Source: Bacteroidota bacterium (GTDB lineage Bacteria; Bacteroidota; Ignavibacteria; Kryptoniales; JAKASW01). Taken from it: a stretch of DNA of 64,000 bases. Position 1 is the stretch's first letter. Every line of letters starts with the position of its first letter. The position numbers and the translations under genes are program-made. The notes below the pieces were generated by a model. That model made no database searches and was not told where the DNA came from. It was given only the letters and a program-made list of their open reading frames with translations. Positions 1 to 64,000 of the stretch are shown here, in pieces. The DNA is taken from the NCBI GenBank assembly GCA_021825585.1, contig JAKAGT010000003.1:186001-250000 (forward strand), written 5' to 3'.

Positions 1-1
1 C

Positions 2-646
2 TTGCTGAGTTATCCGAACGCGCTCGCCGACCTGAAGTCGGAAGCGTTTCCTGAGAAAGCTCTCCCAGGTTACGACGACCTCATAATGGACAATGTCCGG
101 ATCGGTATGTTCCGTTCGACCGGATCATGGACGACGCAACGCGGAGGGTATGACGGAACGTACCTGTCCGCGCGGGCAGTCAAAGGCGACACAGCGGTTT
201 TTTCGGTAAGAGTGCTCAGAAGCGGCAATTACACTCTGTACGGATACTGGGGTGGAGACTCATCTGCAAACTGCTCGAAGGCAACTGTGAGAGTGACCAT
301 GACAGGTTTGACGAAGTCCTACATCGTGAACGAGGGGACGAATACGGACTCGTGGTCAAGTCTTGATGAGTTTCATTTAGACTCCGACGATACCATCACC
401 GTGAAATTGTTCGGGGCTGACGGGAAGGTCTTAGTCGCTGACGCATTCCGATTGAGAAGGGAGTCTCCGACTTTCTTGGGGGACTGTGCTCTGCCGGACA
501 GCGATATGCCCGCAACGAAGTCCGTCAGTCATCCTCCCGGAATCTCCTTCTATGGAAGCACGTATCTCCTTGCGGAAAGAGGGGCTAGGCTGCTCGATGT
601 GCCGCTGAACAAACCTCCTGCAGGTGAATATTACAGGAGCAAGTGA
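2..646 (+). CDS. C-terminal part of a GHL10-type secreted protein with a Golvesin-like domain (5' truncated by window)
   Basis: The frame is open to the window edge, so the true start lies upstream. Residues about 25-155 match, almost position for position, the Golvesin/Xly-type carbohydrate-binding-like domain of the paralogues at 3940 and 10636 (shared SGxYTLYGYW, GDSSxNCS and VADAFRLRR motifs). The paralogues follow this domain with another domain and a T9SS sorting domain. This protein instead ends after about 55 residues without the NYPNPFNP motif, although the tail ending PPAGEYYRSK vaguely recalls a decayed sorting domain. It is probably the end of a GHL10 (DUF187) hydrolase that has lost its C-terminus. 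Its stop overlaps the region of the next start (GTGA), suggesting co-translation with the GH92 gene. Confidence 0.75.
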   Translation: MLSYPNALADLKSEAFPEKALPGYDDLIMDNVRIGMFRSTGSWTTQRGGYDGTYLSARAVKGDTAVFSVRVLRSGNYTLYGYWGGDSSANCSKATVRVTMTGLTKSYIVNEGTNTDSWSSLDEFHLDSDDTITVKLFGADGKVLVADAFRLRRESPTFLGDCALPDSDMPATKSVSHPPGISFYGSTYLLAERGARLLDVPLNKPPAGEYYRSK

Positions 647-648
647 GA

Positions 649-3600
649 ATGCAAAGAGGCTTTTATTCAGGAAAGCGTTGCATGAAAACCTTACGCGTTG
701 TTCTCGTTCGCCGCAAGGTTTCTAATAATTGTAAATGGATATTCTTTGCGAGCCTGATGCTGTTTATCTCCGCATCGTTCTCGTTTGCGCTGGAAAAGGA
801 GCTTAGTAGTTACGTTAATCCTTTCATCGGCACTGCAGGAGACGGTAATGTGTTTCCCGGCGCGACGATGCCATTCGGAATGGTACAACTGAGCCCCGAT
901 GAGAGGATGGGTATAACAAGCTGGCCCTCCGGATACAACTATTCCGCACATACGATTCTCGGTTTCAGTCATACTCATCTCAGCGGAACCGGTGTTGGAG
1001 ACTACGGCGACATACTCTTCATGCCGACCGTCGGGAAGGTGAGGGTTATACCCGGCACAAGCGCAGATCCATATGAGGGATATCGTTCGCCGTTCAGTCA
1101 CTCGACGGAGACAGCGTCCCCCGGATTTTACAGCGTTCTCCTCCAGCGATACGATATCAGAGTCGATCTTACTGCCACAGACCGCTGCGGGATGCACAAG
1201 TACATATTTCCGGAGTCCGACAGTTCGAATGTGATAATCGATCTCCAGCACGGCATCGGAAACACTTGTACAGGCGGTTGGATAAGAATAGTAGGCGACA
1301 GATGGGTCGAGGGAATGAGACGTTCGCACGGCTGGGCAGATCTCAGGTACGTGTACTTTGCCGCCGAGTTTTCAGAACCGTTCAGGAGGTTCGGAACCGC
1401 TGATGGTAATGTTATTACTGCCGGAAGCAGGCACGCGGAAGGCGACAGCGTCAGAGCTTACGTGTCGTTCGGCACGAAGAATGGGGAAGCAGTAATAATA
1501 CGGGTCGGGATTTCTGCAGTAAGCCTCGACGGGGCGAAGAAGAACCTGGCAGCGGAGATGCCGGACTTCAATTTCGATAAGTACCGAAAGGAGGCTCACG
1601 ATGCCTGGAATAAGGCGTTGGGGAAGATTCAGGTGGAGGGGGGCACACATGCAGAGAAGGTGACATTCTACACGGCACTTTACCACACGATGATGGATCC
1701 GAATTTATTCCAGGATGTAGGCGGGAAATATTTTGGAATGGATCACAAGATACACACGGCAAAAGGTTTTACGAACTACACCGTCTTCTCTCTCTGGGAT
1801 GTGTTCCGTGCAGATTGTCCTCTGATGTCAATAATCGCGCCGCGTCGATATGTAAACTTCGTCCGGTCGCTGATCCAGGAGTACAAAGAAGATCGCTTCC
1901 TTCCAATGTGGAGTCTGGCCGGCAACGAGACCTATACTATGATTGGATATCCGTCGGTGCCAATAATATTTGATGCATACATGAGAGGCTTCAGAGCGTT
2001 TGATATTAAGACTGCTTTTGCCGCCATGAAGCATAGTGCCGACTTGAACTGGCAGGGTCTAAGAGACTACAGAGAACGCGGTTATGTCACTGCCGACAGA
2101 CAGCCCGCCTCCGTCTCGAAAACACTGGAGTACGCCTATGAAGATTGGTGCATTGCCCAGATGGCGAAAAGACTCGGCGATATGGTCGACTATCGGAAAT
2201 TCAATTACCGTTCTCTGTTCTACCAAAATGTCTTCGACCCAGTAGTAGGTTTCATGAGAGGGAGATTGTCCGACGGTAAATGGATAACCCCTTTCGATCC
2301 GTATGCAGTCACGGGTGAATATACCGAGGCGAATGCCTGGCAGTATACCTTCTTTGTTCCGCAGGATATCGATGGATTGATCAAGCTCTTCGGCGGCAAG
2401 GAGAAATTCGCCGCAAAGCTTGACACACTCTTCGGTGTGTCGAGTGAGCTGGCGGGCAAATACGAAACCAAAGGCATTACAGGAATGGTAGGACAGGATG
2501 CACAGGGGAACGAACCGAGCCACCATATGCCTTACCTGTATGACTATGCCGGCGAGCCCTGGAAGACTCAGCAAGTGGTGCGGAAGATTACATCGAAGTG
2601 GTATACCGACAAGCCCGACGGACTCTGTGGCAACGATGATTGCGGACAAATGTCCGCCTGGTATGTCTTCAGCGCGATGGGCTTTTATCCTGTGACGCCC
2701 GGCCAGAACACGTTTGCTGTGGGGAGTCCCTTGTTCAGGAAGGTTACAATTGAGTTGAACAACGGAAGGACTTTCGTTATTGAGGCAGAAAACGCTTCAA
2801 GCAAGAACGAGTACATCGAGTCTGCCGCTCTAGACGGAAGTCCGTATGACCATGCGTATTTGACGCAGTCCGATTTGTCATCCGGCGGCGTTTTGCGTTT
2901 TGTAATGTCGAGCAAGCCGAACGTCAAGTGGGGAGTGGATAACCGAGGTCTGTTTGCAATGGCGCCGGACCACAACGTTGTCCCGGTGGTGTCCGTCCGC
3001 ACCACCGGTCTGAGATTCTCCGATACTGCTACTGCAAAGTTGGACTGCAAGCTCCCTGGAGTACGGATTTATTATTCTCTGAACGGAAAGGAACCCGGGC
3101 CTCATTCTCGACTTTACACGGGACCTATTGTCATCAGGAAGACTTGCGTCCTGAAGGCGGGAGCTTACTTAGATAAGAAAAGAAGCATGACCACTGTCTT
3201 GAGATTCGTGAAAACGCTATATTCGCCTTTTGCAGCTTCTTACAAATACCCATACACGAATCAGTACACCGGCGGTGGGCGGACCGCACTTACCGATGGT
3301 AGGTTGGGGACTGCAAATTATGAAAGCAGCCCTTGGCAGGGATTCAGAGGTACAGATCTCGATGTAGTAATCGATCTTAAGAAGGAAAGAAATATCGATG
3401 AGGTCTCCACACGTTTCCTGCAGAATGCGGACATTGGGATTTTCCTCCCCGAATATGTCAAGTACTACGTCTCTCAGGATGGGAAACATTTCAAGGAGAC
3501 TGCCGACGTTAAAAACGGTACGAAAACCAGGAAATTGTCTCCCTTCATAAGACGTTTCACTGCAAACTTAAAAGGCATCAAGGCGAAGTATCTGCGAGTA

Positions 3601-3711
3601 TTTGCCAAGGACAGAGACGTTTGTCCATCATGGTGCTGGAAATCAGGCGCGAAGTCATGGCTGTTCGTTGACGAAGTGTCGATGAAGTGGCCGAAGTCTG
3701 AGCCACATTAG
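649..3711 (+). CDS. GH92 alpha-mannosidase with chitobiase-C-like and F5/8C-like domains
   Basis: Glycoside hydrolase family 92 enzymes are calcium-dependent exo-alpha-mannosidases. ATG 649 is chosen because AGGAG lies 9 nt upstream; GTG 643 and ATG 682 are alternatives. A signal peptide follows (hydrophobic stretch IFFASLMLFISASF). The N-terminal GH92 domain shows FIGTAGDGNVFPGATMPFGM and HTHLSGTGVGDYGD near residues 60-120. The catalytic-domain signature GNEPSHHMPYLY (Glu is the expected general acid) lies near 620, followed by GNDDCGQMSAWYVFSAMGF. A chitobiase/hexosaminidase C-terminal-like segment (about 795-855) and an F5/8 type C-like module (about 860-1018) come after. No T9SS sorting domain is present, so export is likely to the periplasm or outer membrane. 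About 1020 aa, longer than a minimal GH92 (about 750). Confidence 0.93.
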   Translation: MQRGFYSGKRCMKTLRVVLVRRKVSNNCKWIFFASLMLFISASFSFALEKELSSYVNPFIGTAGDGNVFPGATMPFGMVQLSPDERMGITSWPSGYNYSAHTILGFSHTHLSGTGVGDYGDILFMPTVGKVRVIPGTSADPYEGYRSPFSHSTETASPGFYSVLLQRYDIRVDLTATDRCGMHKYIFPESDSSNVIIDLQHGIGNTCTGGWIRIVGDRWVEGMRRSHGWADLRYVYFAAEFSEPFRRFGTADGNVITAGSRHAEGDSVRAYVSFGTKNGEAVIIRVGISAVSLDGAKKNLAAEMPDFNFDKYRKEAHDAWNKALGKIQVEGGTHAEKVTFYTALYHTMMDPNLFQDVGGKYFGMDHKIHTAKGFTNYTVFSLWDVFRADCPLMSIIAPRRYVNFVRSLIQEYKEDRFLPMWSLAGNETYTMIGYPSVPIIFDAYMRGFRAFDIKTAFAAMKHSADLNWQGLRDYRERGYVTADRQPASVSKTLEYAYEDWCIAQMAKRLGDMVDYRKFNYRSLFYQNVFDPVVGFMRGRLSDGKWITPFDPYAVTGEYTEANAWQYTFFVPQDIDGLIKLFGGKEKFAAKLDTLFGVSSELAGKYETKGITGMVGQDAQGNEPSHHMPYLYDYAGEPWKTQQVVRKITSKWYTDKPDGLCGNDDCGQMSAWYVFSAMGFYPVTPGQNTFAVGSPLFRKVTIELNNGRTFVIEAENASSKNEYIESAALDGSPYDHAYLTQSDLSSGGVLRFVMSSKPNVKWGVDNRGLFAMAPDHNVVPVVSVRTTGLRFSDTATAKLDCKLPGVRIYYSLNGKEPGPHSRLYTGPIVIRKTCVLKAGAYLDKKRSMTTVLRFVKTLYSPFAASYKYPYTNQYTGGGRTALTDGRLGTANYESSPWQGFRGTDLDVVIDLKKERNIDEVSTRFLQNADIGIFLPEYVKYYVSQDGKHFKETADVKNGTKTRKLSPFIRRFTANLKGIKAKYLRVFAKDRDVCPSWCWKSGAKSWLFVDEVSMKWPKSEPH

Positions 3712-3765
3712 TCTCTTAAGAATGAAATCTGTGCAATGAAAACAAAAAATTTACGCGATGAAAGG

Positions 3766-3897
3766 CTCCAAATTCCAACCACCAAGCTCCAAACAAGCTC
3801 CAAATCTCAAAAAGACAAGAACCAAAGCTTCCGATTTTGAGTTTGAAAGTTGCTAATTGGAATTTGTTTGGAACTTGGAAGTTGGTGGTTGGAACTT
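3766..3897. repeat. long imperfect inverted repeat, intergenic
   Basis: The left arm (3767-3796, CCAAATTCCAACCACCAAGC and onward) is complementary to the right arm (3864-3897, TTGTTTGGAACTTGG then AGTTGGTGGTTGGAACTT), with about 65 nt between. The arms are rich in CCAA/TTGG. The element fills most of the gap between the GH92 and GHL10 genes and ends about 40 nt before the GHL10 start. It looks like a dispersed palindromic (MITE/REP-like) repeat; no clear target duplication was found. Confidence 0.6.
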
Positions 3898-3939
3898 ATC
3901 ACGCATGGTTCCGGCTATGCCGCGTTGGGAGGATTTAAA

Positions 3940-6477
3940 ATGAAAGCTGGATTATGGACGCTTCTTTTGTTGCTGGTCTTTTCGCCCATACTAATGGCCG
4001 AAAATTTACCTGATCCTGAATCACGAGGTGTCTGGGTTACTGGTAACTATCTGGCCGGCGGGCCAACTGCAATTGAGAAACTGGTGCAGAACGTTGCCGC
4101 GGCACATTTAAATGTGATCTACATTGACGTTTGGTATCAAGGTTCCACGATATATCCAAGCAATGTAGTCTCCACAGCCGGCGGCCCTTCGCAGAATCCC
4201 TCGTTTGTCGGAACCGATCCGCTTCAGACACTTATCAACGATGCACACCAGGACGGCATCGAAGTCTTTGCGTGGTTCGAGTATGGACTTGCGGTCGGCA
4301 TGGGGAGCGACTCAACGCAGGTCCCCAACATTCTGCGCCTTCATCCCGACTGGTCAATGGTGCAGCGTGATACGACGAAGCATTTCGATTACGACGCAGG
4401 TGACCACATCTATCTGTTTTGGGTCGATCCCGCAGTCCCTGCCGCCGCAGATTTCATGGTGAATCTGTTCAGGGAGTGCGCACAGAGATATCCTGATTTG
4501 GACGGTATTGAATTGGACAGGCTGCGTTACCCGGGCACAGATTTCTCATATTCGGACATAGCACGCCAATTGTATGAAGCTGAATACGGAATCGATCCGC
4601 TTACTCTATCGGACAGAGATACTACGTGGGCAGAGTGGAGGCGGAAGAAGGTAACCGATATCGTGAGGAGGATCTATGAAAACGTGAAATCGGTAAACCC
4701 GAGTTGTGTCGTCTCCGGGGCTGTGGATCCATGGGGGCTGCCCGGTTTGCCTTCCGATAATCTGCAGGAGTGGAACGTATGGGCAGACAGCGGATACGTC
4801 GACCTTTTGGAGCCGGAGACTTACTGGCATGTCGCAGCTTATGAAGCGGAGGTGCCGCCGCTGCGGCGCATAGTGCCCGAGAACTTTTACTTGTATACAG
4901 GAATAGCGCTCAACCAGACGGGAAGCGCAGAGAATACGATTACAGAAATTGATTTTGCCCGTCAACAGGGATGGGAGGGAGAGGCAATCTGGTACTATGG
5001 TTATCTGGAGCAGAACGGATATTCGGATTCATTGAGAAACTCTGTCTACCAAACAGTCACGTTGTCCAGCCACGACGACATATTGATTGACAACACGACT
5101 CAAGGTGCTTTTTCAACACAGGGTACCTGGAGTCTGGCAAACGGTGGATATCGTGGCTCATACTATGTCTCAACATCGTCTCATTCAAATTCTGCGACCT
5201 ATGCCTTCAGGATCCTCCGAAGCGGGAGATACTCATTGTATGGGTTCTGGTCGGGTGACAGCAGCACAAATTGCAGGTCTGTTCTGGTTGATGTCGTATC
5301 AGGCTCTTTCTCTAAGGTCGACACGGTAGATCAGTTGAAGGGTCTGGACACCTGGAATTTTGTAGATGGTTTTCCATTGAATTCAGGAGACACCGTTCGG
5401 GTCACCGTCAGTGGAGGCGGAACCGGGAACGTGATAGCCGATGCCTTCAGATTGAGGAGGGGAATTGCGCTGCAGCTTGAAGACGAGGCAGTGCCGGATA
5501 GCAGCGACGTATTGCTCAAGTTCAATCAGGACCTCCTCAACCCTTTGGCATCCTGCACGAGGTTATACTTGTCGAGTACAGGGCAGGACAGTGTCGCGGC
5601 CACAGCGTTCATTGACAACAGCGACAATTCGGTCCTTCACGTGACGGTTCCCGCGATGAAGATGGGCAGTGCATACACGCTGTACGCGGCGAGCGTAGTG
5701 AGTGCTAAGTATGATACTGCCGATTTCAGCGTGCCGGTAATGTACGATCCTGACAGCACGGTAGTTCAAGTAGATGACTCCTCGTCGACCCAATTCACGA
5801 TAACCGCAGGGTCATGGGAAACTCTGAATGATACCAGCGCGGTTGGAGGCTCATGCAGGATAATAAAGCAATCGACAAGCCCAGTCAAAGCCGAATGGGC
5901 GCCTTTCCAGATTTATCAAGACGGATATTATGACGTTTACGCGAGTGTGCCGCAGGTTCCATACTCGCTCTCGACAAAATGTCTCTACCTAGTGCTTAAT
6001 TACAACGGTTCCGATTCCGTGATAACTTCACAACGTCTTGCCGTAAACGAATGGTTGAAACTTGGTGACTTCCAATACAAGGCGGGAGATGTGGGGGGAG
6101 TTATGGTGTCATCTTTGCCTGGTGCCGATACCAGTCAGTATTTGGTCGCAGACGCCGTGATGCTGAGGAGGTCGGTCGATATTGCCGGGATAAAGGAGGG
6201 GCTGTCCGCGCCCCACGCCTTTCGACTCTTTCAAAATTACCCTAATCCGTTCAACCCAACGACAATAATAAACTTTCAACTTCCGACTTCCGGCTTCGTG
6301 ACTCTGAGGATTTACGATGTAATAGGAAGACTTGTGGAGACATTGGTGGATGGAACCGAAGTCTCGGGAAATCACCAGGTTATTTTCAACGGGAGCCGTG
6401 TGTCCAGCGGAGTGTATTTCTGCCGGCTGACTGCTGGCGACCATTCTGCAGTCAACAAAATGTTAATGATAAAATAG
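3940..6477 (+). CDS. secreted GHL10 (DUF187) glycosyl hydrolase-like protein, two Golvesin-like domains, T9SS sorting domain
   Basis: ATG 3940 follows a GGGAGGA Shine-Dalgarno and begins a clear signal peptide (MKAGLWTLLLLLVFSP); the open frame extends upstream without one. Residues about 25-345 form a TIM-barrel of the GHL10/DUF187 family: SRGVWVTGNYL, then DGIELDRLRYPG near residue 190, the family's LD-x-x-RYP signature. Golvesin-like binding domains occupy about 378-508 and 606-745. The T9SS C-terminal domain (NYPNPFNPTT) runs from about 763 to 845, so the protein should be exported and anchored or released at the cell surface. Substrate is unknown. It is paralogous to the genes at 2-646 and 10636. 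Confidence 0.9.
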   Translation: MKAGLWTLLLLLVFSPILMAENLPDPESRGVWVTGNYLAGGPTAIEKLVQNVAAAHLNVIYIDVWYQGSTIYPSNVVSTAGGPSQNPSFVGTDPLQTLINDAHQDGIEVFAWFEYGLAVGMGSDSTQVPNILRLHPDWSMVQRDTTKHFDYDAGDHIYLFWVDPAVPAAADFMVNLFRECAQRYPDLDGIELDRLRYPGTDFSYSDIARQLYEAEYGIDPLTLSDRDTTWAEWRRKKVTDIVRRIYENVKSVNPSCVVSGAVDPWGLPGLPSDNLQEWNVWADSGYVDLLEPETYWHVAAYEAEVPPLRRIVPENFYLYTGIALNQTGSAENTITEIDFARQQGWEGEAIWYYGYLEQNGYSDSLRNSVYQTVTLSSHDDILIDNTTQGAFSTQGTWSLANGGYRGSYYVSTSSHSNSATYAFRILRSGRYSLYGFWSGDSSTNCRSVLVDVVSGSFSKVDTVDQLKGLDTWNFVDGFPLNSGDTVRVTVSGGGTGNVIADAFRLRRGIALQLEDEAVPDSSDVLLKFNQDLLNPLASCTRLYLSSTGQDSVAATAFIDNSDNSVLHVTVPAMKMGSAYTLYAASVVSAKYDTADFSVPVMYDPDSTVVQVDDSSSTQFTITAGSWETLNDTSAVGGSCRIIKQSTSPVKAEWAPFQIYQDGYYDVYASVPQVPYSLSTKCLYLVLNYNGSDSVITSQRLAVNEWLKLGDFQYKAGDVGGVMVSSLPGADTSQYLVADAVMLRRSVDIAGIKEGLSAPHAFRLFQNYPNPFNPTTIINFQLPTSGFVTLRIYDVIGRLVETLVDGTEVSGNHQVIFNGSRVSSGVYFCRLTAGDHSAVNKMLMIK

Positions 6478-6501
6478 TTCCAGGAGAGGAGAAGAAATAT
6501 C

Positions 6502-7818
6502 ATGCGTCATATTTTTGTCGCGCTCATTCTATCACTGATGCTGGGAAACTTTGCTACAAGCGCAGAGCCCGCCCATGAAAAGAAAGCTTTTCTATGGCTC
6601 GATGCTCACGCAAACTTCAAGCGCCTGGGAACCAAAGCCGGCGTAGATCGCGTCCTAAAGGAGGCTAAATCCGTCGGGTTCACCGATGTCATCCTTGGCC
6701 TGAAAGGAATCGACGGTTACGTAGTGTACCCAAGCCGCATCGCCCCGGTACTGCACGAGTTCCACGGATTTAGAAGACCGGATAATTACAACTTTCCCGA
6801 AGTAGTGCTGAAGGAGGCTCACAAACTCGGTCTTAAGGTTTATTTCGGCATGGAGGAGTTTCAGGAAGGGGAGAAGAAAGACCACAGAGGGATCGTCTAC
6901 ACCACACATCCGAATTGGCAATGTCAGGTCTATACTCCGAAAGGTATTGTACCCATGAGTCAGACTTCCGAAGGAACTGCCGTATTCGTCAATCCGGTTC
7001 TCCCTCAGGTTCGCAAGTACGAGATTTCCCTCTGGCAGGAACTCCTCAGGATGTACAAACCCGACGGAATAGTTCTAGACGGCGCTCGATATCCGAACAC
7101 TGAGATTATTGATGCGGCGGATTTTAGCAATGCCTCACGGAAAGCCTTCGAGTCCTTCGTCGGCGAAAAGATAAAGAAGTGGCCCCAGGATGTTTTCAGG
7201 CTTGTCTCATCAAAGGACGGCAAAGTAATCCAAATTCCGGGACCCTTCTTCAGGAAATGGATAGAATGGCATGCGGAGGTTATCCACAATTTCATACGCG
7301 AAATTCGCGACAGTGTCAAGAAGATCGATTCCAGGATCGTGTTTTCGGATTATGTCGGCGCGTGGTATCCGATTTACTACCAGATGGGTGTGAACTGGGC
7401 AAGCAGATCTTATAATCCTGCGAAGCACTACGACTGGGCGGATCCGACGTACTATCGCACCGGTTACGCCGAGCTTCTCGACAACATTTTCGTCGGTACT
7501 TACTTTTACGACGTGACAGAAAAGGAAGCGGTCGAGTCGCACACGCCTTCACCAGACTCAACTAAGAAACCTTCATACTACTGGTGGTACTCGGTAGACG
7601 GCTCTGCTAAGATTGCCATGAAGGTGACAAAGGGAGTGATCCCCGTTTACGGCAGCCTGTACGTCCAGCAGTACATAGACAAGCAGAATCCTCAGCAATT
7701 TGTAAGAGCCATCAAAGCCGACTTGAGGCTCACAGATGGTGTTATGATTTTTGATGTGGTTCATCTGGATAAATACGGTTGGTGGAAGTATGCTAAGGAA
7801 GGACTTGAAGGCAGGTAG
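6502..7818 (+). CDS. secreted family-10-like TIM-barrel glycosyl hydrolase
   Basis: 438 aa with a signal peptide (MRHIFVALILSLMLGNFATSA). GGAGAGGAG lies upstream of the start. The barrel resembles GHL-type alpha-amylase-superfamily proteins: AFLWLDAHANF, an early DVILGLKG strand, and DGIVLDGARYPN near residue 190, equivalent to the LD-x-x-RYP motif of the preceding GHL10 protein. It lacks the Golvesin and T9SS domains, so its final location is probably periplasmic. It starts 24 nt after the preceding stop, probably in the same operon. Substrate cannot be read from sequence. Confidence 0.82.
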   Translation: MRHIFVALILSLMLGNFATSAEPAHEKKAFLWLDAHANFKRLGTKAGVDRVLKEAKSVGFTDVILGLKGIDGYVVYPSRIAPVLHEFHGFRRPDNYNFPEVVLKEAHKLGLKVYFGMEEFQEGEKKDHRGIVYTTHPNWQCQVYTPKGIVPMSQTSEGTAVFVNPVLPQVRKYEISLWQELLRMYKPDGIVLDGARYPNTEIIDAADFSNASRKAFESFVGEKIKKWPQDVFRLVSSKDGKVIQIPGPFFRKWIEWHAEVIHNFIREIRDSVKKIDSRIVFSDYVGAWYPIYYQMGVNWASRSYNPAKHYDWADPTYYRTGYAELLDNIFVGTYFYDVTEKEAVESHTPSPDSTKKPSYYWWYSVDGSAKIAMKVTKGVIPVYGSLYVQQYIDKQNPQQFVRAIKADLRLTDGVMIFDVVHLDKYGWWKYAKEGLEGR

Positions 7819-7903
7819 TGGTCGGACTCTAGCCGCCGAGACTGAGCTGAAGGATTCCGTGAAGCGCACGAACCGGCCGAAAACCCGGTGGGAGGGAAAA
7901 TTG

Positions 7904-7979
7904 AACCACTGGAGGCACAGAGACACGGAGAAAACGATTCAAATATTGCGGCTCTGCGTCTCCGTGTGTTTGTGGTTAG
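7904..7979. repeat. imperfect palindromic intergenic repeat (CACAGAGACACGGAG type)
   Basis: AACCACTGGAGGCACAGAG continuing ACACGGAG (7904-7930) is largely complementary to CTCTGCGTCTCCGTGTG continuing TTTGTGGTTA (7952-7978), leaving a loop of about 20 nt. Stem ends are AACCAC/GTGGTT. Repeats of this wording are widespread in environmental bacterial genomes. It lies in the 240-bp gap before the esterase, where no gene is visible; no target duplication was found. Confidence 0.65.
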
Positions 7980-8058
7980 GCTTTTCGGCTGGACCTCTAA
8001 ATCGGAGGTACGCCAAAGTTAAAAATTCTTATCACATGTGTCTTGAAAGGATCGGCGC

Positions 8059-8901
8059 ATGAGAAAAGCATCTTTTGTGATTGCAGCGCTATTGCTCGCC
8101 ACTCATATCGATACCTTGGCGCAGCCCGCTATCCGGGTAGACAGCCTTTATTCACCGAGCCTCGGCCGGACCATGAAGATATGCGTCATGGTTCCGTCTG
8201 ATTACAGTCCTCTCCACAAGTACCCACTCCTGTTCATGCTTCATTACTGGGGAGGGAACTACATGACATACGCCAGGACGAAGCTAACCGAGTATATGGC
8301 CCGGATTCCGATGATTGTTGTGACTCCACAGGCAGACACCTCATGGTACATAAACTCATTCAAATCGAAAACCAAGCAATACGAGACATATGTTATCAGG
8401 GACGTATATAATTATGTCAGACGTAAATATTCAATCGATACCACGCGCCAGGCAATAGCAGGTCTTTCCATGGGCGGCTATGGAGCCCTATTGCTCGGGT
8501 TCTCTCATCCAAAGATGTTCAAGTTCATTGGCAGCCTCAGCGGGGCGATCACCGTGACGCAGCTGGCGGTAGCTGCCCGGCACAGTCCGGCCGTCAATTT
8601 CGTTATGCCGAGCATAAAGAAGATATTTGATGGCGCCTCGAAAGGCTTCATTGATTCAAACGACGTGTTCAAGGTTTTCCATTGGACTCCTCCGTCCGAA
8701 CTGCCATACGTGTTCATCGGGGTAGGTTATCACGATCAGCTCGGTCTCTGGCAGGCCTCGCGAGCGCTTGCAGACTCCCTGAGGAGTTACGGCGCAACCT
8801 ACGAGTACAGCGAGGTACAGGGTGATCATTTCGGTCCGAACGTATTCACGATGGATATCCCTACTATGCTGCAACGGATCAGGGAAGAGTTGAAGTTCTG
8901 A
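8059..8901 (+). CDS. secreted esterase, Esterase D / CE1-like alpha/beta hydrolase
   Basis: 280 aa, signal peptide to about residue 21 (ending DTLAQ). The fold is that of the esterase D / tributyrin esterase / feruloyl-acetyl esterase group: YPLLFMLHYWGGN near the oxyanion strand, GLSMGGYGALLLG with the nucleophile Ser near residue 137, GVGYHDQLG on the acid strand, and GDHFGPN with the catalytic His near 255. It would remove acyl groups from carbohydrate. GAAAGGA is upstream of ATG. It is the last gene before a new promoter region. Confidence 0.85.
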   Translation: MRKASFVIAALLLATHIDTLAQPAIRVDSLYSPSLGRTMKICVMVPSDYSPLHKYPLLFMLHYWGGNYMTYARTKLTEYMARIPMIVVTPQADTSWYINSFKSKTKQYETYVIRDVYNYVRRKYSIDTTRQAIAGLSMGGYGALLLGFSHPKMFKFIGSLSGAITVTQLAVAARHSPAVNFVMPSIKKIFDGASKGFIDSNDVFKVFHWTPPSELPYVFIGVGYHDQLGLWQASRALADSLRSYGATYEYSEVQGDHFGPNVFTMDIPTMLQRIREELKF

Positions 8902-9011
8902 CAGGAGTGCGTCAATTCAATTGCCGGAGGCTAATCTGGAGTGTATGCTTCCTCAAAGTCTATGAAAGACAAGCAAGAAAGCGACTTCGGAATCATACTA
9001 GTTTTTGCCAC

Positions 9012-9040
9012 TTGACAAACAAGTTAGCGCAGTTTAATTT
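9012..9040 (+). promoter_or_regulatory. promoter TTGACA-17-TAATTT
   Basis: A perfect -35 TTGACA (9012-9017), a 17-nt spacer and TAATTT (9035-9040). With the following TTG it also fits the Bacteroidota TAnnTTTG -10 form. It should drive 9230, 10636 and the former ABC transporter genes. Confidence 0.75.
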
Positions 9041-9041
9041 T

Positions 9042-9062
9042 GGTTTGTTGACCGAACGAACC
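9042..9062. promoter_or_regulatory. putative ROK-repressor operator
   Basis: Palindrome GGTTTGTT-GACCG-AACGAACC, starting 2 nt after the -10 box, so a bound protein would cover the transcription start. A near-identical site stands at 14254-14274 in exactly the same position relative to the ROK repressor promoter. Confidence 0.7.
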
Positions 9063-9229
9063 AACGTTCTCACTCGTGCGGGAAAATGAGTAGTGAAAGG
9101 GAAAAGAGTGATTCCGGAGTACGAATTTCACGATGATCAGGCTTGTAGTCGGAGTTGTTTCGTTGGGGCACGGGGGACCGGGTCGGGGGATATCTTAGCT
9201 ACAACAATACCAGAGGAGGATATCTATTA

Positions 9230-10639
9230 ATGAGATGGCTACTGCTTCTTTCGATAACTCTCATAAACGGCGTCGTCTTTTCTCAGACGAGCAGTTTCAC
9301 TTATAGCGGTTCAATGAGTTTCAGTATCGCAGATTCTTCGATTGCGCCGTACCTGTGTGTGATCGATTCTTCGGGAGACGTGTGGGTCGTATCGACCAGC
9401 GCAGTCTCTGCCAGTGCAATCAACGGCCTATTTGAAGCCAGCCCCACCGATACTTCCTTCCATCTGGTGGCCCAGTTCGCGGATTCGGATAGTGTAAGAG
9501 ACGTTACAGGTCTCGCCGTCCATGGAAACGACGTGTTTGTTTCCGCTCGAATGGCGGCGTATACGGGGTACAAGGCGCCATATTACTATCCGTACTCGGA
9601 GATGTTCTATCTGCCTGATGGAAATCCTGCTAAGATGGTTATATTCAAGCAGCCGGATTACAAGGATTATGGGACATGGTACAATGGCGTTACGGTCTCC
9701 AACGATGGATACATTTATTACGGGCAATCGTATCTGGTTACGATAGGAACGATTGACGGGAGAAAGACGTCTCCTAACTTCGGCTTCACCGTCGGTTACG
9801 CGTACATAGACGGGAGCACGCCGATCGAGCCGGGCGGTGGTCTGACAAACCCAAACGCCTTGGACCAGATCAGGACAATCGCCTTGAATCCTGATAGCAA
9901 TTATTCGAGTCCAGCCGCGGTCGTGTATACATCCAGAAATTCTTCGACGGATCCGGGAGGCGGTGCAAGCGGCGGCATAGCTGCCTGGACAGGAGGTACC
10001 GAGTCGAATCCCCTTGGATACCGCGCTGTGCGAGTAACTGATATCTCAGGTTTCCTTAAACTCGGAACCAACACTCCGTATGGAATAGCGGTCGACCCAA
10101 AAACGGGCTATCTGTTTGTGTGCGGAACCGATTCGACGAGAAAATGGGTGAAGGGCTTCAAGGTGTCGGGGAATTACGCGGTCCAGACCGACGAGCTGCC
10201 AAGCAGCACTTCCATGGATGTGACGGATCCCAATGGAGCCCCGTTCGTCGCACCGGCCGATGTGGCTTTTAATAGGGAGGGCACTGTCGCTTACGTTACG
10301 GATGAGGGAGCCAAAAAGGTATTCAGGTTTGAATCGACCGCTACAAACGTTGTAGAAAAACCAAACGGCGTCGCAAGAACCTTTGTGCTGCAACAGAATT
10401 ATCCTAACCCGTTTAATCCTACCACGAAGATCGTGGTCGAACTTCCTTCCCGAAGTAATATTAAAGCCGATGTCTTCAATATACTGGGACAGCGCGTGGC
10501 CACATTGGCAAACGGTGTAGTTGCTCCAGGATCCCACATCCTAACCTTTGACGGCTCAAGACTCTCCTCCGGGTTGTACATTTGCCGGGTGACTGCAGGC
10601 AGCCAAACCAGGGAAATAAAAATGGTGCTAGTGAAATGA
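9230..10639 (+). CDS. secreted beta-propeller-like protein with T9SS sorting domain
   Basis: ATG 9230 follows AGAGGAGGA with good spacing and begins a signal peptide (MRWLLLLSITLINGVVFSQ). The body (about 25-380) has repeated NHL/SMP-30-like strands (CVIDSSGDVWVVS, YGIAVDPKTGYLFVCG, VAFNREGTVAYVTDEGAKKVFRF), suggesting a beta-propeller. Residues about 385-469 are the T9SS sorting domain. It is paralogous to the frameshifted gene at 15684. It is the first gene behind the operator-controlled promoter at 9012, and its TGA overlaps the next ATG (ATGA at 10636). Exact function is unknown; glycan binding or sensing at the surface is a guess. Confidence 0.82.
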   Translation: MRWLLLLSITLINGVVFSQTSSFTYSGSMSFSIADSSIAPYLCVIDSSGDVWVVSTSAVSASAINGLFEASPTDTSFHLVAQFADSDSVRDVTGLAVHGNDVFVSARMAAYTGYKAPYYYPYSEMFYLPDGNPAKMVIFKQPDYKDYGTWYNGVTVSNDGYIYYGQSYLVTIGTIDGRKTSPNFGFTVGYAYIDGSTPIEPGGGLTNPNALDQIRTIALNPDSNYSSPAAVVYTSRNSSTDPGGGASGGIAAWTGGTESNPLGYRAVRVTDISGFLKLGTNTPYGIAVDPKTGYLFVCGTDSTRKWVKGFKVSGNYAVQTDELPSSTSMDVTDPNGAPFVAPADVAFNREGTVAYVTDEGAKKVFRFESTATNVVEKPNGVARTFVLQQNYPNPFNPTTKIVVELPSRSNIKADVFNILGQRVATLANGVVAPGSHILTFDGSRLSSGLYICRVTAGSQTREIKMVLVK

Positions 10640-13179
10640 AAAGATGGTTCTGGACAGCCTTTTTGTCAGTTGCCATGTTGTCGGTTACCGTTTCTGCCAT
10701 GAACCTCCCGAATCCTCAAACCCGTGGCGTCTGGATCAGTGGAAGCTATTTACAGGGCGGGCCCAGCGCAATAGAAACGCTGATGCGAAATTTGAGCGCG
10801 GCGAATTTCAACACGATATATGTGGACGTTTGGTATCAGGGATCGACTATTTATCCCAGCCAGGTGGTGCAAGACGCGGGAGGTCCGGTGCAGAACCCTG
10901 TCTTTGCGGGTACCGATCCGCTGAAGACGACGATCCAAATTGCACACCAGTACGGGATAGAGGTATTCGCGTGGTTTGAATACGGGTTCATGGTAGGAAA
11001 CAGCGGCGACTCGACGAATATCCCCACGATTCTAAAAGACCACCCCGACTGGGCCATGGTGCAGCGTGATACGACGAAGGATTTTTTCCATAATATTTAC
11101 GGCTATTTCTTCGCTGTAGATCCTAGCGTGTCTGCCGCGTCGAATTTCATCGTCAACCTTTTCACGGAATGCGCAAAGAATTATCCTGACCTTGACGGCG
11201 TCGAGTCGGATATAGAAACCGATACCACCGTCTCGTATTCAGACACTTCCCGGACCCGCTTCATGCAGGAGACCGGAGAGCCTGACCCGTTAACGCTGCC
11301 AGACAATGACCCCACTTGGCTATCGTGGCGGCGTCTCCAGATAACAAACGTCGTGAAACGAATCTATCAAGGCGTAAAAGAAGTCAACCCGGAATGCGTT
11401 GTGAGCGCGGCGGTTCCCCCGCCGTATATGTCAGATTACATGCTCGAATCGTGGGATATGTGGTCAAAAAGCGGCTATTTAGATATGGCAGAGCCGATGC
11501 TTTATCTCAACACGAGCGACTTTGACAATCAGATGAGTCTTTGCAGCAACTACATTCCCCAGGGGTTTCAGCTCTCTCCTGGTATAGATATGAGTTCGGC
11601 CGGTTCAGGTAGCAATAGGGTCCCCAATACGATTTACGAAATACAGGATGCCGTGAGGAGAAATGTCGCGGGCGTTACCGTCTGGTACTATGGCTACCTC
11701 AATACATCTCCTGGTGCTTATTCCGAGCTTAAGTCGGAGGTGTTTCCTGAAAAGACTCTGCCGAGTTATGACGACTTGGTCATGGACAATGCAAATTCGG
11801 GGCTGTTCAGTTCGGCGGGATCATGGACGACCGAACGCGGGGGATACGATGATAGCTATCTGTCCGCGCAGGCGGTTCAAGGCGATACGGCGATCTTCTC
11901 GGTAAGGATACTTCGAAGCGGCGATTACACCTTGTATGGATACTGGACCGGAGACTCCTCTTCCAACTGCTCGAATGCAATAGTCAGGACCTCCACTGCC
12001 ATTTTTGTGAAGTCGGACACCGTAAACCAGAAGATAAATCTTAATGCCTGGTCGTATGTCGACAAATTCCAACTGAACTCCGGGGACACCGTGACAATAA
12101 AATTAACCGGAACGGGCGGAGGCAACTTGATCGCAGACGCATTTCGGTTGAGACGCGCCAACCCATTTATCTTGAGCGATTATGCGGTTCCCGACAGCGA
12201 AACGATTTTGCTCAAGTTTTCAAACCCACTACTCAATCCCGTATCATCACAAACTACGGTCTCAACTTCACTGGCAAAAACCAACGTGAATTTTTTCGTC
12301 GATCCGGTCGACAACACGATACTTCATGTCGTTGTTCCGATTCTGCAACAGGGTATGCCTTTCACGGTGAATGTGGAGGACCTGCTCGACATATCCTATG
12401 ATACTCTGAATGTTACTCAAACGCTGTCCTACGATCCGGAAAGCACAACTTTCGTCATCGATGACGAGACTCCGAATTCATTCCTGACACAGTCGGGTAA
12501 TTGGACGGAAGATACGAGCGGGGCTGCTATAAACGGTGAGTTTTGGGCGGCAAAGCAGGGTTCACAAGATGCGCGGGCCCAATGGGGCCCTCTTCAGATA
12601 ATGACCGACGGATACTACGATGTTTACGCTCATATTCCGAAAACGCAACTTCCGCTGACCGGCAGATGTCTGTATATCGTGCTGGATCATTTCGGAACCG
12701 ACTCGATCTATATTTCGCAGACCTCTGCCGAAGGTAAATGGACTGAGCTGGGCAACTTTCCGCTCAGGGCAGGGGATCCGTTTGCAGCTTCACTCTCTTC
12801 GGTCGCAGGATCGGATACAAGTGAATATGTTGCTGCCGATGCAATAATGCTCGTTAGAGCGGTCCAGGTCACGGGTGTGAAACAAGTTCCCACCATTCCC
12901 CAGGGCTTTGCGATCTTTCAGAACTATCCAAACCCTTTCAACCCTTCAACCGTAATTTCATTCCAGCTGAAGGACAAGGCGGCTGTGTATGTTACGGTTT
13001 ATAACTCACTGGGCCAGAGGGTTAAAGAATTGGCAGACGGCGAGACCTATCCACCGGGGAGAGAGTCCGTTAAGTTCAACGGCTCAAGAATGCCAAGCGG
13101 TTTGTACTTTGCCTTAGTACGGATAGAAGGGGAGAGTTTTGAAGGACGTAAGGTACTCAAGATGCTTCTTCTTAAATGA
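10636..13179 (+). CDS. secreted GHL10-like protein with altered active-site motif, Golvesin-like domains, T9SS sorting domain
   Basis: 847 aa. ATG 10636 overlaps the preceding stop (ATGA) and starts the signal peptide MKRWFWTAFLSVAMLSVTVSA. Same architecture as 3940: GHL10 barrel (about 25-345), Golvesin-like domains (about 377-508 and 605-742) and sorting domain (about 758-847). The barrel keeps TRGVWISGSYLQGGP and VDVWYQGSTIYPSQVV. However, the LD-x-x-RYP signature of its paralogues is replaced by DGVESDIETDTT, which loses the Arg-Tyr-Pro. It may be a binding protein or have altered specificity. It is controlled with 9230 from the promoter at 9012. Confidence 0.88.
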   Translation: MKRWFWTAFLSVAMLSVTVSAMNLPNPQTRGVWISGSYLQGGPSAIETLMRNLSAANFNTIYVDVWYQGSTIYPSQVVQDAGGPVQNPVFAGTDPLKTTIQIAHQYGIEVFAWFEYGFMVGNSGDSTNIPTILKDHPDWAMVQRDTTKDFFHNIYGYFFAVDPSVSAASNFIVNLFTECAKNYPDLDGVESDIETDTTVSYSDTSRTRFMQETGEPDPLTLPDNDPTWLSWRRLQITNVVKRIYQGVKEVNPECVVSAAVPPPYMSDYMLESWDMWSKSGYLDMAEPMLYLNTSDFDNQMSLCSNYIPQGFQLSPGIDMSSAGSGSNRVPNTIYEIQDAVRRNVAGVTVWYYGYLNTSPGAYSELKSEVFPEKTLPSYDDLVMDNANSGLFSSAGSWTTERGGYDDSYLSAQAVQGDTAIFSVRILRSGDYTLYGYWTGDSSSNCSNAIVRTSTAIFVKSDTVNQKINLNAWSYVDKFQLNSGDTVTIKLTGTGGGNLIADAFRLRRANPFILSDYAVPDSETILLKFSNPLLNPVSSQTTVSTSLAKTNVNFFVDPVDNTILHVVVPILQQGMPFTVNVEDLLDISYDTLNVTQTLSYDPESTTFVIDDETPNSFLTQSGNWTEDTSGAAINGEFWAAKQGSQDARAQWGPLQIMTDGYYDVYAHIPKTQLPLTGRCLYIVLDHFGTDSIYISQTSAEGKWTELGNFPLRAGDPFAASLSSVAGSDTSEYVAADAIMLVRAVQVTGVKQVPTIPQGFAIFQNYPNPFNPSTVISFQLKDKAAVYVTVYNSLGQRVKELADGETYPPGRESVKFNGSRMPSGLYFALVRIEGESFEGRKVLKMLLLK

Positions 13180-14136
13180 CCGTCCGGAACACTGTGCGCA
13201 AACCGATTCTCTCGGGTTCATTCAATTCCGTTAATAATAGTTTACTCCCGCCGCGGAGCCATGCCAGGAAGCTGCTCACCGTTTCCATGGTGACTGCCGG
13301 ACTTGTGTGCTTGTCTGTTCTTTTCACTTCCTGCTCGACCGGGAGTCGAAACAAGAATGAGATTGAATTTTGGACTCTTCAGTTGTCTCCTACATTTGAT
13401 CACTTCATCCACGGAATGATTTCCAGGTTTGAGATTCAGAAGGCATGGATTCCGCTGGACAGTTACCTCTTCCAGGTTCTCGTGTCGGAGGGGGATCCCA
13501 TTCTCTCTCCGAACGGAAGGCGAGCGGAATTCAATTCTCCGGAAGGCATAAGGGTCATCCGGAAATGGGTTAAAGCGTTCAGGGACGGTGCGATGCCCAG
13601 GGAGAGCATCCTGACGGGACACAGAGGTGGAACCGACGGCGTTTATCTCATGAGGCAATTCTTCAAGAGTGTACCCAAGGATATTGAAGGCGCCGCGGCC
13701 ATCGACGGCTGCTCGCCGCTGAGAGTATGGTGGAACGTGCTGATGCCGCTTAGCAAACCGGCGGTGGCAACGCTTAGCGTGTTCACGTTTGTTTCTTCGT
13801 GGAGCAACGTAACCCCTCACTTATGGTTTCTCGCCAAGCCGCTCGCAAAGCGAACCGCTCGTCAACATTTCTTTGCGTTCTTGGCGCCTTTGCGAGAGAA
13901 ATAACCCTTTCAGTGAGGCATTACGGAGCAACTTCCTTTGGCCGTTGATCGTGTTGCGAGACAGCAGTAAATTCACTCTGCCTGTCGGGCTCAGTTATCT
14001 CATTGGTACTTTTTCAGCAAACTACAAATTCGTCGCTGCAGGAGCCGTCATCTCGATAATTCCTGTCTTGATTGTCTTCCTGCTGATGCAGAAATACTTC
14101 ATCGAGGGACTTCTCTCAGGGAGCGTAAAAGGATGA
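13176..14136 (+). pseudogene. decayed ABC sugar transporter: binding protein fused by deletion to MalG-type permease, then split by insertion
   Basis: The first reading frame (13176-13904) begins as a sugar-binding lipoprotein (CLSVLFTSCSTGS lipobox, then IEFWTLQLSPTFDHF). It jumps near 13437 to a later part of a binding protein (SEGDPILSPNGRRAEFNSPE) and near 13625 to the EAA loop of an inner-membrane permease (IEGAAAIDGCSPLRVWWNVL). A 116-bp palindromic element interrupts the permease at 13809. The permease C-terminus continues in another frame up to 14136 (TLPVGLSYLIGTF, then QKYFIEGLLSGSVKG). Removing the element and one target copy restores SSWSNFLWPLIVLRDS exactly. Most of the binding protein, all of a MalF-type permease and the start of MalG are missing, so it cannot be functional. 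Confidence 0.9.
13809..13924. mobile_element. 116-bp palindromic MITE-like insertion with 8-bp target duplication
   Basis: Ends are imperfect terminal inverted repeats (GTAACCCCTCAC on the left; the right end reads GTAATGCCTCAC on the reverse strand, 10 of 12 matching). It is flanked by direct repeats GGAGCAAC (13801-13808 and 13925-13932). The interior is also largely self-complementary (TTTCTCGCCAAG against CTTTGCGAGAGAAA). No ORF or transposase. Deleting the element plus one GGAGCAAC rejoins the permease frame without a gap, which is strong evidence for an insertion event. Confidence 0.88.
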
Positions 14137-14223
14137 GTTCAGAAGTGAGCCCATTATGGTCACGGAGTCAGACAGTAATAGAGATGCTTTTAGAATATTT
14201 TGAGGCACGTTTGGCCCTTTTGC

Positions 14224-14252
14224 TTGACAAGAGAAAGGAATTAGGTTAAATT
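14224..14252 (+). promoter_or_regulatory. promoter TTGACA-17-TAAATT for the ROK repressor gene
   Basis: TTGACA at 14224-14229, 17-nt spacer, TAAATT at 14247-14252. It is about 130 nt upstream of the regulator start and has the same layout as the promoter at 9012. Confidence 0.75.
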
Positions 14253-14253
14253 T

Positions 14254-14274
14254 AGTTCGTTGACCGAACAAACC
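14254..14274. promoter_or_regulatory. putative ROK-repressor operator (autoregulatory)
   Basis: AGTTCGTT-GACCG-AACAAACC: the same 8-5-8 palindrome as at 9042-9062 with the same GACCG centre, and again starting 2 nt after the -10 box. The position implies autorepression by the downstream ROK protein plus control of the 9230 operon. Confidence 0.72.
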
Positions 14275-14379
14275 AACATGTGCAGGGGGTGCCCATTTTC
14301 TTGCATTTTGTGAGTTCCTTTGCGGTTGGTTTAGAAGATGCTTTCAATGAAGGTCGTTCTTAATAGGTGAGAGCGGATT

Positions 14380-15663
14380 ATGTGGGATTTTTTTAGTGAA
14401 CGAATGAGGAACATCGGAGAACCAAATGCGGTGAGAGTTCTCCGCTACGTGAGGGAACGCGGGGTTACTTCTCAGGTAGAAATCGCGAGAAACTGCGGCT
14501 TATCCAAGGCAGGCGTCTCGGAAGTTGTTCAGAAGCTCATATCCAGCGGCTTCATACGGGAAATAGGCATGTCTTCTTCCACGAAGAACGGCGGCCGCCG
14601 GCGCGTGCTGATTGAATTCAACGCATCCTCCGGGCTCGTGATCGGGATAGATATAAAAATCTCTTCGGCGAGAGTGGCACTGTCCGACCTTAACGCGACA
14701 ATAATTTCGAAGACTGAAGTGACTTTCAGAAAAGGGGCTCGACCTTCCGAGGCGCTGCCGAAGCTTATCCTGGCGGTCGAGGATCTTCTGAAGAAGAAGC
14801 CGGCGGAGTCAGGTGCCATGATTGGAATCGGGATAGGCGTTCCGGGCGTGATAGACTATGAGACCGGTACACTGCTGATCGCAGATACGTTGCGTGGGTG
14901 GGATGGCATAAGTCTCAGGGATGTGTTCGAATCGCACTTCAAAGTTCCTGCGTATGTCGAGAACGATGTGAAGTCGATGACAATAGCCGAATATCTGCTT
15001 GGCATCGCTAAGGGAGTACGCGACTTTGTCCTGATCTGGATGGGAAACGGGGTCGGGGCAGGTATTATGGTCGATGGCAGGCTGCTGAGAGGAGCCAGTT
15101 CGAGTGCCGGTGAAATAGGTTACAATGAACTCGGGTTCCTTGTCTCAAACGAGAAGGAGTACCCCCTACTCTATTCCGGCCAGAAAGACTTCGGAGATAT
15201 TTTGTCGGAAGATTCAATAATTGATGCTTATCAAAGGGCGTCAGGAAGTCCGGATACGGCAGCAATCACCTTCGATCGGATTCTTGAAAAAGCTTCAACG
15301 GGAGATGTGGTTGCCTCGAAAATTTTTAATGAGATGAGCAGACTGATCGGTACGATAGGGATCATTTTAGCAAACACGATCAACCCGGAGATGATTGTTT
15401 TGGGGGGCGCGGTAGTCGATTCGAACCTTCAGTTGCTGGATGAGGTATCGGGTTTCTTGAAAAAGGATATACTCCCGGCCCCAGTGCAGAATGTCAGAGT
15501 CGTGCCGGCACATCACAAGGCTGACGAGGTCTTGCTGGGTGCCGTCGGATTGATACTTTACGAGCTTTTTGAGCCCCAACCCCCGACGACGGAGATGAAG
15601 CGACATTTTCGAAGAGTCAAGGAGGCAAAGGGGACAAAGCTGGCCAGCGAAATTACGACGTAG
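14380..15663 (+). CDS. ROK-family transcriptional repressor (NagC/XylR type)
   Basis: 427 aa. The N-terminal winged helix (about 10-75) has the MarR-like pattern VEIARNCGLSKAGVSEVV with a GGRRRVL wing. The C-terminal ROK sugar-binding fold (about 88-400) has GIGVPGVID, ENDVKS, GNGVGAGI and INPEMIVLGG. The Cys-x-Cys-Gly zinc motif of ROK kinases is absent (its position reads EIGYNELGFLVSNEKEY), which is common in ROK regulators that do not phosphorylate sugar. It should sense a sugar or sugar phosphate from this pathway. Its own promoter contains the palindrome shared with 9042, so it is the obvious candidate to bind both. It heads the cluster that includes NanE and the DUF4855-ROK fusion. Confidence 0.9.
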   Translation: MWDFFSERMRNIGEPNAVRVLRYVRERGVTSQVEIARNCGLSKAGVSEVVQKLISSGFIREIGMSSSTKNGGRRRVLIEFNASSGLVIGIDIKISSARVALSDLNATIISKTEVTFRKGARPSEALPKLILAVEDLLKKKPAESGAMIGIGIGVPGVIDYETGTLLIADTLRGWDGISLRDVFESHFKVPAYVENDVKSMTIAEYLLGIAKGVRDFVLIWMGNGVGAGIMVDGRLLRGASSSAGEIGYNELGFLVSNEKEYPLLYSGQKDFGDILSEDSIIDAYQRASGSPDTAAITFDRILEKASTGDVVASKIFNEMSRLIGTIGIILANTINPEMIVLGGAVVDSNLQLLDEVSGFLKKDILPAPVQNVRVVPAHHKADEVLLGAVGLILYELFEPQPPTTEMKRHFRRVKEAKGTKLASEITT

Positions 15664-15683
15664 AAAGAAATCGGAGAGATTCT

Positions 15684-17206
15684 ATGAAAGCACATTTGAT
15701 ACGATTGGCAGTTAGATGCTCGCTAGTGTTGCTCGCGGTGGTCGGCTTTTCTTATCCCGGCTATTCCCAGGAAGTGTGGTATTACCAGCATGCTATCGGT
15801 TTTCCTTCTGCGGACTCTGCCCACGTCAGGCCTTACGGAATAACCGTCGATTCAAATGGAAACGTCTGGGTAATTTCGTCTACAGCGACTGATACCGCGG
15901 CTCATAATTCGGTCTGGAAGGCGGGTCCTTCGGACACTGTTTTCAGCAAGGTCGTGGATTTCGGGAGTTATTACGACCCATCATCAAGTTCCTACTTTGA
16001 CAAGAACGTTGGGACACTCGATGGAATCTCTGCAGTCGGACAGGACATATATTTGAGCGGAAATCAGCCGTTCCAATTGACCACGCCGAACACGCTGTCA
16101 TTCTTGTACATCTTAAGAAACGGCAGCGTGAGCGATTCGCTTCACCTCGGGTTCGGAATGCGTGGGAGCGGATTCGGGACCTATATCAATTGTTTGGAAG
16201 TGTCCGGTGATTCAATCGGGTTTGCCGCTTGTCCCTACGATCCCAACCATGTCGGGCCATCGTGGCGGGCGTACAATCTGACAAGCGGTTCAATTGTCGC
16301 GTACGACAAAGCCGGAACGGAATCGACGAGACCCTTCGGCGCTTATCTTTTTGGCGACCCCTCATACCAGTATTCTGCCTACTACTCACCTGCCCCCGGG
16401 GGGCCCATGGATGCGAGTGCCAGCGATGAGATTCGTGGTCTCGCTCTTGTTCCGGGTATGGATTACGCCGACAGTGCAAGTGCCATAAGCAACTCTTACT
16501 TCTACACGTCCAGAAGCAGCAGCCCCACGGATCCGACCTCGGGGGAATTGCGATCTGGAGGGGCGGATACGACAGGCAGCCTTCTCTATATACGGCGAAG
16601 CAAGTGACAGATATATCGAGCGACCTGTCGTTGGGCACCTACACTTATTACGGTATTGCCGCGGACTCCGCAGGAGACCTGTTCGTCTGCAGGCCTGATT
16701 CCGGTTATGAATGGGTGAAAATATTTAGAGTGGTTGGGACATTTGCGACTGAGATCGGTCACCTTCCCAGTAGGACCGATCCGAACAACCCAGACCCTGC
16801 CGGCGCACCTTTTCAGGGGCCGACCGCCGTTTCGCTGTCGCCCGACGGACATACCGCATACGTGGCCGACCGGGTTGCCCGAAAGGTGTTCATGTTCATG
16901 ACGTCTGTGACGAAAATTGACGAAAGAGTGCCTCCGCATCCATATCAATTTGCCTTAAAGCAAAACTACCCCAATCCGTTCAACCCTACTACCATCATAT
17001 CCTACGGGCTTGAGAAAGCCGGAAATGTCAACCTCGATGTGTACAACATACTTGGTGAGAAGGTCGCTGCTCTTGTGGACGGTTTCCAATCCGCGGGAGT
17101 CCACTCCGTTACATTTGACGGGTCAAGACTCCCGTCCGGAATATATTTCTATACTCTTCAAAACGGGGACAACAAGACAACAAAGAAAATGATTCTGATG
17201 AAATAA
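15684..17206 (+). pseudogene. secreted beta-propeller-like protein with T9SS domain, interrupted by a -1 frameshift
   Basis: Frame 1 (15684-16607) has a signal peptide (to YPGYSQ) and propeller-like strands (YGITVDSNGNVWVIS) as in the 9230 paralogue. Frame 2 (read from about 16546 to 17206) carries the rest (YYGIAADSAGDLFVCR, then NYPNPFNPTT and the sorting domain). At a run of five G (16541-16545), one additional G would give SGGIAIWRGG and join the frames, matching GGIAAWTGG in the paralogue. This is either a real single-base deletion, a slippery homopolymer or a sequencing error. Restored length about 507 aa. It follows the ROK repressor by 20 nt, presumably in its operon. Confidence 0.8.
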
Positions 17207-17281
17207 CGACATTTGTCGCCTCCGCCTTATCACCGGATCCGCGTTTTGTTTTGCTGAACGATAAGAAATTGTTGGAATATC

Positions 17282-18670
17282 ATGTTGGATTACAAAAGTA
17301 TCTTAGAGTCATTGAAAGTAATATCGGAGGTCGATGTTCTGGTCTTAGGCGGAGGAACAGCCGGAACAGTTGCCGCAATCTCTGCCGCGCGCGAAAAAGT
17401 CAAGACTCTCGTAGTGGAGCAGTTCGGATTTCTGGGCGGGACTCAGACCGCTGCCCTTGTTACCCCTATGATGCCAAACCAAATTGAGCAGGAGCCGCTG
17501 AATCGCGGTATCGATTGGGAGATTAACTCTCGGATGATGGAGACCGGCGAATCCGGTCGATGGCCCGACGGGAATATGGGATGGTTCAATCCGGAAATGC
17601 TCAAAATAGTTCTGGAGCAGATGGTAGTTGAGGCGGGAGCGGACATCCTGTACTACACCATGTTTGAGGACTCAATCATGGACGGGAATGACATTCGCGG
17701 TGTAACGGTCCTGAACAAGGGCGGCAGGGGAACGATACTGGCGAGGCGCGTAGTTGATGCTACGGGTGATGCGGACGTCGCGTTCGGGGCCGGTGCCCCT
17801 TTCTTTTCGGGAGATGAAAAGACATTTACAAACCAACCCTTCTCGATAAGATTTTCGGCGGGCGGAGTCGACCTGAACCGATTTATTTCGTTTCTCGAAT
17901 CATTGGGACGGGCGGAGGTCACACTCGATCCTCAAGGCTCCACCACCCCTTTGATTCATACCGCAATGGTGTGGGGAAGGAACTTTCCGCTTGAGCCGGT
18001 TTTTCGCAAGGCTGTTGAGGATGGAGTTCTCTTGGAAACGGACGGAAACTACTTCCAGGCGTTCACTGTCGCCGGGAGGCATGGAGAGCTGTTTTTTAAC
18101 TGTCCCAGAATCACGCTTCAGGTGGACGGGACGAATCCTTCTCATTTGACGAGGGCACAAATACTCGGGAGGCAGGCGATACTCAGATATCTCGCATTCG
18201 TTCGCAAATATTTTCCTGGCTGTGAGCATGCGTCCATAACCAGCATAGCTCCAATGGTCGGCGTTCGCGAGTCAAGAAGAATAGACGGGGAGTACTTTCT
18301 GACAGTGGACGATATCCTGAGTGCAAAGAAATTCCAGGATGCAATTGCGAGGAGCAACTATCCAATCGACGTCCATAGTTCGGATGACAGGAGCGGGATG
18401 AAACTACAGCACTTGCCGCCCGGGACCTATTACGAGATTCCGTATCGGTGCATCGTGCCGAAGAAGGTTGAGAATCTGCTCGTGCCAGGGAGGTGCCTGT
18501 CCGCATCATTCGAGGCACAAGGCTCAGTCCGGATTCAGACAAATTGCCGCGCCATGGGCGAGGCGGCGGGTCTGGCGTCTTCAATGTCACTCGAGAGAAG
18601 CATTTCTCCTCGTCAGGTCAATGGTTCTGATCTCAGGCAGGCATTGCGTCAAAAGGGAGCCAGCTTGTGA
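17282..18670 (+). CDS. FAD-dependent oxidoreductase (FAD_oxidored family)
   Basis: 462 aa, no signal peptide, so cytoplasmic. The dinucleotide-binding motif is DVLVLGGGTAGTVAAISAA (about 19-37), followed by VVEQFGFLGGTQTAALV, typical of the PF12831 family found in sugar and aromatic catabolic clusters. Near the C-terminus, CIVPKKVENLLVPGRCLSA and IQTNCRAMGEAAG close the FAD site. Substrate is unknown. The next genes are a membrane transporter and a hydantoinase/oxoprolinase, suggesting that the three handle one imported compound. Confidence 0.85.
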   Translation: MLDYKSILESLKVISEVDVLVLGGGTAGTVAAISAAREKVKTLVVEQFGFLGGTQTAALVTPMMPNQIEQEPLNRGIDWEINSRMMETGESGRWPDGNMGWFNPEMLKIVLEQMVVEAGADILYYTMFEDSIMDGNDIRGVTVLNKGGRGTILARRVVDATGDADVAFGAGAPFFSGDEKTFTNQPFSIRFSAGGVDLNRFISFLESLGRAEVTLDPQGSTTPLIHTAMVWGRNFPLEPVFRKAVEDGVLLETDGNYFQAFTVAGRHGELFFNCPRITLQVDGTNPSHLTRAQILGRQAILRYLAFVRKYFPGCEHASITSIAPMVGVRESRRIDGEYFLTVDDILSAKKFQDAIARSNYPIDVHSSDDRSGMKLQHLPPGTYYEIPYRCIVPKKVENLLVPGRCLSASFEAQGSVRIQTNCRAMGEAAGLASSMSLERSISPRQVNGSDLRQALRQKGASL

Positions 18671-18725
18671 ACGGTTGTAATATCCTTTCAATTAAGGCTT
18701 ATGTTTTGAAAATTTACATGAAGGG

Positions 18726-20231
18726 GTGTCCACGTTGATTGTTGCCGCTCTAATCTTGCTCCTCTTTGTTGCCGCCGCCTCCCTTATGTTTCTACGAAAG
18801 TTGCCGGCTATAGTAGCCCTGCCGCTCCTCGCGCTTGGCATTGGCGTGGTAGAGTTGGTGGCCGGGCATCTGTCGCTAAATGAATTCTTCATGGTAATAG
18901 TGGCTAACGGCGCCGAAAGACTGGTCGAACCGATTATCATCATAATATTCGGAGGTACGATTAGCGTTGTCCTGCAAAAGTCAGGCGTAGCAGAGAATCT
19001 TGTGAAGATTGGAGCGGAGCTTGCAGGTTCGAGCCCGTTGGCAGTGTCTCTGGTTGTGCTGGCCGTTGTAGGACTCCTTTTCACTACAATAACGGGATTG
19101 GGTGCAGTGATCATGATAGCTACGGTCGTATTGCCGATCCTTGCTTCGGTCGGGGTCCGTGAAGAAGTTGCAGGCGGGATTCTCCTGTTTGGCATAAGTC
19201 TCGGCGGACTGTTGAACGTGAACAATTGGGCGGTCTACAAGACTGTTCTGACGATCGGCCCCACGACAATTTCGAGCTACGCGTTAATCCTTTTCCTGGT
19301 ACAAATCCCCATAGCCGTGATTTTCATTATCGCTGAATTGTGGCGTACCAGATCGATTCGGCTGGGCTGGTCCAAGATTCTGAAGTTCACGGCCTTTGTT
19401 GCCGGAGCGGCTCTGTTCTGTATCCTCGGTTACTTCATGCTGCGTGACCTGAACTTTGCCCCGATATGGAGGGTAATCCAGGAGGTCGTTGCCTTAATCG
19501 GCTTAGCTTTGCTTCTCTTCGTCTCATATGACCGGATTTCGGCGATAAGAAACGGGACAGCTAAGGATGTTAAATGGTACAGTTACCTGATTCCGTTGGT
19601 CCCGCTTGTCCTGATACTTGTTTTCAACGTTGAATACATTGCTGCGTTTCTGCTCGGCTTTTTGTACAGCATACTGGTGACTCTTAAGCCCGGGAGTGTG
19701 CAGCTGACAACCCGATCTCTCATAGAAGGAGTCGAGGACGTCGCACCCGTTATCGTAATCATCATAGAAATCGGGATGCTTTTAAGCTCTATACTGGGTC
19801 CATCATCAAGCGGCCCGGGCAGCGGGCTGTTCACGAATTCTCTGGCCGGACACGGACACATATGGCCTGTCTTGACGGACATGCGTCCATTCTTCCGACT
19901 CGTGATTCCGCACTCCTTCTGGGAATATACGTTAGGGTTCGGCATCCTTGCGCCTCTGGCGCTTTACCGCGGCCCGATGAACGTCTGGGGTCTCGGCTAT
20001 GGAGTCGCAGGAATTCTTCTGTCGACAGGACAGCTTGGTGCCACGGCGATAATGGGAATCCTGATGTCGATGAGTATCGTGCAGGGAATATCCGATCCTA
20101 CGAATACACAGAATGTCTGGCTCGCAAACGAATTGAGAGTCGACGTGAATGGTCTAATGTGGCGAACTCTTCCATACGCATGGGCCACTGCCGTAATCGG
20201 GCTTGTCATAGCCGGGCTGAGGTTTTTCTAG
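18726..20231 (+). CDS. polytopic membrane transporter, ion-transporter-superfamily-like
   Basis: 501 aa with about 12 hydrophobic segments starting at residue 3, and a pseudo-symmetric arrangement with loops such as TTITGLGAVIMIATVVLP and GATAIMGILMSMSIVQGISDP. This resembles GntP/CitMHS/DctM-type secondary carriers of small organic acids. GTG 18726 is the annotated start; TTG 18735 has better spacing to AAGGGG and is possible. The TAG overlaps the GTG of the next gene by one base, so translation is coupled. Substrate is not evident; the context points to an acid or cyclic amide used by the neighbouring hydantoinase and oxidoreductase. Confidence 0.75.
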   Translation: MSTLIVAALILLLFVAAASLMFLRKLPAIVALPLLALGIGVVELVAGHLSLNEFFMVIVANGAERLVEPIIIIIFGGTISVVLQKSGVAENLVKIGAELAGSSPLAVSLVVLAVVGLLFTTITGLGAVIMIATVVLPILASVGVREEVAGGILLFGISLGGLLNVNNWAVYKTVLTIGPTTISSYALILFLVQIPIAVIFIIAELWRTRSIRLGWSKILKFTAFVAGAALFCILGYFMLRDLNFAPIWRVIQEVVALIGLALLLFVSYDRISAIRNGTAKDVKWYSYLIPLVPLVLILVFNVEYIAAFLLGFLYSILVTLKPGSVQLTTRSLIEGVEDVAPVIVIIIEIGMLLSSILGPSSSGPGSGLFTNSLAGHGHIWPVLTDMRPFFRLVIPHSFWEYTLGFGILAPLALYRGPMNVWGLGYGVAGILLSTGQLGATAIMGILMSMSIVQGISDPTNTQNVWLANELRVDVNGLMWRTLPYAWATAVIGLVIAGLRFF

Positions 20232-22411
20232 TGAATTATGATAGCGTGAATGGAAAAAGGAAAATAAAGGTCGGCATAGACGTTGGAGGGACGTTCACTC
20301 ATGCGGTGGCTGTTGACGCCTTCTCTTCGGAGTTGATGGGTAAAGCCATGGTGCCGACCACGCACTCTGCAAAAGAAGGTGTGGCGCTTGGAGTGGTTCA
20401 ATCGTTGCAAAAGCTCGTCGAGTCCATCGGAATTTCCCCTGATGAAGTCGCGCTGATAGCACACAGCACCACCCAGGCGACAAATGCGCTTCTCGAAGGC
20501 GACGTCGCAACCGTAGGGATCCTCGGGATGGGCAAAGGGGCTATGAAATTCCGCGTGAAGTCTCAAGAGAACGTAAGAGCCATTGAACTGGCCCCTCACA
20601 AGTTCCTGAGAGCTCATTTTGTCTTCATTGATACGAGCGATGCCGTGAAGGAGGAGGCTGTCGCGGCTGCTCTGGACCAGCTCAGATCTGCGGGGGCCGA
20701 GATCTTCGTGACAACTGAAGCGTTCGGGGTGGATGATCCTTCCAACGAAGAGGGTGCGGCCGGTATTGTCAAGAAGTTGGGATATCATTCCACCGTCGCG
20801 TCCGAGATATCTCATCTGTACGGGCTCAGGGTGCGCACTCAAACGGCCGCAATAAATGCCAGCATGGTACCGAAGATGCTTGAGGCCGCCGATATGACCG
20901 AGGCATCCGTGAAGTCCAGCGGAATTGCCAGCCCGTTGATGATTATGCGAAGCGACGGTGGAGTCATGAGCATCGGCGAAATGCGCAAACGGCCCATACT
21001 CACGATGCTTTCCGGCCCCGCTGCCGGAGTCGCCGCTGCTTTGATGTACATCCATATCTTCGACGGTATTTTTATCGAAGTCGGCGGGACTTCATCGGAC
21101 ATTTCGATCATACGCCGGGGACGTCCGGTCCTGAAGACGGCCGAGATTGGCGGACGAAGACTTTTCCTGCGAACGCTGGATGTTCGGACGGTGGGTGTCG
21201 CCGGTGGATCTATGGTCAGGATATCGAAGGGAAGAGTGATTGATGTCGGCCCCAGGAGCGCACATATTGCCGGACTAAAATATGTCTCGTTCTCAAACCC
21301 GGAAGAGTTCACGGACCCGCAGGTCCATCTGATTAGGCCGACAAGTTCCGATCCGGACGATTATTGTGCCATATCTGCCAGGCAGGGTGATGAGCCCAGG
21401 TACGCATTGACTGCCACCGACGCCGCTAACTACCTGGGTCTGATAACCGGTGAGTACGGCAGGGGAAATCCTGAGAGTGTGCGAAAGGTATTTGAGGCGA
21501 TTTCCACATTCTACAAGACTGATGCACGCCGATTCGCTCGCGAAATCCTGGAAAAAGCGACAGAGAAAATAGTCCGCGTGGTCGACTCATTTGTCGATGA
21601 GTACAAACTGGACGCGTCGCTCCTGCAACTTGTAGGCGGCGGAGGAGCGGCCGAAGTGATCGTCCCGTTTACTGCCGACCGAATGAAAGTGAGTCATACC
21701 ATCTCTAAAAACCCGGAAGTTATCTCGGCAATCGGGGTAGCGCTGGGACTTATTAGAGAGACTGTAGAGCGAAACATCATTCAGCCTACCGAACAGGATA
21801 TTCTTAAGGCCCGGCAGGAAGCGCTGGACGGCGTACTGAGAATGGGGGCGTCCCATGATTCAGCGGAGGTCCATGTGGAAATCGACCAACGGACAAAAAA
21901 AGTAATCGCGACAGCGTATGGAACGCCTGAGCTGAGGACGAGAGACCTGTCGGTGGGCATCTTGCCGGAGGACCAGCTCAGAGAGATTGCGAAGCAGGGC
22001 CTGCAGGCGTCTCAAGACTCGGTAAAAACAGTCGGGGAGACGAAACATCTTTACGTTTTTCAAGCTACCAGGTTTAAGAAATCATTCTTCGGTTTGAGGC
22101 GGCGTGCCTCACATCCCGTCGCTGTAATCGATAGAAGCGGTGTTGTCAAGTTGACGTTGGGAAGAGGCGAGGCAGTCGTTACGGACGCAGGTTCAGTTTT
22201 TGACGTGCTGCCGAAGGTCCTGGATGAAAAATCATTGTACGGCGACGCGGGTCTGTTGGTGCCCGACGTCTTCGCCGTTATGGGAGCCAAGGTCGTTGAC
22301 CTGTCGGGCCTGGCCGGCGTGAACCAGATCATGGCAGTCTGCCGGATCGAGCTTCAACAAGTTCCAACTACTGAAACTGTAATAGTGATCACTACTGAGA
22401 AACAAATCTGA
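20231..22411 (+). CDS. hydantoinase/oxoprolinase family protein (HyuA-like)
   Basis: 726 aa from GTG 20231, which overlaps the preceding stop (TAGTG); a longer upstream frame only shadows the transporter gene. The N-terminal ATPase fold reads KVGIDVGGTFTHAV, and AHSTTQATNALLEGD is the hallmark of Hydant_A_N. The Hydantoinase_A part follows with RSDGGVMS, MLSGPAAGVAAA and EVGGTSSDIS, and LVGGGGAAEVIVPF near residue 465. Known members hydrolyse 5-oxoproline, hydantoins or acetone with ATP. The B subunit (HyuB) usually found with HyuA is not next to it, so this is a stand-alone A-type protein. It lies between the transporter and the DUF4855-ROK gene. Confidence 0.87.
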   Translation: MNYDSVNGKRKIKVGIDVGGTFTHAVAVDAFSSELMGKAMVPTTHSAKEGVALGVVQSLQKLVESIGISPDEVALIAHSTTQATNALLEGDVATVGILGMGKGAMKFRVKSQENVRAIELAPHKFLRAHFVFIDTSDAVKEEAVAAALDQLRSAGAEIFVTTEAFGVDDPSNEEGAAGIVKKLGYHSTVASEISHLYGLRVRTQTAAINASMVPKMLEAADMTEASVKSSGIASPLMIMRSDGGVMSIGEMRKRPILTMLSGPAAGVAAALMYIHIFDGIFIEVGGTSSDISIIRRGRPVLKTAEIGGRRLFLRTLDVRTVGVAGGSMVRISKGRVIDVGPRSAHIAGLKYVSFSNPEEFTDPQVHLIRPTSSDPDDYCAISARQGDEPRYALTATDAANYLGLITGEYGRGNPESVRKVFEAISTFYKTDARRFAREILEKATEKIVRVVDSFVDEYKLDASLLQLVGGGGAAEVIVPFTADRMKVSHTISKNPEVISAIGVALGLIRETVERNIIQPTEQDILKARQEALDGVLRMGASHDSAEVHVEIDQRTKKVIATAYGTPELRTRDLSVGILPEDQLREIAKQGLQASQDSVKTVGETKHLYVFQATRFKKSFFGLRRRASHPVAVIDRSGVVKLTLGRGEAVVTDAGSVFDVLPKVLDEKSLYGDAGLLVPDVFAVMGAKVVDLSGLAGVNQIMAVCRIELQQVPTTETVIVITTEKQI

Positions 22412-22437
22412 AATAGTAGCTTTACATGGGAGAATAA

Positions 22438-24549
22438 ATGCCGTATTCAAAGCAAGACTTAATAGAATTTAATCACCTTAGACATCTGGTACTTCTTTAT
22501 GGCGATAGTAAAAGACCCTGGACCAATGAACAGCTCAAATACTATGCAGCCCACCTGGGGTCGGATGGGAAAGCGGATGACTGGTTCTTCGATTCATTCT
22601 TATTCATAAATCCGAAATCAAGATCGGGAAGAGACTACGTCGCGGATGTAAATCTGGGAAAATCGATGTCAGGTGAAGGTGACTTTTTCACCGTTTGCTC
22701 TCCAAATCCAGCTGACAAAGGGGATTGGGAGGAACTGCTGCAGTTTTATTTTGGCAAAGAAGGAGCATTGCATGCTCTTGACAATACGATAGAAGATCTA
22801 TCCGGGAGCGTTGCGGCCCCTGAGCATCGCAGGAACGTGGTCCTTACGCTTCCGTATCCCCACATTACTCAAAAGAGGTTCGGTGAAATCGGGCATACGG
22901 GAGGTGATCTCAATTTTTCCATCGAGACGCAAAATCTCTCTGTCGCTACAGAGTCGCGTCTCAAGGCAGAAATGTGGTTTATCGACAGGATCATGGAAAT
23001 GTGGGAGAAAGCCCATCTGAAGAACATTAACCTTCTCGGCGTCTACTGGATATTTGAGACCGTGTACAGGTCATGGGAAGTCGATGATCATCTACTGTTG
23101 AAGGAACTCCGGAAACACGTGAACTCCCGGGGGCTTAAATTCCTGTGGATCCCGTTCTACGCCACTTATAATTTCCATTTGCTGGAAGACTACAAGAAAT
23201 ATTATTTCGACCTTGCATTCCTTCAGCCCAATTTCCTTTTTTACAAGGATGGAAAAGACATTGAGACTGCTTCTGCCGTGGCGAGGAAGTGTGATGCAGG
23301 AATCGAGATGGAGTATTACCTGGAGTTGGATGAGCCGATATCGATTAAAAACGAAAGGCACATTCGGTTCAGGGAATACCTCAATGCCGGAGTGAAATAC
23401 GGTTACATGACCGAATCTGTTTGCGCACACTTCCAGGGGAGCGACTCGTTAGAGAGGATGTATTCCCACGGTGAGCCGATTGAACGCGAATTGTACGGGG
23501 ACATATACCGGTTCGTTAAAGGCGATTACAAGATTAAACCTTATCCCCCTGCGCCCTCACGGTCCAACTTTGTTCCCAGAAGGCGTGCGGTAATCTCTTT
23601 GGATCTCGGCGGCACGAATCTTAGAATGGCGGTGGTAGATGATGCGGGAAAAATCGTGCACTGGAGACACGGGAAGACTCCAGCGAGCAGACAGGGAATT
23701 CTCGACACGATCACCGATAAAGTCAGCGAAGGAATAAAGCTTGCCGAGTCGGAGGGCCTGAAGCTGACCGGCATCGGGATGAGCACAGGAGGGAGAGTCA
23801 ATTTTGAAAACGGGATAATAGAGGACTCGACTTCGTTGATTCCGGACTGGAAGAATGTCCGCATAAAGCAAGCCCTCGAAGAACGCTTCAATATTCCCGC
23901 AGTTATTGACAATGACGGCAATTGCTCGGCGCTGGCCGAGAAGATCTTTGGGAAGGCAAAATCGGTCGACAACTTCATAGCAATTGTCCTGGGCACGGGA
24001 ATCGGCGGCGGAATCTACGTCGACGGGAAACTGCTTAGAGGAAGAAGCAACTATACATCTGAGATAGGGCACATCACGGTCGATGCCGGAGGACCCAAAT
24101 GCTCTTGTGGCGGCTACGGATGCGTCGAGTTGTATTCTTCCGGATCCGGTCTTGTCAGATGGGCAGAAGAGGATTCTTCCCTGACGACCATCGTCGGAAC
24201 AAGCGGGGACCGTTCCACAAAAGCGATAGCTGAGTCTGCCCGTGCAGGTAACGCGGATGCCGTCGAATTACTCAAGCGAGGGGGCGAAAGGCTGGGAGCA
24301 GCTACGGCTGGATTGGTGAACATCTTCAACCCGTCCATGATAATATTTTCCGGCAGTCTGGTAAATGTGGGAAATCAGTATTTCGATGCTTTTAGAGAGA
24401 CACTGTTCCAACGTGCCATGAAGCCTACGTCAGATTCCGTAGAGATAGTATTTTCGGACTTTCCACAGGAGGTCGGCATCATGGGTGCTGCTGCGCTTGC
24501 GTTTCAGAGTTCGCTGCAGGGCTCTTCCTATTCGATGAATATTGAATAG
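22438..24549 (+). CDS. cytoplasmic fusion of DUF4855 domain and ROK-family sugar kinase
   Basis: 703 aa without signal peptide. Residues about 15-365 are homologous to the DUF4855 domains of the secreted proteins at 41593, 55748 and 61014, sharing LxGxYWxxE (LLGVYWIFE, E207), LQPNF and GIExE (E290, E292), and a terminal FVKGDY. Residues about 380-700 are a complete ROK kinase: DLGGTNLRMAV (ATP loop, about 387), DNDGN (catalytic Asp region, about 492), GTGIGGGIYVDG, and the zinc motif CSCGGYGCVE (about 556-565). The next gene encodes ManNAc-6-P epimerase, so the kinase may be a ManNAc kinase. A DUF4855-kinase fusion would couple hydrolysis with phosphorylation. Both halves seem intact. Confidence 0.9.
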   Translation: MPYSKQDLIEFNHLRHLVLLYGDSKRPWTNEQLKYYAAHLGSDGKADDWFFDSFLFINPKSRSGRDYVADVNLGKSMSGEGDFFTVCSPNPADKGDWEELLQFYFGKEGALHALDNTIEDLSGSVAAPEHRRNVVLTLPYPHITQKRFGEIGHTGGDLNFSIETQNLSVATESRLKAEMWFIDRIMEMWEKAHLKNINLLGVYWIFETVYRSWEVDDHLLLKELRKHVNSRGLKFLWIPFYATYNFHLLEDYKKYYFDLAFLQPNFLFYKDGKDIETASAVARKCDAGIEMEYYLELDEPISIKNERHIRFREYLNAGVKYGYMTESVCAHFQGSDSLERMYSHGEPIERELYGDIYRFVKGDYKIKPYPPAPSRSNFVPRRRAVISLDLGGTNLRMAVVDDAGKIVHWRHGKTPASRQGILDTITDKVSEGIKLAESEGLKLTGIGMSTGGRVNFENGIIEDSTSLIPDWKNVRIKQALEERFNIPAVIDNDGNCSALAEKIFGKAKSVDNFIAIVLGTGIGGGIYVDGKLLRGRSNYTSEIGHITVDAGGPKCSCGGYGCVELYSSGSGLVRWAEEDSSLTTIVGTSGDRSTKAIAESARAGNADAVELLKRGGERLGAATAGLVNIFNPSMIIFSGSLVNVGNQYFDAFRETLFQRAMKPTSDSVEIVFSDFPQEVGIMGAAALAFQSSLQGSSYSMNIE

Positions 24550-24614
24550 AGCCAAAGTAGAGGGACAAATGATTGAGAATGCAGGATTAAGATTGTTAGA
24601 GAAGGGAGATTGTC

Positions 24615-25310
24615 GTGAATAAGCTTCACCGAGGATTAATAGTTTCTTGCCAGGCAGAGGAGGGCAGCCCTTTCAATGCCCCGCAATTCATAGCGGCTTT
24701 CGCCAAAGCCGCAGAACTGGGTGGCGCAGTCGGAGTCAGAGTCAGAGACCCGGAAAACGTAGCTGCGGTAAAGAAGATGACTGAACTTCCCGTAATTGGA
24801 CTCACGAAAGGTTACTACGAATCGGGGAAGGTACTTATTACGCCGACCATGGACGACGTACTGAGGCTGGTTAAGTCCGGCGCGGACATCGTTGCCGTGG
24901 ATGCGACCGCTCGCATCAGGCCAAACGGCATGTCCGGGATTGATTTCCTCAGGTTCGTGAAGTCTGACATCGATGTTCCCGTGCTGGCAGATATCTCCAC
25001 TCTCGATGAAGCGCTCGCCGCCGTTAGCGCGGGCACGGATTTCGTCGCCACAACACTGTCGGGATATACCGAGGGTAGTACCTCAACTGATGACACTCCT
25101 GATTTTGACCTTATCCAGAATATCTCTTCAAGAGTGGATACCCCGGTTATCGCCGAGGGAAGGATTTGGACTCCCGAGCAGGCGAGAATGGCAGTCGAAT
25201 GCGGCGCATTTGCCGTCTGTGTAGGTACTGCTATAACCAGACCCGTCACTATCGTAGAGAAATTTGCCTCTCCACTTCTCGCCGGAATTTCCGTCGGCAG
25301 GAAGAAATGA
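24615..25310 (+). CDS. nanE: N-acetylmannosamine-6-phosphate 2-epimerase
   Basis: 231 aa TIM barrel converting ManNAc-6-P to GlcNAc-6-P in the cytoplasm. GTG 24615 has GAAGGGAG upstream. Family motifs: GLIVSCQAEEGSPF at the N-terminus, VGVRVRDPENV, PVIGLTKGYY, DIVAVDATAR, VLADIS, and VIAEGRIWTPEQA with the catalytic Lys/Glu region arranged as in NanE. The length matches the family (220-235 aa). It directly follows the DUF4855-ROK kinase, the usual NanK-NanE order, and precedes a DUF5009 membrane protein. No NanA lyase is in the window, so the ManNAc may come from a polymer rather than from sialic acid. Confidence 0.92.
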   Translation: MNKLHRGLIVSCQAEEGSPFNAPQFIAAFAKAAELGGAVGVRVRDPENVAAVKKMTELPVIGLTKGYYESGKVLITPTMDDVLRLVKSGADIVAVDATARIRPNGMSGIDFLRFVKSDIDVPVLADISTLDEALAAVSAGTDFVATTLSGYTEGSTSTDDTPDFDLIQNISSRVDTPVIAEGRIWTPEQARMAVECGAFAVCVGTAITRPVTIVEKFASPLLAGISVGRKK

Positions 25311-25380
25311 CGCATAGATTCTCTGAAGTACTTCTTGGGCATAGCTGTTATGCGATTTACATAGCGATAAGGAGAATTTG

Positions 25381-26817
25381 ATGTCACAGGGTATTGAATC
25401 GTCCCCGGTTCGGCAGCAAAGAGCGGCGGCACTTGATGCTTTGCGCGGTCTCTCTATCTTGTTAATGCTTTTTGCTTCAAGTATCCCGTTCGGAGTGCTT
25501 CCCTCATGGATGTACCACGCTCAGGAACCGCCGCCTACGCATATTTTCAATGCCAATTTGCCGGGGATTACATGGGTTGATCTCGTTTTCCCGTTCTTCC
25601 TTTTCACAATGGGTGCGGCTATTCCGCTCGCACTTTCCAGGCGACTCAAGGACGGGATATCGCCCTGGCGTGTTCTTCCGGCGGTCATCTGGAGGTGGAT
25701 ACTCCTCGTGGGATTTGCACTCTATGTATCGCAAATCAGGCCGCAGGTAATCAGCAACAATCCCGACTGGAGGGTCTGGCTCCTCGCTTTGCTTGGGTTT
25801 GCCCTGTTGTTTCCGATTCTGGCTAAGTTGCCGGGCAGCTGGTCGACAACCACGAAATATTCCGTTCGAGCGGTGGGATGGGTGGGAGCCGTGCTCTTGA
25901 TGGTGTTCCTGCGGTTCCCCGATGGCACGGGGTTCTCCCTTTATCGAAGCGACATAATCATTCTTGTCCTTGCCAACGTGGCGCTATTCGGTGGTGTGAT
26001 CTGGCTTTTCACCCGCGAGCGGCTGTTTGTTCGTCTGGGTATAATGGGACTGCTGGTAGCAATGCGTCTATCGGCACATACGCCCGGCTGGATCCAGGTC
26101 TTCTGGAATTATTCTCCGATTTCCTGGGCATATCAATTCAGATTTTTGCAGTACCTGCTTATTGCATTTCCCGGCACGATAGTGGGGGACATGATGATCA
26201 AATGGATGGGCCAAACCGCTGGTGCGTCGGTTTCAGAACCGAGATGGAACGGTTCTAAACTGGCTTCAATAGCCTTCCTGATGATAGCAGTCAATGCGGC
26301 GGTCGTGATCGGTCTAAAGGCGCAGTGGGTGTTGGGAACCTTGATAGTTACCGTTGTGCTCTGTGCGGCGGGGTGGATGCTTGTGGACGGACCAGGCTCA
26401 TCTACTGAAAATCTGATACGAAGGTTTTACCGGTGGGGAGTCTACTGGCTTTTCCTCGGATTGCTTTTCGAGCCGTATGAGGGTGGCATCAAGAAAGATC
26501 CGGCAACGCTGAGCTATTATTTCGTGACGAGCGGACTGGCCATCTTCGTCTTGATTGCACTGATGATATCTCTGGACATACTTAAGCAGAGGAAGGGATT
26601 TCAATTTCTTATCGATAGCGGACAGAATCCAATGATAGCGTATGCCGGTATAAACAGCCTGATATTGCCTTTACTGGCAATCACCAGGCTGGATGTTCTT
26701 TTGCAGATACTTACTCCGACTCCATGGCTTGGAGTGTTGCGCGGGGCATTTGTCACTTACCTGATCGCATTGGCGACCACGTTGTTTACGAGAAAGAAGG
26801 TGTTCTTGAGGACTTAA
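25381..26817 (+). CDS. DUF5009 / heparan-alpha-glucosaminide N-acetyltransferase-like membrane protein
   Basis: 478 aa, about 10-11 transmembrane segments. ATG 25381 has AAGGAG 8 nt upstream. The opening ALDALRGLSILLMLF, SWMYHAQEPPPTHIF, ITWVDLVFPFFLFTMGAAIPL is diagnostic of the COG4299/DUF5009 group, relatives of human HGSNAT. These enzymes transfer acetyl from cytoplasmic acetyl-CoA to terminal glucosamine across the membrane. In this cluster, acetylation of glucosamine ends during uptake of an amino-sugar glycan is a reasonable inference but not shown. It follows nanE by 70 nt. Confidence 0.85.
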   Translation: MSQGIESSPVRQQRAAALDALRGLSILLMLFASSIPFGVLPSWMYHAQEPPPTHIFNANLPGITWVDLVFPFFLFTMGAAIPLALSRRLKDGISPWRVLPAVIWRWILLVGFALYVSQIRPQVISNNPDWRVWLLALLGFALLFPILAKLPGSWSTTTKYSVRAVGWVGAVLLMVFLRFPDGTGFSLYRSDIIILVLANVALFGGVIWLFTRERLFVRLGIMGLLVAMRLSAHTPGWIQVFWNYSPISWAYQFRFLQYLLIAFPGTIVGDMMIKWMGQTAGASVSEPRWNGSKLASIAFLMIAVNAAVVIGLKAQWVLGTLIVTVVLCAAGWMLVDGPGSSTENLIRRFYRWGVYWLFLGLLFEPYEGGIKKDPATLSYYFVTSGLAIFVLIALMISLDILKQRKGFQFLIDSGQNPMIAYAGINSLILPLLAITRLDVLLQILTPTPWLGVLRGAFVTYLIALATTLFTRKKVFLRT

Positions 26818-26944
26818 ACAGTAACGTTCGACGTTCGGGTGTGCGTCATGGAACGTAGGTAGATTCACGCTTGCTTGCAATACAAAGTAGCTGTCACGGG
26901 CGATCGCGGGATGCAGAAGAATTAGGACAAAAAAGGAGTAATAC

Positions 26945-28249
26945 ATGAAGAAGCTTCTACTTTTCGGAGTTGTTGGAGTTCTCGCCTACTCCGCGGTTGC
27001 CTTTTCCCAGACAACTACGTTATGGGAGAAGTCGAGTGCGACCGGCAACCTTCCAACGTGGTTCAATACGAGCAATGAGCAACGCAACTTCGCATACGGG
27101 AACGTAGGAGGTAAAGATCATCTTTACGTGACGTATGCTAGCCCGTCGCGGTTACCTGTTTTGATTTTAGATGCTGCAACAGGCGATTCCATCGGTACTC
27201 TGGACACGACGGGAATATCGGGCGGTACGTTCGTGCTTGACGATATCGAGGCGTCATCGGACGGAGTAATCTTTGCCGGTAACCTGACGGTAAATGCGAA
27301 ATCGAGCGCGTTCAAGGTGTACAAGTGGACGAGTGAGAGCGCGAAGCCGGTTGAGGTGATAAGTTATGCCGACAGCGCGTACCGGCTTGGAGATCATATC
27401 ACGGTAACTGGATCGACGGCAGACAACAGCGTGACGATATGGGTAGCGGCGACTGGAGGGAGTGACGTTGTTAAGTTCACGACGACGGATTACGGATCGA
27501 CGTTTACGCCGACGGTTATACCGCTGACTTCCAGCATAAGTTCGACGCCGAAGGTATGTCCGATGGCAAACGGTGATTTCTTCATCAGCTCCGCTGGTGA
27601 TGGGATAAAGGAATACGATGCAACGGGGAATTACCTCGGTACCGTAGCGGCGATGCCGATAACGGTCGGGGGGATGGGATACATAACGGGCGGCTCCCCG
27701 GCGAAGGCCTACGTGTTTGGATATGACTACACGAACACACAGGGCATCACGCCGCAATTCGTGCAAATCGTGGATGTGTCGAGCGGAATTTCCACTGCCG
27801 ATTCTGTGGCATCATCGCCCGTCCTCGGCACGACGGTAAACGGTAATGGAACGGGGGATATCGCGCTTAAGAGCAACAGCGATGGGTCGGTTACGGTATA
27901 TGTAATGTCGACCAACAATGGTATTGGTGCTTACTCGTTCAACGCGAATCTGACGGCAGTCGAGCAAAACGGCACGGCGACCCCGAGTTCGTACATGCTC
28001 AGTCAGAACTATCCCAATCCATTTAACCCCACGACGCAGATTGACTACTCCGTCCCCCGGAATAGCTTTGTGACGCTGAAGGTGTACAACGTCCTCGGAC
28101 AGGAAGTTGCGACGCTCTTCTCAGGCGATCTGAGGGCGGGGAGTTACACTGCCACATTCGATGCCTCGCGTCTCGCGAGTGGTGTGTATTTGTATCGTTT
28201 GAATGCAGGCAGCTTCTCAAGCGTCAAGAAGATGGTACTGGTGAAATAG
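26945..28249 (+). CDS. secreted T9SS protein, DUF4623-like beta-propeller
   Basis: 434 aa; AAAAGGAG precedes ATG; signal peptide MKKLLLFGVVGVLAYSAVAFSQ. The body opens with LWEKSSATGNLPTWF and has NFAYGNVGGKDHLYV and repeated DxxSDGVIF-type strands, similar to DUF4623 secreted proteins. Residues about 350-434 are a T9SS sorting domain (NYPNPFNPTT, ending SVKKMVLVK). It is the last gene before a hairpin and the DeoR region. Function is unknown; surface exposure is predicted. Confidence 0.78.
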   Translation: MKKLLLFGVVGVLAYSAVAFSQTTTLWEKSSATGNLPTWFNTSNEQRNFAYGNVGGKDHLYVTYASPSRLPVLILDAATGDSIGTLDTTGISGGTFVLDDIEASSDGVIFAGNLTVNAKSSAFKVYKWTSESAKPVEVISYADSAYRLGDHITVTGSTADNSVTIWVAATGGSDVVKFTTTDYGSTFTPTVIPLTSSISSTPKVCPMANGDFFISSAGDGIKEYDATGNYLGTVAAMPITVGGMGYITGGSPAKAYVFGYDYTNTQGITPQFVQIVDVSSGISTADSVASSPVLGTTVNGNGTGDIALKSNSDGSVTVYVMSTNNGIGAYSFNANLTAVEQNGTATPSSYMLSQNYPNPFNPTTQIDYSVPRNSFVTLKVYNVLGQEVATLFSGDLRAGSYTATFDASRLASGVYLYRLNAGSFSSVKKMVLVK

Positions 28250-28263
28250 CGACATTTGTCCTC

Positions 28264-28305
28264 CCAGCCCCTTTCCTACTATGAGTTAACACGGAGAGGG
28301 GCTGG
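28264..28305 (+). terminator. hairpin after the 14380-28249 gene run
   Basis: CCAGCCCCTTTCC (28264-28276) pairs with GGAGAGGGGCTGG (28293-28305) with one mismatch and a 16-nt loop. There is no T-tract, so it may be a dispersed palindrome acting as a weak terminator. Confidence 0.5.
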
Positions 28306-28436
28306 AGAGATTAATGCGAGTGTAGGTTTCTTTGCCTGCCGGCGTCTCCTGACCACTACGTAAAGACCCATTCCTCCCGCAACTGGAGAAGACTGTCGTT
28401 CATAAGCCCGTGTTGCCTCCCCGTGCAAAAAAGTAC

Positions 28437-28465
28437 TTGACATTGTCCTTTCTTTTTGCAAACTT
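28437..28465 (+). promoter_or_regulatory. candidate promoter of the deoR-type gene
   Basis: TTGACA at 28437-28442, then 17 nt to AAACTT, a weak -10. Between this and ATG 28496 are short repeats (GTAAACGCAAG / GCAAACACAAG, 28473-28494) that could be a DeoR operator. Confidence 0.4.
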
Positions 28466-28495
28466 AACCGAAAGTAAACGCAAGCAAACACAAGT

Positions 28496-29353
28496 ATGAG
28501 CAAGCTAAAGATTAGCAAAACGAAACCATCGCAAACCGATGCGCGAAAAGAAACAGAGAAAGCCGACTCCATGAAGATGTCCAACCATGACAAGATATTT
28601 CAGGAAGAGAGGATCCAGGGGATAATGAAGATACTCGACAAAGAGAATCGGGTATTGATAACTGACCTTTGTGACGCTTTCAGCACGACAGCCGTGACGA
28701 TCCGTAAAGACCTCGATATGCTCCAGAGGGATGGGGTCATAAAAAGGACGCACGGCGGAGCGATACTGAATAGACCTCTGTTTCACGGCCTTCCACTCAG
28801 TGAAAAAGAGAAGATCCATCTTGAGGAGAAGGAGCGTATAGCCGTGGAGGCCGTGAAGATAATACGTGAGGGGGATGTGGTGATACTTGATTCCGGCTCC
28901 ACGACAACCCAGCTCGCGAGGAGAATGAAGGACCTTAAAGGAATTAAAGTAATTACAAACGCCGTAAATATAGCGTTCGAGCTGGCAAACAGTGAGTTGG
29001 AAATCATACTGACTGGAGGCGCGCTACAGAAAAATTCCTCCACGCTGATCGGTCCAATTGCTGATGATGCTCTAAGGAAGATATCCGCTGACAAACTCTT
29101 TCTGGGAGTTGACGGGATCGACTACGAAATGGGTCTCACAACGCCGGAGATTGCCGAGGCGAATACGAGCCGCGTTATGATGCAGCGTGCCGGCGAGAAG
29201 ATACTCCTCGTGGATTCCTCCAAATTCGGAAGGAGAAGCCTGGGAGTGATTTGTCAGGTGAAGGATATAGATAAGATTATTACGACGAAGCAGATGGATA
29301 AGTCTGAGGCCAAGAAATTTGGCGACATGGGAGTTGAAGTGCTGGTCGTGTAA
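28496..29353 (+). CDS. DeoR/AgaR-family transcriptional regulator
   Basis: 285 aa from ATG 28496; the first 30 residues are lysine-rich and a start near 28571 is possible. The DeoR helix-turn-helix lies at about 40-90 (ERIQGIMKIL, TTAVTIRKDLDML, VIKRTHGGAI). The C-terminal DeoRC sensor (about 105-280) has DSGSTTTQLARRM, VITNAV, LTGGAL and LVDSSKFGRRS, the phosphosugar-binding ISOCOT fold. It starts a run of genes for sugar-phosphate handling (SIS and ROK proteins), so it is probably induced by a sugar phosphate from this pathway. Confidence 0.9.
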   Translation: MSKLKISKTKPSQTDARKETEKADSMKMSNHDKIFQEERIQGIMKILDKENRVLITDLCDAFSTTAVTIRKDLDMLQRDGVIKRTHGGAILNRPLFHGLPLSEKEKIHLEEKERIAVEAVKIIREGDVVILDSGSTTTQLARRMKDLKGIKVITNAVNIAFELANSELEIILTGGALQKNSSTLIGPIADDALRKISADKLFLGVDGIDYEMGLTTPEIAEANTSRVMMQRAGEKILLVDSSKFGRRSLGVICQVKDIDKIITTKQMDKSEAKKFGDMGVEVLVV

Positions 29354-29390
29354 ATGAACAAACTGGTAATTGGAGATTGAGGTTGGACAA

Positions 29391-30350
29391 ATGAGCAAAG
29401 TATTCGAACGGAAATGCGGGGTTGTTTTATTCTCGGTTTTGCTTTGCACTGTTTCTCTGTATGCGCAGGGGCTGAAATACCCGTCACTATCAGAGAGCAG
29501 GGTCATCATGGTCGGCGACAGCGGAAAGTGGGATGCCAATAAGGTTCATACACTTTCGGTGGTCGAGGCAAACAAAGGAGGTTACAAGTATTGGGGCTAC
29601 TACGGCCTGTCTAATTACTTCTACTTCGGCCATGGTAATTTGAATCTTCTGCAGGCAGGCCTGGCGAGGAGCAACGACCTCGTACATTGGCATAAGTACA
29701 GGGGGAATCCAATTATCCGAAGTGACTGCCGTTGGCCGACAGTGGTCCTGGTCGGTTCGAGATTCTACATCTTCTACGCAGAATATGACTCCGTGACAAA
29801 CGACAGCAGGATTGTGATGAGCACGAGCGGAGATGGGATACATTTCAATAACAAGACGGTTGTGGTACCGATGGAAAAAGGGCTGCAGAATCAGAACCCG
29901 TTCATCTACTTCGACAAGCGCGATCACGATTTCTGCCTCGTGTATTACCACGGGATGGAGAAGAACCCCGATAGCACAAAGGATTTCTGGGATATAATGA
30001 TCAGGAGGAGCAGGGATATCAACAGGTTGAAATATGCCAAACCCACAATGCTTCTCTCGTTATCTCATACGACTGCCGCTCCTTCGGTTACCTTCTTTAG
30101 AAACAAGTACTACTTGTTAATAGAAACAAAGAAAGCCGGGAAATGGGATAACAGGTGGGTCACACTGGCCTATGCCAGCAACAGGATAGGGGGAAATTAT
30201 GAGGAATTGGACAACTCTCCCGTCTTTACCGATAACGATGCATGTGCATTCCAATATGTTTTCCACAACAGGTTGTACATCTTTTACTCTCATTGTATTG
30301 ACATGAAGAAATCTGACTGGGAACTCAAGATGGTGAAAACTGTCCAATGA
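29391..30350 (+). CDS. secreted five-bladed beta-propeller protein, GH43/GH130-like
   Basis: 319 aa. ATG 29391 begins a signal peptide (cleavage after SLYAQ). Repeated blades such as GLARSNDLVHWHKYRGNPII, RWPTVVLVGSRFYIFYAEY, IVMSTSGDGIHF and NRLYIFYSHC match the five-bladed propellers of GH43/GH32/GH130-type enzymes acting on glycan ends. I cannot assign catalytic residues confidently, so it could also be a non-catalytic propeller. Its TGA overlaps the ATG of the SIS gene (ATGA), so it is co-translated. Confidence 0.72.
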   Translation: MSKVFERKCGVVLFSVLLCTVSLYAQGLKYPSLSESRVIMVGDSGKWDANKVHTLSVVEANKGGYKYWGYYGLSNYFYFGHGNLNLLQAGLARSNDLVHWHKYRGNPIIRSDCRWPTVVLVGSRFYIFYAEYDSVTNDSRIVMSTSGDGIHFNNKTVVVPMEKGLQNQNPFIYFDKRDHDFCLVYYHGMEKNPDSTKDFWDIMIRRSRDINRLKYAKPTMLLSLSHTTAAPSVTFFRNKYYLLIETKKAGKWDNRWVTLAYASNRIGGNYEELDNSPVFTDNDACAFQYVFHNRLYIFYSHCIDMKKSDWELKMVKTVQ

Positions 30351-31402
30351 ACAAATTCCTGGCTGAAATAATGGAGCAACCCGAGGCCGTTGAAGCGACC
30401 CTGAGCTATTACCTGAGCGACAGGGGGAAGAGGGAGCTGAAGAATATCCGGCAGATGCTTGAGAAAGAACGGCCCGAGCAGATAATCTTCACCGGTATGG
30501 GAAGTTCTTATTTCGCTTCTTACGCGGCCTCATATCTGTTTAACAGCATGGGCATTCGTTCCTATGCGATGAATTCGAGCGAGCTTCTCTATTATCACTT
30601 CCCGGTCATCGGTAGAAAGACAGCCGTGGTCTGTGTCTCCCAGTCCGGTGAGAGTTTTGAAGTCGTGAGGCTGTTGGAAAAACTTCCCAAAGATATCCTT
30701 TGCATCGGGGTGAGCAATGAGGCGAAGAGCTCCCTGAGTATGAGAGCAGTTACGGTACTTCGCAGCCGGGCCGGGAGGGAGGAAATGACATCGACGAAGA
30801 CTTACACGACTATCACGCTGGTAATGTTCATACTCGGCTGGTATCTGGGTGATGCCTGGGGAAGAGAGAAGGTGAGGCAGATTCGGAGGATGTGTGCCGG
30901 AATGGAGAAGATGCTCAATCGTCGCGAGAAGCTGATTGACGACGTGAAGGGCTTTCTGGGGAAAGTAGATTTCATACAGTTCATCGGTAGAGGTCCGGCC
31001 TTCTCAACTGCCGTACAAAGCGAGCTAATGTTCAAAGAGGCGGCAAAAGTGGCGGCAGCCGGCACATTGGGGGGAGAGTTTCGCCATGGGCCGATGGAGA
31101 TGGTAGGCGCGAGCTTTAAGTCGGTATTGTTTGCAGCTGAAGGAAAAACCTACAGCCAGAGTATTAAGATGGCCAGAGATATCGGCAAATATCATGGCAA
31201 AGTGGTGCTCATAAGCAATAAAGCCTCTCTTGGTGCCAATGACGAGAACGTGAAGACCATTGCGATAGATCAGCCTGATGAATATCTGTTTTCAATTCAG
31301 AGTATAATCCCTGTGCAGCTTCTGGTCAACGCTCTTGCCCTGACGAACGGTCATGAGCCGGGGAGGTTCCTGCACGGAGGGAAGGTGACTCTGACAGAAT
31401 GA
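30347..31402 (+). CDS. SIS-domain sugar isomerase/deaminase (GlmS C-terminal/NagB-II/AgaS-like)
   Basis: 351 aa, cytoplasmic. Two SIS domains without the glutaminase domain of GlmS: FTGMGSSYFASYAASYLF and CVSQSGESFEVVRLL in the first (about 45-130), FIGRGPAFSTAVQSELMFKE and EFRHGPMEMV in the second. This set occurs in GlcN-6-P deaminases of the NagB-II type, AgaS and fructosamine deglycases. In a pathway with NanE and ROK kinases, an amino-sugar phosphate deaminase is the best guess. The start codon overlaps the upstream stop, and a ROK gene follows 20 nt later. Confidence 0.87.
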   Translation: MNKFLAEIMEQPEAVEATLSYYLSDRGKRELKNIRQMLEKERPEQIIFTGMGSSYFASYAASYLFNSMGIRSYAMNSSELLYYHFPVIGRKTAVVCVSQSGESFEVVRLLEKLPKDILCIGVSNEAKSSLSMRAVTVLRSRAGREEMTSTKTYTTITLVMFILGWYLGDAWGREKVRQIRRMCAGMEKMLNRREKLIDDVKGFLGKVDFIQFIGRGPAFSTAVQSELMFKEAAKVAAAGTLGGEFRHGPMEMVGASFKSVLFAAEGKTYSQSIKMARDIGKYHGKVVLISNKASLGANDENVKTIAIDQPDEYLFSIQSIIPVQLLVNALALTNGHEPGRFLHGGKVTLTE

Positions 31403-31421
31403 GGTCTGAGGAGGAAACGCT

Positions 31422-32354
31422 TTGAAGAATGAGATACTGATCGGGGTGGATTTCGGCGGGACAAAAATTCTCGCGGGGGGAATGACGGAAAAGGGTGAGA
31501 TCGTTTGTGAACCTGTCAAGATGCCTACAAACGGACAGGAATCCGGCGAGAAGATCATTGCAAGACTTACAAACTCAATCGATGAAGTGATCAGAAGATC
31601 TGAAGTTCGCATCGACCAAGTGAAGGGAATCGGACTTGGAGTTACAGGGCCTCTCGACATAAAGAACGGTACGATTCTGGAGTGCCCACAGCTTCCCACG
31701 TTGCGGTTTTTTCCGTTGAAAAAGGCTGTCGAGAATTATTTCCATCGTCCCGTTTACATGGACAATGACGCAAATTGTCTTATATACGGAGAGACACTCT
31801 TCGGAAGCGGTGTCGGGAAAATGAATGTCGTGGGGTTCACCCTTGGCACGGGTTTAGGATGTGCGATTATTCTGGATGGGAAGATTTTCGTCGGCTCGAC
31901 CGAATCCGCGGGTGAGATATGGCCATCGCCATACGGAGATGGAACAATTGAGGATCTGGTCTGTGGTGCCGGCGTTTCGAAAATCTACAGGCGGATTTCG
32001 GGGAAGGAAAGGTCCGCCGTTGACATCGCGTCATTGGCCGAAAAAGGTGAAGAGAACGCATTGGCCACCTGGAGTGAGTTTGGCAAGCATTTGTCGGTAG
32101 CCATGGCATGGACAATAAACGTGATCGATCCCGACATCGTGATACTTGGCGGGTCGATATCAAATGCATATCCGTATTTCTCGTCCTCAATGGAAGAAAA
32201 TCTTCGAAAATACATTTGTCCCGTTCCGTCTGAACGTACCAGAGTCGTTTGTTCAAAATTAGGCGCAAATGCCGGTTTCATTGGAGCGGCGGCGCTGGCC
32301 ATGCGACAGGAAGAGAGTCGAACTCAAGAGAATTTTAATGAGGAATCATTATGA
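31422..32354 (+). CDS. ROK-family sugar kinase-like protein
   Basis: 310 aa; TTG 31422 has GAGGAGG 6-7 nt upstream. ROK fold: GVDFGGTKILAGG (about 8-20), GLGVTGPLD, DNDANC with the catalytic Asp near 114, GTGLGCAIILDG, INVIDPDIVILGGS. The zinc-binding Cys-x-Cys-Gly motif of classical ROK kinases is missing (EIWPSPYGDGTIEDLVCGAG in its place), as in some active ROK kinases of deep branches, so activity is plausible but unproven. No DNA-binding domain, so it is an enzyme rather than a regulator. Its TGA overlaps the GH2 ATG (ATGA). Confidence 0.83.
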   Translation: MKNEILIGVDFGGTKILAGGMTEKGEIVCEPVKMPTNGQESGEKIIARLTNSIDEVIRRSEVRIDQVKGIGLGVTGPLDIKNGTILECPQLPTLRFFPLKKAVENYFHRPVYMDNDANCLIYGETLFGSGVGKMNVVGFTLGTGLGCAIILDGKIFVGSTESAGEIWPSPYGDGTIEDLVCGAGVSKIYRRISGKERSAVDIASLAEKGEENALATWSEFGKHLSVAMAWTINVIDPDIVILGGSISNAYPYFSSSMEENLRKYICPVPSERTRVVCSKLGANAGFIGAAALAMRQEESRTQENFNEESL

Positions 32355-35146
32355 GAATCTTTACGATGCTTCTTGTTTCGCTGCTTATCATGGGGACGGG
32401 CCGGAACATATTAGCACAGGGGAGCAATGTCCTGAAGAACGGAGATCTTCTCTTGTCGGATTGGAACCTCAAATCGACAGTATTGGAAAAAGAAGAAGGT
32501 AAAGATATCTCCGAAGGGCGCTACACCGCGGTGAAATGGTATCGGGCGGAAGTGCCGACGACGGTCCTGAATGCATTGGTTAAGGACGGTGTCTATCCGA
32601 ACCCCGGGCTCAATATGAATAACTACCTCATACCCGATATCTCAGACCGGTTCAATGCCGAACACGATCTGACAAGGTACAGCTATTTGCCGGATCACAT
32701 AAATCCCTGGAAGGAGCCATACTGGTTCAGAACCGAGTTCAGCATACCCGACAGCGATAAGGGAAAACAGGTCTGGCTGCACTTCGACGGGATAAACTAC
32801 AGGGGCGAGGTGTGGCTCAACGGGAAACTGATAGCAGACTCAAGCCAAATGGTCGGGGCGTTCAAGCGCTATGCGTATAATGTCACTGGTTCAATCAAGA
32901 AAGTCGGGACAAACTACCTGGCGGTAAAGATATACCCTGTGGACCATCCGGGCGTGCCGGGGACGCAATTCAAGGTATTCGGACCTCCCCGAACCCATTC
33001 TACGCAGCTGTTCAAGGATGAGACGCTGAAAATATCAGGAGGATGGGACTGCGCGCTCCCCGCGCGTGACAGGAACATGGGAATATACCGGCGAGTCTAC
33101 CTGAGTTTTACCGGAAACGTGCGGATTATTCATCCGTATGTCGTGACCACTCTGCCGCTGCCCGATACGACTGTAGCAACCCTGAAGATCAGTGCGACGC
33201 TGTCGAACGTGAGCAACGAGGAGCAGACCGGATTGTTGGAGGGCAAAATCGATTTGCTCACGGATGTAAACATGGGCGATTATGTGAAGCACTATCCGGG
33301 GGAGATGAAGAGCATAAGATTTGAGAAGGAGGTAGACGTACCGGCAAAAGGGGAGGTGACAGTAACTCTCAGCGAAAAGGATTTTCCCCAGCTCAAGATA
33401 AAAGACCCGCATTTGTGGTGGCCGATCGGATATGGAGAACAATACCTGCACAACCTGAGATTAAGCTATGTGGTGGGCGGAAAGGCCTCTGATGTGAAGA
33501 ATACGATGTTTGGAATAAGAGAGGTGACGAGCAGGTTACATGAGCTCAACGGTCATTATGGGAGAGTATTCTATATAAACGGGGAGAGAGTGTTCTGCAA
33601 GGGGGGCTGGCTGCAGCCCGATATGCTGCTGGATAACAGCAGGAAGAACATTTATAACCAGGTCAGGCTTTTAGCGGATGCGAACGTGAACCTCGTATCT
33701 AGTGAGGATATGCCCGCGCCGGCGAGAGACCTCATGGAGGCGCTTAACAAATACGGTCTGATGTGGTGGGAGGTATTCTATCAGAGTTGGGTACTGGTTC
33801 CCGGGACACCCACGGCTTACTATCCATTGGACCACTATCTCGCCATAGAGAGCAGCCGAGACATCATTATGAGATACAGGAACGATCCGAGCCTCATAGC
33901 CTGGTTCGGAGCTAACGAGACTGTGCCTGGACCTGATCTCTATCTTGCCCTGAAGGAACAGCTAGAAAGCCTAGATACGACGAGAGTATTTGTGGCATCG
34001 ACCAGCATCTGGTGGAATTGGCAAAAGCTGACGCCGTATGTGAAGGATGATCTTCCGCTGGGTGTTACCGATGTCGGTCTGCCGGGTTACACCTGGCATC
34101 CACCTGCATACTTCTTTGACACGATAGACAAGGAAAAAGGACAAATGTTCAGGGATGAGCTCGGCGTCCCGGCGGTCCCCACTTACAGTAGTGTCAAGAG
34201 ATTCATCTTCAACCTGAAGGGAGACCCGTCAAATCCGCTATTCCCGCTGGACAGCGTCTGGGCAGAGCACGGAGCATGGGACGGAGACGGTTACGCGTAC
34301 AGGGCATACGATCATGCAATCAGAGCGTACTACGGATACAAGGCCAACAGCGTTGCTGATTACGCACGCGTAGCACAGCTGGTGAACGCAGACAGTTACC
34401 GTGCAATGTTCGAAGCGGCGAATTCCCGGATGTGGAACATAACGAGCGGGGTAATGCTGTGGAAACTGAATGCGAGCTATCCGGACATACTTTGGGAAAT
34501 ATATGATTGGTATCTCAACCCAAACGCGGGATACTACTACACGAAGAGAGCGTGCGAGCCACTGCATATCCAGATGAATGCCAATGATTATGAAGTGTCG
34601 GTTATAAACACATACCATCGACCGATCAAAGACCTGACGGTTCGTGTGAGGCTGTATGATTACGACATGAGGCTCATGTGGGAGCGGAAGGAAAGGATAA
34701 ATGTAGGGCCGGACCGCTACCAGGAAGTCTTCAGTGTACCGCAACTCTCGGAGATGACACCGACCTATTTCGTAAGACTGCAACTATTAGATAAGAGAGG
34801 GAAAGTCCTTTCGAGGAACATGTATTGGGAATCGTCAAAGGACACGCCTGATTTTTCGGGTTTATCGAGGCTTGAAAATACGAGACTGGATTTGTCATAC
34901 AAGGTGGAAAAGACAAAGGAAGAATACCGGGTATACGTGAGTGTGAAGAACCCGACGGGAAAGCTTTCAATCATGAATCGCCTTGCGATAATTAAGAAGG
35001 CGAACAACGAAGAAGTGCTGCCGACGTTCTGGAGCGACAATTTCATATGGTTGTTTCCCGGAGAAGAAAGAACGATCGAGGCAACATTTGCAAAGAAGGA
35101 TCTAGATGGCTCTTCGTTTTCAGTCGTTGTCGATGACAACAGATAG
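32351..35146 (+). CDS. secreted GH2 enzyme, beta-mannosidase / exo-beta-glucosaminidase-like
   Basis: 931 aa, signal peptide to about residue 22. GH2 order: sugar-binding jelly roll (about 30-215, including VWLNGKLIADS), immunoglobulin-like domain (about 240-370, ending PHLWWPIGYGEQYLH), TIM barrel (about 385-680) with FYINGERVFCKGG and the acid/base Asn-Glu in WFGANETV (E523), then C-terminal beta domains. The long form and WWPxGxG motif are typical of beta-mannosidases and CsxA-type exo-beta-D-glucosaminidases rather than beta-galactosidases. No T9SS domain. The TonB receptor follows in the same operon. A deletion derivative of a paralogue is at 43617. Confidence 0.9.
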   Translation: MRIFTMLLVSLLIMGTGRNILAQGSNVLKNGDLLLSDWNLKSTVLEKEEGKDISEGRYTAVKWYRAEVPTTVLNALVKDGVYPNPGLNMNNYLIPDISDRFNAEHDLTRYSYLPDHINPWKEPYWFRTEFSIPDSDKGKQVWLHFDGINYRGEVWLNGKLIADSSQMVGAFKRYAYNVTGSIKKVGTNYLAVKIYPVDHPGVPGTQFKVFGPPRTHSTQLFKDETLKISGGWDCALPARDRNMGIYRRVYLSFTGNVRIIHPYVVTTLPLPDTTVATLKISATLSNVSNEEQTGLLEGKIDLLTDVNMGDYVKHYPGEMKSIRFEKEVDVPAKGEVTVTLSEKDFPQLKIKDPHLWWPIGYGEQYLHNLRLSYVVGGKASDVKNTMFGIREVTSRLHELNGHYGRVFYINGERVFCKGGWLQPDMLLDNSRKNIYNQVRLLADANVNLVSSEDMPAPARDLMEALNKYGLMWWEVFYQSWVLVPGTPTAYYPLDHYLAIESSRDIIMRYRNDPSLIAWFGANETVPGPDLYLALKEQLESLDTTRVFVASTSIWWNWQKLTPYVKDDLPLGVTDVGLPGYTWHPPAYFFDTIDKEKGQMFRDELGVPAVPTYSSVKRFIFNLKGDPSNPLFPLDSVWAEHGAWDGDGYAYRAYDHAIRAYYGYKANSVADYARVAQLVNADSYRAMFEAANSRMWNITSGVMLWKLNASYPDILWEIYDWYLNPNAGYYYTKRACEPLHIQMNANDYEVSVINTYHRPIKDLTVRVRLYDYDMRLMWERKERINVGPDRYQEVFSVPQLSEMTPTYFVRLQLLDKRGKVLSRNMYWESSKDTPDFSGLSRLENTRLDLSYKVEKTKEEYRVYVSVKNPTGKLSIMNRLAIIKKANNEEVLPTFWSDNFIWLFPGEERTIEATFAKKDLDGSSFSVVVDDNR

Positions 35147-35203
35147 GGAGAAAATAATTTGAAGACTGTCGTCTTCGGACAACCAACCCAAGAGGAGAAT
35201 ATT

Positions 35204-38116
35204 ATGCGTCGAAGGATCATGATTTTTCTCGCCGTTACAATCCCCATCGTCATTTTTTCCGGCGGTATTGCTTTTGCTGACGGAAGCGGAACTGTGGAAG
35301 GGTACGTAAGAGACTCACAAACCCACGACGGACTACCTGGCGCGAACGTGTTGGTGGTCGGCACGTCGCTTGGGGCCTCGACCGACCTTAACGGAAGATT
35401 CGTGGTATCGAACGTTCCGGCCGGTTCGTACGTGATTCGTGCAACCTACATTGGATACAATTCAAAGGAATACCATGTGCGCGTAACGTCTAACGAGACC
35501 GTGAAGATCAACCTTTATCTGGAATCGGTCGGTGTCAAGGGGAAAGAGGTGGTTGTGACCGCTCAGGCGGCAGGCCAAAACGCGGCGATTAACCAGCAGC
35601 TTTCATCGGACAAGATAGTAAACGTAGTTTCGGCGGCGAGGATACAGGAACTTCCCGACGCCAACGCTGCAGAGTCGGTCGGCAGACTGCCAGGTGTTTC
35701 CGTGATCAGGAGCGGTGGCGAAGCGGATGAGGTGGTCATCCGCGGCCTCCAGCCAAAGTATAACGAGATTATGATCGACGGCATCCAGATATCTTCCGCT
35801 AATCCGGACAATCGAAGTACCAATCTGAGCGACATCTCTTCGAATATGCTCGAAGGCATACAGGTTTGGAAAACCGTAACGCCTGATATGAATGCCGACG
35901 TCATCGGAGGTGTCGTGAACTTTGAGCTGCGAGAGGCACAGGTGAAACAGCCCGGAGTCCCACAGTTTAGTCTCATCGGACAAGGAGGGTATAACAACTT
36001 ACCCGATGCTTATAACCGATTTAACAACTACAAATATGTGGGGAGTGTCGAAGATAGATTCTTAGGTGATCGATTCGGTGTTTTTGCTCAGGTCGATGTT
36101 GAAAGAAAGAATTTGAGCTCGAATGAGTTTGGCGCTTCGTATGATCACGTAGGAAACAGCAATACTCAGTACGTTTGCACAGGTTTAAGCCTTTACGATA
36201 TTCCGAGAGACAGGAAGCGGTATAATGGAGCACTCGTGCTGGATTACAGACTCCCGGAGGGAAGAATAAAGTTTACTAATTTCCTGAGCTCGGGGTTGAC
36301 AAACGTATACAATCGTGAAGAAGACTTCTACATACTCAGCAATTCACGTTCTTACGGACTGGCCAGCGCGAGCAGTATATTGAACGTTATTACGGATGGC
36401 ATCGATTATCAGCAGCAACTTCCCATTTTCAACATGGATCTCAGACTCTCGCATGCCTACTCTGAGACTCGGGATCCGGGAGACTGGGCGGCGAGCTTCA
36501 TTCAATCATCAGCAGGCCTTAACCAGTTCATCAATCTGGCTAACCCTGATCCTCAGGAAATCCCGAGGGCTGCAGTTAACAACGATTCGGCGGCTTCATT
36601 GAACACATTCAACCGCAATTCCAGTTTCTCGAGGCAGCGTGCTTTGACCGGGTCGCTGGATCTGAAAACGACATTGAATTTGTCCGACCTCGTAAGTGCT
36701 GAAATAAAGTTCGGGGGAGAAATCAGGTACCAAACCAGGTCATACAATTACCAGGAGTTCGATGGAACACTCGTAGGGAACACGTTAAACAAGGGAATGA
36801 TCTATCCGTTCTTCTCACTTCCGGCTGATGGCAGCAGGATGACGTATTGGCTGGATCCTAATTTCAGTTACGGGAAGTTTCTTGGTGGCGATTATACGAT
36901 GGTTGCGCCGTTAAATCTTGGAATGCTCTCGAGACTCGCCACCTTCCTGAACGAGAATACCGATACAATTGCGGCACAGGGGAACGCGGCATATTACGGG
37001 CTGAACAACTATGCCTCGACAACCAACAACTATACCGGCAACGAGCTGACTACTGCGGCCTACGCGATGTCCGTTATTAACATCGGACCTCAACTGACCC
37101 TTATTCCGGGTGTGAGATACCAGAATCTTCGGACTAATTATACCGGAACTCGCGGCATCGAAAGTTCTGAATCCTATTTTGCCTATAATCATTATGATAC
37201 CACAGTCACTCAGAATCATGGGTACTGGCTGCCGGACGTTTCTCTGAAATACAAGCCTCTCTCCTGGTTTGACGTACGCCTATCATACTCCAACACCCTG
37301 GCCTATCCCGATTATAACGCAATTATCCCCCGGATAGCAGTAGGAACCAGCTCCATCAGTTGGAGCAACATCAAATTGGTCCCCTCACGTTCGACTAACT
37401 ATGACGCGTATCTGTCATTTTACAACAATTCGATCGGGTTGTTCACTGCCGGCGTGTTTTTAAAACAAATCCGCGATCTGATCTACTCATGGTCCTTTTA
37501 TGCCTCCGGGACGAAGGCCTTGCCTTACTATCCATACACCCTGTTGGGTACATCTTCGCCGCCCACGGGCACATATGATGTGAGCACCTTTGTGAACGAC
37601 TCTTCTCTGATCAATGACTATGGAATGGAGCTTGACTGGGAAACTCATTTCTGGTACCTGCCTGGACCATTATCAGGCTTGGTGTTCAGTGTCAACTATA
37701 CGCACATCTTCTCGAAAGCCCGGTACCCCTACACGTTTGAGAAGATATCAAGCCGCTCCTTGCAATACATCGATACGGCTTTTACCGACCGGCTCTTAGA
37801 CCAACCCGATAATATCATGAATCTTTCTCTCGGGTTTGATTATCGGGGTTTTTCGGTCCGGGTGGCTATGATTTATCAGAGCAACATTTTCACGGGGCCG
37901 AACTTCTGGCCTCAACTGAGATCTCACACGGCAGCTTACCGCCGCTGGGACCTCGCGGCGAACCAAAAACTACCATGGTTCGGACTGGAAGTTTATGGAG
38001 ATCTCAACAACATAAATGGAGCAAATGACATCAGCGTAATTCAAGGTGGTGGTGTGCCAACTTCGGAGCAGGACTACGGCTTAACCGCCGACTTGGGCGT
38101 TAGATGGCAGTTATAA
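35204..38116 (+). CDS. TonB-dependent receptor with N-terminal carboxypeptidase-regulatory-like domain (copy 1)
   Basis: 970 aa from ATG 35204 (AGAGGAG upstream); a signal peptide ends near FAD-GSG. Residues about 32-115 are the CarbopepD_reg domain (VEGYVRDSQTHDGLPGANV), about 125-240 the plug (VSAARIQELPDANAAESVGR, LPGVSV, VIRGLQPKYNE), and the rest a 22-strand outer-membrane barrel (NNINGANDISVIQGGG near the end). It imports a ligand across the outer membrane with TonB energy. No SusD partner is adjacent; instead a beta-helix-like T9SS protein follows. Very similar over its length to copy 2 at 47989. Confidence 0.92.
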   Translation: MRRRIMIFLAVTIPIVIFSGGIAFADGSGTVEGYVRDSQTHDGLPGANVLVVGTSLGASTDLNGRFVVSNVPAGSYVIRATYIGYNSKEYHVRVTSNETVKINLYLESVGVKGKEVVVTAQAAGQNAAINQQLSSDKIVNVVSAARIQELPDANAAESVGRLPGVSVIRSGGEADEVVIRGLQPKYNEIMIDGIQISSANPDNRSTNLSDISSNMLEGIQVWKTVTPDMNADVIGGVVNFELREAQVKQPGVPQFSLIGQGGYNNLPDAYNRFNNYKYVGSVEDRFLGDRFGVFAQVDVERKNLSSNEFGASYDHVGNSNTQYVCTGLSLYDIPRDRKRYNGALVLDYRLPEGRIKFTNFLSSGLTNVYNREEDFYILSNSRSYGLASASSILNVITDGIDYQQQLPIFNMDLRLSHAYSETRDPGDWAASFIQSSAGLNQFINLANPDPQEIPRAAVNNDSAASLNTFNRNSSFSRQRALTGSLDLKTTLNLSDLVSAEIKFGGEIRYQTRSYNYQEFDGTLVGNTLNKGMIYPFFSLPADGSRMTYWLDPNFSYGKFLGGDYTMVAPLNLGMLSRLATFLNENTDTIAAQGNAAYYGLNNYASTTNNYTGNELTTAAYAMSVINIGPQLTLIPGVRYQNLRTNYTGTRGIESSESYFAYNHYDTTVTQNHGYWLPDVSLKYKPLSWFDVRLSYSNTLAYPDYNAIIPRIAVGTSSISWSNIKLVPSRSTNYDAYLSFYNNSIGLFTAGVFLKQIRDLIYSWSFYASGTKALPYYPYTLLGTSSPPTGTYDVSTFVNDSSLINDYGMELDWETHFWYLPGPLSGLVFSVNYTHIFSKARYPYTFEKISSRSLQYIDTAFTDRLLDQPDNIMNLSLGFDYRGFSVRVAMIYQSNIFTGPNFWPQLRSHTAAYRRWDLAANQKLPWFGLEVYGDLNNINGANDISVIQGGGVPTSEQDYGLTADLGVRWQL

Positions 38117-38190
38117 CGGCGATGCCTGGAGTCAATCTCAGGGCGTCCTAAATCATCTAAAACGAATCCTAAGACGAAAGGAGCCTTCAA

Positions 38191-39915
38191 ATGAAAAACG
38201 TGGTTACCGCAGCATTAGTAACCGCAGCGGTAGTACTGTTCGGCTTGACCAGCAATGTGCTGGCAGCAGGGTCGAACACACTCCTGGTCTACGCGAGCGA
38301 TGCACGAAGCCTGGACCAGATCATCAACAGTGATACTACAAACGCTGGATTGCCGGCTCACAGTGTGTATGAGCTGGTTTCGTTGGACACTACATATTTA
38401 TATCTGGATCCGATAGTTGTCAAGACAAACATGACAATCATTGGCGTGCCCGGGAGTGACGGCAGGCCGCCCTGCGTTCAACCGGGACTTCGAAGCGATG
38501 GTTCGCTGCCAGCTGAAATGTGTCTCGTGAGCGGAAACCAGGCCAGGGTGACGCTCAAGAATCTCTACATCTTTGGTTTGTCCGTTACCAATACATACAA
38601 CGGAGGTCCTGTGATGCTGGTGGCCGCGGACTCTGCAAAAGTCTATATGGATAGCGTCGTCACTGATGAGACGCACTCGGACATAATAGATTATTCGGGA
38701 AATTATGATGACTATTTCATCACACACTGCAAGTTCCGAAATGGTGTTTGGCCGAACAACTGGTTTTCTACGATGGTGATTAACACCGTCTACCCGACTT
38801 CAAATCCGGCTGACTCGGTGGTAATGGATGACAACACGTTGTTCTGTCTGAACTCCGATGCGATGTACCTCGGCGTCAACGGTCCTACGAATTATGTCGA
38901 GTTCGACCATAACACTTTCGTTTACAATTTCCAGTTCACATTTCAGTTCAGCTACACTGTCTGGCATCTGCAAATAGAGAACAATCTCTTCTATTGCGTG
39001 TATGCGGGCGGTGTGAAGTATAATCAATATCATTTCTTCTACTACCAGCCAGGTTTTCACCCGGTCTCAGCAATAGAGCTGGACACGATGCGTTTTGCAT
39101 CCCAGTGGGATTCAGCTTATGCGAACAACCCCTGGCTGGCTGAGTCGAAACAGACGGCAATTGTCGAAAACAACGACTTCTTCGAGCCGCAGAAACTCAC
39201 CGATTTCTGGACCGCCTGGAACGACACTGCCACAATCAAGAGTGATTCTCTCATTACCTGCGAATGGATGAATCCCGAGACACAAAACATGTTTAACGAC
39301 AAGACGCACTGGCCCGGTTATAGTCAGTCAAATAACCTTGTCGGAGTTGATCCTGGCTTCGGCCCTTCGATAGCAGGTGTGCTTGATGGATCAGGCCCCA
39401 ATACGGGTGTCGGATTACTTCAGTATATCAGGGAAGTCAGGACCGGAAAGGAAACGACAGACGAATGGGGTTATGACAAGCAGCAAGTGTCGGGCAACAA
39501 TTGGATCCCTCAGTGGCCGCTTCCTGAAGCTGCCGACATGCAGTATACTAACGCCACTGTAAAGAACAACAGCAACGACGGACTCCCGCTAGGCGACCCA
39601 TCATGGTTTGGCATAAGCACGGCCGTTAAGCAGCCGACCCGGTCGGTTCCGACCAGCTTCAGCTTGAGCGACAATTATCCGAATCCGTTCAATCCCTCCA
39701 CCGTTATCAAGGTCGGCTTGAATCGGGGTGGCGTAATGAGCCTCAGAGTATACAATGTCCTCGGACAACTTGTGAAGATTGTGGACCAGGGTTACAAACC
39801 CGCGGGTCAGTATTCATACGATGTTAACATGGACAATTTTGCAAGCGGAGTCTACTTCTATACTCTGCAGCAAGGCCCTAATGTGATCACGAAGAAAATG
39901 CTTCTCCTTAAATAA
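38191..39915 (+). CDS. secreted right-handed beta-helix-like protein with T9SS sorting domain (copy 1)
   Basis: 574 aa, AAAGGAG upstream of ATG, signal peptide to about 25. The body shows pectate-lyase-like parallel beta-helix features (MTIIGVPG, VTLKNLYIFG, VVMDDNTLFCLNSDAMYL, VEFDHNTFVYNF, IENNLFYCVYAGG). The sorting domain runs from about 492. It follows the TonB receptor by 74 nt, and the same pairing recurs at 51043, so the two probably work together, perhaps as a surface glycan-binding partner in place of SusD. Lyase activity is possible, but no catalytic residues are clear. Confidence 0.82.
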   Translation: MKNVVTAALVTAAVVLFGLTSNVLAAGSNTLLVYASDARSLDQIINSDTTNAGLPAHSVYELVSLDTTYLYLDPIVVKTNMTIIGVPGSDGRPPCVQPGLRSDGSLPAEMCLVSGNQARVTLKNLYIFGLSVTNTYNGGPVMLVAADSAKVYMDSVVTDETHSDIIDYSGNYDDYFITHCKFRNGVWPNNWFSTMVINTVYPTSNPADSVVMDDNTLFCLNSDAMYLGVNGPTNYVEFDHNTFVYNFQFTFQFSYTVWHLQIENNLFYCVYAGGVKYNQYHFFYYQPGFHPVSAIELDTMRFASQWDSAYANNPWLAESKQTAIVENNDFFEPQKLTDFWTAWNDTATIKSDSLITCEWMNPETQNMFNDKTHWPGYSQSNNLVGVDPGFGPSIAGVLDGSGPNTGVGLLQYIREVRTGKETTDEWGYDKQQVSGNNWIPQWPLPEAADMQYTNATVKNNSNDGLPLGDPSWFGISTAVKQPTRSVPTSFSLSDNYPNPFNPSTVIKVGLNRGGVMSLRVYNVLGQLVKIVDQGYKPAGQYSYDVNMDNFASGVYFYTLQQGPNVITKKMLLLK

Positions 39916-39937
39916 CGACTCCCTCCTTAAGGTTGCT

Positions 39938-39969
39938 GGGACTGCTTACTCGCAAGAGTGAGCAGTCCC
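39938..39969 (+). terminator. hairpin after beta-helix gene copy 1
   Basis: GGGACTGCTTACTC (39938-39951), GCAA tetraloop, GAGTGAGCAGTCCC (39956-39969): 14-bp stem with one mismatch. No T-tract follows. Confidence 0.6.
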
Positions 39970-40005
39970 GGCCGTGTTCCAAATTCAGAACTAATGAGGG
40001 CGTCA

Positions 40006-40410
40006 ATGAAGAAGACCTCTTTCATCTTGTCCTTTGTGGTTGGGGTCATATCACTACTGTCTATCGTCACTCAAGCACAACCGGTTCAGAAGTTTGCGCA
40101 CCTGGGCGATTTCAGGCTCGAAAGTGGAAAAAAACAATATGACTGGGCAAGTCAGCTTCGGGCGATGATAGCTCAGAATATCTCCAAGACCTTCAATGAC
40201 GATATGGAGAAAGCTGCCGGAGCAGTGAAAGCAAAAGTCCTGATCATCGTTTCGAAGCAGGATCATATGGTTAACCCACATCCGGCATTGGATTTTTCAA
40301 AATTGATAAAAGCCAGGATCCTTGAATTGAACAGCGATTGCGGACACCTCGGGACAGATTGTGAAATTGGAAAAGTAGACGAATCAGTCAATAAGTTCCT
40401 CAGCGAATAA
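40006..40410 (+). pseudogene. internally deleted MetX-like alpha/beta hydrolase
   Basis: 134 aa open frame where full homologues are about 350 aa. It keeps a signal peptide (MKKTSFILSFVVGVISLL) and the typical first strand QPVQKFAHLGDFRLESG. It then jumps at about residue 43 to the C-terminal third of a homoserine-acetyltransferase-like hydrolase: DWASQLRAMIAQNISK, VLIIVSKQDHMVNP (acid strand), LNSDCGHLGTDCE (catalytic His). The nucleophile elbow is absent, so it cannot be catalytic. It is an in-frame deletion remnant, like others nearby. Confidence 0.78.
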
Positions 40411-40440
40411 TTATCTTGTTACACTCGGAGGTAGATGTAG

Positions 40441-41544
40441 ATGATGAACGTCCATTCAGAAAACAAATTGCACGCCGCATTGTTGATCGCTCTACTCATG
40501 GTTTTTGTCCAGGGCCAGGGGCTGGCCCGACAAAGGATCGTGGGATACTATGCCGCCTACAAGTCGACGATTCCGTATGACAGCGTAGAATACTCTAATC
40601 TTACCGACATTATTGTCTCATCTGTGTATCTTGACACTGATGGCTCACTACAATACAAAGACCCGAGGATTCCTTTCCCTCAGCTTGTCGATTCGGCCCA
40701 TAAGGCGGGTGTGAAAGTGCTGATTTCAATCGGAGGGGGAAATGCAACGGTAAACGCCTGTTTCCCAATAGTGACCGCGGATTCTGCCACCCGAAGAATT
40801 ATCATACACAGCATCGTGACATTTCTCGATACAAACGACTATGATGGTGTCGACATAGACTGGGAAACTCCTGCTAATGCACAACAGGGTGATGACTTAG
40901 CATCACTGGTGCGGGAAATGCGGGCAAAGTTTAATCAGGTCGATCCTTCGTGGCTGATTACAATGGCAATCCCAGGGTGGCACATCGGAGCAGCTTTCGA
41001 CTACACAGACATGGACAGTTATGTCGACTGGTATAACGTGATGTGTTATGATTATATGGCATCGTGGTGTTATTACGCCGGTCATGACTCCCCACTGTAT
41101 GAATCTCCGAACGATCCGAACGGAGCAGGCTCTGATTCAGCCACGATCCATTACCTTATTTTGAGAGGGATACCAAGGAGTAAACTGGTCCTCGGAGTGC
41201 CATTTTATGGTGATGTGTTCAGAGCCCGAGGTCTGTATAAACCGGGCACTTTCGTTGGGAGCACCTCTTATTCCGAAAATATGAATTACATCGCTTCAGG
41301 ATGGCACTACAACTGGGACAGTGTTTCCGAGGTTCCCTACCTGATTAGTCCCGACTCCACTCGATTCATATCATTCGAGGACACGAATTCGATAAAATTG
41401 AAGACTGAGTTCGCCATCAGGGAAGGGCTCGGCGGAATAATGATATGGGAGCTAAGCAAAGATATGTATGATGGACATCAGCCGTTGCTTGAAGAGATTG
41501 CAAACACGATGAGACGCCTGCGGCAGTTGGAAGGCAAAAAATAG
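40441..41544 (+). CDS. secreted GH18 chitinase-like glycosidase
   Basis: 367 aa, signal peptide to about residue 30, CGGAGGTAG upstream. GH18 TIM barrel: IVGYYAAY (strand 1), VLISIGGG (strand 3), YDGVDIDWETP (strand 4) with the full D-x-x-D-x-D-x-E catalytic motif near residues 136-143, VMCYDYMASW (strand 6, the Met-Tyr-Asp position) and GIMIWELSKD (strand 8, substrate Trp). Family members cut beta-1,4-linked GlcNAc polymers or related glycans. All key residues are present. No sorting domain. It precedes a secreted DUF4855 gene by 48 nt. Confidence 0.92.
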   Translation: MMNVHSENKLHAALLIALLMVFVQGQGLARQRIVGYYAAYKSTIPYDSVEYSNLTDIIVSSVYLDTDGSLQYKDPRIPFPQLVDSAHKAGVKVLISIGGGNATVNACFPIVTADSATRRIIIHSIVTFLDTNDYDGVDIDWETPANAQQGDDLASLVREMRAKFNQVDPSWLITMAIPGWHIGAAFDYTDMDSYVDWYNVMCYDYMASWCYYAGHDSPLYESPNDPNGAGSDSATIHYLILRGIPRSKLVLGVPFYGDVFRARGLYKPGTFVGSTSYSENMNYIASGWHYNWDSVSEVPYLISPDSTRFISFEDTNSIKLKTEFAIREGLGGIMIWELSKDMYDGHQPLLEEIANTMRRLRQLEGKK

Positions 41545-41592
41545 CAGTCGTCTCGGGCGTTACGATACCAAACCTGATAAAAGGATTACGAT

Positions 41593-43575
41593 ATGAAAAG
41601 TCTTCAGTCCCCGAAAAGTGTCCGTTTACTTATAGTCCTGATGCTCGGCCTTGTGTGTGATGTATACGCGTGGACACCTGCACCCGCGCCCCCATCCGGT
41701 ATGACGAACCTTTCGAAGGGAAAGCCCTATACCATAAGCCAGCTTGTGTCCACTCAGTATACATACGCTTCGAGTGAATCTTCGTATTACCTGAAAGGCG
41801 CTCTGACAGACGGATACATAGGCTCGTCGGGTACATTTGCTGACGGACAATGGCAGGGGTATCTCCACGGCGGGGCGAGGACAGTGATTATTGACATGGG
41901 CCAAGTGAACACCGTGGAACAAATACAGGAGAAGTTCATCCATGACCCATCAGCCGGTATATGGTTCCCAAGGCATGTCACGTACGCTCTGTCCTTGAAC
42001 GACACGGATTGGGCTAATGTTGGAACAGTAAACTCATCAATTCCTCTGACTACAACTTCGGTTGAAGTACAGTCCTATGCAGTTTCCGGATTCAATTATG
42101 AGGCGAGATATGTCAAGATGACGTTTCCCGTTGACGTGTGGGTCTTTGCAGATGAGTTCCAGGTGTTTGGACAGCTGGGTGTGCTCGATAGTGCCACGAT
42201 ACCCCCCATCACTCCTCCAACAACCTATCCGAATGCGTATTGTCCTCCAGGTTCGCCGTCGGTTGGGGGGACAAAGAACATGGTGCTCATTTATAACGGA
42301 TATTACGCTTCTCAACCGTCGCTGGCAGACAATACAGTTGATGACTTAACACCTTACGTTGGCTATGAGAGCACGGCAGGCAAGATAACGGACTTCATGT
42401 TTGATGGCTTTCTGTTTCTTCCTTATGTCGCGGGTGCACCTTCGGGCGGAATTTACTACTGCGACACTGCCCATCCTACAGTCGAATCAGATTGGGTATA
42501 TTATCTCGACAACACCTTTGATCCTACATACAACCTCTCTGCTTTGAACGTTGCGGTGGGCAACGTCAAGAAAGCACTCAGTGACTCCTCCTACCAGGCG
42601 AAAGTCGAAATTGCAATCCCTTACCCGACTCCTACCGCCACAAATTTCGGCGTCATTGGAGGTGATTCGATAAACTTGACGTACCTCCCGGATAGGGAGA
42701 AGGTTATTAAATGGTACATCGATCAGGTGATAGCCAGATGGGATACGGCGGCCTATAGTAATCTCGATCTCGTTGGATTTTATTGGTACCAGGAGGGCGC
42801 GGAGTTTGAGGTCAACGACAGTGAAACGGAGATGCTGCAATATGCGGGCAACTATGTGAGAAGTCTTGGAAAGGTTCTTGACTGGATACCGTCATATCAG
42901 GCTTCCGGGTTTGCCGACTGGGACTCTCTCGGTTTTGATGCAGCCATAATGCAACCAAACTATGCGTTCAATAATTGGCCGGAAGGAGAGCTTGGCGAGG
43001 CAGCAGATGCGATTAAGAAACTCGGTATGGGCATCGAGATCGAAATACACTGGGACGCACTCTCCAGCTCGCAGTACAGGGACAAGTATTATGCTTACCT
43101 GAATTATGGTGCAACGAAAGGCTACATGACCGGCGCAGTCCATATGTATTATCAGAACGGAGGTCCCGGCACTTTCTATGACTGTGCTGTAAGCTCAGAT
43201 CCTGCACTTAGAAATATCTACGATCAGACTTACGATTTTATAAAAGGGACTTATATACCGACAAGTGTTGAGGGAGAGGGGGCACTCCCCAGGGGGTTTC
43301 GGCTGTTTCAGAATTATCCGAATCCGTTTAACCCGACTACAAAAATTCAATACTCCTTATCGACACCAGGCATGGTATCATTGAAGATTTACGATACACT
43401 GGGCCAGCGCGTTAAAGAACTGACAAACCAATACGAAACACCGGGTAGCTATGTCGTTAACTTCAATGCTTCAAATCTTGCCAGCGGTGTTTACTTCTAC
43501 CGCTTGTCAGTCACTGTCGGTTCGAAACAGGGGAGCAATTACTCCATCACCAGGAAGATGATGTTTCTCAAATAA
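41593..43575 (+). CDS. secreted DUF4855 protein with F5/8C-like N-terminal domain and T9SS sorting domain (copy A)
   Basis: 660 aa, signal peptide to about residue 26. Residues about 35-195 form a discoidin/F5-8C-like carbohydrate-binding module (NLSKGKPYT, ALTDGY, VIIDMGQVNTVEQIQE, RYVKMTF, ADEFQVFG). Residues about 225-555 are DUF4855: MVLIYNGYY, DFMFDGFLF, VEIAIPYP, LVGFYWYQE (E401), MQPNYAF, MGIEIEIHW (E482, E484), YYQNGGPGTFYDCA. The repeated strands and paired glutamates look like a TIM-barrel hydrolase. The sorting domain runs from about 570. It is homologous to the N-terminal half of the kinase fusion at 22438. Confidence 0.9.
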   Translation: MKSLQSPKSVRLLIVLMLGLVCDVYAWTPAPAPPSGMTNLSKGKPYTISQLVSTQYTYASSESSYYLKGALTDGYIGSSGTFADGQWQGYLHGGARTVIIDMGQVNTVEQIQEKFIHDPSAGIWFPRHVTYALSLNDTDWANVGTVNSSIPLTTTSVEVQSYAVSGFNYEARYVKMTFPVDVWVFADEFQVFGQLGVLDSATIPPITPPTTYPNAYCPPGSPSVGGTKNMVLIYNGYYASQPSLADNTVDDLTPYVGYESTAGKITDFMFDGFLFLPYVAGAPSGGIYYCDTAHPTVESDWVYYLDNTFDPTYNLSALNVAVGNVKKALSDSSYQAKVEIAIPYPTPTATNFGVIGGDSINLTYLPDREKVIKWYIDQVIARWDTAAYSNLDLVGFYWYQEGAEFEVNDSETEMLQYAGNYVRSLGKVLDWIPSYQASGFADWDSLGFDAAIMQPNYAFNNWPEGELGEAADAIKKLGMGIEIEIHWDALSSSQYRDKYYAYLNYGATKGYMTGAVHMYYQNGGPGTFYDCAVSSDPALRNIYDQTYDFIKGTYIPTSVEGEGALPRGFRLFQNYPNPFNPTTKIQYSLSTPGMVSLKIYDTLGQRVKELTNQYETPGSYVVNFNASNLASGVYFYRLSVTVGSKQGSNYSITRKMMFLK

Positions 43576-43616
43576 GGGTGTAAGGTCAATGTTGAACTTG
43601 GTTCCCGGCAAATTCC

Positions 43617-44411
43617 ATGAGACGGATGAAGGCGGTCCGGGGAGGTTGTCAGAGATTAGAGATAATCGTCAATGAACATCTTTGCAGGATTACTTTGGTC
43701 AGAATAGCTATTACAAGGATTAAGTTCCTATTGCCTTTGATTTCATTCTTCATGTCAACAGGTACAGTGGCATTGGCTGGGGTATCGTCAGGCGGTAGGA
43801 CCATCATTCTAAGAAACAATTGGATAATCCAATCGTCCGAAGCCGTGAGAAAGGGAGGTAAGGTCATATCGGCAAACAATTTCAGGCCCCGTGGTTGGTA
43901 CAGAGCAAGTGTGCCTTCGACCATACTGGGTTCCCTGGTTTCGGATGGGGTATTCGAGAACCCCTTTCAGGGATTGGACCTTGAAGGAATTCCGGACTCT
44001 CTATTCGTTGAGCCATGGCGGTACAGGACAACGTTCGAGTTGCCCGCGGAGGCGAAAAACGCCAGTCACGTCACTTTGAAGTTCCTCGGCGTCAACTATA
44101 AAGCCGAGGTCTGGCTCAACGGCAGGCTCATCGCAAGCAGCGATTCTGTCCTCGGCGGGTTCCGCATGGCCTATATGTCAGTGAAAAGCCGGCCCCAAAA
44201 TCATCTTCTTCGGGATCCTGATCTCACGAAGGGCGTCATAAGCAAATCCGGTGAATTCACGGTTCTTCCGACCTTTTGGGACGATAATTATATTTCATTT
44301 CTGCCCAGAGGGATAAGGAGCATCACGGGACACTTTGATGCCCAGGACCTAAAAGGCGGATCTCCGCAGTTCGAAGTGTCCGGATGGAATGTCGAGAAGA
44401 GGAAATATTGA
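43617..44411 (+). pseudogene. GH2 gene remnant with central catalytic region deleted
   Basis: The frame keeps the N-terminal GH2 sugar-binding domain (RGWYRASVPSTILGSLVSDGV, PWRYRTTFELP, VNYKAEVWLNGRLIASS). Near 44180 it passes directly into the last approximately 60 residues of a GH2 protein (SVK, then VLPTFWDDNYISFLPRG, which matches VLPTFWSDNFIWLFPGE of the intact gene at 32351). About 690 residues, including the Ig-like domain and the whole TIM barrel, are missing. No convincing start or ribosome site was found; the beginning of the frame is arbitrary. Confidence 0.88.
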
Positions 44412-44442
44412 ATAAACAACGGGGTAAGGTTATCCTATTGTA

Positions 44443-44993
44443 ATGAGACTCTTGCGGAGAACATTCGGAGCTAATATTATGAAATGGGTGTGCATTGCGG
44501 TAGTGTCTATTGCTCCTGAAGTGGTTGCCGAAGCTGGAGGCTCTGCACCGGTTCCTCCTCCAGGGATGGTCGACCTCTCACGAGGCAAGTCGTACGTTGT
44601 CACTCAATCATTTCCCACGGAATATTCTTTCGCGCCTCTCGAAGCAAAGTTCTATGTGAAGGGATCTCTTACTGAAGTTGGCTGCGGCAGGAGCTTGGCG
44701 AAGCCGCCGGTATTTGTAAGAAGCTCGGCATGGGAATCGAGATTGAAATTCACTGGAATGCACTCACCGATTCAGCTTTGAGATCCAAGTACTATGCATA
44801 TCTGGAGGACGGTGTGACCAAAGGGTATATGGCAGGTGCTGCACATTCATACTGGCAAAATTCGGGTCCCGGCACTTTTTACCAAAGCTGCATGAGCAGA
44901 GATCCGGCCATCCGCGAAATCTATGAGCGCACTTACGCGTTTATCAAGGGAACATATAATCTTACAGCAAGGAGATCCTATCGTGAAAAGTAA
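44443..44993 (+). pseudogene. DUF4855 gene remnant with central deletion and frameshift
   Basis: The first frame (44443-44781) has a signal peptide and the start of the F5/8C-like domain (MVDLSRGKSYVVTQSFPTEY, EAKFYVKGSLT). At about 44670-44690 the sequence jumps to the C-terminal part of DUF4855 in another frame (QELGEAAGICKKLGMGIEIE, then YYAYLEDGVTKGYMAGAAHS and FIKGTYN). About 400 residues are lost compared with 61014. The end overlaps the Shine-Dalgarno and start of the next gene. Confidence 0.87.
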
Positions 44994-47355
44994 ATCTGGC
45001 GTCATTCTACTAACGAGTATTCTATGTGCGATCTTTCTTCATGGCGGGGTTGTCAACGGACAGATGGTGAACCCGTCGATGGACAACCCCAACGAGCCGT
45101 TTTCATACTTCAGTAAGCCGACCGATGTAATTGGAGTGATGGACGGCAAGTGGGGGACGGAAGTAACACCACAGGGGTACTTGTATACGGGATATGACGA
45201 ACTGATGTTTTTCACAGGCAACCCGCCATGTCCGATCAATCAAAGAGTGAAAACACTTCTGGATGGTTATCTTCCTGTGATATCGTACCACTTTGATAGA
45301 GAAGGTGTGGAATACACGATCACAGCCTTTGCCGCAACCCTGGACGGCAATCCTGAGAGTCCGTTAATGAATTTCATTCGCGTAAAGGTGAAGGACATTG
45401 CGAAAGAACCGCGGGCGGCCTTTTTCGGAGTTGGGGTCAGATACCAGGGATATTCCAACGGAGATGATGGGGTAACCGATCACTGCTTCGTCCGCCCCGC
45501 GAAAGGAGAATACCTTGGCGACTACGAACAGGCGGGGGTGAAGTTCAACCCAGGTTGGGAATATGGTTTTTCAGGTGACACCTTCCTGCGCTCGGACAGC
45601 GTGATGTACATGTTTCCCGGCAATCCTTCTCCGGAACGGATGATGACCCTGGCAACCCTGTACAACTATGCTCAGAATCTGAAGCCGCGAGTCATGCATG
45701 TACTCCCGACGACTCCCGTCGGAATTGTGAACTACCTCTTGCGTCTGAAACCCGGCGAGGAGCGTACTCTCGATTTCAAGATGCCTTACACACCTATACC
45801 TGCCGGCGATCCTCTTGTCGGTCGTCTCCGTGATGCGAAATTTGACGACTATCTCACCAGGTCCGTGAATTTCTGGCAGAACATTTTTTCACAGGGACTC
45901 GACATAAGTGTTCCCGAGTCAAAGGTGGTGAATACCTTCAAGACAAGCCTTGTTTACGACCTCATCGCCCGCAATAAGGAAGACGGCTATTACATTCAGA
46001 AAGTAAACGATTTTCAATACCATGCCTTCTGGCTGCGCGACGCATCATTCATAACAAGGATGTATGTCCTATCAGGTTACTTCAAGATTGCTCACCAGTG
46101 TCTCGACTTCTTCCCCCGGTGGCAGAAGCCGGACGGGAATTTTGTATCGCAGGGAGGACAGTACGACGGATGGGGACAGACTATGTGGGTTTACGGACAG
46201 TACTACAGATTTACCCACGACAAAAAGTTTGCTGAAGCAGTGTTCCCGGCGATGCTGAAGGCGTTCGATTGGCTGGTCAAGGCTCGCGCATCCGACCCGC
46301 TTCATATTATGCCGGAGACTTCTCCTGGGGACAACGAAAACATCAGGGGGCATATAACCGGACACAACTTCTGGGCCCTCGACGGTCTCAGGAACATGAT
46401 TGCAATTGCCGAGGGATTGGGCAAAACCGGCGATGCGGAGAAGTTCCAGCGGGAGTATGATGATTATTATGCGGTCCTCATGAATCGATTGAAGTTGGTG
46501 ACGGCAGGAACGGGGGGCTACATACCGCCGGGACTTGATGGGGCGAATCCTCCCGGACAGGACTGGGGAAACATGCTGACGCTCTATCCCGAGATGCTGT
46601 TTCGTCCGTTCGATCCGATGGTGACTGCGACGCTCGATTCCACACGGGCAAAATACAGGGAAGGGATCATGACGTATGGAGACGGCAAGTTCCTCCATGA
46701 TTATCTCACAATACGGAATACCCAGGATGAACTGGTTCGCAACGAACAGGAGACGGCTTTGAAGGAATTCTACGCATTGCTCCTCCATACCAGCTCCACC
46801 AACGCCGGATTCGAGTTCGCGATCCATCCGTGGGGGACGAGGGAATATGACGGCAATTTGGCGCCGCACGGATGGTATGCAGCCGAGATCCGCACACTCA
46901 TAAGAAACATGATGGTACGTGAGCAGCCAGAAGGGCCTGCGCTTCACTCCGGTCCGGACGATCTCCATCTTCTCTCCTGCATATCTCCCGACTGGGTGCG
47001 CGACGGGAAGGAGATATCGGTCAGGCGTGCACCGACATATTTCGGCGAGGTGAATTTCGTCCTGGCTTTCAAGAAAGGCGGCGCGACTCTGACACTGAGC
47101 AACCATTTCACGACCGATCCGAAGCATTTGGTTCTCCACCTGCCGTGGTTCATGGAAGTGAAATCGGTTATCGTTGATGGAAGAAAATTGGTCATCAGAG
47201 ACTCTGAGGTGGACTTGCCTCTCAATGCCAGGAAGGTTGGCATCGAGTGGTCGTGGAAAGCAGGCAGGCCGGAACTGAGTTTTGAAAATGCCGTCGGAGA
47301 CTACGAAAGAGAATATAGGGAGAAGTACGAGGAGTTCCTGAGAACTGGTAAGTAA
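44983..47355 (+). CDS. secreted (alpha/alpha)6-barrel glycosidase
   Basis: 790 aa from GTG 44983, with AAGGAG 8 nt upstream; signal peptide MKSKSGVILLTSILCAIFLHG. An N-terminal beta-sandwich (about 40-290) is followed by a six-hairpin barrel: FQYHAFWLRDASFITRMYVL (about 345-365), PDGNFVSQGGQYDGWGQTMW, MPETSPGDNENIRGHITGHN (about 440-460), and a C-terminal beta domain. The WLRDA and Glu-rich segments resemble GH15/GH63/GH78-clan enzymes, but I cannot fix the family. No sorting domain. It is the last gene before a 630-bp gap. Confidence 0.8.
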   Translation: MKSKSGVILLTSILCAIFLHGGVVNGQMVNPSMDNPNEPFSYFSKPTDVIGVMDGKWGTEVTPQGYLYTGYDELMFFTGNPPCPINQRVKTLLDGYLPVISYHFDREGVEYTITAFAATLDGNPESPLMNFIRVKVKDIAKEPRAAFFGVGVRYQGYSNGDDGVTDHCFVRPAKGEYLGDYEQAGVKFNPGWEYGFSGDTFLRSDSVMYMFPGNPSPERMMTLATLYNYAQNLKPRVMHVLPTTPVGIVNYLLRLKPGEERTLDFKMPYTPIPAGDPLVGRLRDAKFDDYLTRSVNFWQNIFSQGLDISVPESKVVNTFKTSLVYDLIARNKEDGYYIQKVNDFQYHAFWLRDASFITRMYVLSGYFKIAHQCLDFFPRWQKPDGNFVSQGGQYDGWGQTMWVYGQYYRFTHDKKFAEAVFPAMLKAFDWLVKARASDPLHIMPETSPGDNENIRGHITGHNFWALDGLRNMIAIAEGLGKTGDAEKFQREYDDYYAVLMNRLKLVTAGTGGYIPPGLDGANPPGQDWGNMLTLYPEMLFRPFDPMVTATLDSTRAKYREGIMTYGDGKFLHDYLTIRNTQDELVRNEQETALKEFYALLLHTSSTNAGFEFAIHPWGTREYDGNLAPHGWYAAEIRTLIRNMMVREQPEGPALHSGPDDLHLLSCISPDWVRDGKEISVRRAPTYFGEVNFVLAFKKGGATLTLSNHFTTDPKHLVLHLPWFMEVKSVIVDGRKLVIRDSEVDLPLNARKVGIEWSWKAGRPELSFENAVGDYEREYREKYEEFLRTGK

Positions 47356-47988
47356 TTCAACCACAAGAGACACGAGAGGTCGGGAGAACTGTCTCCCCAT
47401 TCTCCCTTTTTCTGAAAGAGGTGGGGAGATGGAGCGCGAGTCGGGACGTGATTTTTTTGCGTTTCGGCATTATCGTGTTTCGATTTCGTGCCCGATTGCC
47501 GAATGTGAGCGACGACCCGCGTCGAACATGCCAAGTAGGAAATTGAGCGCTCCAGCAGGTAATTGGAGCAGAGACGATCATCTGGCCAGCCTGCCGATTC
47601 CGATAGGATATCTTCACATGGAGTATTCCTTTATCGATCTCAAGCGTTGCTGGCCGTAACCGGACTCAGGATTTTTAAAATATTTTTAAAAGTGCTTGAC
47701 AATAAACAAAACCCCTATTAAACTACGTGTGATCAGATTGTGGAAATGTCGGAGGAAATTCCGCAACAGAGCGTGATGGTATTTGTCGAAACAATTAGAG
47801 GAGTGCCGGAGCACTATGAATTTAGAAGTTGGAGATAGCGATCGGGAATGACATTGCTTCCGCGTTCTGAGAAGCCCGCCTGAACCCACCCGTATCCTGC
47901 CAGCGTTCGTTCAGAGTGCCCCACCTGAAAAACAATACACCGGTCCGATTCAACACCTTCTCAGTATCAAACATCGAAGGAGAATTTG
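47356..47988. other. 633-bp intergenic region with hairpin and promoter
   Basis: TCTCCCCA (47393-47400) and TGGGGAGA (47422-47429) form a hairpin shortly after the glycosidase gene, a possible terminator or repeat. A strong promoter lies at 47696-47724. The 76-codon frame at 47429-47659 has no recognisable features. After the promoter is an untranslated leader of about 250 nt before the TonB receptor start at 47989, long enough for regulation, though I recognise no riboswitch. Confidence 0.55.
47696..47724 (+). promoter_or_regulatory. promoter TTGACA-17-TAAACT upstream of TonB receptor copy 2
   Basis: TTGACA at 47696-47701, 17-nt spacer, TAAACT at 47719-47724, preceded by an A/T-rich stretch (UP-like). 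It lacks the GGTTTGTT palindrome of the ROK-controlled promoters, so its control differs. Confidence 0.7.
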
Positions 47989-50898
47989 ATGAACAAAAAA
48001 CTCGTCAGCCTTCTCAACCTAGTGGCTCTCATGACAATCCTGCTTTGGGGAGTCGTCGCAGCCGCTCAGGAGGCAACTCTCGAAGGGCATGTCACGGATG
48101 CACACACCGGTGACGCGCTGCCTGGAGCAAATGTCTTCCTGGTAGGCACCAGTCTCGGTGCATCTACCGATCTCAACGGAAGATTCCTTATACCTAATAT
48201 CCCTCCGGGCGGCTATACGATCCGCACAACATACGTCGGATACAAAGCTAACGTGATTCATGTTCATCTCACGGCGGGGAGCGTGGTGACCAGAAATTTC
48301 AAATTGGAAGCCGTGGGCATAAGGGGGAAGGAAGTTGTCATAACTGCACAGGCTGCCGGGCAAAATGCGGCAATCAACCAGCAGCTCTCATCTAATCAGA
48401 TAGTGAACGTTGTGTCCGCCGCGAGAATTCAGGAGCTGCCAGATGCCAATGCCGCAGAGTCGGTGGGAAGGCTTCCCGGCGTTTCGGTGCTTAGGAGCGG
48501 CGGTGAAGCGTACGCAGTCGTCATACGCGGGCTGCAACCAAAATACAACCAGATCACAATCGACGGTGTGCAAATGGGATCCTCCAGTTCAAGCACTCGT
48601 TTTACCGACCTAAGCATGATCTCTTCAAACATGCTCGGAGGAATAGAGGTTTACAAGACAATATCGCCGGATATGGACGCAGATGTGATCGGCGGCACCG
48701 TGAATTTTGAGATGCGCGAGGCGCACGTAAAGCAGCCCGGCGTTCCTGAGTTCAGCCTTACGGGGCAGGGAGGATATAATGCACTGTCCGACGCGTACAG
48801 CAGACTGAACAATTATAAGTACGTCGGCACCGCCGAGGATCGTTTTTTCGGAGACCGATTCGGAGTTTTCGCGCAAGTCGACGTCGAACGAATCAACCTG
48901 AGCTCGAATGAACTCGGTGCTTCATACAATGAGTATCTAAACAGTCTCACACAGTACGTGACTACCGGACTCAATTTATACGACATACCTAGAGACAGGC
49001 GGCGATACAATGGGGCTCTTGTCTTGGACTACAAACTGCCGGAAGGAAGGGTTAAGCTTACCAATTTCCTGAGTACCGGAACCACCAATACAAAGACTTA
49101 CAGCGAGTTGTTCGATCTCAACAATAATATACGCTACTACGGGATAGCCGGTTCAAACAGTACATTGAGCAATATCGTCGACATTTTCGAGCTCAATCAG
49201 CAGCTGCCGATTTTTCATGTGAACCTCAGGCTGTCTCACGTTTACTCCGAAACCAAGAGCCCGAACAGCTGGAATGTAAATTTCCAGCAGACGCAGGCAG
49301 GGCTTAACCAATTCATCAACAAGACGAACGTCAACCCGGAAGCCATCCCTGCAGCTGCGAACAATGATTTCTCGAGCGCCTCACTGAATCAGTTTAATGT
49401 GCAGAACAGTTTCTACAGGCAGCGCGCACTCACGGGATCGATCGACTTAAGCACAAACCTGAATTTTTCCTCCGACATCACGGCGGAAATAAAGTTTGGA
49501 GGCGAGTACAAACACGTTATCAGATCCTACACGACCGATGTCCTGAATGGATCCCTGTTCGTGAGCGGCGTATCCAATATTATTTTCTCATATTTCTCTC
49601 TCCCCTCCGACGCCGCAAGCATGAAGTACTGGATCGACCCTAATTTCAAGTATGGCACATTTCTGAATGGTGACTACACGATGGTTGCGCCCCTGAACTA
49701 CGGGATGTTCTCCAGGCTGCTTTATCTTCTGAACTCGAACGTTGAGAATTTTGCGAAGCAAAACGAACAGTCGTGGTACGGAGTAAACACCGCCGCATCC
49801 ATAACGAATAATTACAGCGGGTTTGAGAATACGAGCGCTTTCTACCTGATGTCCGTCATAAAATTCGGCCAGCAAGTATCGCTCATTCCGGGCGTCAGGT
49901 ATCAGAATCTTGAGACAATTTACACCGCCCCGAGGGGTTTCGAGAGCGCCCTGTCTTACATGACTTACAACTATTACGATACTACAGTGACCATGAACCA
50001 CGGTTACTGGCTTCCTGACGTGTCCCTGAACTACAAGCCCGTTTCGTGGTTGAATCTTCGCCTCGCATATTCGAACACTCTGGCTTATCCCGATTTTTCG
50101 AGCATAACACCGAGGATCGACGTCGGATTGAGCTCGATTTCCTGGAACAATTATTCCTTGACTCCCGGCCGGTCTGCGAACTATGACTTTTCTCTTTCCG
50201 TATATAACAACGCGATAGGGCTCTTTACGGTGGATCCGTTCTTGAAGCAAATTCGGAATCTGATATACTCATGGTCATATTATGTTTCCGGAACGCAGGC
50301 ATTGCAGTACATCCCCGCTAGTTTGTCGGGAACTCCTCCTAGCCCGACAGAGACTTATCAGATCCTCACTTACGTGAACAATCCGTACCTCATCAACGAT
50401 TACGGCCTGGAACTCGATTGGGAGACGCATTTCTGGTATCTGCCGGGGCCGCTGTCAGGACTGGTGTTCAGCGCGAACTACACGCACATCTTCTCCAAGG
50501 CACAGTATCCTTACACGCTTACGCGCGTAACTAGCCGTGCCATTCAGTATGTCGACACGTCTTTTACCGACCGGCTCATAGATCAGCCCGACGACATTGT
50601 GAATCTTACCCTCGGATATGATTATCAGGGCTTTTCTGTCCGGGTTGCCTTCCTTTATCAGAGCAACGTTTTCGCGGGGGCGAATTTCTGGCCACAGTTG
50701 AGGTCTTACACCCCGCCTTACAGGCGATGGGACATTGCCGCTAAACAGGATCTCCCCTGGAGCGGACTTCAACTGTATCTGGATCTTAACAACATCAACG
50801 GTGCGAACGATATAAGCATTATTCGCGGAGGAGGAGTCCCGATATCCGAGCAGGACTACGGTATGACCGCTGATGTCGGTTTCAGATGGAGATTGTAG
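47989..50898 (+). CDS. TonB-dependent receptor with N-terminal carboxypeptidase-regulatory-like domain (copy 2)
   Basis: 969 aa, ATG 47989 with GAAGGAG upstream. Signal peptide, then CarbopepD_reg (LEGHVTDAHTGDALPGANVF), plug (AARIQELPDANAAESVGRLP, VIRGLQPKYNQITIDGVQM) and barrel, collinear with copy 1 at 35204 including the ELDWETHFWYLPGPLSGLVF segment. The extracellular regions diverge more, which suggests different ligands. As in copy 1, the gene is followed by a beta-helix-like T9SS protein and there is no SusD homologue. Its own promoter is at 47696. Confidence 0.92.
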   Translation: MNKKLVSLLNLVALMTILLWGVVAAAQEATLEGHVTDAHTGDALPGANVFLVGTSLGASTDLNGRFLIPNIPPGGYTIRTTYVGYKANVIHVHLTAGSVVTRNFKLEAVGIRGKEVVITAQAAGQNAAINQQLSSNQIVNVVSAARIQELPDANAAESVGRLPGVSVLRSGGEAYAVVIRGLQPKYNQITIDGVQMGSSSSSTRFTDLSMISSNMLGGIEVYKTISPDMDADVIGGTVNFEMREAHVKQPGVPEFSLTGQGGYNALSDAYSRLNNYKYVGTAEDRFFGDRFGVFAQVDVERINLSSNELGASYNEYLNSLTQYVTTGLNLYDIPRDRRRYNGALVLDYKLPEGRVKLTNFLSTGTTNTKTYSELFDLNNNIRYYGIAGSNSTLSNIVDIFELNQQLPIFHVNLRLSHVYSETKSPNSWNVNFQQTQAGLNQFINKTNVNPEAIPAAANNDFSSASLNQFNVQNSFYRQRALTGSIDLSTNLNFSSDITAEIKFGGEYKHVIRSYTTDVLNGSLFVSGVSNIIFSYFSLPSDAASMKYWIDPNFKYGTFLNGDYTMVAPLNYGMFSRLLYLLNSNVENFAKQNEQSWYGVNTAASITNNYSGFENTSAFYLMSVIKFGQQVSLIPGVRYQNLETIYTAPRGFESALSYMTYNYYDTTVTMNHGYWLPDVSLNYKPVSWLNLRLAYSNTLAYPDFSSITPRIDVGLSSISWNNYSLTPGRSANYDFSLSVYNNAIGLFTVDPFLKQIRNLIYSWSYYVSGTQALQYIPASLSGTPPSPTETYQILTYVNNPYLINDYGLELDWETHFWYLPGPLSGLVFSANYTHIFSKAQYPYTLTRVTSRAIQYVDTSFTDRLIDQPDDIVNLTLGYDYQGFSVRVAFLYQSNVFAGANFWPQLRSYTPPYRRWDIAAKQDLPWSGLQLYLDLNNINGANDISIIRGGGVPISEQDYGMTADVGFRWRL

Positions 50899-50959
50899 AC
50901 AAATGGAAAGACTGTCAAAAAGGAGGTGGTTGATTAAGCTCTGGAACGCTCGACCAAAG

Positions 50960-50974
50960 CTGCCAAAGTGGCAG
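50960..50974. repeat. short perfect hairpin
   Basis: CTGCCA-AAG-TGGCAG between TonB receptor copy 2 and the beta-helix gene; it resembles the small perfect hairpins around the group II intron remnant. Confidence 0.4.
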
Positions 50975-51042
50975 ATAACAGCGAGAAGGCTGTTTTACCA
51001 ACGAATCGAAACAAATCCTTACTCAAACGGAGGAGTCTTCAA

Positions 51043-52779
51043 ATGAAAACAATGCTTACTGCGGCCACCGTAATTGCGATGGCAGCAATCTTTTGGTTGC
51101 CGGCCAGGACATTTGCCGCCGGAAACGACACGTTAGTAGTTTATGCCAACGGACCGAGCCTGGATCAGATTATCAATACGGATACGACAGGCACAGGGGC
51201 ACAGGCCCACAGTGTTTACGAGCTGGTCTCGCTCGACACGACTTATCTGTTTACAGGCGCAATAACTCCGAGGTCTCAGCAGTTCACCATCATCGGTGTC
51301 CTCGGCTCTAACGGCAGGCCCCCATGTATCCAGCCGGGTCTCCTTCAAAGCGGATCATTGGCCGGAACTTTCTGCACGATAAGCAAGGCGGGGTCGAATG
51401 TTCTGATAAAGAACATCTATTTCTTCGGGAGAGGCCCCAACGATGCATGGGTTGGAAATCCATTGATTACCGTGCCGTCCGATTCGACAAGATTACATCT
51501 TGACAGCCTCGTTGTTGATGAAGTCCACGGCACAACCGTTACCTATACCGGGGTACATGACATCTTCTATTTCACGAACTCAAAGTACAGGAATGACGTT
51601 TGGCCGAACAATTTCACTTCTCCCGGTTTGGTAAACCCTGCCTACCCGACTTCAAATCCCTGCGATACCTGCGTTGTCGACGGCAACACATTCTTCTGTC
51701 ACGAGGGGTCTGTGGCGGGAATCGGCCCACTGTCGAAATACCTGGAAGTAGACCACAATAGCTTCGTATACAACTTCGAATATCCGGTGGGAAATTACTA
51801 CTTCCAATATCTCACAAACGAAAAAATAGAGAACAATATCTTCTACGGCACTTATGCAGCAGGCGTAACGATTCCGAGATATCACTCGACCCATGTCACT
51901 CCTGTGCAGCCTGTTGGGATCGTAGAAATGGATACGCTTACCTTGGCTGAAGCGAAGCAGTTCGATCCGGCGGACTCTTCGAATCCAAACGTAAGAATGC
52001 TCGCGGAAGCGAAACGAATTGCGGTTATCAGGGACAACGTTTTCTTTGAGCCGGCCGCGATCGACAGCTTCTGGACCGCATGGGACGATACGGCGCACGG
52101 CACCGACTCTCTTATTACGCCAAGTCTTATGAGCGCCGAAACTGATACCATGTTCGCTCATCCTTCTCTTTGGCCCGGTTACCAGTCATCAGGAAATCTT
52201 ATTGGAGTCGACCCTGGCTTCGGATCGTCGTTCCAGAGCGTGCTGCAGAGTAGTTCAACTCCAGGTGTGGTAAGTTTGCAGCAATTCATCACCGAAGTAT
52301 GGACAGCGAAGATTAAGACCGACGAATGGGGATACCAGAAGCAGACTGTGTCCGGGAGTAATTGGATCCCCCAGTGGCCGCTTCCGGAGACGGCAGACAT
52401 GCAGTATAAGAACGCCACAGTCAAGTCAAACAGCACGGACGGACTTCCTTGCGGTGACCCTTCATGGTTCGGCATGACCGTTACGGCGGTCAACCAGATG
52501 CCGGCGTCAGTTGCGACAACGTTCAACCTTGGTAACAACTACCCCAATCCGTTCAACCCATCAACCGTTATCAATGTCAGCCTTGCAAGAAGCGGAATGA
52601 TGAGTCTGAAGATATACAACGTATTGGGCGAGCTCGTGAAGGTAGTGGACCAGGGGTATAAGGCACCCGGCGCCTATACGTACGATGTGAACATGAACAA
52701 CTTTGCCAGTGGAGTCTATTTCTACACCCTAAGGCAGGGTTCTAGTTTCATGGCAAAGAAAATGATTCTCCTTAAGTGA
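51043..52779 (+). CDS. secreted right-handed beta-helix-like protein with T9SS sorting domain (copy 2)
   Basis: 578 aa from ATG 51043 (CGGAGGAG upstream); the upstream extension of the frame lacks a signal peptide. It is homologous along its length to 38191: TLVVYANGPSLDQIINTDTT, SVYELVSLDTTYLF, FTIIGVLGSNGRPPCIQPG, IENNIFYGTYAAGV, then a DEWGYQKQTVSGSNWIPQWP segment and the sorting domain (from about 497). Repeated short beta-strands with Asn ladders suggest a parallel beta-helix. It forms the second TonB-receptor/beta-helix pair. Confidence 0.82.
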   Translation: MKTMLTAATVIAMAAIFWLPARTFAAGNDTLVVYANGPSLDQIINTDTTGTGAQAHSVYELVSLDTTYLFTGAITPRSQQFTIIGVLGSNGRPPCIQPGLLQSGSLAGTFCTISKAGSNVLIKNIYFFGRGPNDAWVGNPLITVPSDSTRLHLDSLVVDEVHGTTVTYTGVHDIFYFTNSKYRNDVWPNNFTSPGLVNPAYPTSNPCDTCVVDGNTFFCHEGSVAGIGPLSKYLEVDHNSFVYNFEYPVGNYYFQYLTNEKIENNIFYGTYAAGVTIPRYHSTHVTPVQPVGIVEMDTLTLAEAKQFDPADSSNPNVRMLAEAKRIAVIRDNVFFEPAAIDSFWTAWDDTAHGTDSLITPSLMSAETDTMFAHPSLWPGYQSSGNLIGVDPGFGSSFQSVLQSSSTPGVVSLQQFITEVWTAKIKTDEWGYQKQTVSGSNWIPQWPLPETADMQYKNATVKSNSTDGLPCGDPSWFGMTVTAVNQMPASVATTFNLGNNYPNPFNPSTVINVSLARSGMMSLKIYNVLGELVKVVDQGYKAPGAYTYDVNMNNFASGVYFYTLRQGSSFMAKKMILLK

Positions 52780-52793
52780 TTACAACTGGGTCT

Positions 52794-52825
52794 GGCGGGA
52801 GAGCTGCACTTGTAGCAATCCCGCC
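52794..52825 (+). terminator. hairpin after beta-helix gene copy 2
   Basis: GGCGGGA (52794-52800) pairs perfectly with TCCCGCC (52819-52825) across an 18-nt loop, at the same position as the hairpin after copy 1. No T-tract. Confidence 0.45.
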
Positions 52826-52990
52826 AAGTCCCGGTGATGTAATAGCATGAATATCCGAAGTAAACGTAACTGAGGATAACGGAAGTGGTTCTGTCTAAGA
52901 GCCTAATAAGTCGAACGTGAGAAACGGGAAGGCAACCGCCCTTTGTCTCACCCCTTTTAACGAGAATACAAAAGGTGGACTGGTGTTGTG

Positions 52991-55681
52991 ATGAGAGGTA
53001 CCGATAATTTAATAAAGGGTCCGAATCGTGGCCAAATAGCGATAATTGAGGCTATCTTAGTCACAATAGGTTTATTGGGCAACCCGCTGTTTGCTCAGCA
53101 AGTTTATTCATCATCGGGCTCGTTCGCTTCATACGCGACAGACTCGACCGGGAATCTCTATGTATGGGGAGAGGACGAGTATCTCCATCCTATAGCGACA
53201 ACCATGACCGCCCAGGATCTAACACCGGTGCGCGTTGCGTTTCCGAACGGTGTCACTAAGTGGATCTCCGCAGCTGCCGGACATTTCCATAGCCTGGCGC
53301 TTGGTAACGACGGAAACGTTTATTCCTGGGGTTACAACGCGTCCGGCCAGTTGGGCAACGGCGACACTCTGAATTCCGACACACCTGTGAAGGTTGAGCT
53401 GCCGGCCGGAGTATCTGCGACGGCGATCGCATGCGGATATGATCATAGCCTTGCCATCGGAAACGACGGAAATGTTTATGCGTGGGGTGATAACAGCGAT
53501 GGACAATTGGGCAATGGGTTTACCACTAATTCAGATATTCCAGTGAAAGTCAATTTGCCGGGCGGATTTGTCCCTGCGCAAATATGTGCATCATGGAACT
53601 ACAGTTTCGCCGTCGGAGCCGACGGGAGTCTCTATGCGTGGGGTACAGATGGCCAGGGACAGTTAGGTCTTGGGAATACGACGAATCAGCTGTTGCCGGT
53701 CAAGGTTCCCCTTCCGCAGGGAGTGACAAAATGGATAGCGGTATACGGCGGGATATATTTCGCGGTTGCGATTGGGAATGACGGAAACCTGTATGCTTGC
53801 GGATACAACACCTACGGTCAGTTAGGAAACGGCACGACGAACAATTCGGCGACGTTTGTGAAAGTAAACATGCCGAGCGACGTCACCGGATGGAACGAAG
53901 TGGCTTGCGTCGGAAGTTCAGTATTGGCGATAGCGAACAACGACACGCTTTATTCATGGGGGTACGGTGGCGAAGGAGAGATGGGAAACGGAACCGGAGG
54001 CACAGCAGCCGTAGTTAACAGTGCACCCGTTAAAGTCGCCTTGCCTGCTGGCGTGAGGGCCAGGGCCATCGCCGGAGAGAGATTCGACGGCTTAGCCGTC
54101 GGGAGCGACGATTACTATTATGCGTGGGGGCAGGGGTCTGAAGGAGAATTGGGAAATGGCACGAATACCGGATCGTACGTGCCTGTGAAGGTTTACGGGC
54201 TGGTACAGGTTGCTCCAGGGATACCGGTTCCTATGTCGCCTGCAAATGGCGCTTTGAATCAGCCGACGAGTCTTACCTTGAAATGGTCCCAGGCCCCAGA
54301 TGCCGTCGGATATCAGTGTCAATTATCAACCGATTCGTCTTTCACGAGCGATATTATTGTGAACGATTCAACTTTGACGGATACGACCAAAAACGTCATC
54401 GGACTTGGAGGCAGCACCAAATATTATTGGAGAGTACGGTCTTACAACAACGGGGTCTTCAGCGAATATTCCTCTGTTGATACCTTTGCTACTTTAAATC
54501 AACCGCCGGCGGTGCCCACGATTATATCGCCTGTCAACAATGCGATGAACCAACCGGCTATTGATACATTGAGATGCAGCACGGCCAGCGGGGCGTTGAA
54601 ATATCACTGGGAGGTATCAACCACTCTGTCTTTCACAAGCTTAATCATAAACGACTCAACCACGGACACGATAAGGATAGTGACCCTTACCGGAGGAGAA
54701 AAATACTATTGGCAGGTGAGTGCAGTCAATCCGACCGGCCCCAGTGCATTTGCAGGTCCCGATTCATTTACGGTAATGGCCGTACCGGCAGAGGCACCGG
54801 TACTCCTGGTGCCCGGGAACAACGCCGACAGCCAGCGTGCTGATACTCTGGTCTTGAAATGGAATCAGGTTGCAGCAGCTTCAGGATATGAATGTCAACT
54901 TTCGACGAGCCTTTCGTTTTCTTCGCTTGTGTTTACCAAAGATTCTACGACCGGTACCACGTTTGTGGCGACAGGACTGCAAAATCTCCAAAAGTATTAC
55001 TGGCGTGTGCGTGCTTTAAATATCGGAGGGACGACTCCATTCTCGGCAGCGGACTCTTTCACGACCGTGACCGCTGCACCACCTCGACCACACCTCCTCT
55101 CGCCCTTTCAGCAGGCATCCGTTCCACGGAAATCAACTTTCGAGTGGGATTCGTCGGCATCTGCCATTAGCTACGATCTCCAGGTCTCCGCAGACAATGA
55201 GTTTATTACCATAGTGGTTGACACGACAGTTGCAGATACGTGCATCCGGCTAACGACGATATTGGAACCGGGTGCACAGTACTACTGGCGCGTCAATGCA
55301 ACCAACGTAGGCGGGACGAGCGCTTACTCGGCTGTGGGAGGTTTTACCACCGGTACCGGTATTGACGCGATCAATGAAGCAAGCGGAATCCCGAAGGAAT
55401 TCAAACTTTTTCAAAACTATCCGAATCCCTTCAACCCGGCTACGGTAATACAATACGATGTGCCAAAGACATCCGAGGTTACGATAGTAGTGTATGACGT
55501 CACTGGCAGGGAAGTTGCGACACTCGTAGACGCGAAGCAAGCTGCCGGGAGATACACGGTGCAGTTTAACGGCTCTAAGTTTGCCACCGGCATGTATTTC
55601 TTCAGGCTTGTGGCGAGTCCCATCGAGCCGATGACTGCAGGTGCCTACGTGAAGACGCTGAAGATGATGATGATAAAATAA
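52991..55681 (+). CDS. secreted RCC1-repeat protein with fibronectin III-like domains and T9SS sorting domain
   Basis: 896 aa; ATG 52991 (GTG 52988 also possible), signal peptide ending GNPLFAQ. Residues about 40-400 hold seven RCC1-type blades with recurring YAWGDNSDGQLGNG and PVKVxLPxGV patterns, forming a seven-bladed propeller. About 405-800 contains four fibronectin type III-like repeats (PVPMSPANGALNQPTSLTLK, YYWRVRSYNNG and similar). The sorting domain runs from about 815 to the end. Such propellers mediate protein or ligand binding; no catalytic motif is visible. It lies between the TonB module and a DUF4855 gene. Confidence 0.88.
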   Translation: MRGTDNLIKGPNRGQIAIIEAILVTIGLLGNPLFAQQVYSSSGSFASYATDSTGNLYVWGEDEYLHPIATTMTAQDLTPVRVAFPNGVTKWISAAAGHFHSLALGNDGNVYSWGYNASGQLGNGDTLNSDTPVKVELPAGVSATAIACGYDHSLAIGNDGNVYAWGDNSDGQLGNGFTTNSDIPVKVNLPGGFVPAQICASWNYSFAVGADGSLYAWGTDGQGQLGLGNTTNQLLPVKVPLPQGVTKWIAVYGGIYFAVAIGNDGNLYACGYNTYGQLGNGTTNNSATFVKVNMPSDVTGWNEVACVGSSVLAIANNDTLYSWGYGGEGEMGNGTGGTAAVVNSAPVKVALPAGVRARAIAGERFDGLAVGSDDYYYAWGQGSEGELGNGTNTGSYVPVKVYGLVQVAPGIPVPMSPANGALNQPTSLTLKWSQAPDAVGYQCQLSTDSSFTSDIIVNDSTLTDTTKNVIGLGGSTKYYWRVRSYNNGVFSEYSSVDTFATLNQPPAVPTIISPVNNAMNQPAIDTLRCSTASGALKYHWEVSTTLSFTSLIINDSTTDTIRIVTLTGGEKYYWQVSAVNPTGPSAFAGPDSFTVMAVPAEAPVLLVPGNNADSQRADTLVLKWNQVAAASGYECQLSTSLSFSSLVFTKDSTTGTTFVATGLQNLQKYYWRVRALNIGGTTPFSAADSFTTVTAAPPRPHLLSPFQQASVPRKSTFEWDSSASAISYDLQVSADNEFITIVVDTTVADTCIRLTTILEPGAQYYWRVNATNVGGTSAYSAVGGFTTGTGIDAINEASGIPKEFKLFQNYPNPFNPATVIQYDVPKTSEVTIVVYDVTGREVATLVDAKQAAGRYTVQFNGSKFATGMYFFRLVASPIEPMTAGAYVKTLKMMMIK

Positions 55682-55747
55682 TCAGAGTGCAGCTCTTTCG
55701 GATCTTCATAGATGAGTTGCAGACTTTCCGACTGGAGATAAACAGAG

Positions 55748-57712
55748 ATGAATAAGTCATCGAGAATTTTGAAAATAGCGGTCTTACTTGGAGTGGCGGT
55801 TGTCATGACAGCCCACGCATATGCCGGCACACCTGCCCCTCCTCCTCCGCAGGGCATGGTCAATCTCGTACAGGGAAGGTCATATACCATAACCCCGCTT
55901 GTCTCGATACAATACTCATTCGCATCCGGCGAAGCCAACTACTACACGCCGGGAGCCCTCACCGACGGGCAAATTGCTTCTTCAGTCGCCTACAGTGACC
56001 CTGCATGGCAGGGGTATACCCGCGGCGGAGCGCGAAGCGTCGTTATCGATATGGGGCAGGTAAACACCGTGCACCAGATGCAGGAAAGATTTCTGCACTA
56101 TCCTTCGGCCGGGATATACTTTCCGAGAACTGTCACTTATTCACTGTCTATGAACGATACCGACTGGTCCATTGTGGGGATAGTAAGCTCATCCATTCCT
56201 CTGACCACTACCACGAATGAGACACAGACTTATACGGTATCAGGACTCGACTATCAGGCGAGATATGTGAAGATGACTTTCACGGTGGACGTAAACGTAT
56301 TCGCCGACGAGTTTCAGGTGTTCGGCGACTCAGGTGTCGTCGACAACGCAACGGTTCCAAAGATTACACCTCCGGTTACCTATCCGAACGCGTACCTTGC
56401 ACCCGGCTCTCCACAGGTCGGCGGAATCAGGGACATGGTTCTCATTCCGAACGGCTACTATGCCGCGAATCCCGCAATTGAAAACAATACAGTATCCCAG
56501 CTGATCCCTTACGTCGGCTACCAATCGGTCTCCGGTGCAATAACTGATTTCATGTTCGATGCAGTCCTGTTTACTCCGTACGGAGGCGCGCCCTCGGGCG
56601 GAAATTACGGCGATAACCTCTCTACCCCAACCAACCTGTCCGACTGGGAGTATTACCTCGACAATACATTCTCGCCGACTTATAACCTCGCCGCACTGGA
56701 TAGCGCCACAGCGATTGTCAAAAAGGATTTGAACGACCCCGGTTACAAAGAGAAAGTGGAAATCGCCATACCTTACCCGAGTCCCGCTGAAACCAATTTC
56801 GGCACCATCAACGGAGTCCAGGAAAACCTTTCGAATCTCAGCGCCCAGGAGCAGGTCCTATCATGGTACGTCGATCAGGTGTTGAGCAGGTGGGATTCGG
56901 CGGGCTACGCCAACCTGGATCTGGCCGGATTTTACTGGTACAGCGAGAGCGCGGGCTTCACGGTCAACGACAGCGAAACAGCTATGCTGAATTTCATAGC
57001 CAACTATATCGTAGGCAAGGGCAAGGTGCTGGATTGGATTCCCTTCAAGGATGCAAGCGGGTTTGCGGATTGGAGCACACTTGGATTTGACGGAGCTTGG
57101 ATGCAGCCGAACTATTCGTTCAGCAATTATCCGCCACAGGAACTGGCCGAGACGGCGGATGCGTGCAAGAAGCTCGGAATGGGTATCGAAATTGAGATTC
57201 ACTGGAATGCGCTCACAGATTCCACGCTCAGGGATAAATATTATGCGTATCTCGATTACGGCGTTACAAAGGGGTACATGACCGGAGCCAGTCACGCCTA
57301 TTATCAGAATTCAGGACCGGGTACTTTCTATACATGTGCCGAGAGTACGAACCCGACACTTCGTGCAATCTACGATGCGACGTATCAATTCATAAAGGGA
57401 ACTTACCAGGTACCGACGGCCGTGGAAGAAATTCCCGGTACACTCCCTGAAAAGTTCAACCTGAGTAACAACTATCCTAATCCATTTAACCCTACTACCA
57501 CGATAAGAGTAACCCTCGGTCGAAGCGGCATGATGAGTCTTAGAGTATATAATGTACTGGGACAACTGGTTAAGGTGGTGGACGAGGGGTACAAAGCGCC
57601 GGGAGTCTACACTTACGACGTGAACATGGACAATATGGCGAGCGGAGTTTACTTCTATCGTTTGCAGCAAGGAAACAATTTCATGACCAAAAAGATGCTT
57701 CTCCTCAAGTGA
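55748..57712 (+). CDS. secreted DUF4855 protein with F5/8C-like domain and T9SS sorting domain (copy B)
   Basis: 654 aa, same plan as copy A: signal peptide, F5/8C-like module (about 35-195; VIDMGQVNTVHQMQERF), DUF4855 (about 225-555) with LAGFYWYSE (E400), MQPNYSF, MGIEIEIHW and YYQNSGPGTFYTCA, then the sorting domain from about 568. All conserved acidic residues of the family in this window are present. The gene ends at the boundary with the group II intron remnant: GTGCC directly follows the stop codon. Confidence 0.9.
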   Translation: MNKSSRILKIAVLLGVAVVMTAHAYAGTPAPPPPQGMVNLVQGRSYTITPLVSIQYSFASGEANYYTPGALTDGQIASSVAYSDPAWQGYTRGGARSVVIDMGQVNTVHQMQERFLHYPSAGIYFPRTVTYSLSMNDTDWSIVGIVSSSIPLTTTTNETQTYTVSGLDYQARYVKMTFTVDVNVFADEFQVFGDSGVVDNATVPKITPPVTYPNAYLAPGSPQVGGIRDMVLIPNGYYAANPAIENNTVSQLIPYVGYQSVSGAITDFMFDAVLFTPYGGAPSGGNYGDNLSTPTNLSDWEYYLDNTFSPTYNLAALDSATAIVKKDLNDPGYKEKVEIAIPYPSPAETNFGTINGVQENLSNLSAQEQVLSWYVDQVLSRWDSAGYANLDLAGFYWYSESAGFTVNDSETAMLNFIANYIVGKGKVLDWIPFKDASGFADWSTLGFDGAWMQPNYSFSNYPPQELAETADACKKLGMGIEIEIHWNALTDSTLRDKYYAYLDYGVTKGYMTGASHAYYQNSGPGTFYTCAESTNPTLRAIYDATYQFIKGTYQVPTAVEEIPGTLPEKFNLSNNYPNPFNPTTTIRVTLGRSGMMSLRVYNVLGQLVKVVDEGYKAPGVYTYDVNMDNMASGVYFYRLQQGNNFMTKKMLLLK

Positions 57713-59024
57713 GTGCCAAGATAAACTGTCCTGATTCCACCTTGGTGAGACGTGCAGAAGGCACTCCACGTCAAGTCCCAAGTGGCGCCTTTGGCGCCAT
57801 AGCGAGGAGTCGGTATGAGTTTGGAAACGGACTTATGCTAAGCGACTCGACAACGTAGTCAAGAAAAAGGACGCAATCCAAAATGCCAGGTCGTAATTAG
57901 AATGAACGCAAAGGTAGCCTCGAAAAGATCAAAGAGAGATGGACGAGTCCCTATTTTATGGACGAAGTCAGAACCTGTGACTAAGGACAGAGAAAAGGCG
58001 GTCATAGACATCTCCGGGGTGTTAGCGACGACATGGCAAGAAAACAGGACGGGACTTGGGAAGCCCTCGCCGACCTCAAAGGAAGGAAAGCCGATGAGAG
58101 AAGTGCCTTCATATAAGGAAACGAAGTCGAAGGGAGTTGGCAGGTGCCGTTTACGGCATGCCGTATCATACATGAAATATAATGTTGGAACGGCAATGGC
58201 GGAAGAGACCGCAGTACCTGAGAGAGCCTATGAAAATAGGAAGGAGAGAAGGGTCTCAACTGAAGGACAAGCGACTGAGGGAACGAAGGAGAGTGCATTG
58301 CGGAAGCTATCAAGCACGGAATGGCTTCGGGAGTTCCAGCGGAAGCTGCATGAAAAGGCAAAAGCGGAGCCGAAGTTCCGCTTCCACAGTCCGTATGATA
58401 AGACATATCGTACAGAAGTGATAGAAGAGGCGTATCGCAGAGCCAAAGCCAATGGCGGAGCGAGCGGGATAGACGGAGAGACCTTCGAGGATGTTGAGAA
58501 GAGAGGAGTAGCCGAATATCTGAGAGAACTTCGGGAACAGATGAAGGGACGTAGTTACAAGCCCCAGCCGGTGAGACGAGTATATATACCGAAGGCGAAT
58601 GGGAAGAAACGCCCGTTAGGGATACCGACCATTCGGGACCGGATTGTGCAAACGGCGTTCTTGTTGATACTGGAACCTATATTCGAGGCGGACTTTGCCG
58701 AGACGAGTTATGGGTTCAGACCGAAGAGAAGTGCGCACGATGCGGTGCGGGAGATATACAAATACCTGCGCGGTTGGGTTGGATACTATCGTGTTGGACA
58801 CGCATCAGAAACGTTCCGTCAGCTGGCTCAATTTGTGAATAAGCGAGTCCGGCATGTCATCTGGCGACGCAAAGGAAGACGTGGATATGGTTGGGAGAAA
58901 GTAAGCTCTGACTATATTTACGGAACGCTCGGTCTATACTATGACTACCGCGTTGCACCGCTATGACCATGATATGCTATGTTCTTCAGGAAAGCCGTAT
59001 GAGGGAAAACTTCATGTCCCGTCA
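57713..59024 (+). mobile_element. degenerate group II intron
   Basis: It begins with GTGCC immediately after the DUF4855 stop codon, plausible for a group II 5' end. It includes a deleted reverse-transcriptase/maturase gene and ends near a domain V-like hairpin (58992-59024, AAGCCGTATGAGGGAAAAC, then TTCATGTCCCGTC). In a working domain V the second strand should read ACGGTT; here it is CCCGTC, so pairing is damaged. Short perfect hairpins lie inside (57783-57799 TGGCGCC-TTT-GGCGCCA; 58145-58158 TGCCGT-TT-ACGGCA). The exact 3' end is not determined. Confidence 0.65.
58196..58966 (+). pseudogene. group II intron reverse transcriptase/maturase with palm domain deleted
   Basis: Open frame of 256 codons from ATG 58196 (the frame also runs back to 57902). 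It has the RT fingers (AYRRAKANGGASGIDGETFE, VYIPKANGKKRPLGIPTIRD, RIVQTAFLLILEPIFEADFA, SYGFRPKRSAHDAV). At about 58757-58767 it passes directly into the maturase C-terminal domain (YLRGWVGYYRVGHASETF, DYIYGTLGLYYDYR). The catalytic YADD box and most of the palm and thumb are absent. Intact homologues are about 420-470 aa. Non-functional as an RT. Confidence 0.88.
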
Positions 59025-59429
59025 GCATTTATTTATATGTCGGGATGCCGCAAGGCGGCATACGGTTTGACGAGGGTTCAATGAGAAACGGAGTGATGGT
59101 CGGTGCCGCTCAATTATTCATAGTGGTATGTGGCATGGCGCAAGGCGCTCACTTGAGCGAGACACTCGCTTGAGCCGATCAAAAATCACATCGTGTGATG
59201 TTCGGCTTCCCGAACGTCCTGTTCGGGAAAAGGAGAGAAACAAAATGGGCTCACATGACCTGCACACCACCGCGCTCTTGTCCTACTCTACAAAGGTAAT
59301 TCTAAAGTGGCGGACAGGAGACCGGGTCCGGGATGATACCCAGACCCGGCTCCGTCCGGATTATCTTTAGCAACAGATCCACTGTTTTCAAGTAGATGAG
59401 ATACGTCCAAACCCGGGAGGGAAAATAAA
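59025..59429. repeat. intergenic region with cluster of short perfect hairpins
   Basis: No gene recognised. Four small stem-loops: ATGCCGC-AAG-GCGGCAT (59045-59061), AGCGAG-ACA-CTCGCT (59156-59170), ATCACA-TCG-TGTGAT (59185-59199) and TTCCCGAAC-GTCCT-GTTCGGGAA (59207-59229). Stems are 6-9 bp with loops of 3-5 nt, similar in design to those inside the intron remnant. A 200-bp stretch without features leads to the phosphoesterase start. Confidence 0.55.
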
Positions 59430-60926
59430 ATGATGACGATGTTATATCGTGACTCGTTTGATGGCCGGAAAAGAAACGGACTGCCGGCAATGGCCGCGAC
59501 AGTTGGCATCGCTCTGTTCGCGGTGTTTTTCTTTGTTTGCTCGAGTCCTGCCAAGGCCCAAACCGCAGGAATACATAAGATCAAGCATATAATCATAATC
59601 ATGCAGGAGAACAGAACGTTCGATTCGTACTTCGGAACGTTCCCGGGCGCGGATGGAATACCAATGAAGGACGGCGTTCCTACCGTGGGCGTGCTCGACC
59701 CGATCAGCGGAAAGATTATCAGGCCCTTCCATGACCCCGACGACAGAGATTTCGATTCTCCTCATATGGTCGCGAACGCTTTTGAAGATATCGACGATGG
59801 CAAGATGGACGGCTTCATCAAAAGCGCAATAACTGAGTACAAGCGATTTCAGAACATGGCTCTTTTGAAAGAGAGTAACAAGGAACTGGAGAATTCGTCG
59901 CTGAAAGAATACAAAGAAATGATGTACACGAACAACGGGAGAACGGTACAGAGACCTCTGTACCTCGATTGCATGGGGTACCATGACCAGCGCGAAATCC
60001 CCAATTACTGGGAGTATGCAAAGAATTTCGTCTTGCAGGATCATATGTTCGAGCCGATACTATCGTGGAGTTTCCCGACCCACCTGTGCATGGTCTCGGC
60101 ATGGTCGGCTATAGCGGAAATTCCGGGCGATCCCATGTCCTGTGTCACGAACCTCGATCCACCCGATCGGAGTGAAAAGGACCCGGAACCTTTTGCCTGG
60201 ACAGACATAACATATCTTCTTCATAAGTACCATGTAAGCTGGAAGTACTATCTCGATGAAAAGGAACTTTTGAAGAAGCCGGAGTACAACTGGATCGATA
60301 TTCCTGCGGAGACTGTCCCGACTATCTGGGATATTTTGCCCGGCTTTGTGGATGTGCCTCAAGACCGCCAGGTGGGAAACGACGAGGTGATCGCCAACTT
60401 TTTCAAAGCCGCGAAAGACGGCACTCTCCCGCATGTATGCTGGGTAATTCCCAACTTCAAAGACTCTGAACATTCCCCGTCGCTGATAAGCACAGGGCAG
60501 GCATTTGTCACAAGAGTCATTAATGCCATTATGAAAAGTCCCGACTGGAAAAGTTCGGCAATCTTCCTTTCCTGGGACGACTGGGGCGGGTTCTACGACC
60601 ACGTCGTTCCGCCTAGGGTGGATGAATTCGGCTATGGTATCCGCGTTCCGGGATTGGTGATCAGCCCTTACGCGAAAAAAGGATATATAGACCATCAAAT
60701 ACTCTCGCATGACGCGTACCTGAAATTTATTGAAGACGATTTTTGCGGCGGTCAGAGAATCGATCCGAAGACAGACGGGCGGCCCGACTCGCGACCGGAT
60801 GTTCGGGAAAACGAGCCGCTTCTCGGTAACCTCGTGAAAGATTTTGATTTTTCACAGACACCGAGACAGCCGATGATTTTGCCCCCTTATCCAAAGAATG
60901 TCGACGACCTTGGCGGAAGCCATTAA
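59430..60926 (+). CDS. secreted phosphoesterase family protein (phospholipase C / acid phosphatase-like)
   Basis: 498 aa, GGGAGGG upstream of ATG 59430; signal segment about residues 18-45 ending PAKAQ. PF04185 signature: [19 protein letters not shown] and TFPGADGIP (about 50-75), with the metal-binding Glu-Asn and Thr nucleophile site (ENRTFD). Later motifs [46 protein letters not shown] (metal ligands) and [17 protein letters not shown] are all intact. Members act on phospholipids or phosphomonoesters outside the cytoplasm. It may be unrelated to the glycan genes, or may release phosphate from phosphorylated glycans. Confidence 0.9.
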
Positions 60927-60960
60927 TCTCAAATTGACTGTTGCGAACGCTGTGTAGAGC

Positions 60961-60977
60961 GGGGACCTTCGGGCCCC
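60961..60977 (+). terminator. TTCG-loop hairpin after phosphoesterase
   Basis: GGGG-A-CC, TTCG tetraloop, GG-CCCC: a six-pair stem with one bulged A. The stable tetraloop suggests a transcript-end hairpin; no T-tract. Confidence 0.45.
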
Positions 60978-61013
60978 CTCTCCGGTATTCATATCACTTA
61001 TGAGGACAATTGA

Positions 61014-62696
61014 ATGAAGAAATTCCTGACGCTCTTTTCGTTTCTTAGCATCCTTGCGGCATCGTTGACTATTGCCGCGTTGCCGGCGTTTGCTTCGGAG
61101 CCAGCCCCAGCTCCTCCGAAAGGAATGGTGGACCTTATTCTTGGTAAGTCATATACTGCCATACCTCTTGTCCCGATAAAGTACTCCTTCGCGCCGATGG
61201 AAGCCGGACATCAGATTCCGGGATCTCTCACCGACGGGAGAATCGCTTCGTCGACAAATTTCAACGATCGCGAATGGCAGTGGTATATTCGCGGGGGATC
61301 ACGAAGTATAGTCATTGACATGGGAAGCGTAAACACCGTACGCCAGATGCAGGAGCGTTTTCTCCATGATCCTCCGGAAGGAATATATTTTCCGAGAAAG
61401 GTTCGTTATGCTCTTTCTATGGATGGGAAGCACTGGGCGGATGTAGGGACGGTAAGATCGGCTATATCGCTGACCAGGACAACTCCCGACGTTCAAACCT
61501 ATGCTTTGAGGGGACTCAATTACCGCGCTCGGTATGTTAAGATTATATTCACGGTAGACGTGTTCGCGCTTGCGGATGAGTTCCAGGTATTCGGCAACCG
61601 AGGGATAGTGGATCATGCTACTTTCCCGAAGATTACCCCACCGCCTGTTTATCCGGACGCCTACTGCCCGCCGGGGTCACCGGAAGTGGGAGGAACCAGG
61701 AACATGGTTCTCATAGCGAACGGGTATTACAAGAAAGACCCTGCCATAGAGAAAAACAGTGTCGATCAACTCCTGCCATATGTCGGCTACATGACTCCTT
61801 CCGGCAAGATAACGGACTTCATGTTCGACAGTTTCCTCTTTTCAGCTTTTGGCGGCGCTCCATCGGGCGGTCAATATGGAGCAGACATCAAGAAGCCGAC
61901 TGTAGAGTCCGACTGGGTGTATTACATCAATAACACGTTCATCCCGGATTACAATCTGTCGGCTCTTGACATCGCAACAGGAAAGGTGAAGAAGATACTT
62001 GGTAAACCCTCGTACAAATCAAAAGTTGAAATCGCCATCCCGTATCCTACGCCGAGCGCGACACAGTTCGGAAACATTGATGGTGCGCCTGCAAACCTTT
62101 CATACCTTTCCGACCGGGAAAGAGTGGTTAGATGGTATGTTGATAAGGTGTTGAAGAAGTGGAAAGCGGCCCACTTCAGGAACCTGAAGCTTGTAGGATT
62201 CTACTGGATCAGCGAAAAGGCCGCTTACTCTATAGATGATAGTGAGACGGCAATGCTGCGATATGTCGGTCACTATGTGAGAAGCGTAGGGAAGGTGCTC
62301 GACTGGATTCCGTTCATCAACGCAGAAGGTTTCACCGAATGGCATTCTCTCGGATTCGACGGGGCCGAAATGCAGCCCAATTATTCATTCCATAACTTTC
62401 CGCCACAGGAGCTCGGCGAAGCTGCCGATGCGTGTAAGAAACTCGGAATGGGCATAGAGATCGAGATACATTGGGACGCGCTCAAGGTCGATAGTCTCAG
62501 GGAAAAATATTATCAATACCTGAACTGGGGTATAAAAAAAGGTTATATGACAGGAGCTGCTCATTCATATTATCAGAATGCCGGACCAGGGACTTTTTAC
62601 CAGTGCTGCTACAGCAAGAACCCGAAGTTCAGGGAGATTTACGATAAGACTTATGATTTCATCAAAGGAACATATACACCAACGAATGTTAAATAA
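61014..62696 (+). CDS. secreted DUF4855 protein with F5/8C-like domain, no sorting domain (copy C)
   Basis: 560 aa, signal peptide to about residue 28. F5/8C-like module about 35-200 (MVDLILGKSYT, VIDMGSVNTVRQMQERFLHD, RYVKIIFTVDVFALADEFQ), DUF4855 about 220-555 with LVGFYWISE (E401), MQPNYSF, MGIEIEIHW, YYQNAGPGTFYQCC and FIKGTYTPTNVK at the end. Unlike copies A and B, the protein stops at the domain end, so it is probably periplasmic or outer-membrane rather than type IX-exported. It is the closest intact relative of the remnant at 44443. A DUF6259-like gene follows. Confidence 0.9.
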   Translation: MKKFLTLFSFLSILAASLTIAALPAFASEPAPAPPKGMVDLILGKSYTAIPLVPIKYSFAPMEAGHQIPGSLTDGRIASSTNFNDREWQWYIRGGSRSIVIDMGSVNTVRQMQERFLHDPPEGIYFPRKVRYALSMDGKHWADVGTVRSAISLTRTTPDVQTYALRGLNYRARYVKIIFTVDVFALADEFQVFGNRGIVDHATFPKITPPPVYPDAYCPPGSPEVGGTRNMVLIANGYYKKDPAIEKNSVDQLLPYVGYMTPSGKITDFMFDSFLFSAFGGAPSGGQYGADIKKPTVESDWVYYINNTFIPDYNLSALDIATGKVKKILGKPSYKSKVEIAIPYPTPSATQFGNIDGAPANLSYLSDRERVVRWYVDKVLKKWKAAHFRNLKLVGFYWISEKAAYSIDDSETAMLRYVGHYVRSVGKVLDWIPFINAEGFTEWHSLGFDGAEMQPNYSFHNFPPQELGEAADACKKLGMGIEIEIHWDALKVDSLREKYYQYLNWGIKKGYMTGAAHSYYQNAGPGTFYQCCYSKNPKFREIYDKTYDFIKGTYTPTNVK

Positions 62697-62819
62697 TGAT
62701 CTCATGTCGATACGTCGTACCTGCGGCGCTCAATTACAGCGGCTTGAAGCTTGATGATTGTACCTAAGGCAAGAAAATATGAACTTACGTTCAATATTTC
62801 GCTGAAACCAGGAAGGACA

Positions 62820-64000
62820 ATGAAAAACAGGTTAACACTTTTTTTAACACTGCTGACTAGTTTGGTGATCGCAGGTGCTATTGATGCGCAGACGGTGGTG
62901 GACCCATCAAGGGGCCTAACGCTAAAGAACGACTATGTCGAATTCAAGTTCGCCCCCGGAGGAATGGGGCTCGAATCCATGATCGACCTGAAGACAGGTT
63001 ACAACCATATTCGGCCCGTCAAAGGGAAGTATCTCCTGTGGAAAATTGTCTTTGGAAAAGGACTGCAGCGGGGGAGCATTACAAATAACTACGGCCCGTG
63101 CAACTTTGCATCGGTTAAGAAATCGCATGATGGTACGCAGCATGTCGTGCTCGAATGGGACAACATGCAGTGGTGGAAGGAGAGCAACGCCGTTAGTGTG
63201 CGGGTTACTATCGATCTCCCGCAGAACAGCGGTGTGGCAAAGTGGAGAATCTTTGTGCAGAACAATTCCGGCTACTGGGGTCTGTGGGATGTTGAGTTCC
63301 CGAAGGTCAACGGTTTTCCGGCGCCGGGCGAATATGACATCGCACGTCCGGCTTTCTCGACCGGCGGCCTCCTCATCAGGAACTGCCGGGAAAATGTCGA
63401 AGGCACCTTCCACGGTCGGTATCCCTCCGGCGGATGGCCGATGCAGTTCATGGCATTTACACACTCGACCAGTTCGGTCTTTCTCGCGACTGTAGATCCG
63501 AACGGGATGGCCAAGGATTTTGAGGCCGACGCACGGAAGGGCGAACTTTCGGTAATCCACTACCCGGAGAATATGGGAATCGCAGGGTCGGAATGGCCGG
63601 GTTACTATCCCGTGGAATTCGGAGTCTACCAGGGAAACTGGCTTCAGGCGGCTCTCAGGTATAGAAGATGGGCAATTCACCAGAAGTGGGCGAAGCCGTT
63701 ATCGGAGAGACATGACATTCCGCCCATCCTAAAGAATCTCGGATTGTGGGTTCGTGACTTCTGGATTTGGGACAGCACGAAAGGGACACCCGAACAGATG
63801 GATGTTCCTCTGGTCAATGCTCAGAAGGAGATGGGCGTTCCAATGGGAATACAGTGGTACTTCTGGAACCAGCATAAATTTGACAACCTGTATCCGGAAT
63901 TCTTTCCCCCTAAACGCGGTTTCGCCGGGCGGGTTAAGGAACTCGTCGGCAAAGAGTTCCTGGTTATGCCGTACATCAACGGCAGAAGCGCCGATATGAA
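62820..64000 (+). CDS. secreted DUF6259-like glycoside hydrolase-like protein (3' truncated by window)
   Basis: AGGAAGGAC precedes ATG 62820. The frame stays open for 393 codons to the window end. Signal peptide (MKNRLTLFLTLLTSLVIAG, to about 24). A beta-sandwich follows (about 30-270: LTLKNDYVEFKFAPGGMGLE, YLLWKIVFGKG, WRIFVQNNSGYWGLWDVEFP), then the start of a TIM barrel (LGLWVRDFWIWD, GIQWYFWNQHKFDNLYPEFF, LVMPYINGRSADM). This order resembles DUF6259-type proteins related to alpha-galactosidase-clan hydrolases; the assignment is from memory of the family pattern and moderate. No frameshift seen. Confidence 0.75.
   Translation, partial: MKNRLTLFLTLLTSLVIAGAIDAQTVVDPSRGLTLKNDYVEFKFAPGGMGLESMIDLKTGYNHIRPVKGKYLLWKIVFGKGLQRGSITNNYGPCNFASVKKSHDGTQHVVLEWDNMQWWKESNAVSVRVTIDLPQNSGVAKWRIFVQNNSGYWGLWDVEFPKVNGFPAPGEYDIARPAFSTGGLLIRNCRENVEGTFHGRYPSGGWPMQFMAFTHSTSSVFLATVDPNGMAKDFEADARKGELSVIHYPENMGIAGSEWPGYYPVEFGVYQGNWLQAALRYRRWAIHQKWAKPLSERHDIPPILKNLGLWVRDFWIWDSTKGTPEQMDVPLVNAQKEMGVPMGIQWYFWNQHKFDNLYPEFFPPKRGFAGRVKELVGKEFLVMPYINGRSADM

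Follow-up and report, generated by a model that had tools for sequence, protein, structure and literature searches.

A conserved cytosolic fusion of DUF4855 with a GNE-type ROK kinase, encoded beside NanE, as a candidate enzyme for releasing and phosphorylating an amino sugar

In human GNE, a ROK-type ManNAc kinase forms the C-terminal part of the protein and sits behind an enzyme domain able to supply its substrate (PMC2742894); this N-terminal domain is a UDP-GlcNAc 2-epimerase and the protein serves sialic acid synthesis. In the bacterial NanK-NanE module, the gene of a ROK kinase adjoins that of NanE, and the inferred route leads from ManNAc via ManNAc-6-P to GlcNAc-6-P (PMC5458393). The DUF4855 family (PF16147) is represented by secreted proteins of Bacteroidota and Paenibacillus; the literature searched reported no function for it, and the family appeared there in a gene list (PMC10434189). 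In that list of iron-regulated genes of B. thetaiotaomicron (BT0438-0449), the DUF4855 gene BT0442 is flanked on one side by an alpha-N-acetylglucosaminidase (BT0438-40) and on the other by DUF5009 together with two family-10-like hydrolases (BT0446-49) (PMC10434189).

Here we analysed a 64,000-nucleotide stretch of DNA (the whole of it is called the window; its genome is G000) in which a DUF4855 domain and a ROK kinase are joined in one chain. As in GNE, the kinase is C-terminal, shares the clade and residue pattern of the human kinase and follows a domain that could supply its substrate; unlike in GNE, the N-terminal domain is a predicted glycoside-hydrolase (GH)-type barrel and the setting, with NanE, would be catabolic. 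As in the NanK-NanE module, the kinase adjoins NanE, but the genome has no recognisable NanA, and the kinase is of the GNE type and fused to DUF4855. The initial annotation knew of no described enzyme with this architecture; the literature searched likewise yielded none, nor any description of a glycosidase-ROK fusion or of an N-acetylmannosaminidase. The kinase is covalently attached and linked to NanE, and its substrate residues can be recognised; this hints with unusual directness at what a DUF4855 protein may release, and it reduces a domain of no reported function to a short list of candidate substrates.

The fusion gene (22438..24549, + strand) runs from ATG to stop as a single frame of 703 codons without internal stops. 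A Pfam search assigned residues 18-357 to DUF4855 (E 3e-66, 224 bits against a cut-off of 27, profile positions 3-312 of 313) and residues 386-689 to ROK (PF00480; E 4e-64, 217 bits against a cut-off of 22.9, profile positions 2-292 of 294), so that both profiles were covered almost completely, as expected from the original description of a DUF4855 domain followed by a complete ROK kinase with its zinc motif. The DUF4855 domain was delimited to residues 1-366 (22438..23535), the kinase domain to residues 383-693 (23584..24516) and the zinc motif CSCGGYGCVE to residues 555-564 (24100..24129), all on the + strand; between the domains lies a Pro-rich linker (residues 367-382, 23536..23583, +), which appeared as a low-pLDDT block in the models. 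The model of the full-length protein reached a pTM of 0.64, leaving the arrangement of the domains uncertain. No signal peptide was found in the fusion, in agreement with the annotation: the maximum 15-residue Kyte-Doolittle mean within the first 60 residues was 0.73, compared with 2.2-2.5 in the secreted DUF4855 paralogs of the same locus, and a profile search revealed no Por tail. The N-terminal half was 26-29% identical to these paralogs, which bears out the relationship that had been proposed.

Seven further full-length copies were detected in six related genomes. Five belong to the same genus (G002, G003, G007 with two copies, and G009), and the two others (G477, 54% identity; G258, 50% identity) represent one family each, so that three families of the class are covered by independent assemblies. 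A frameshift or assembly artefact as the source of the fusion is thereby ruled out; the architecture is real and conserved in related bacteria. For each half, dN/dS was 0.08-0.11 in the only two pairs with unsaturated dS, and purifying selection acts on both halves. Beside these full-length copies, one open reading frame of G004 (contig L085, 9804-10862) encodes a kinase without its N-terminus that continues in frame into the C-terminal 59 residues of NanE, and is apparently a deletion product of a fusion/NanE locus.

The ROK motif set, namely DxGxT, a catalytic Asp, ExGH and CxCGxxGCx(E/D) (PMC5458393), is entirely present in the fusion as DLGGT (389-393), DND (491-493), EIGH (542-545) and the zinc motif given above. 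Its best solved relatives were three entries of the human GNE ManNAc kinase (213 bits), and the next protein was a glucokinase (155 bits); identity to E. coli NanK was 27%. In a tree of 28 rows, several of them on long branches, the fusion kinases, an unfused ortholog from G658 and human GNE formed a clade (98/99). At human positions 420, 475, 477, 489 and 518 the fusion kinase and GNE share R, G, R, T and G, compared with mostly K, P, V/I, P and A in the sampled glucokinase-like ROK proteins of the class; the five residues did not occur together in ten sampled class ROK kinases or in E. coli NanK, NagK or Mak. All six residues that coordinate ManNAc in the human kinase (Arg477, Asn516, Asp517, Glu566, His569 and Glu588; PMC5458393) were identical in the window kinase by alignment. 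Among the other copies, His replaces Asn516 in G258 and Arg replaces Gly416 in G009. The kinase half is thus well supported as a GNE-type hexosamine kinase, closest to the human ManNAc kinase, with ManNAc as the predicted substrate.

The substrate stays a prediction because NCBIfam named the kinase at subfamily level only and below cut-off: the top match was the glucokinase model TIGR00744 (198 bits, cut-off 260), and the scores with the NanK equivalogs were 111 of 450 bits (NF047821) and 109 of 283 bits (NF003461), too low to class it as an E. coli-type NanK. This top match is one of the points in favour of a different reading, in which the kinase would act on GlcNAc or be a glucokinase-type ROK of broad specificity, DUF4855 would free GlcNAc, GlcN or glucose, and the link to NanE would reflect a general amino-sugar operon. 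The surroundings of the gene add to it, as GlcN/GlcNAc genes abound at the locus (GH18, exo-glucosaminidase-type GH2, a NagB-II-like SIS protein and a NagX-like DUF5009 protein), and so do the alpha-N-acetylglucosaminidase, DUF5009 and two family-10-like hydrolases near BT0442 (PMC10434189); DUF5009 and GHL10, both companions of BT0442, are also present in the window. We nevertheless consider this reading doubtful, given the GNE-type residues and clade of the kinase and the recurrence of 2-epimerases, either NanE or AGE, next to loci that otherwise differ. As a separate observation, the window encodes a second ROK kinase (31422-32354), which adjoins a SIS deaminase-like protein and GH2 and is devoid of the zinc-motif cysteines and of the ExGH histidine.

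The gene that follows the fusion (24615..25310, +) was confirmed as the ManNAc-6-P 2-epimerase NanE named by the annotation (PF04131, 187 bits; NF002231, 262 bits against a cut-off of 189). Since the kinase is of a hexosamine type nearest to the GNE ManNAc kinase, its pairing with NanE is metabolically sensible, and the opposite outcome, a kinase for a sugar unrelated to NanE, which the annotation had said would refute its reading, did not emerge from the sequence comparisons. Behind NanE lies a DUF5009 membrane protein resembling the HGSNAT/NagX acetyltransferases (25378..26817, +), in the same position as in G002, G003 and G007. NanE adjoins seven of the eight fusion loci (G000, G002, G003, both copies of G007, G477 and G258), with the qualifications that it carries a stop beside copy b of G007 and that in G258 and G477 it is convergent to the fusion and not co-transcribed. 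At the eighth locus (G009) only a NanE fragment persists, identical at 17 of 25 residues, as if the kinase, with its G416R replacement, and NanE were decaying in step. In G658 the kinase ortholog is free of DUF4855 and is again followed by NanE. The genus has a second NanE, a housekeeping one, which had no ROK neighbour of the fusion type within the short flanks examined.

A related step accompanies the unfused form. In G115, a cytosolic DUF4855 protein without kinase is followed by an AGE-type N-acylglucosamine (ManNAc/GlcNAc) 2-epimerase, which scored 412 bits with a solved N-acylglucosamine 2-epimerase and 112 bits with a cellobiose epimerase. Because NanE adjoins the fusions and AGE follows this unfused protein, HexNAc 2-epimerisation appears to accompany both forms of DUF4855 through different enzymes, AGE being a single instance. 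Sialic acid was also considered as the source of ManNAc. No NanA scored above the curated cut-off in the 10 genomes searched, where divergent lyases could score lower, and the sole NanA homolog of G000 was DapA (364 bits, over the dapA cut-off), which argues against this source and weakens it as a candidate.

To examine the N-terminal half, a structure was predicted, the annotation having stated that a fold other than that of DUF4855 would refute its proposal; the outcome was a GH-type barrel. The AlphaFold2 model of this half, built with 24 homologs, had a pLDDT of 88 and a pTM of 0.90 and contained eight strands (16-21, 53-57, 132-138, 197-204, 234-237, 259-263, 288-292 and 329-332), in line with a (beta/alpha)8 barrel. 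When it was compared with 999 PDB chains by VIA-align, the top rows (Z 13-15.6, 4 Å over about 260 residues) were nearly all GH-type barrels, including Cwp19, PgaB, GH164 beta-mannosidase, GH5, GH18 and GH113; a common fold proves no function, and many barrels tied in this comparison. Foldseek returned only barrel matches of low TM, a BFVD search nothing beyond generic barrel matches, and a PDB sequence search a single insignificant match. On the basis of these computations, a GH-type fold of the DUF4855 half is well supported.

Across 24 aligned DUF4855 domains, secreted and cytosolic, D52, E207, D258 and E292 were invariant and E290 nearly so. In the model, E207 (23056..23058, +) lies three residues past strand 4 and E292 (23311..23313, +) is the final residue of strand 7; the two would thus occupy the catalytic positions of clan GH-A, as putative acid/base and putative nucleophile. 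Glycosidases of the clan GH-A type (GH5, GH113 and GH164, and also PgaB of GH153) resemble the domain in the predicted barrel and in the carboxylates that, by the model, would end strands 4 and 7, but their identity to it is 7-12%, without a sequence relationship. The secreted PF16147 proteins match it over the whole domain and share the invariant E207 and E292, whereas the branch of the fusion is cytosolic, has no Por, SLH or F5/8 additions, forms a supported clade of its own (100/99) and carries a long insertion that separates strand 2 from strand 3. The D-E pair for substrate-assisted catalysis of the GH18/GH20 type was not seen at strand 4 of the alignment. In a beta-ManNAc glycoside the 2-acetamido group is unusable for catalysis, and a two-carboxylate mechanism is therefore needed; the layout of the putative catalytic residues is compatible with such a substrate without proving it.

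Taken together, the findings suggest that one chain unites two enzymes, the first releasing an amino sugar and the second trapping it as the phosphate. The protein would be a cytosolic bifunctional catabolic enzyme, in which the DUF4855 half may act as a clan-A-like retaining glycosidase, with E207 as acid/base and E292 as nucleophile, and hydrolyse an imported oligosaccharide or glycoside to ManNAc or a near relative among the HexNAc sugars. The GNE-type ROK half joined to it would phosphorylate the freed sugar at C6, and the neighbouring NanE would turn ManNAc-6-P into GlcNAc-6-P, which could enter central amino-sugar metabolism. The data are explained most economically by release of ManNAc and its phosphorylation by the kinase fused to DUF4855, and we regard this reading, like the whole scheme including NanE, as evenly balanced between right and wrong. 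The annotation had read the protein as a glycosidase coupled to a kinase for the liberated sugar; this reading gained a predicted GH-type barrel with invariant glutamates and a kinase of the hexosamine type, while we infer the catalysis by DUF4855, the glycan it acts on, the identity of its product with the kinase substrate and any channelling. The broader proposal, that DUF4855 constitutes a new family of glycoside hydrolases freeing ManNAc, with the cytosolic branch as a release-and-trap enzyme independent of sialic acid, is put forward more tentatively. If true, it would add a sialic-acid-independent route of ManNAc catabolism and, in the fusion of a glycosidase with a kinase, an architecture that the literature searched does not describe.

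The chief weakness of the simple ManNAc scheme is a cassette that it leaves outside. Immediately upstream of the fusion lie genes for a FAD oxidoreductase (PF12831; 17282..18670, +), a polytopic membrane protein without family match, conserved at 50-79% and probably a transporter (18726..20231, +), and a HyuA-like (hydantoinase/oxoprolinase A) protein of uncertain start (20228..22411, +). The last, recognised by profile matches, has no HyuB partner, and its best NCBIfam match, caprolactamase alpha, was far under cut-off. The three genes, the membrane protein being of about 500 residues, precede DUF4855 in G000, G007, G258 and G115, and part of the cassette does so in G003, G477 and G417, where the contigs end nearby. 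The cassette partners cytosolic DUF4855, fused or not, across families, and NanE partners the kinase half. In the distant G180, a secreted DUF4855 protein also adjoins a PF12831 protein.

This division of partners by domain would suit two unrelated operon activities carried in one chain, with the DUF4855 substrate belonging to the FAD oxidoreductase/HyuA-like pathway and not to that of the kinase; the G009 locus, where the kinase (G416R) and NanE (a remnant) look damaged and the DUF4855 half is intact, points the same way. We find it quite improbable, since the fusion, labile as it is, occurs in three families of the class, and since AGE next to the unfused form gives a similar epimerisation step.

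That lability became apparent from the distribution. Because only 11 of 391 sampled genomes of the class, besides G000, held a DUF4855 member close enough to be matched (cytosolic- or secreted-type), the family is patchy. Cytosolic DUF4855 without kinase was found on contig C25 of G000, in G115 and G417, and on two MAG contigs labelled Gloeomargarita (L034) and BRC1 (L035), which indicates that the kinase is dispensable for the function of cytosolic DUF4855. The C25 copy is 76% identical to the fused domain and, because the linker and the first kinase residues remain in the alignment, suggests a secondary loss of the kinase. On the DUF4855 tree the fusion state switches at least three times. 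A single origin without loss, with the fusions as one clade, was rejected (p-AU 1.5e-5), partly because a recent unfused paralog of the same genome nests among the fusions. The three changes, and the tracking of the cassette rather than NanE by DUF4855, could also be explained if the fused domain were no hydrolase but a sugar sensor or scaffold, serving to regulate the kinase or to keep it complexed with the HyuA-like and FAD enzymes. Such a role seems unlikely to us, as the putative catalytic carboxylates are retained in the cytosolic copies, the second copy of G007 being the sole one to miss any (E290), at a dN/dS of 0.08-0.11; a hydrolase that feeds the attached kinase remains the reading we prefer.

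Several other features of the DUF4855 loci were recorded. Profile searches identified two secreted paralogs with a Por tail (41593..43575 and 55748..57712, both +) and a third that matches F5/8 type C weakly (61014..62696, +). A DUF4855 fragment at 44688-44936 (profile positions 232-312, in an open frame of 105 codons) is the remnant of a further paralog. The 264-residue open reading frame at 43617-44411 holds an N-terminal GH2 domain and only the end of an Ig_GlcNase domain, and is apparently what an internal deletion left of an exo-glucosaminidase-type GH2. Upstream of the cassette, two overlapping frames (15684-16607 and 16604-17206) match one secreted Por-tail protein of 506-507 residues (L037 and L040), and the window gene at 15684-17206 looks split by a frameshift. 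A group II intron reverse transcriptase/maturase (57902-58966) is encoded between secreted DUF4855 genes, and in G417 a related open reading frame comes after the unfused DUF4855 gene (L084, 6559-7950). The cytosolic DUF4855 gene of the Gloeomargarita (cyanobacterium) MAG (L034:1167-2249) adjoins a seryl-tRNA synthetase gene on a contig of 4.2 kb, which is possibly mis-binned. Finally, a Paenibacillus DUF4855 protein (L036:7134-11480) was found to carry three SLH domains together with F5/8 type C and FIMAH domains.
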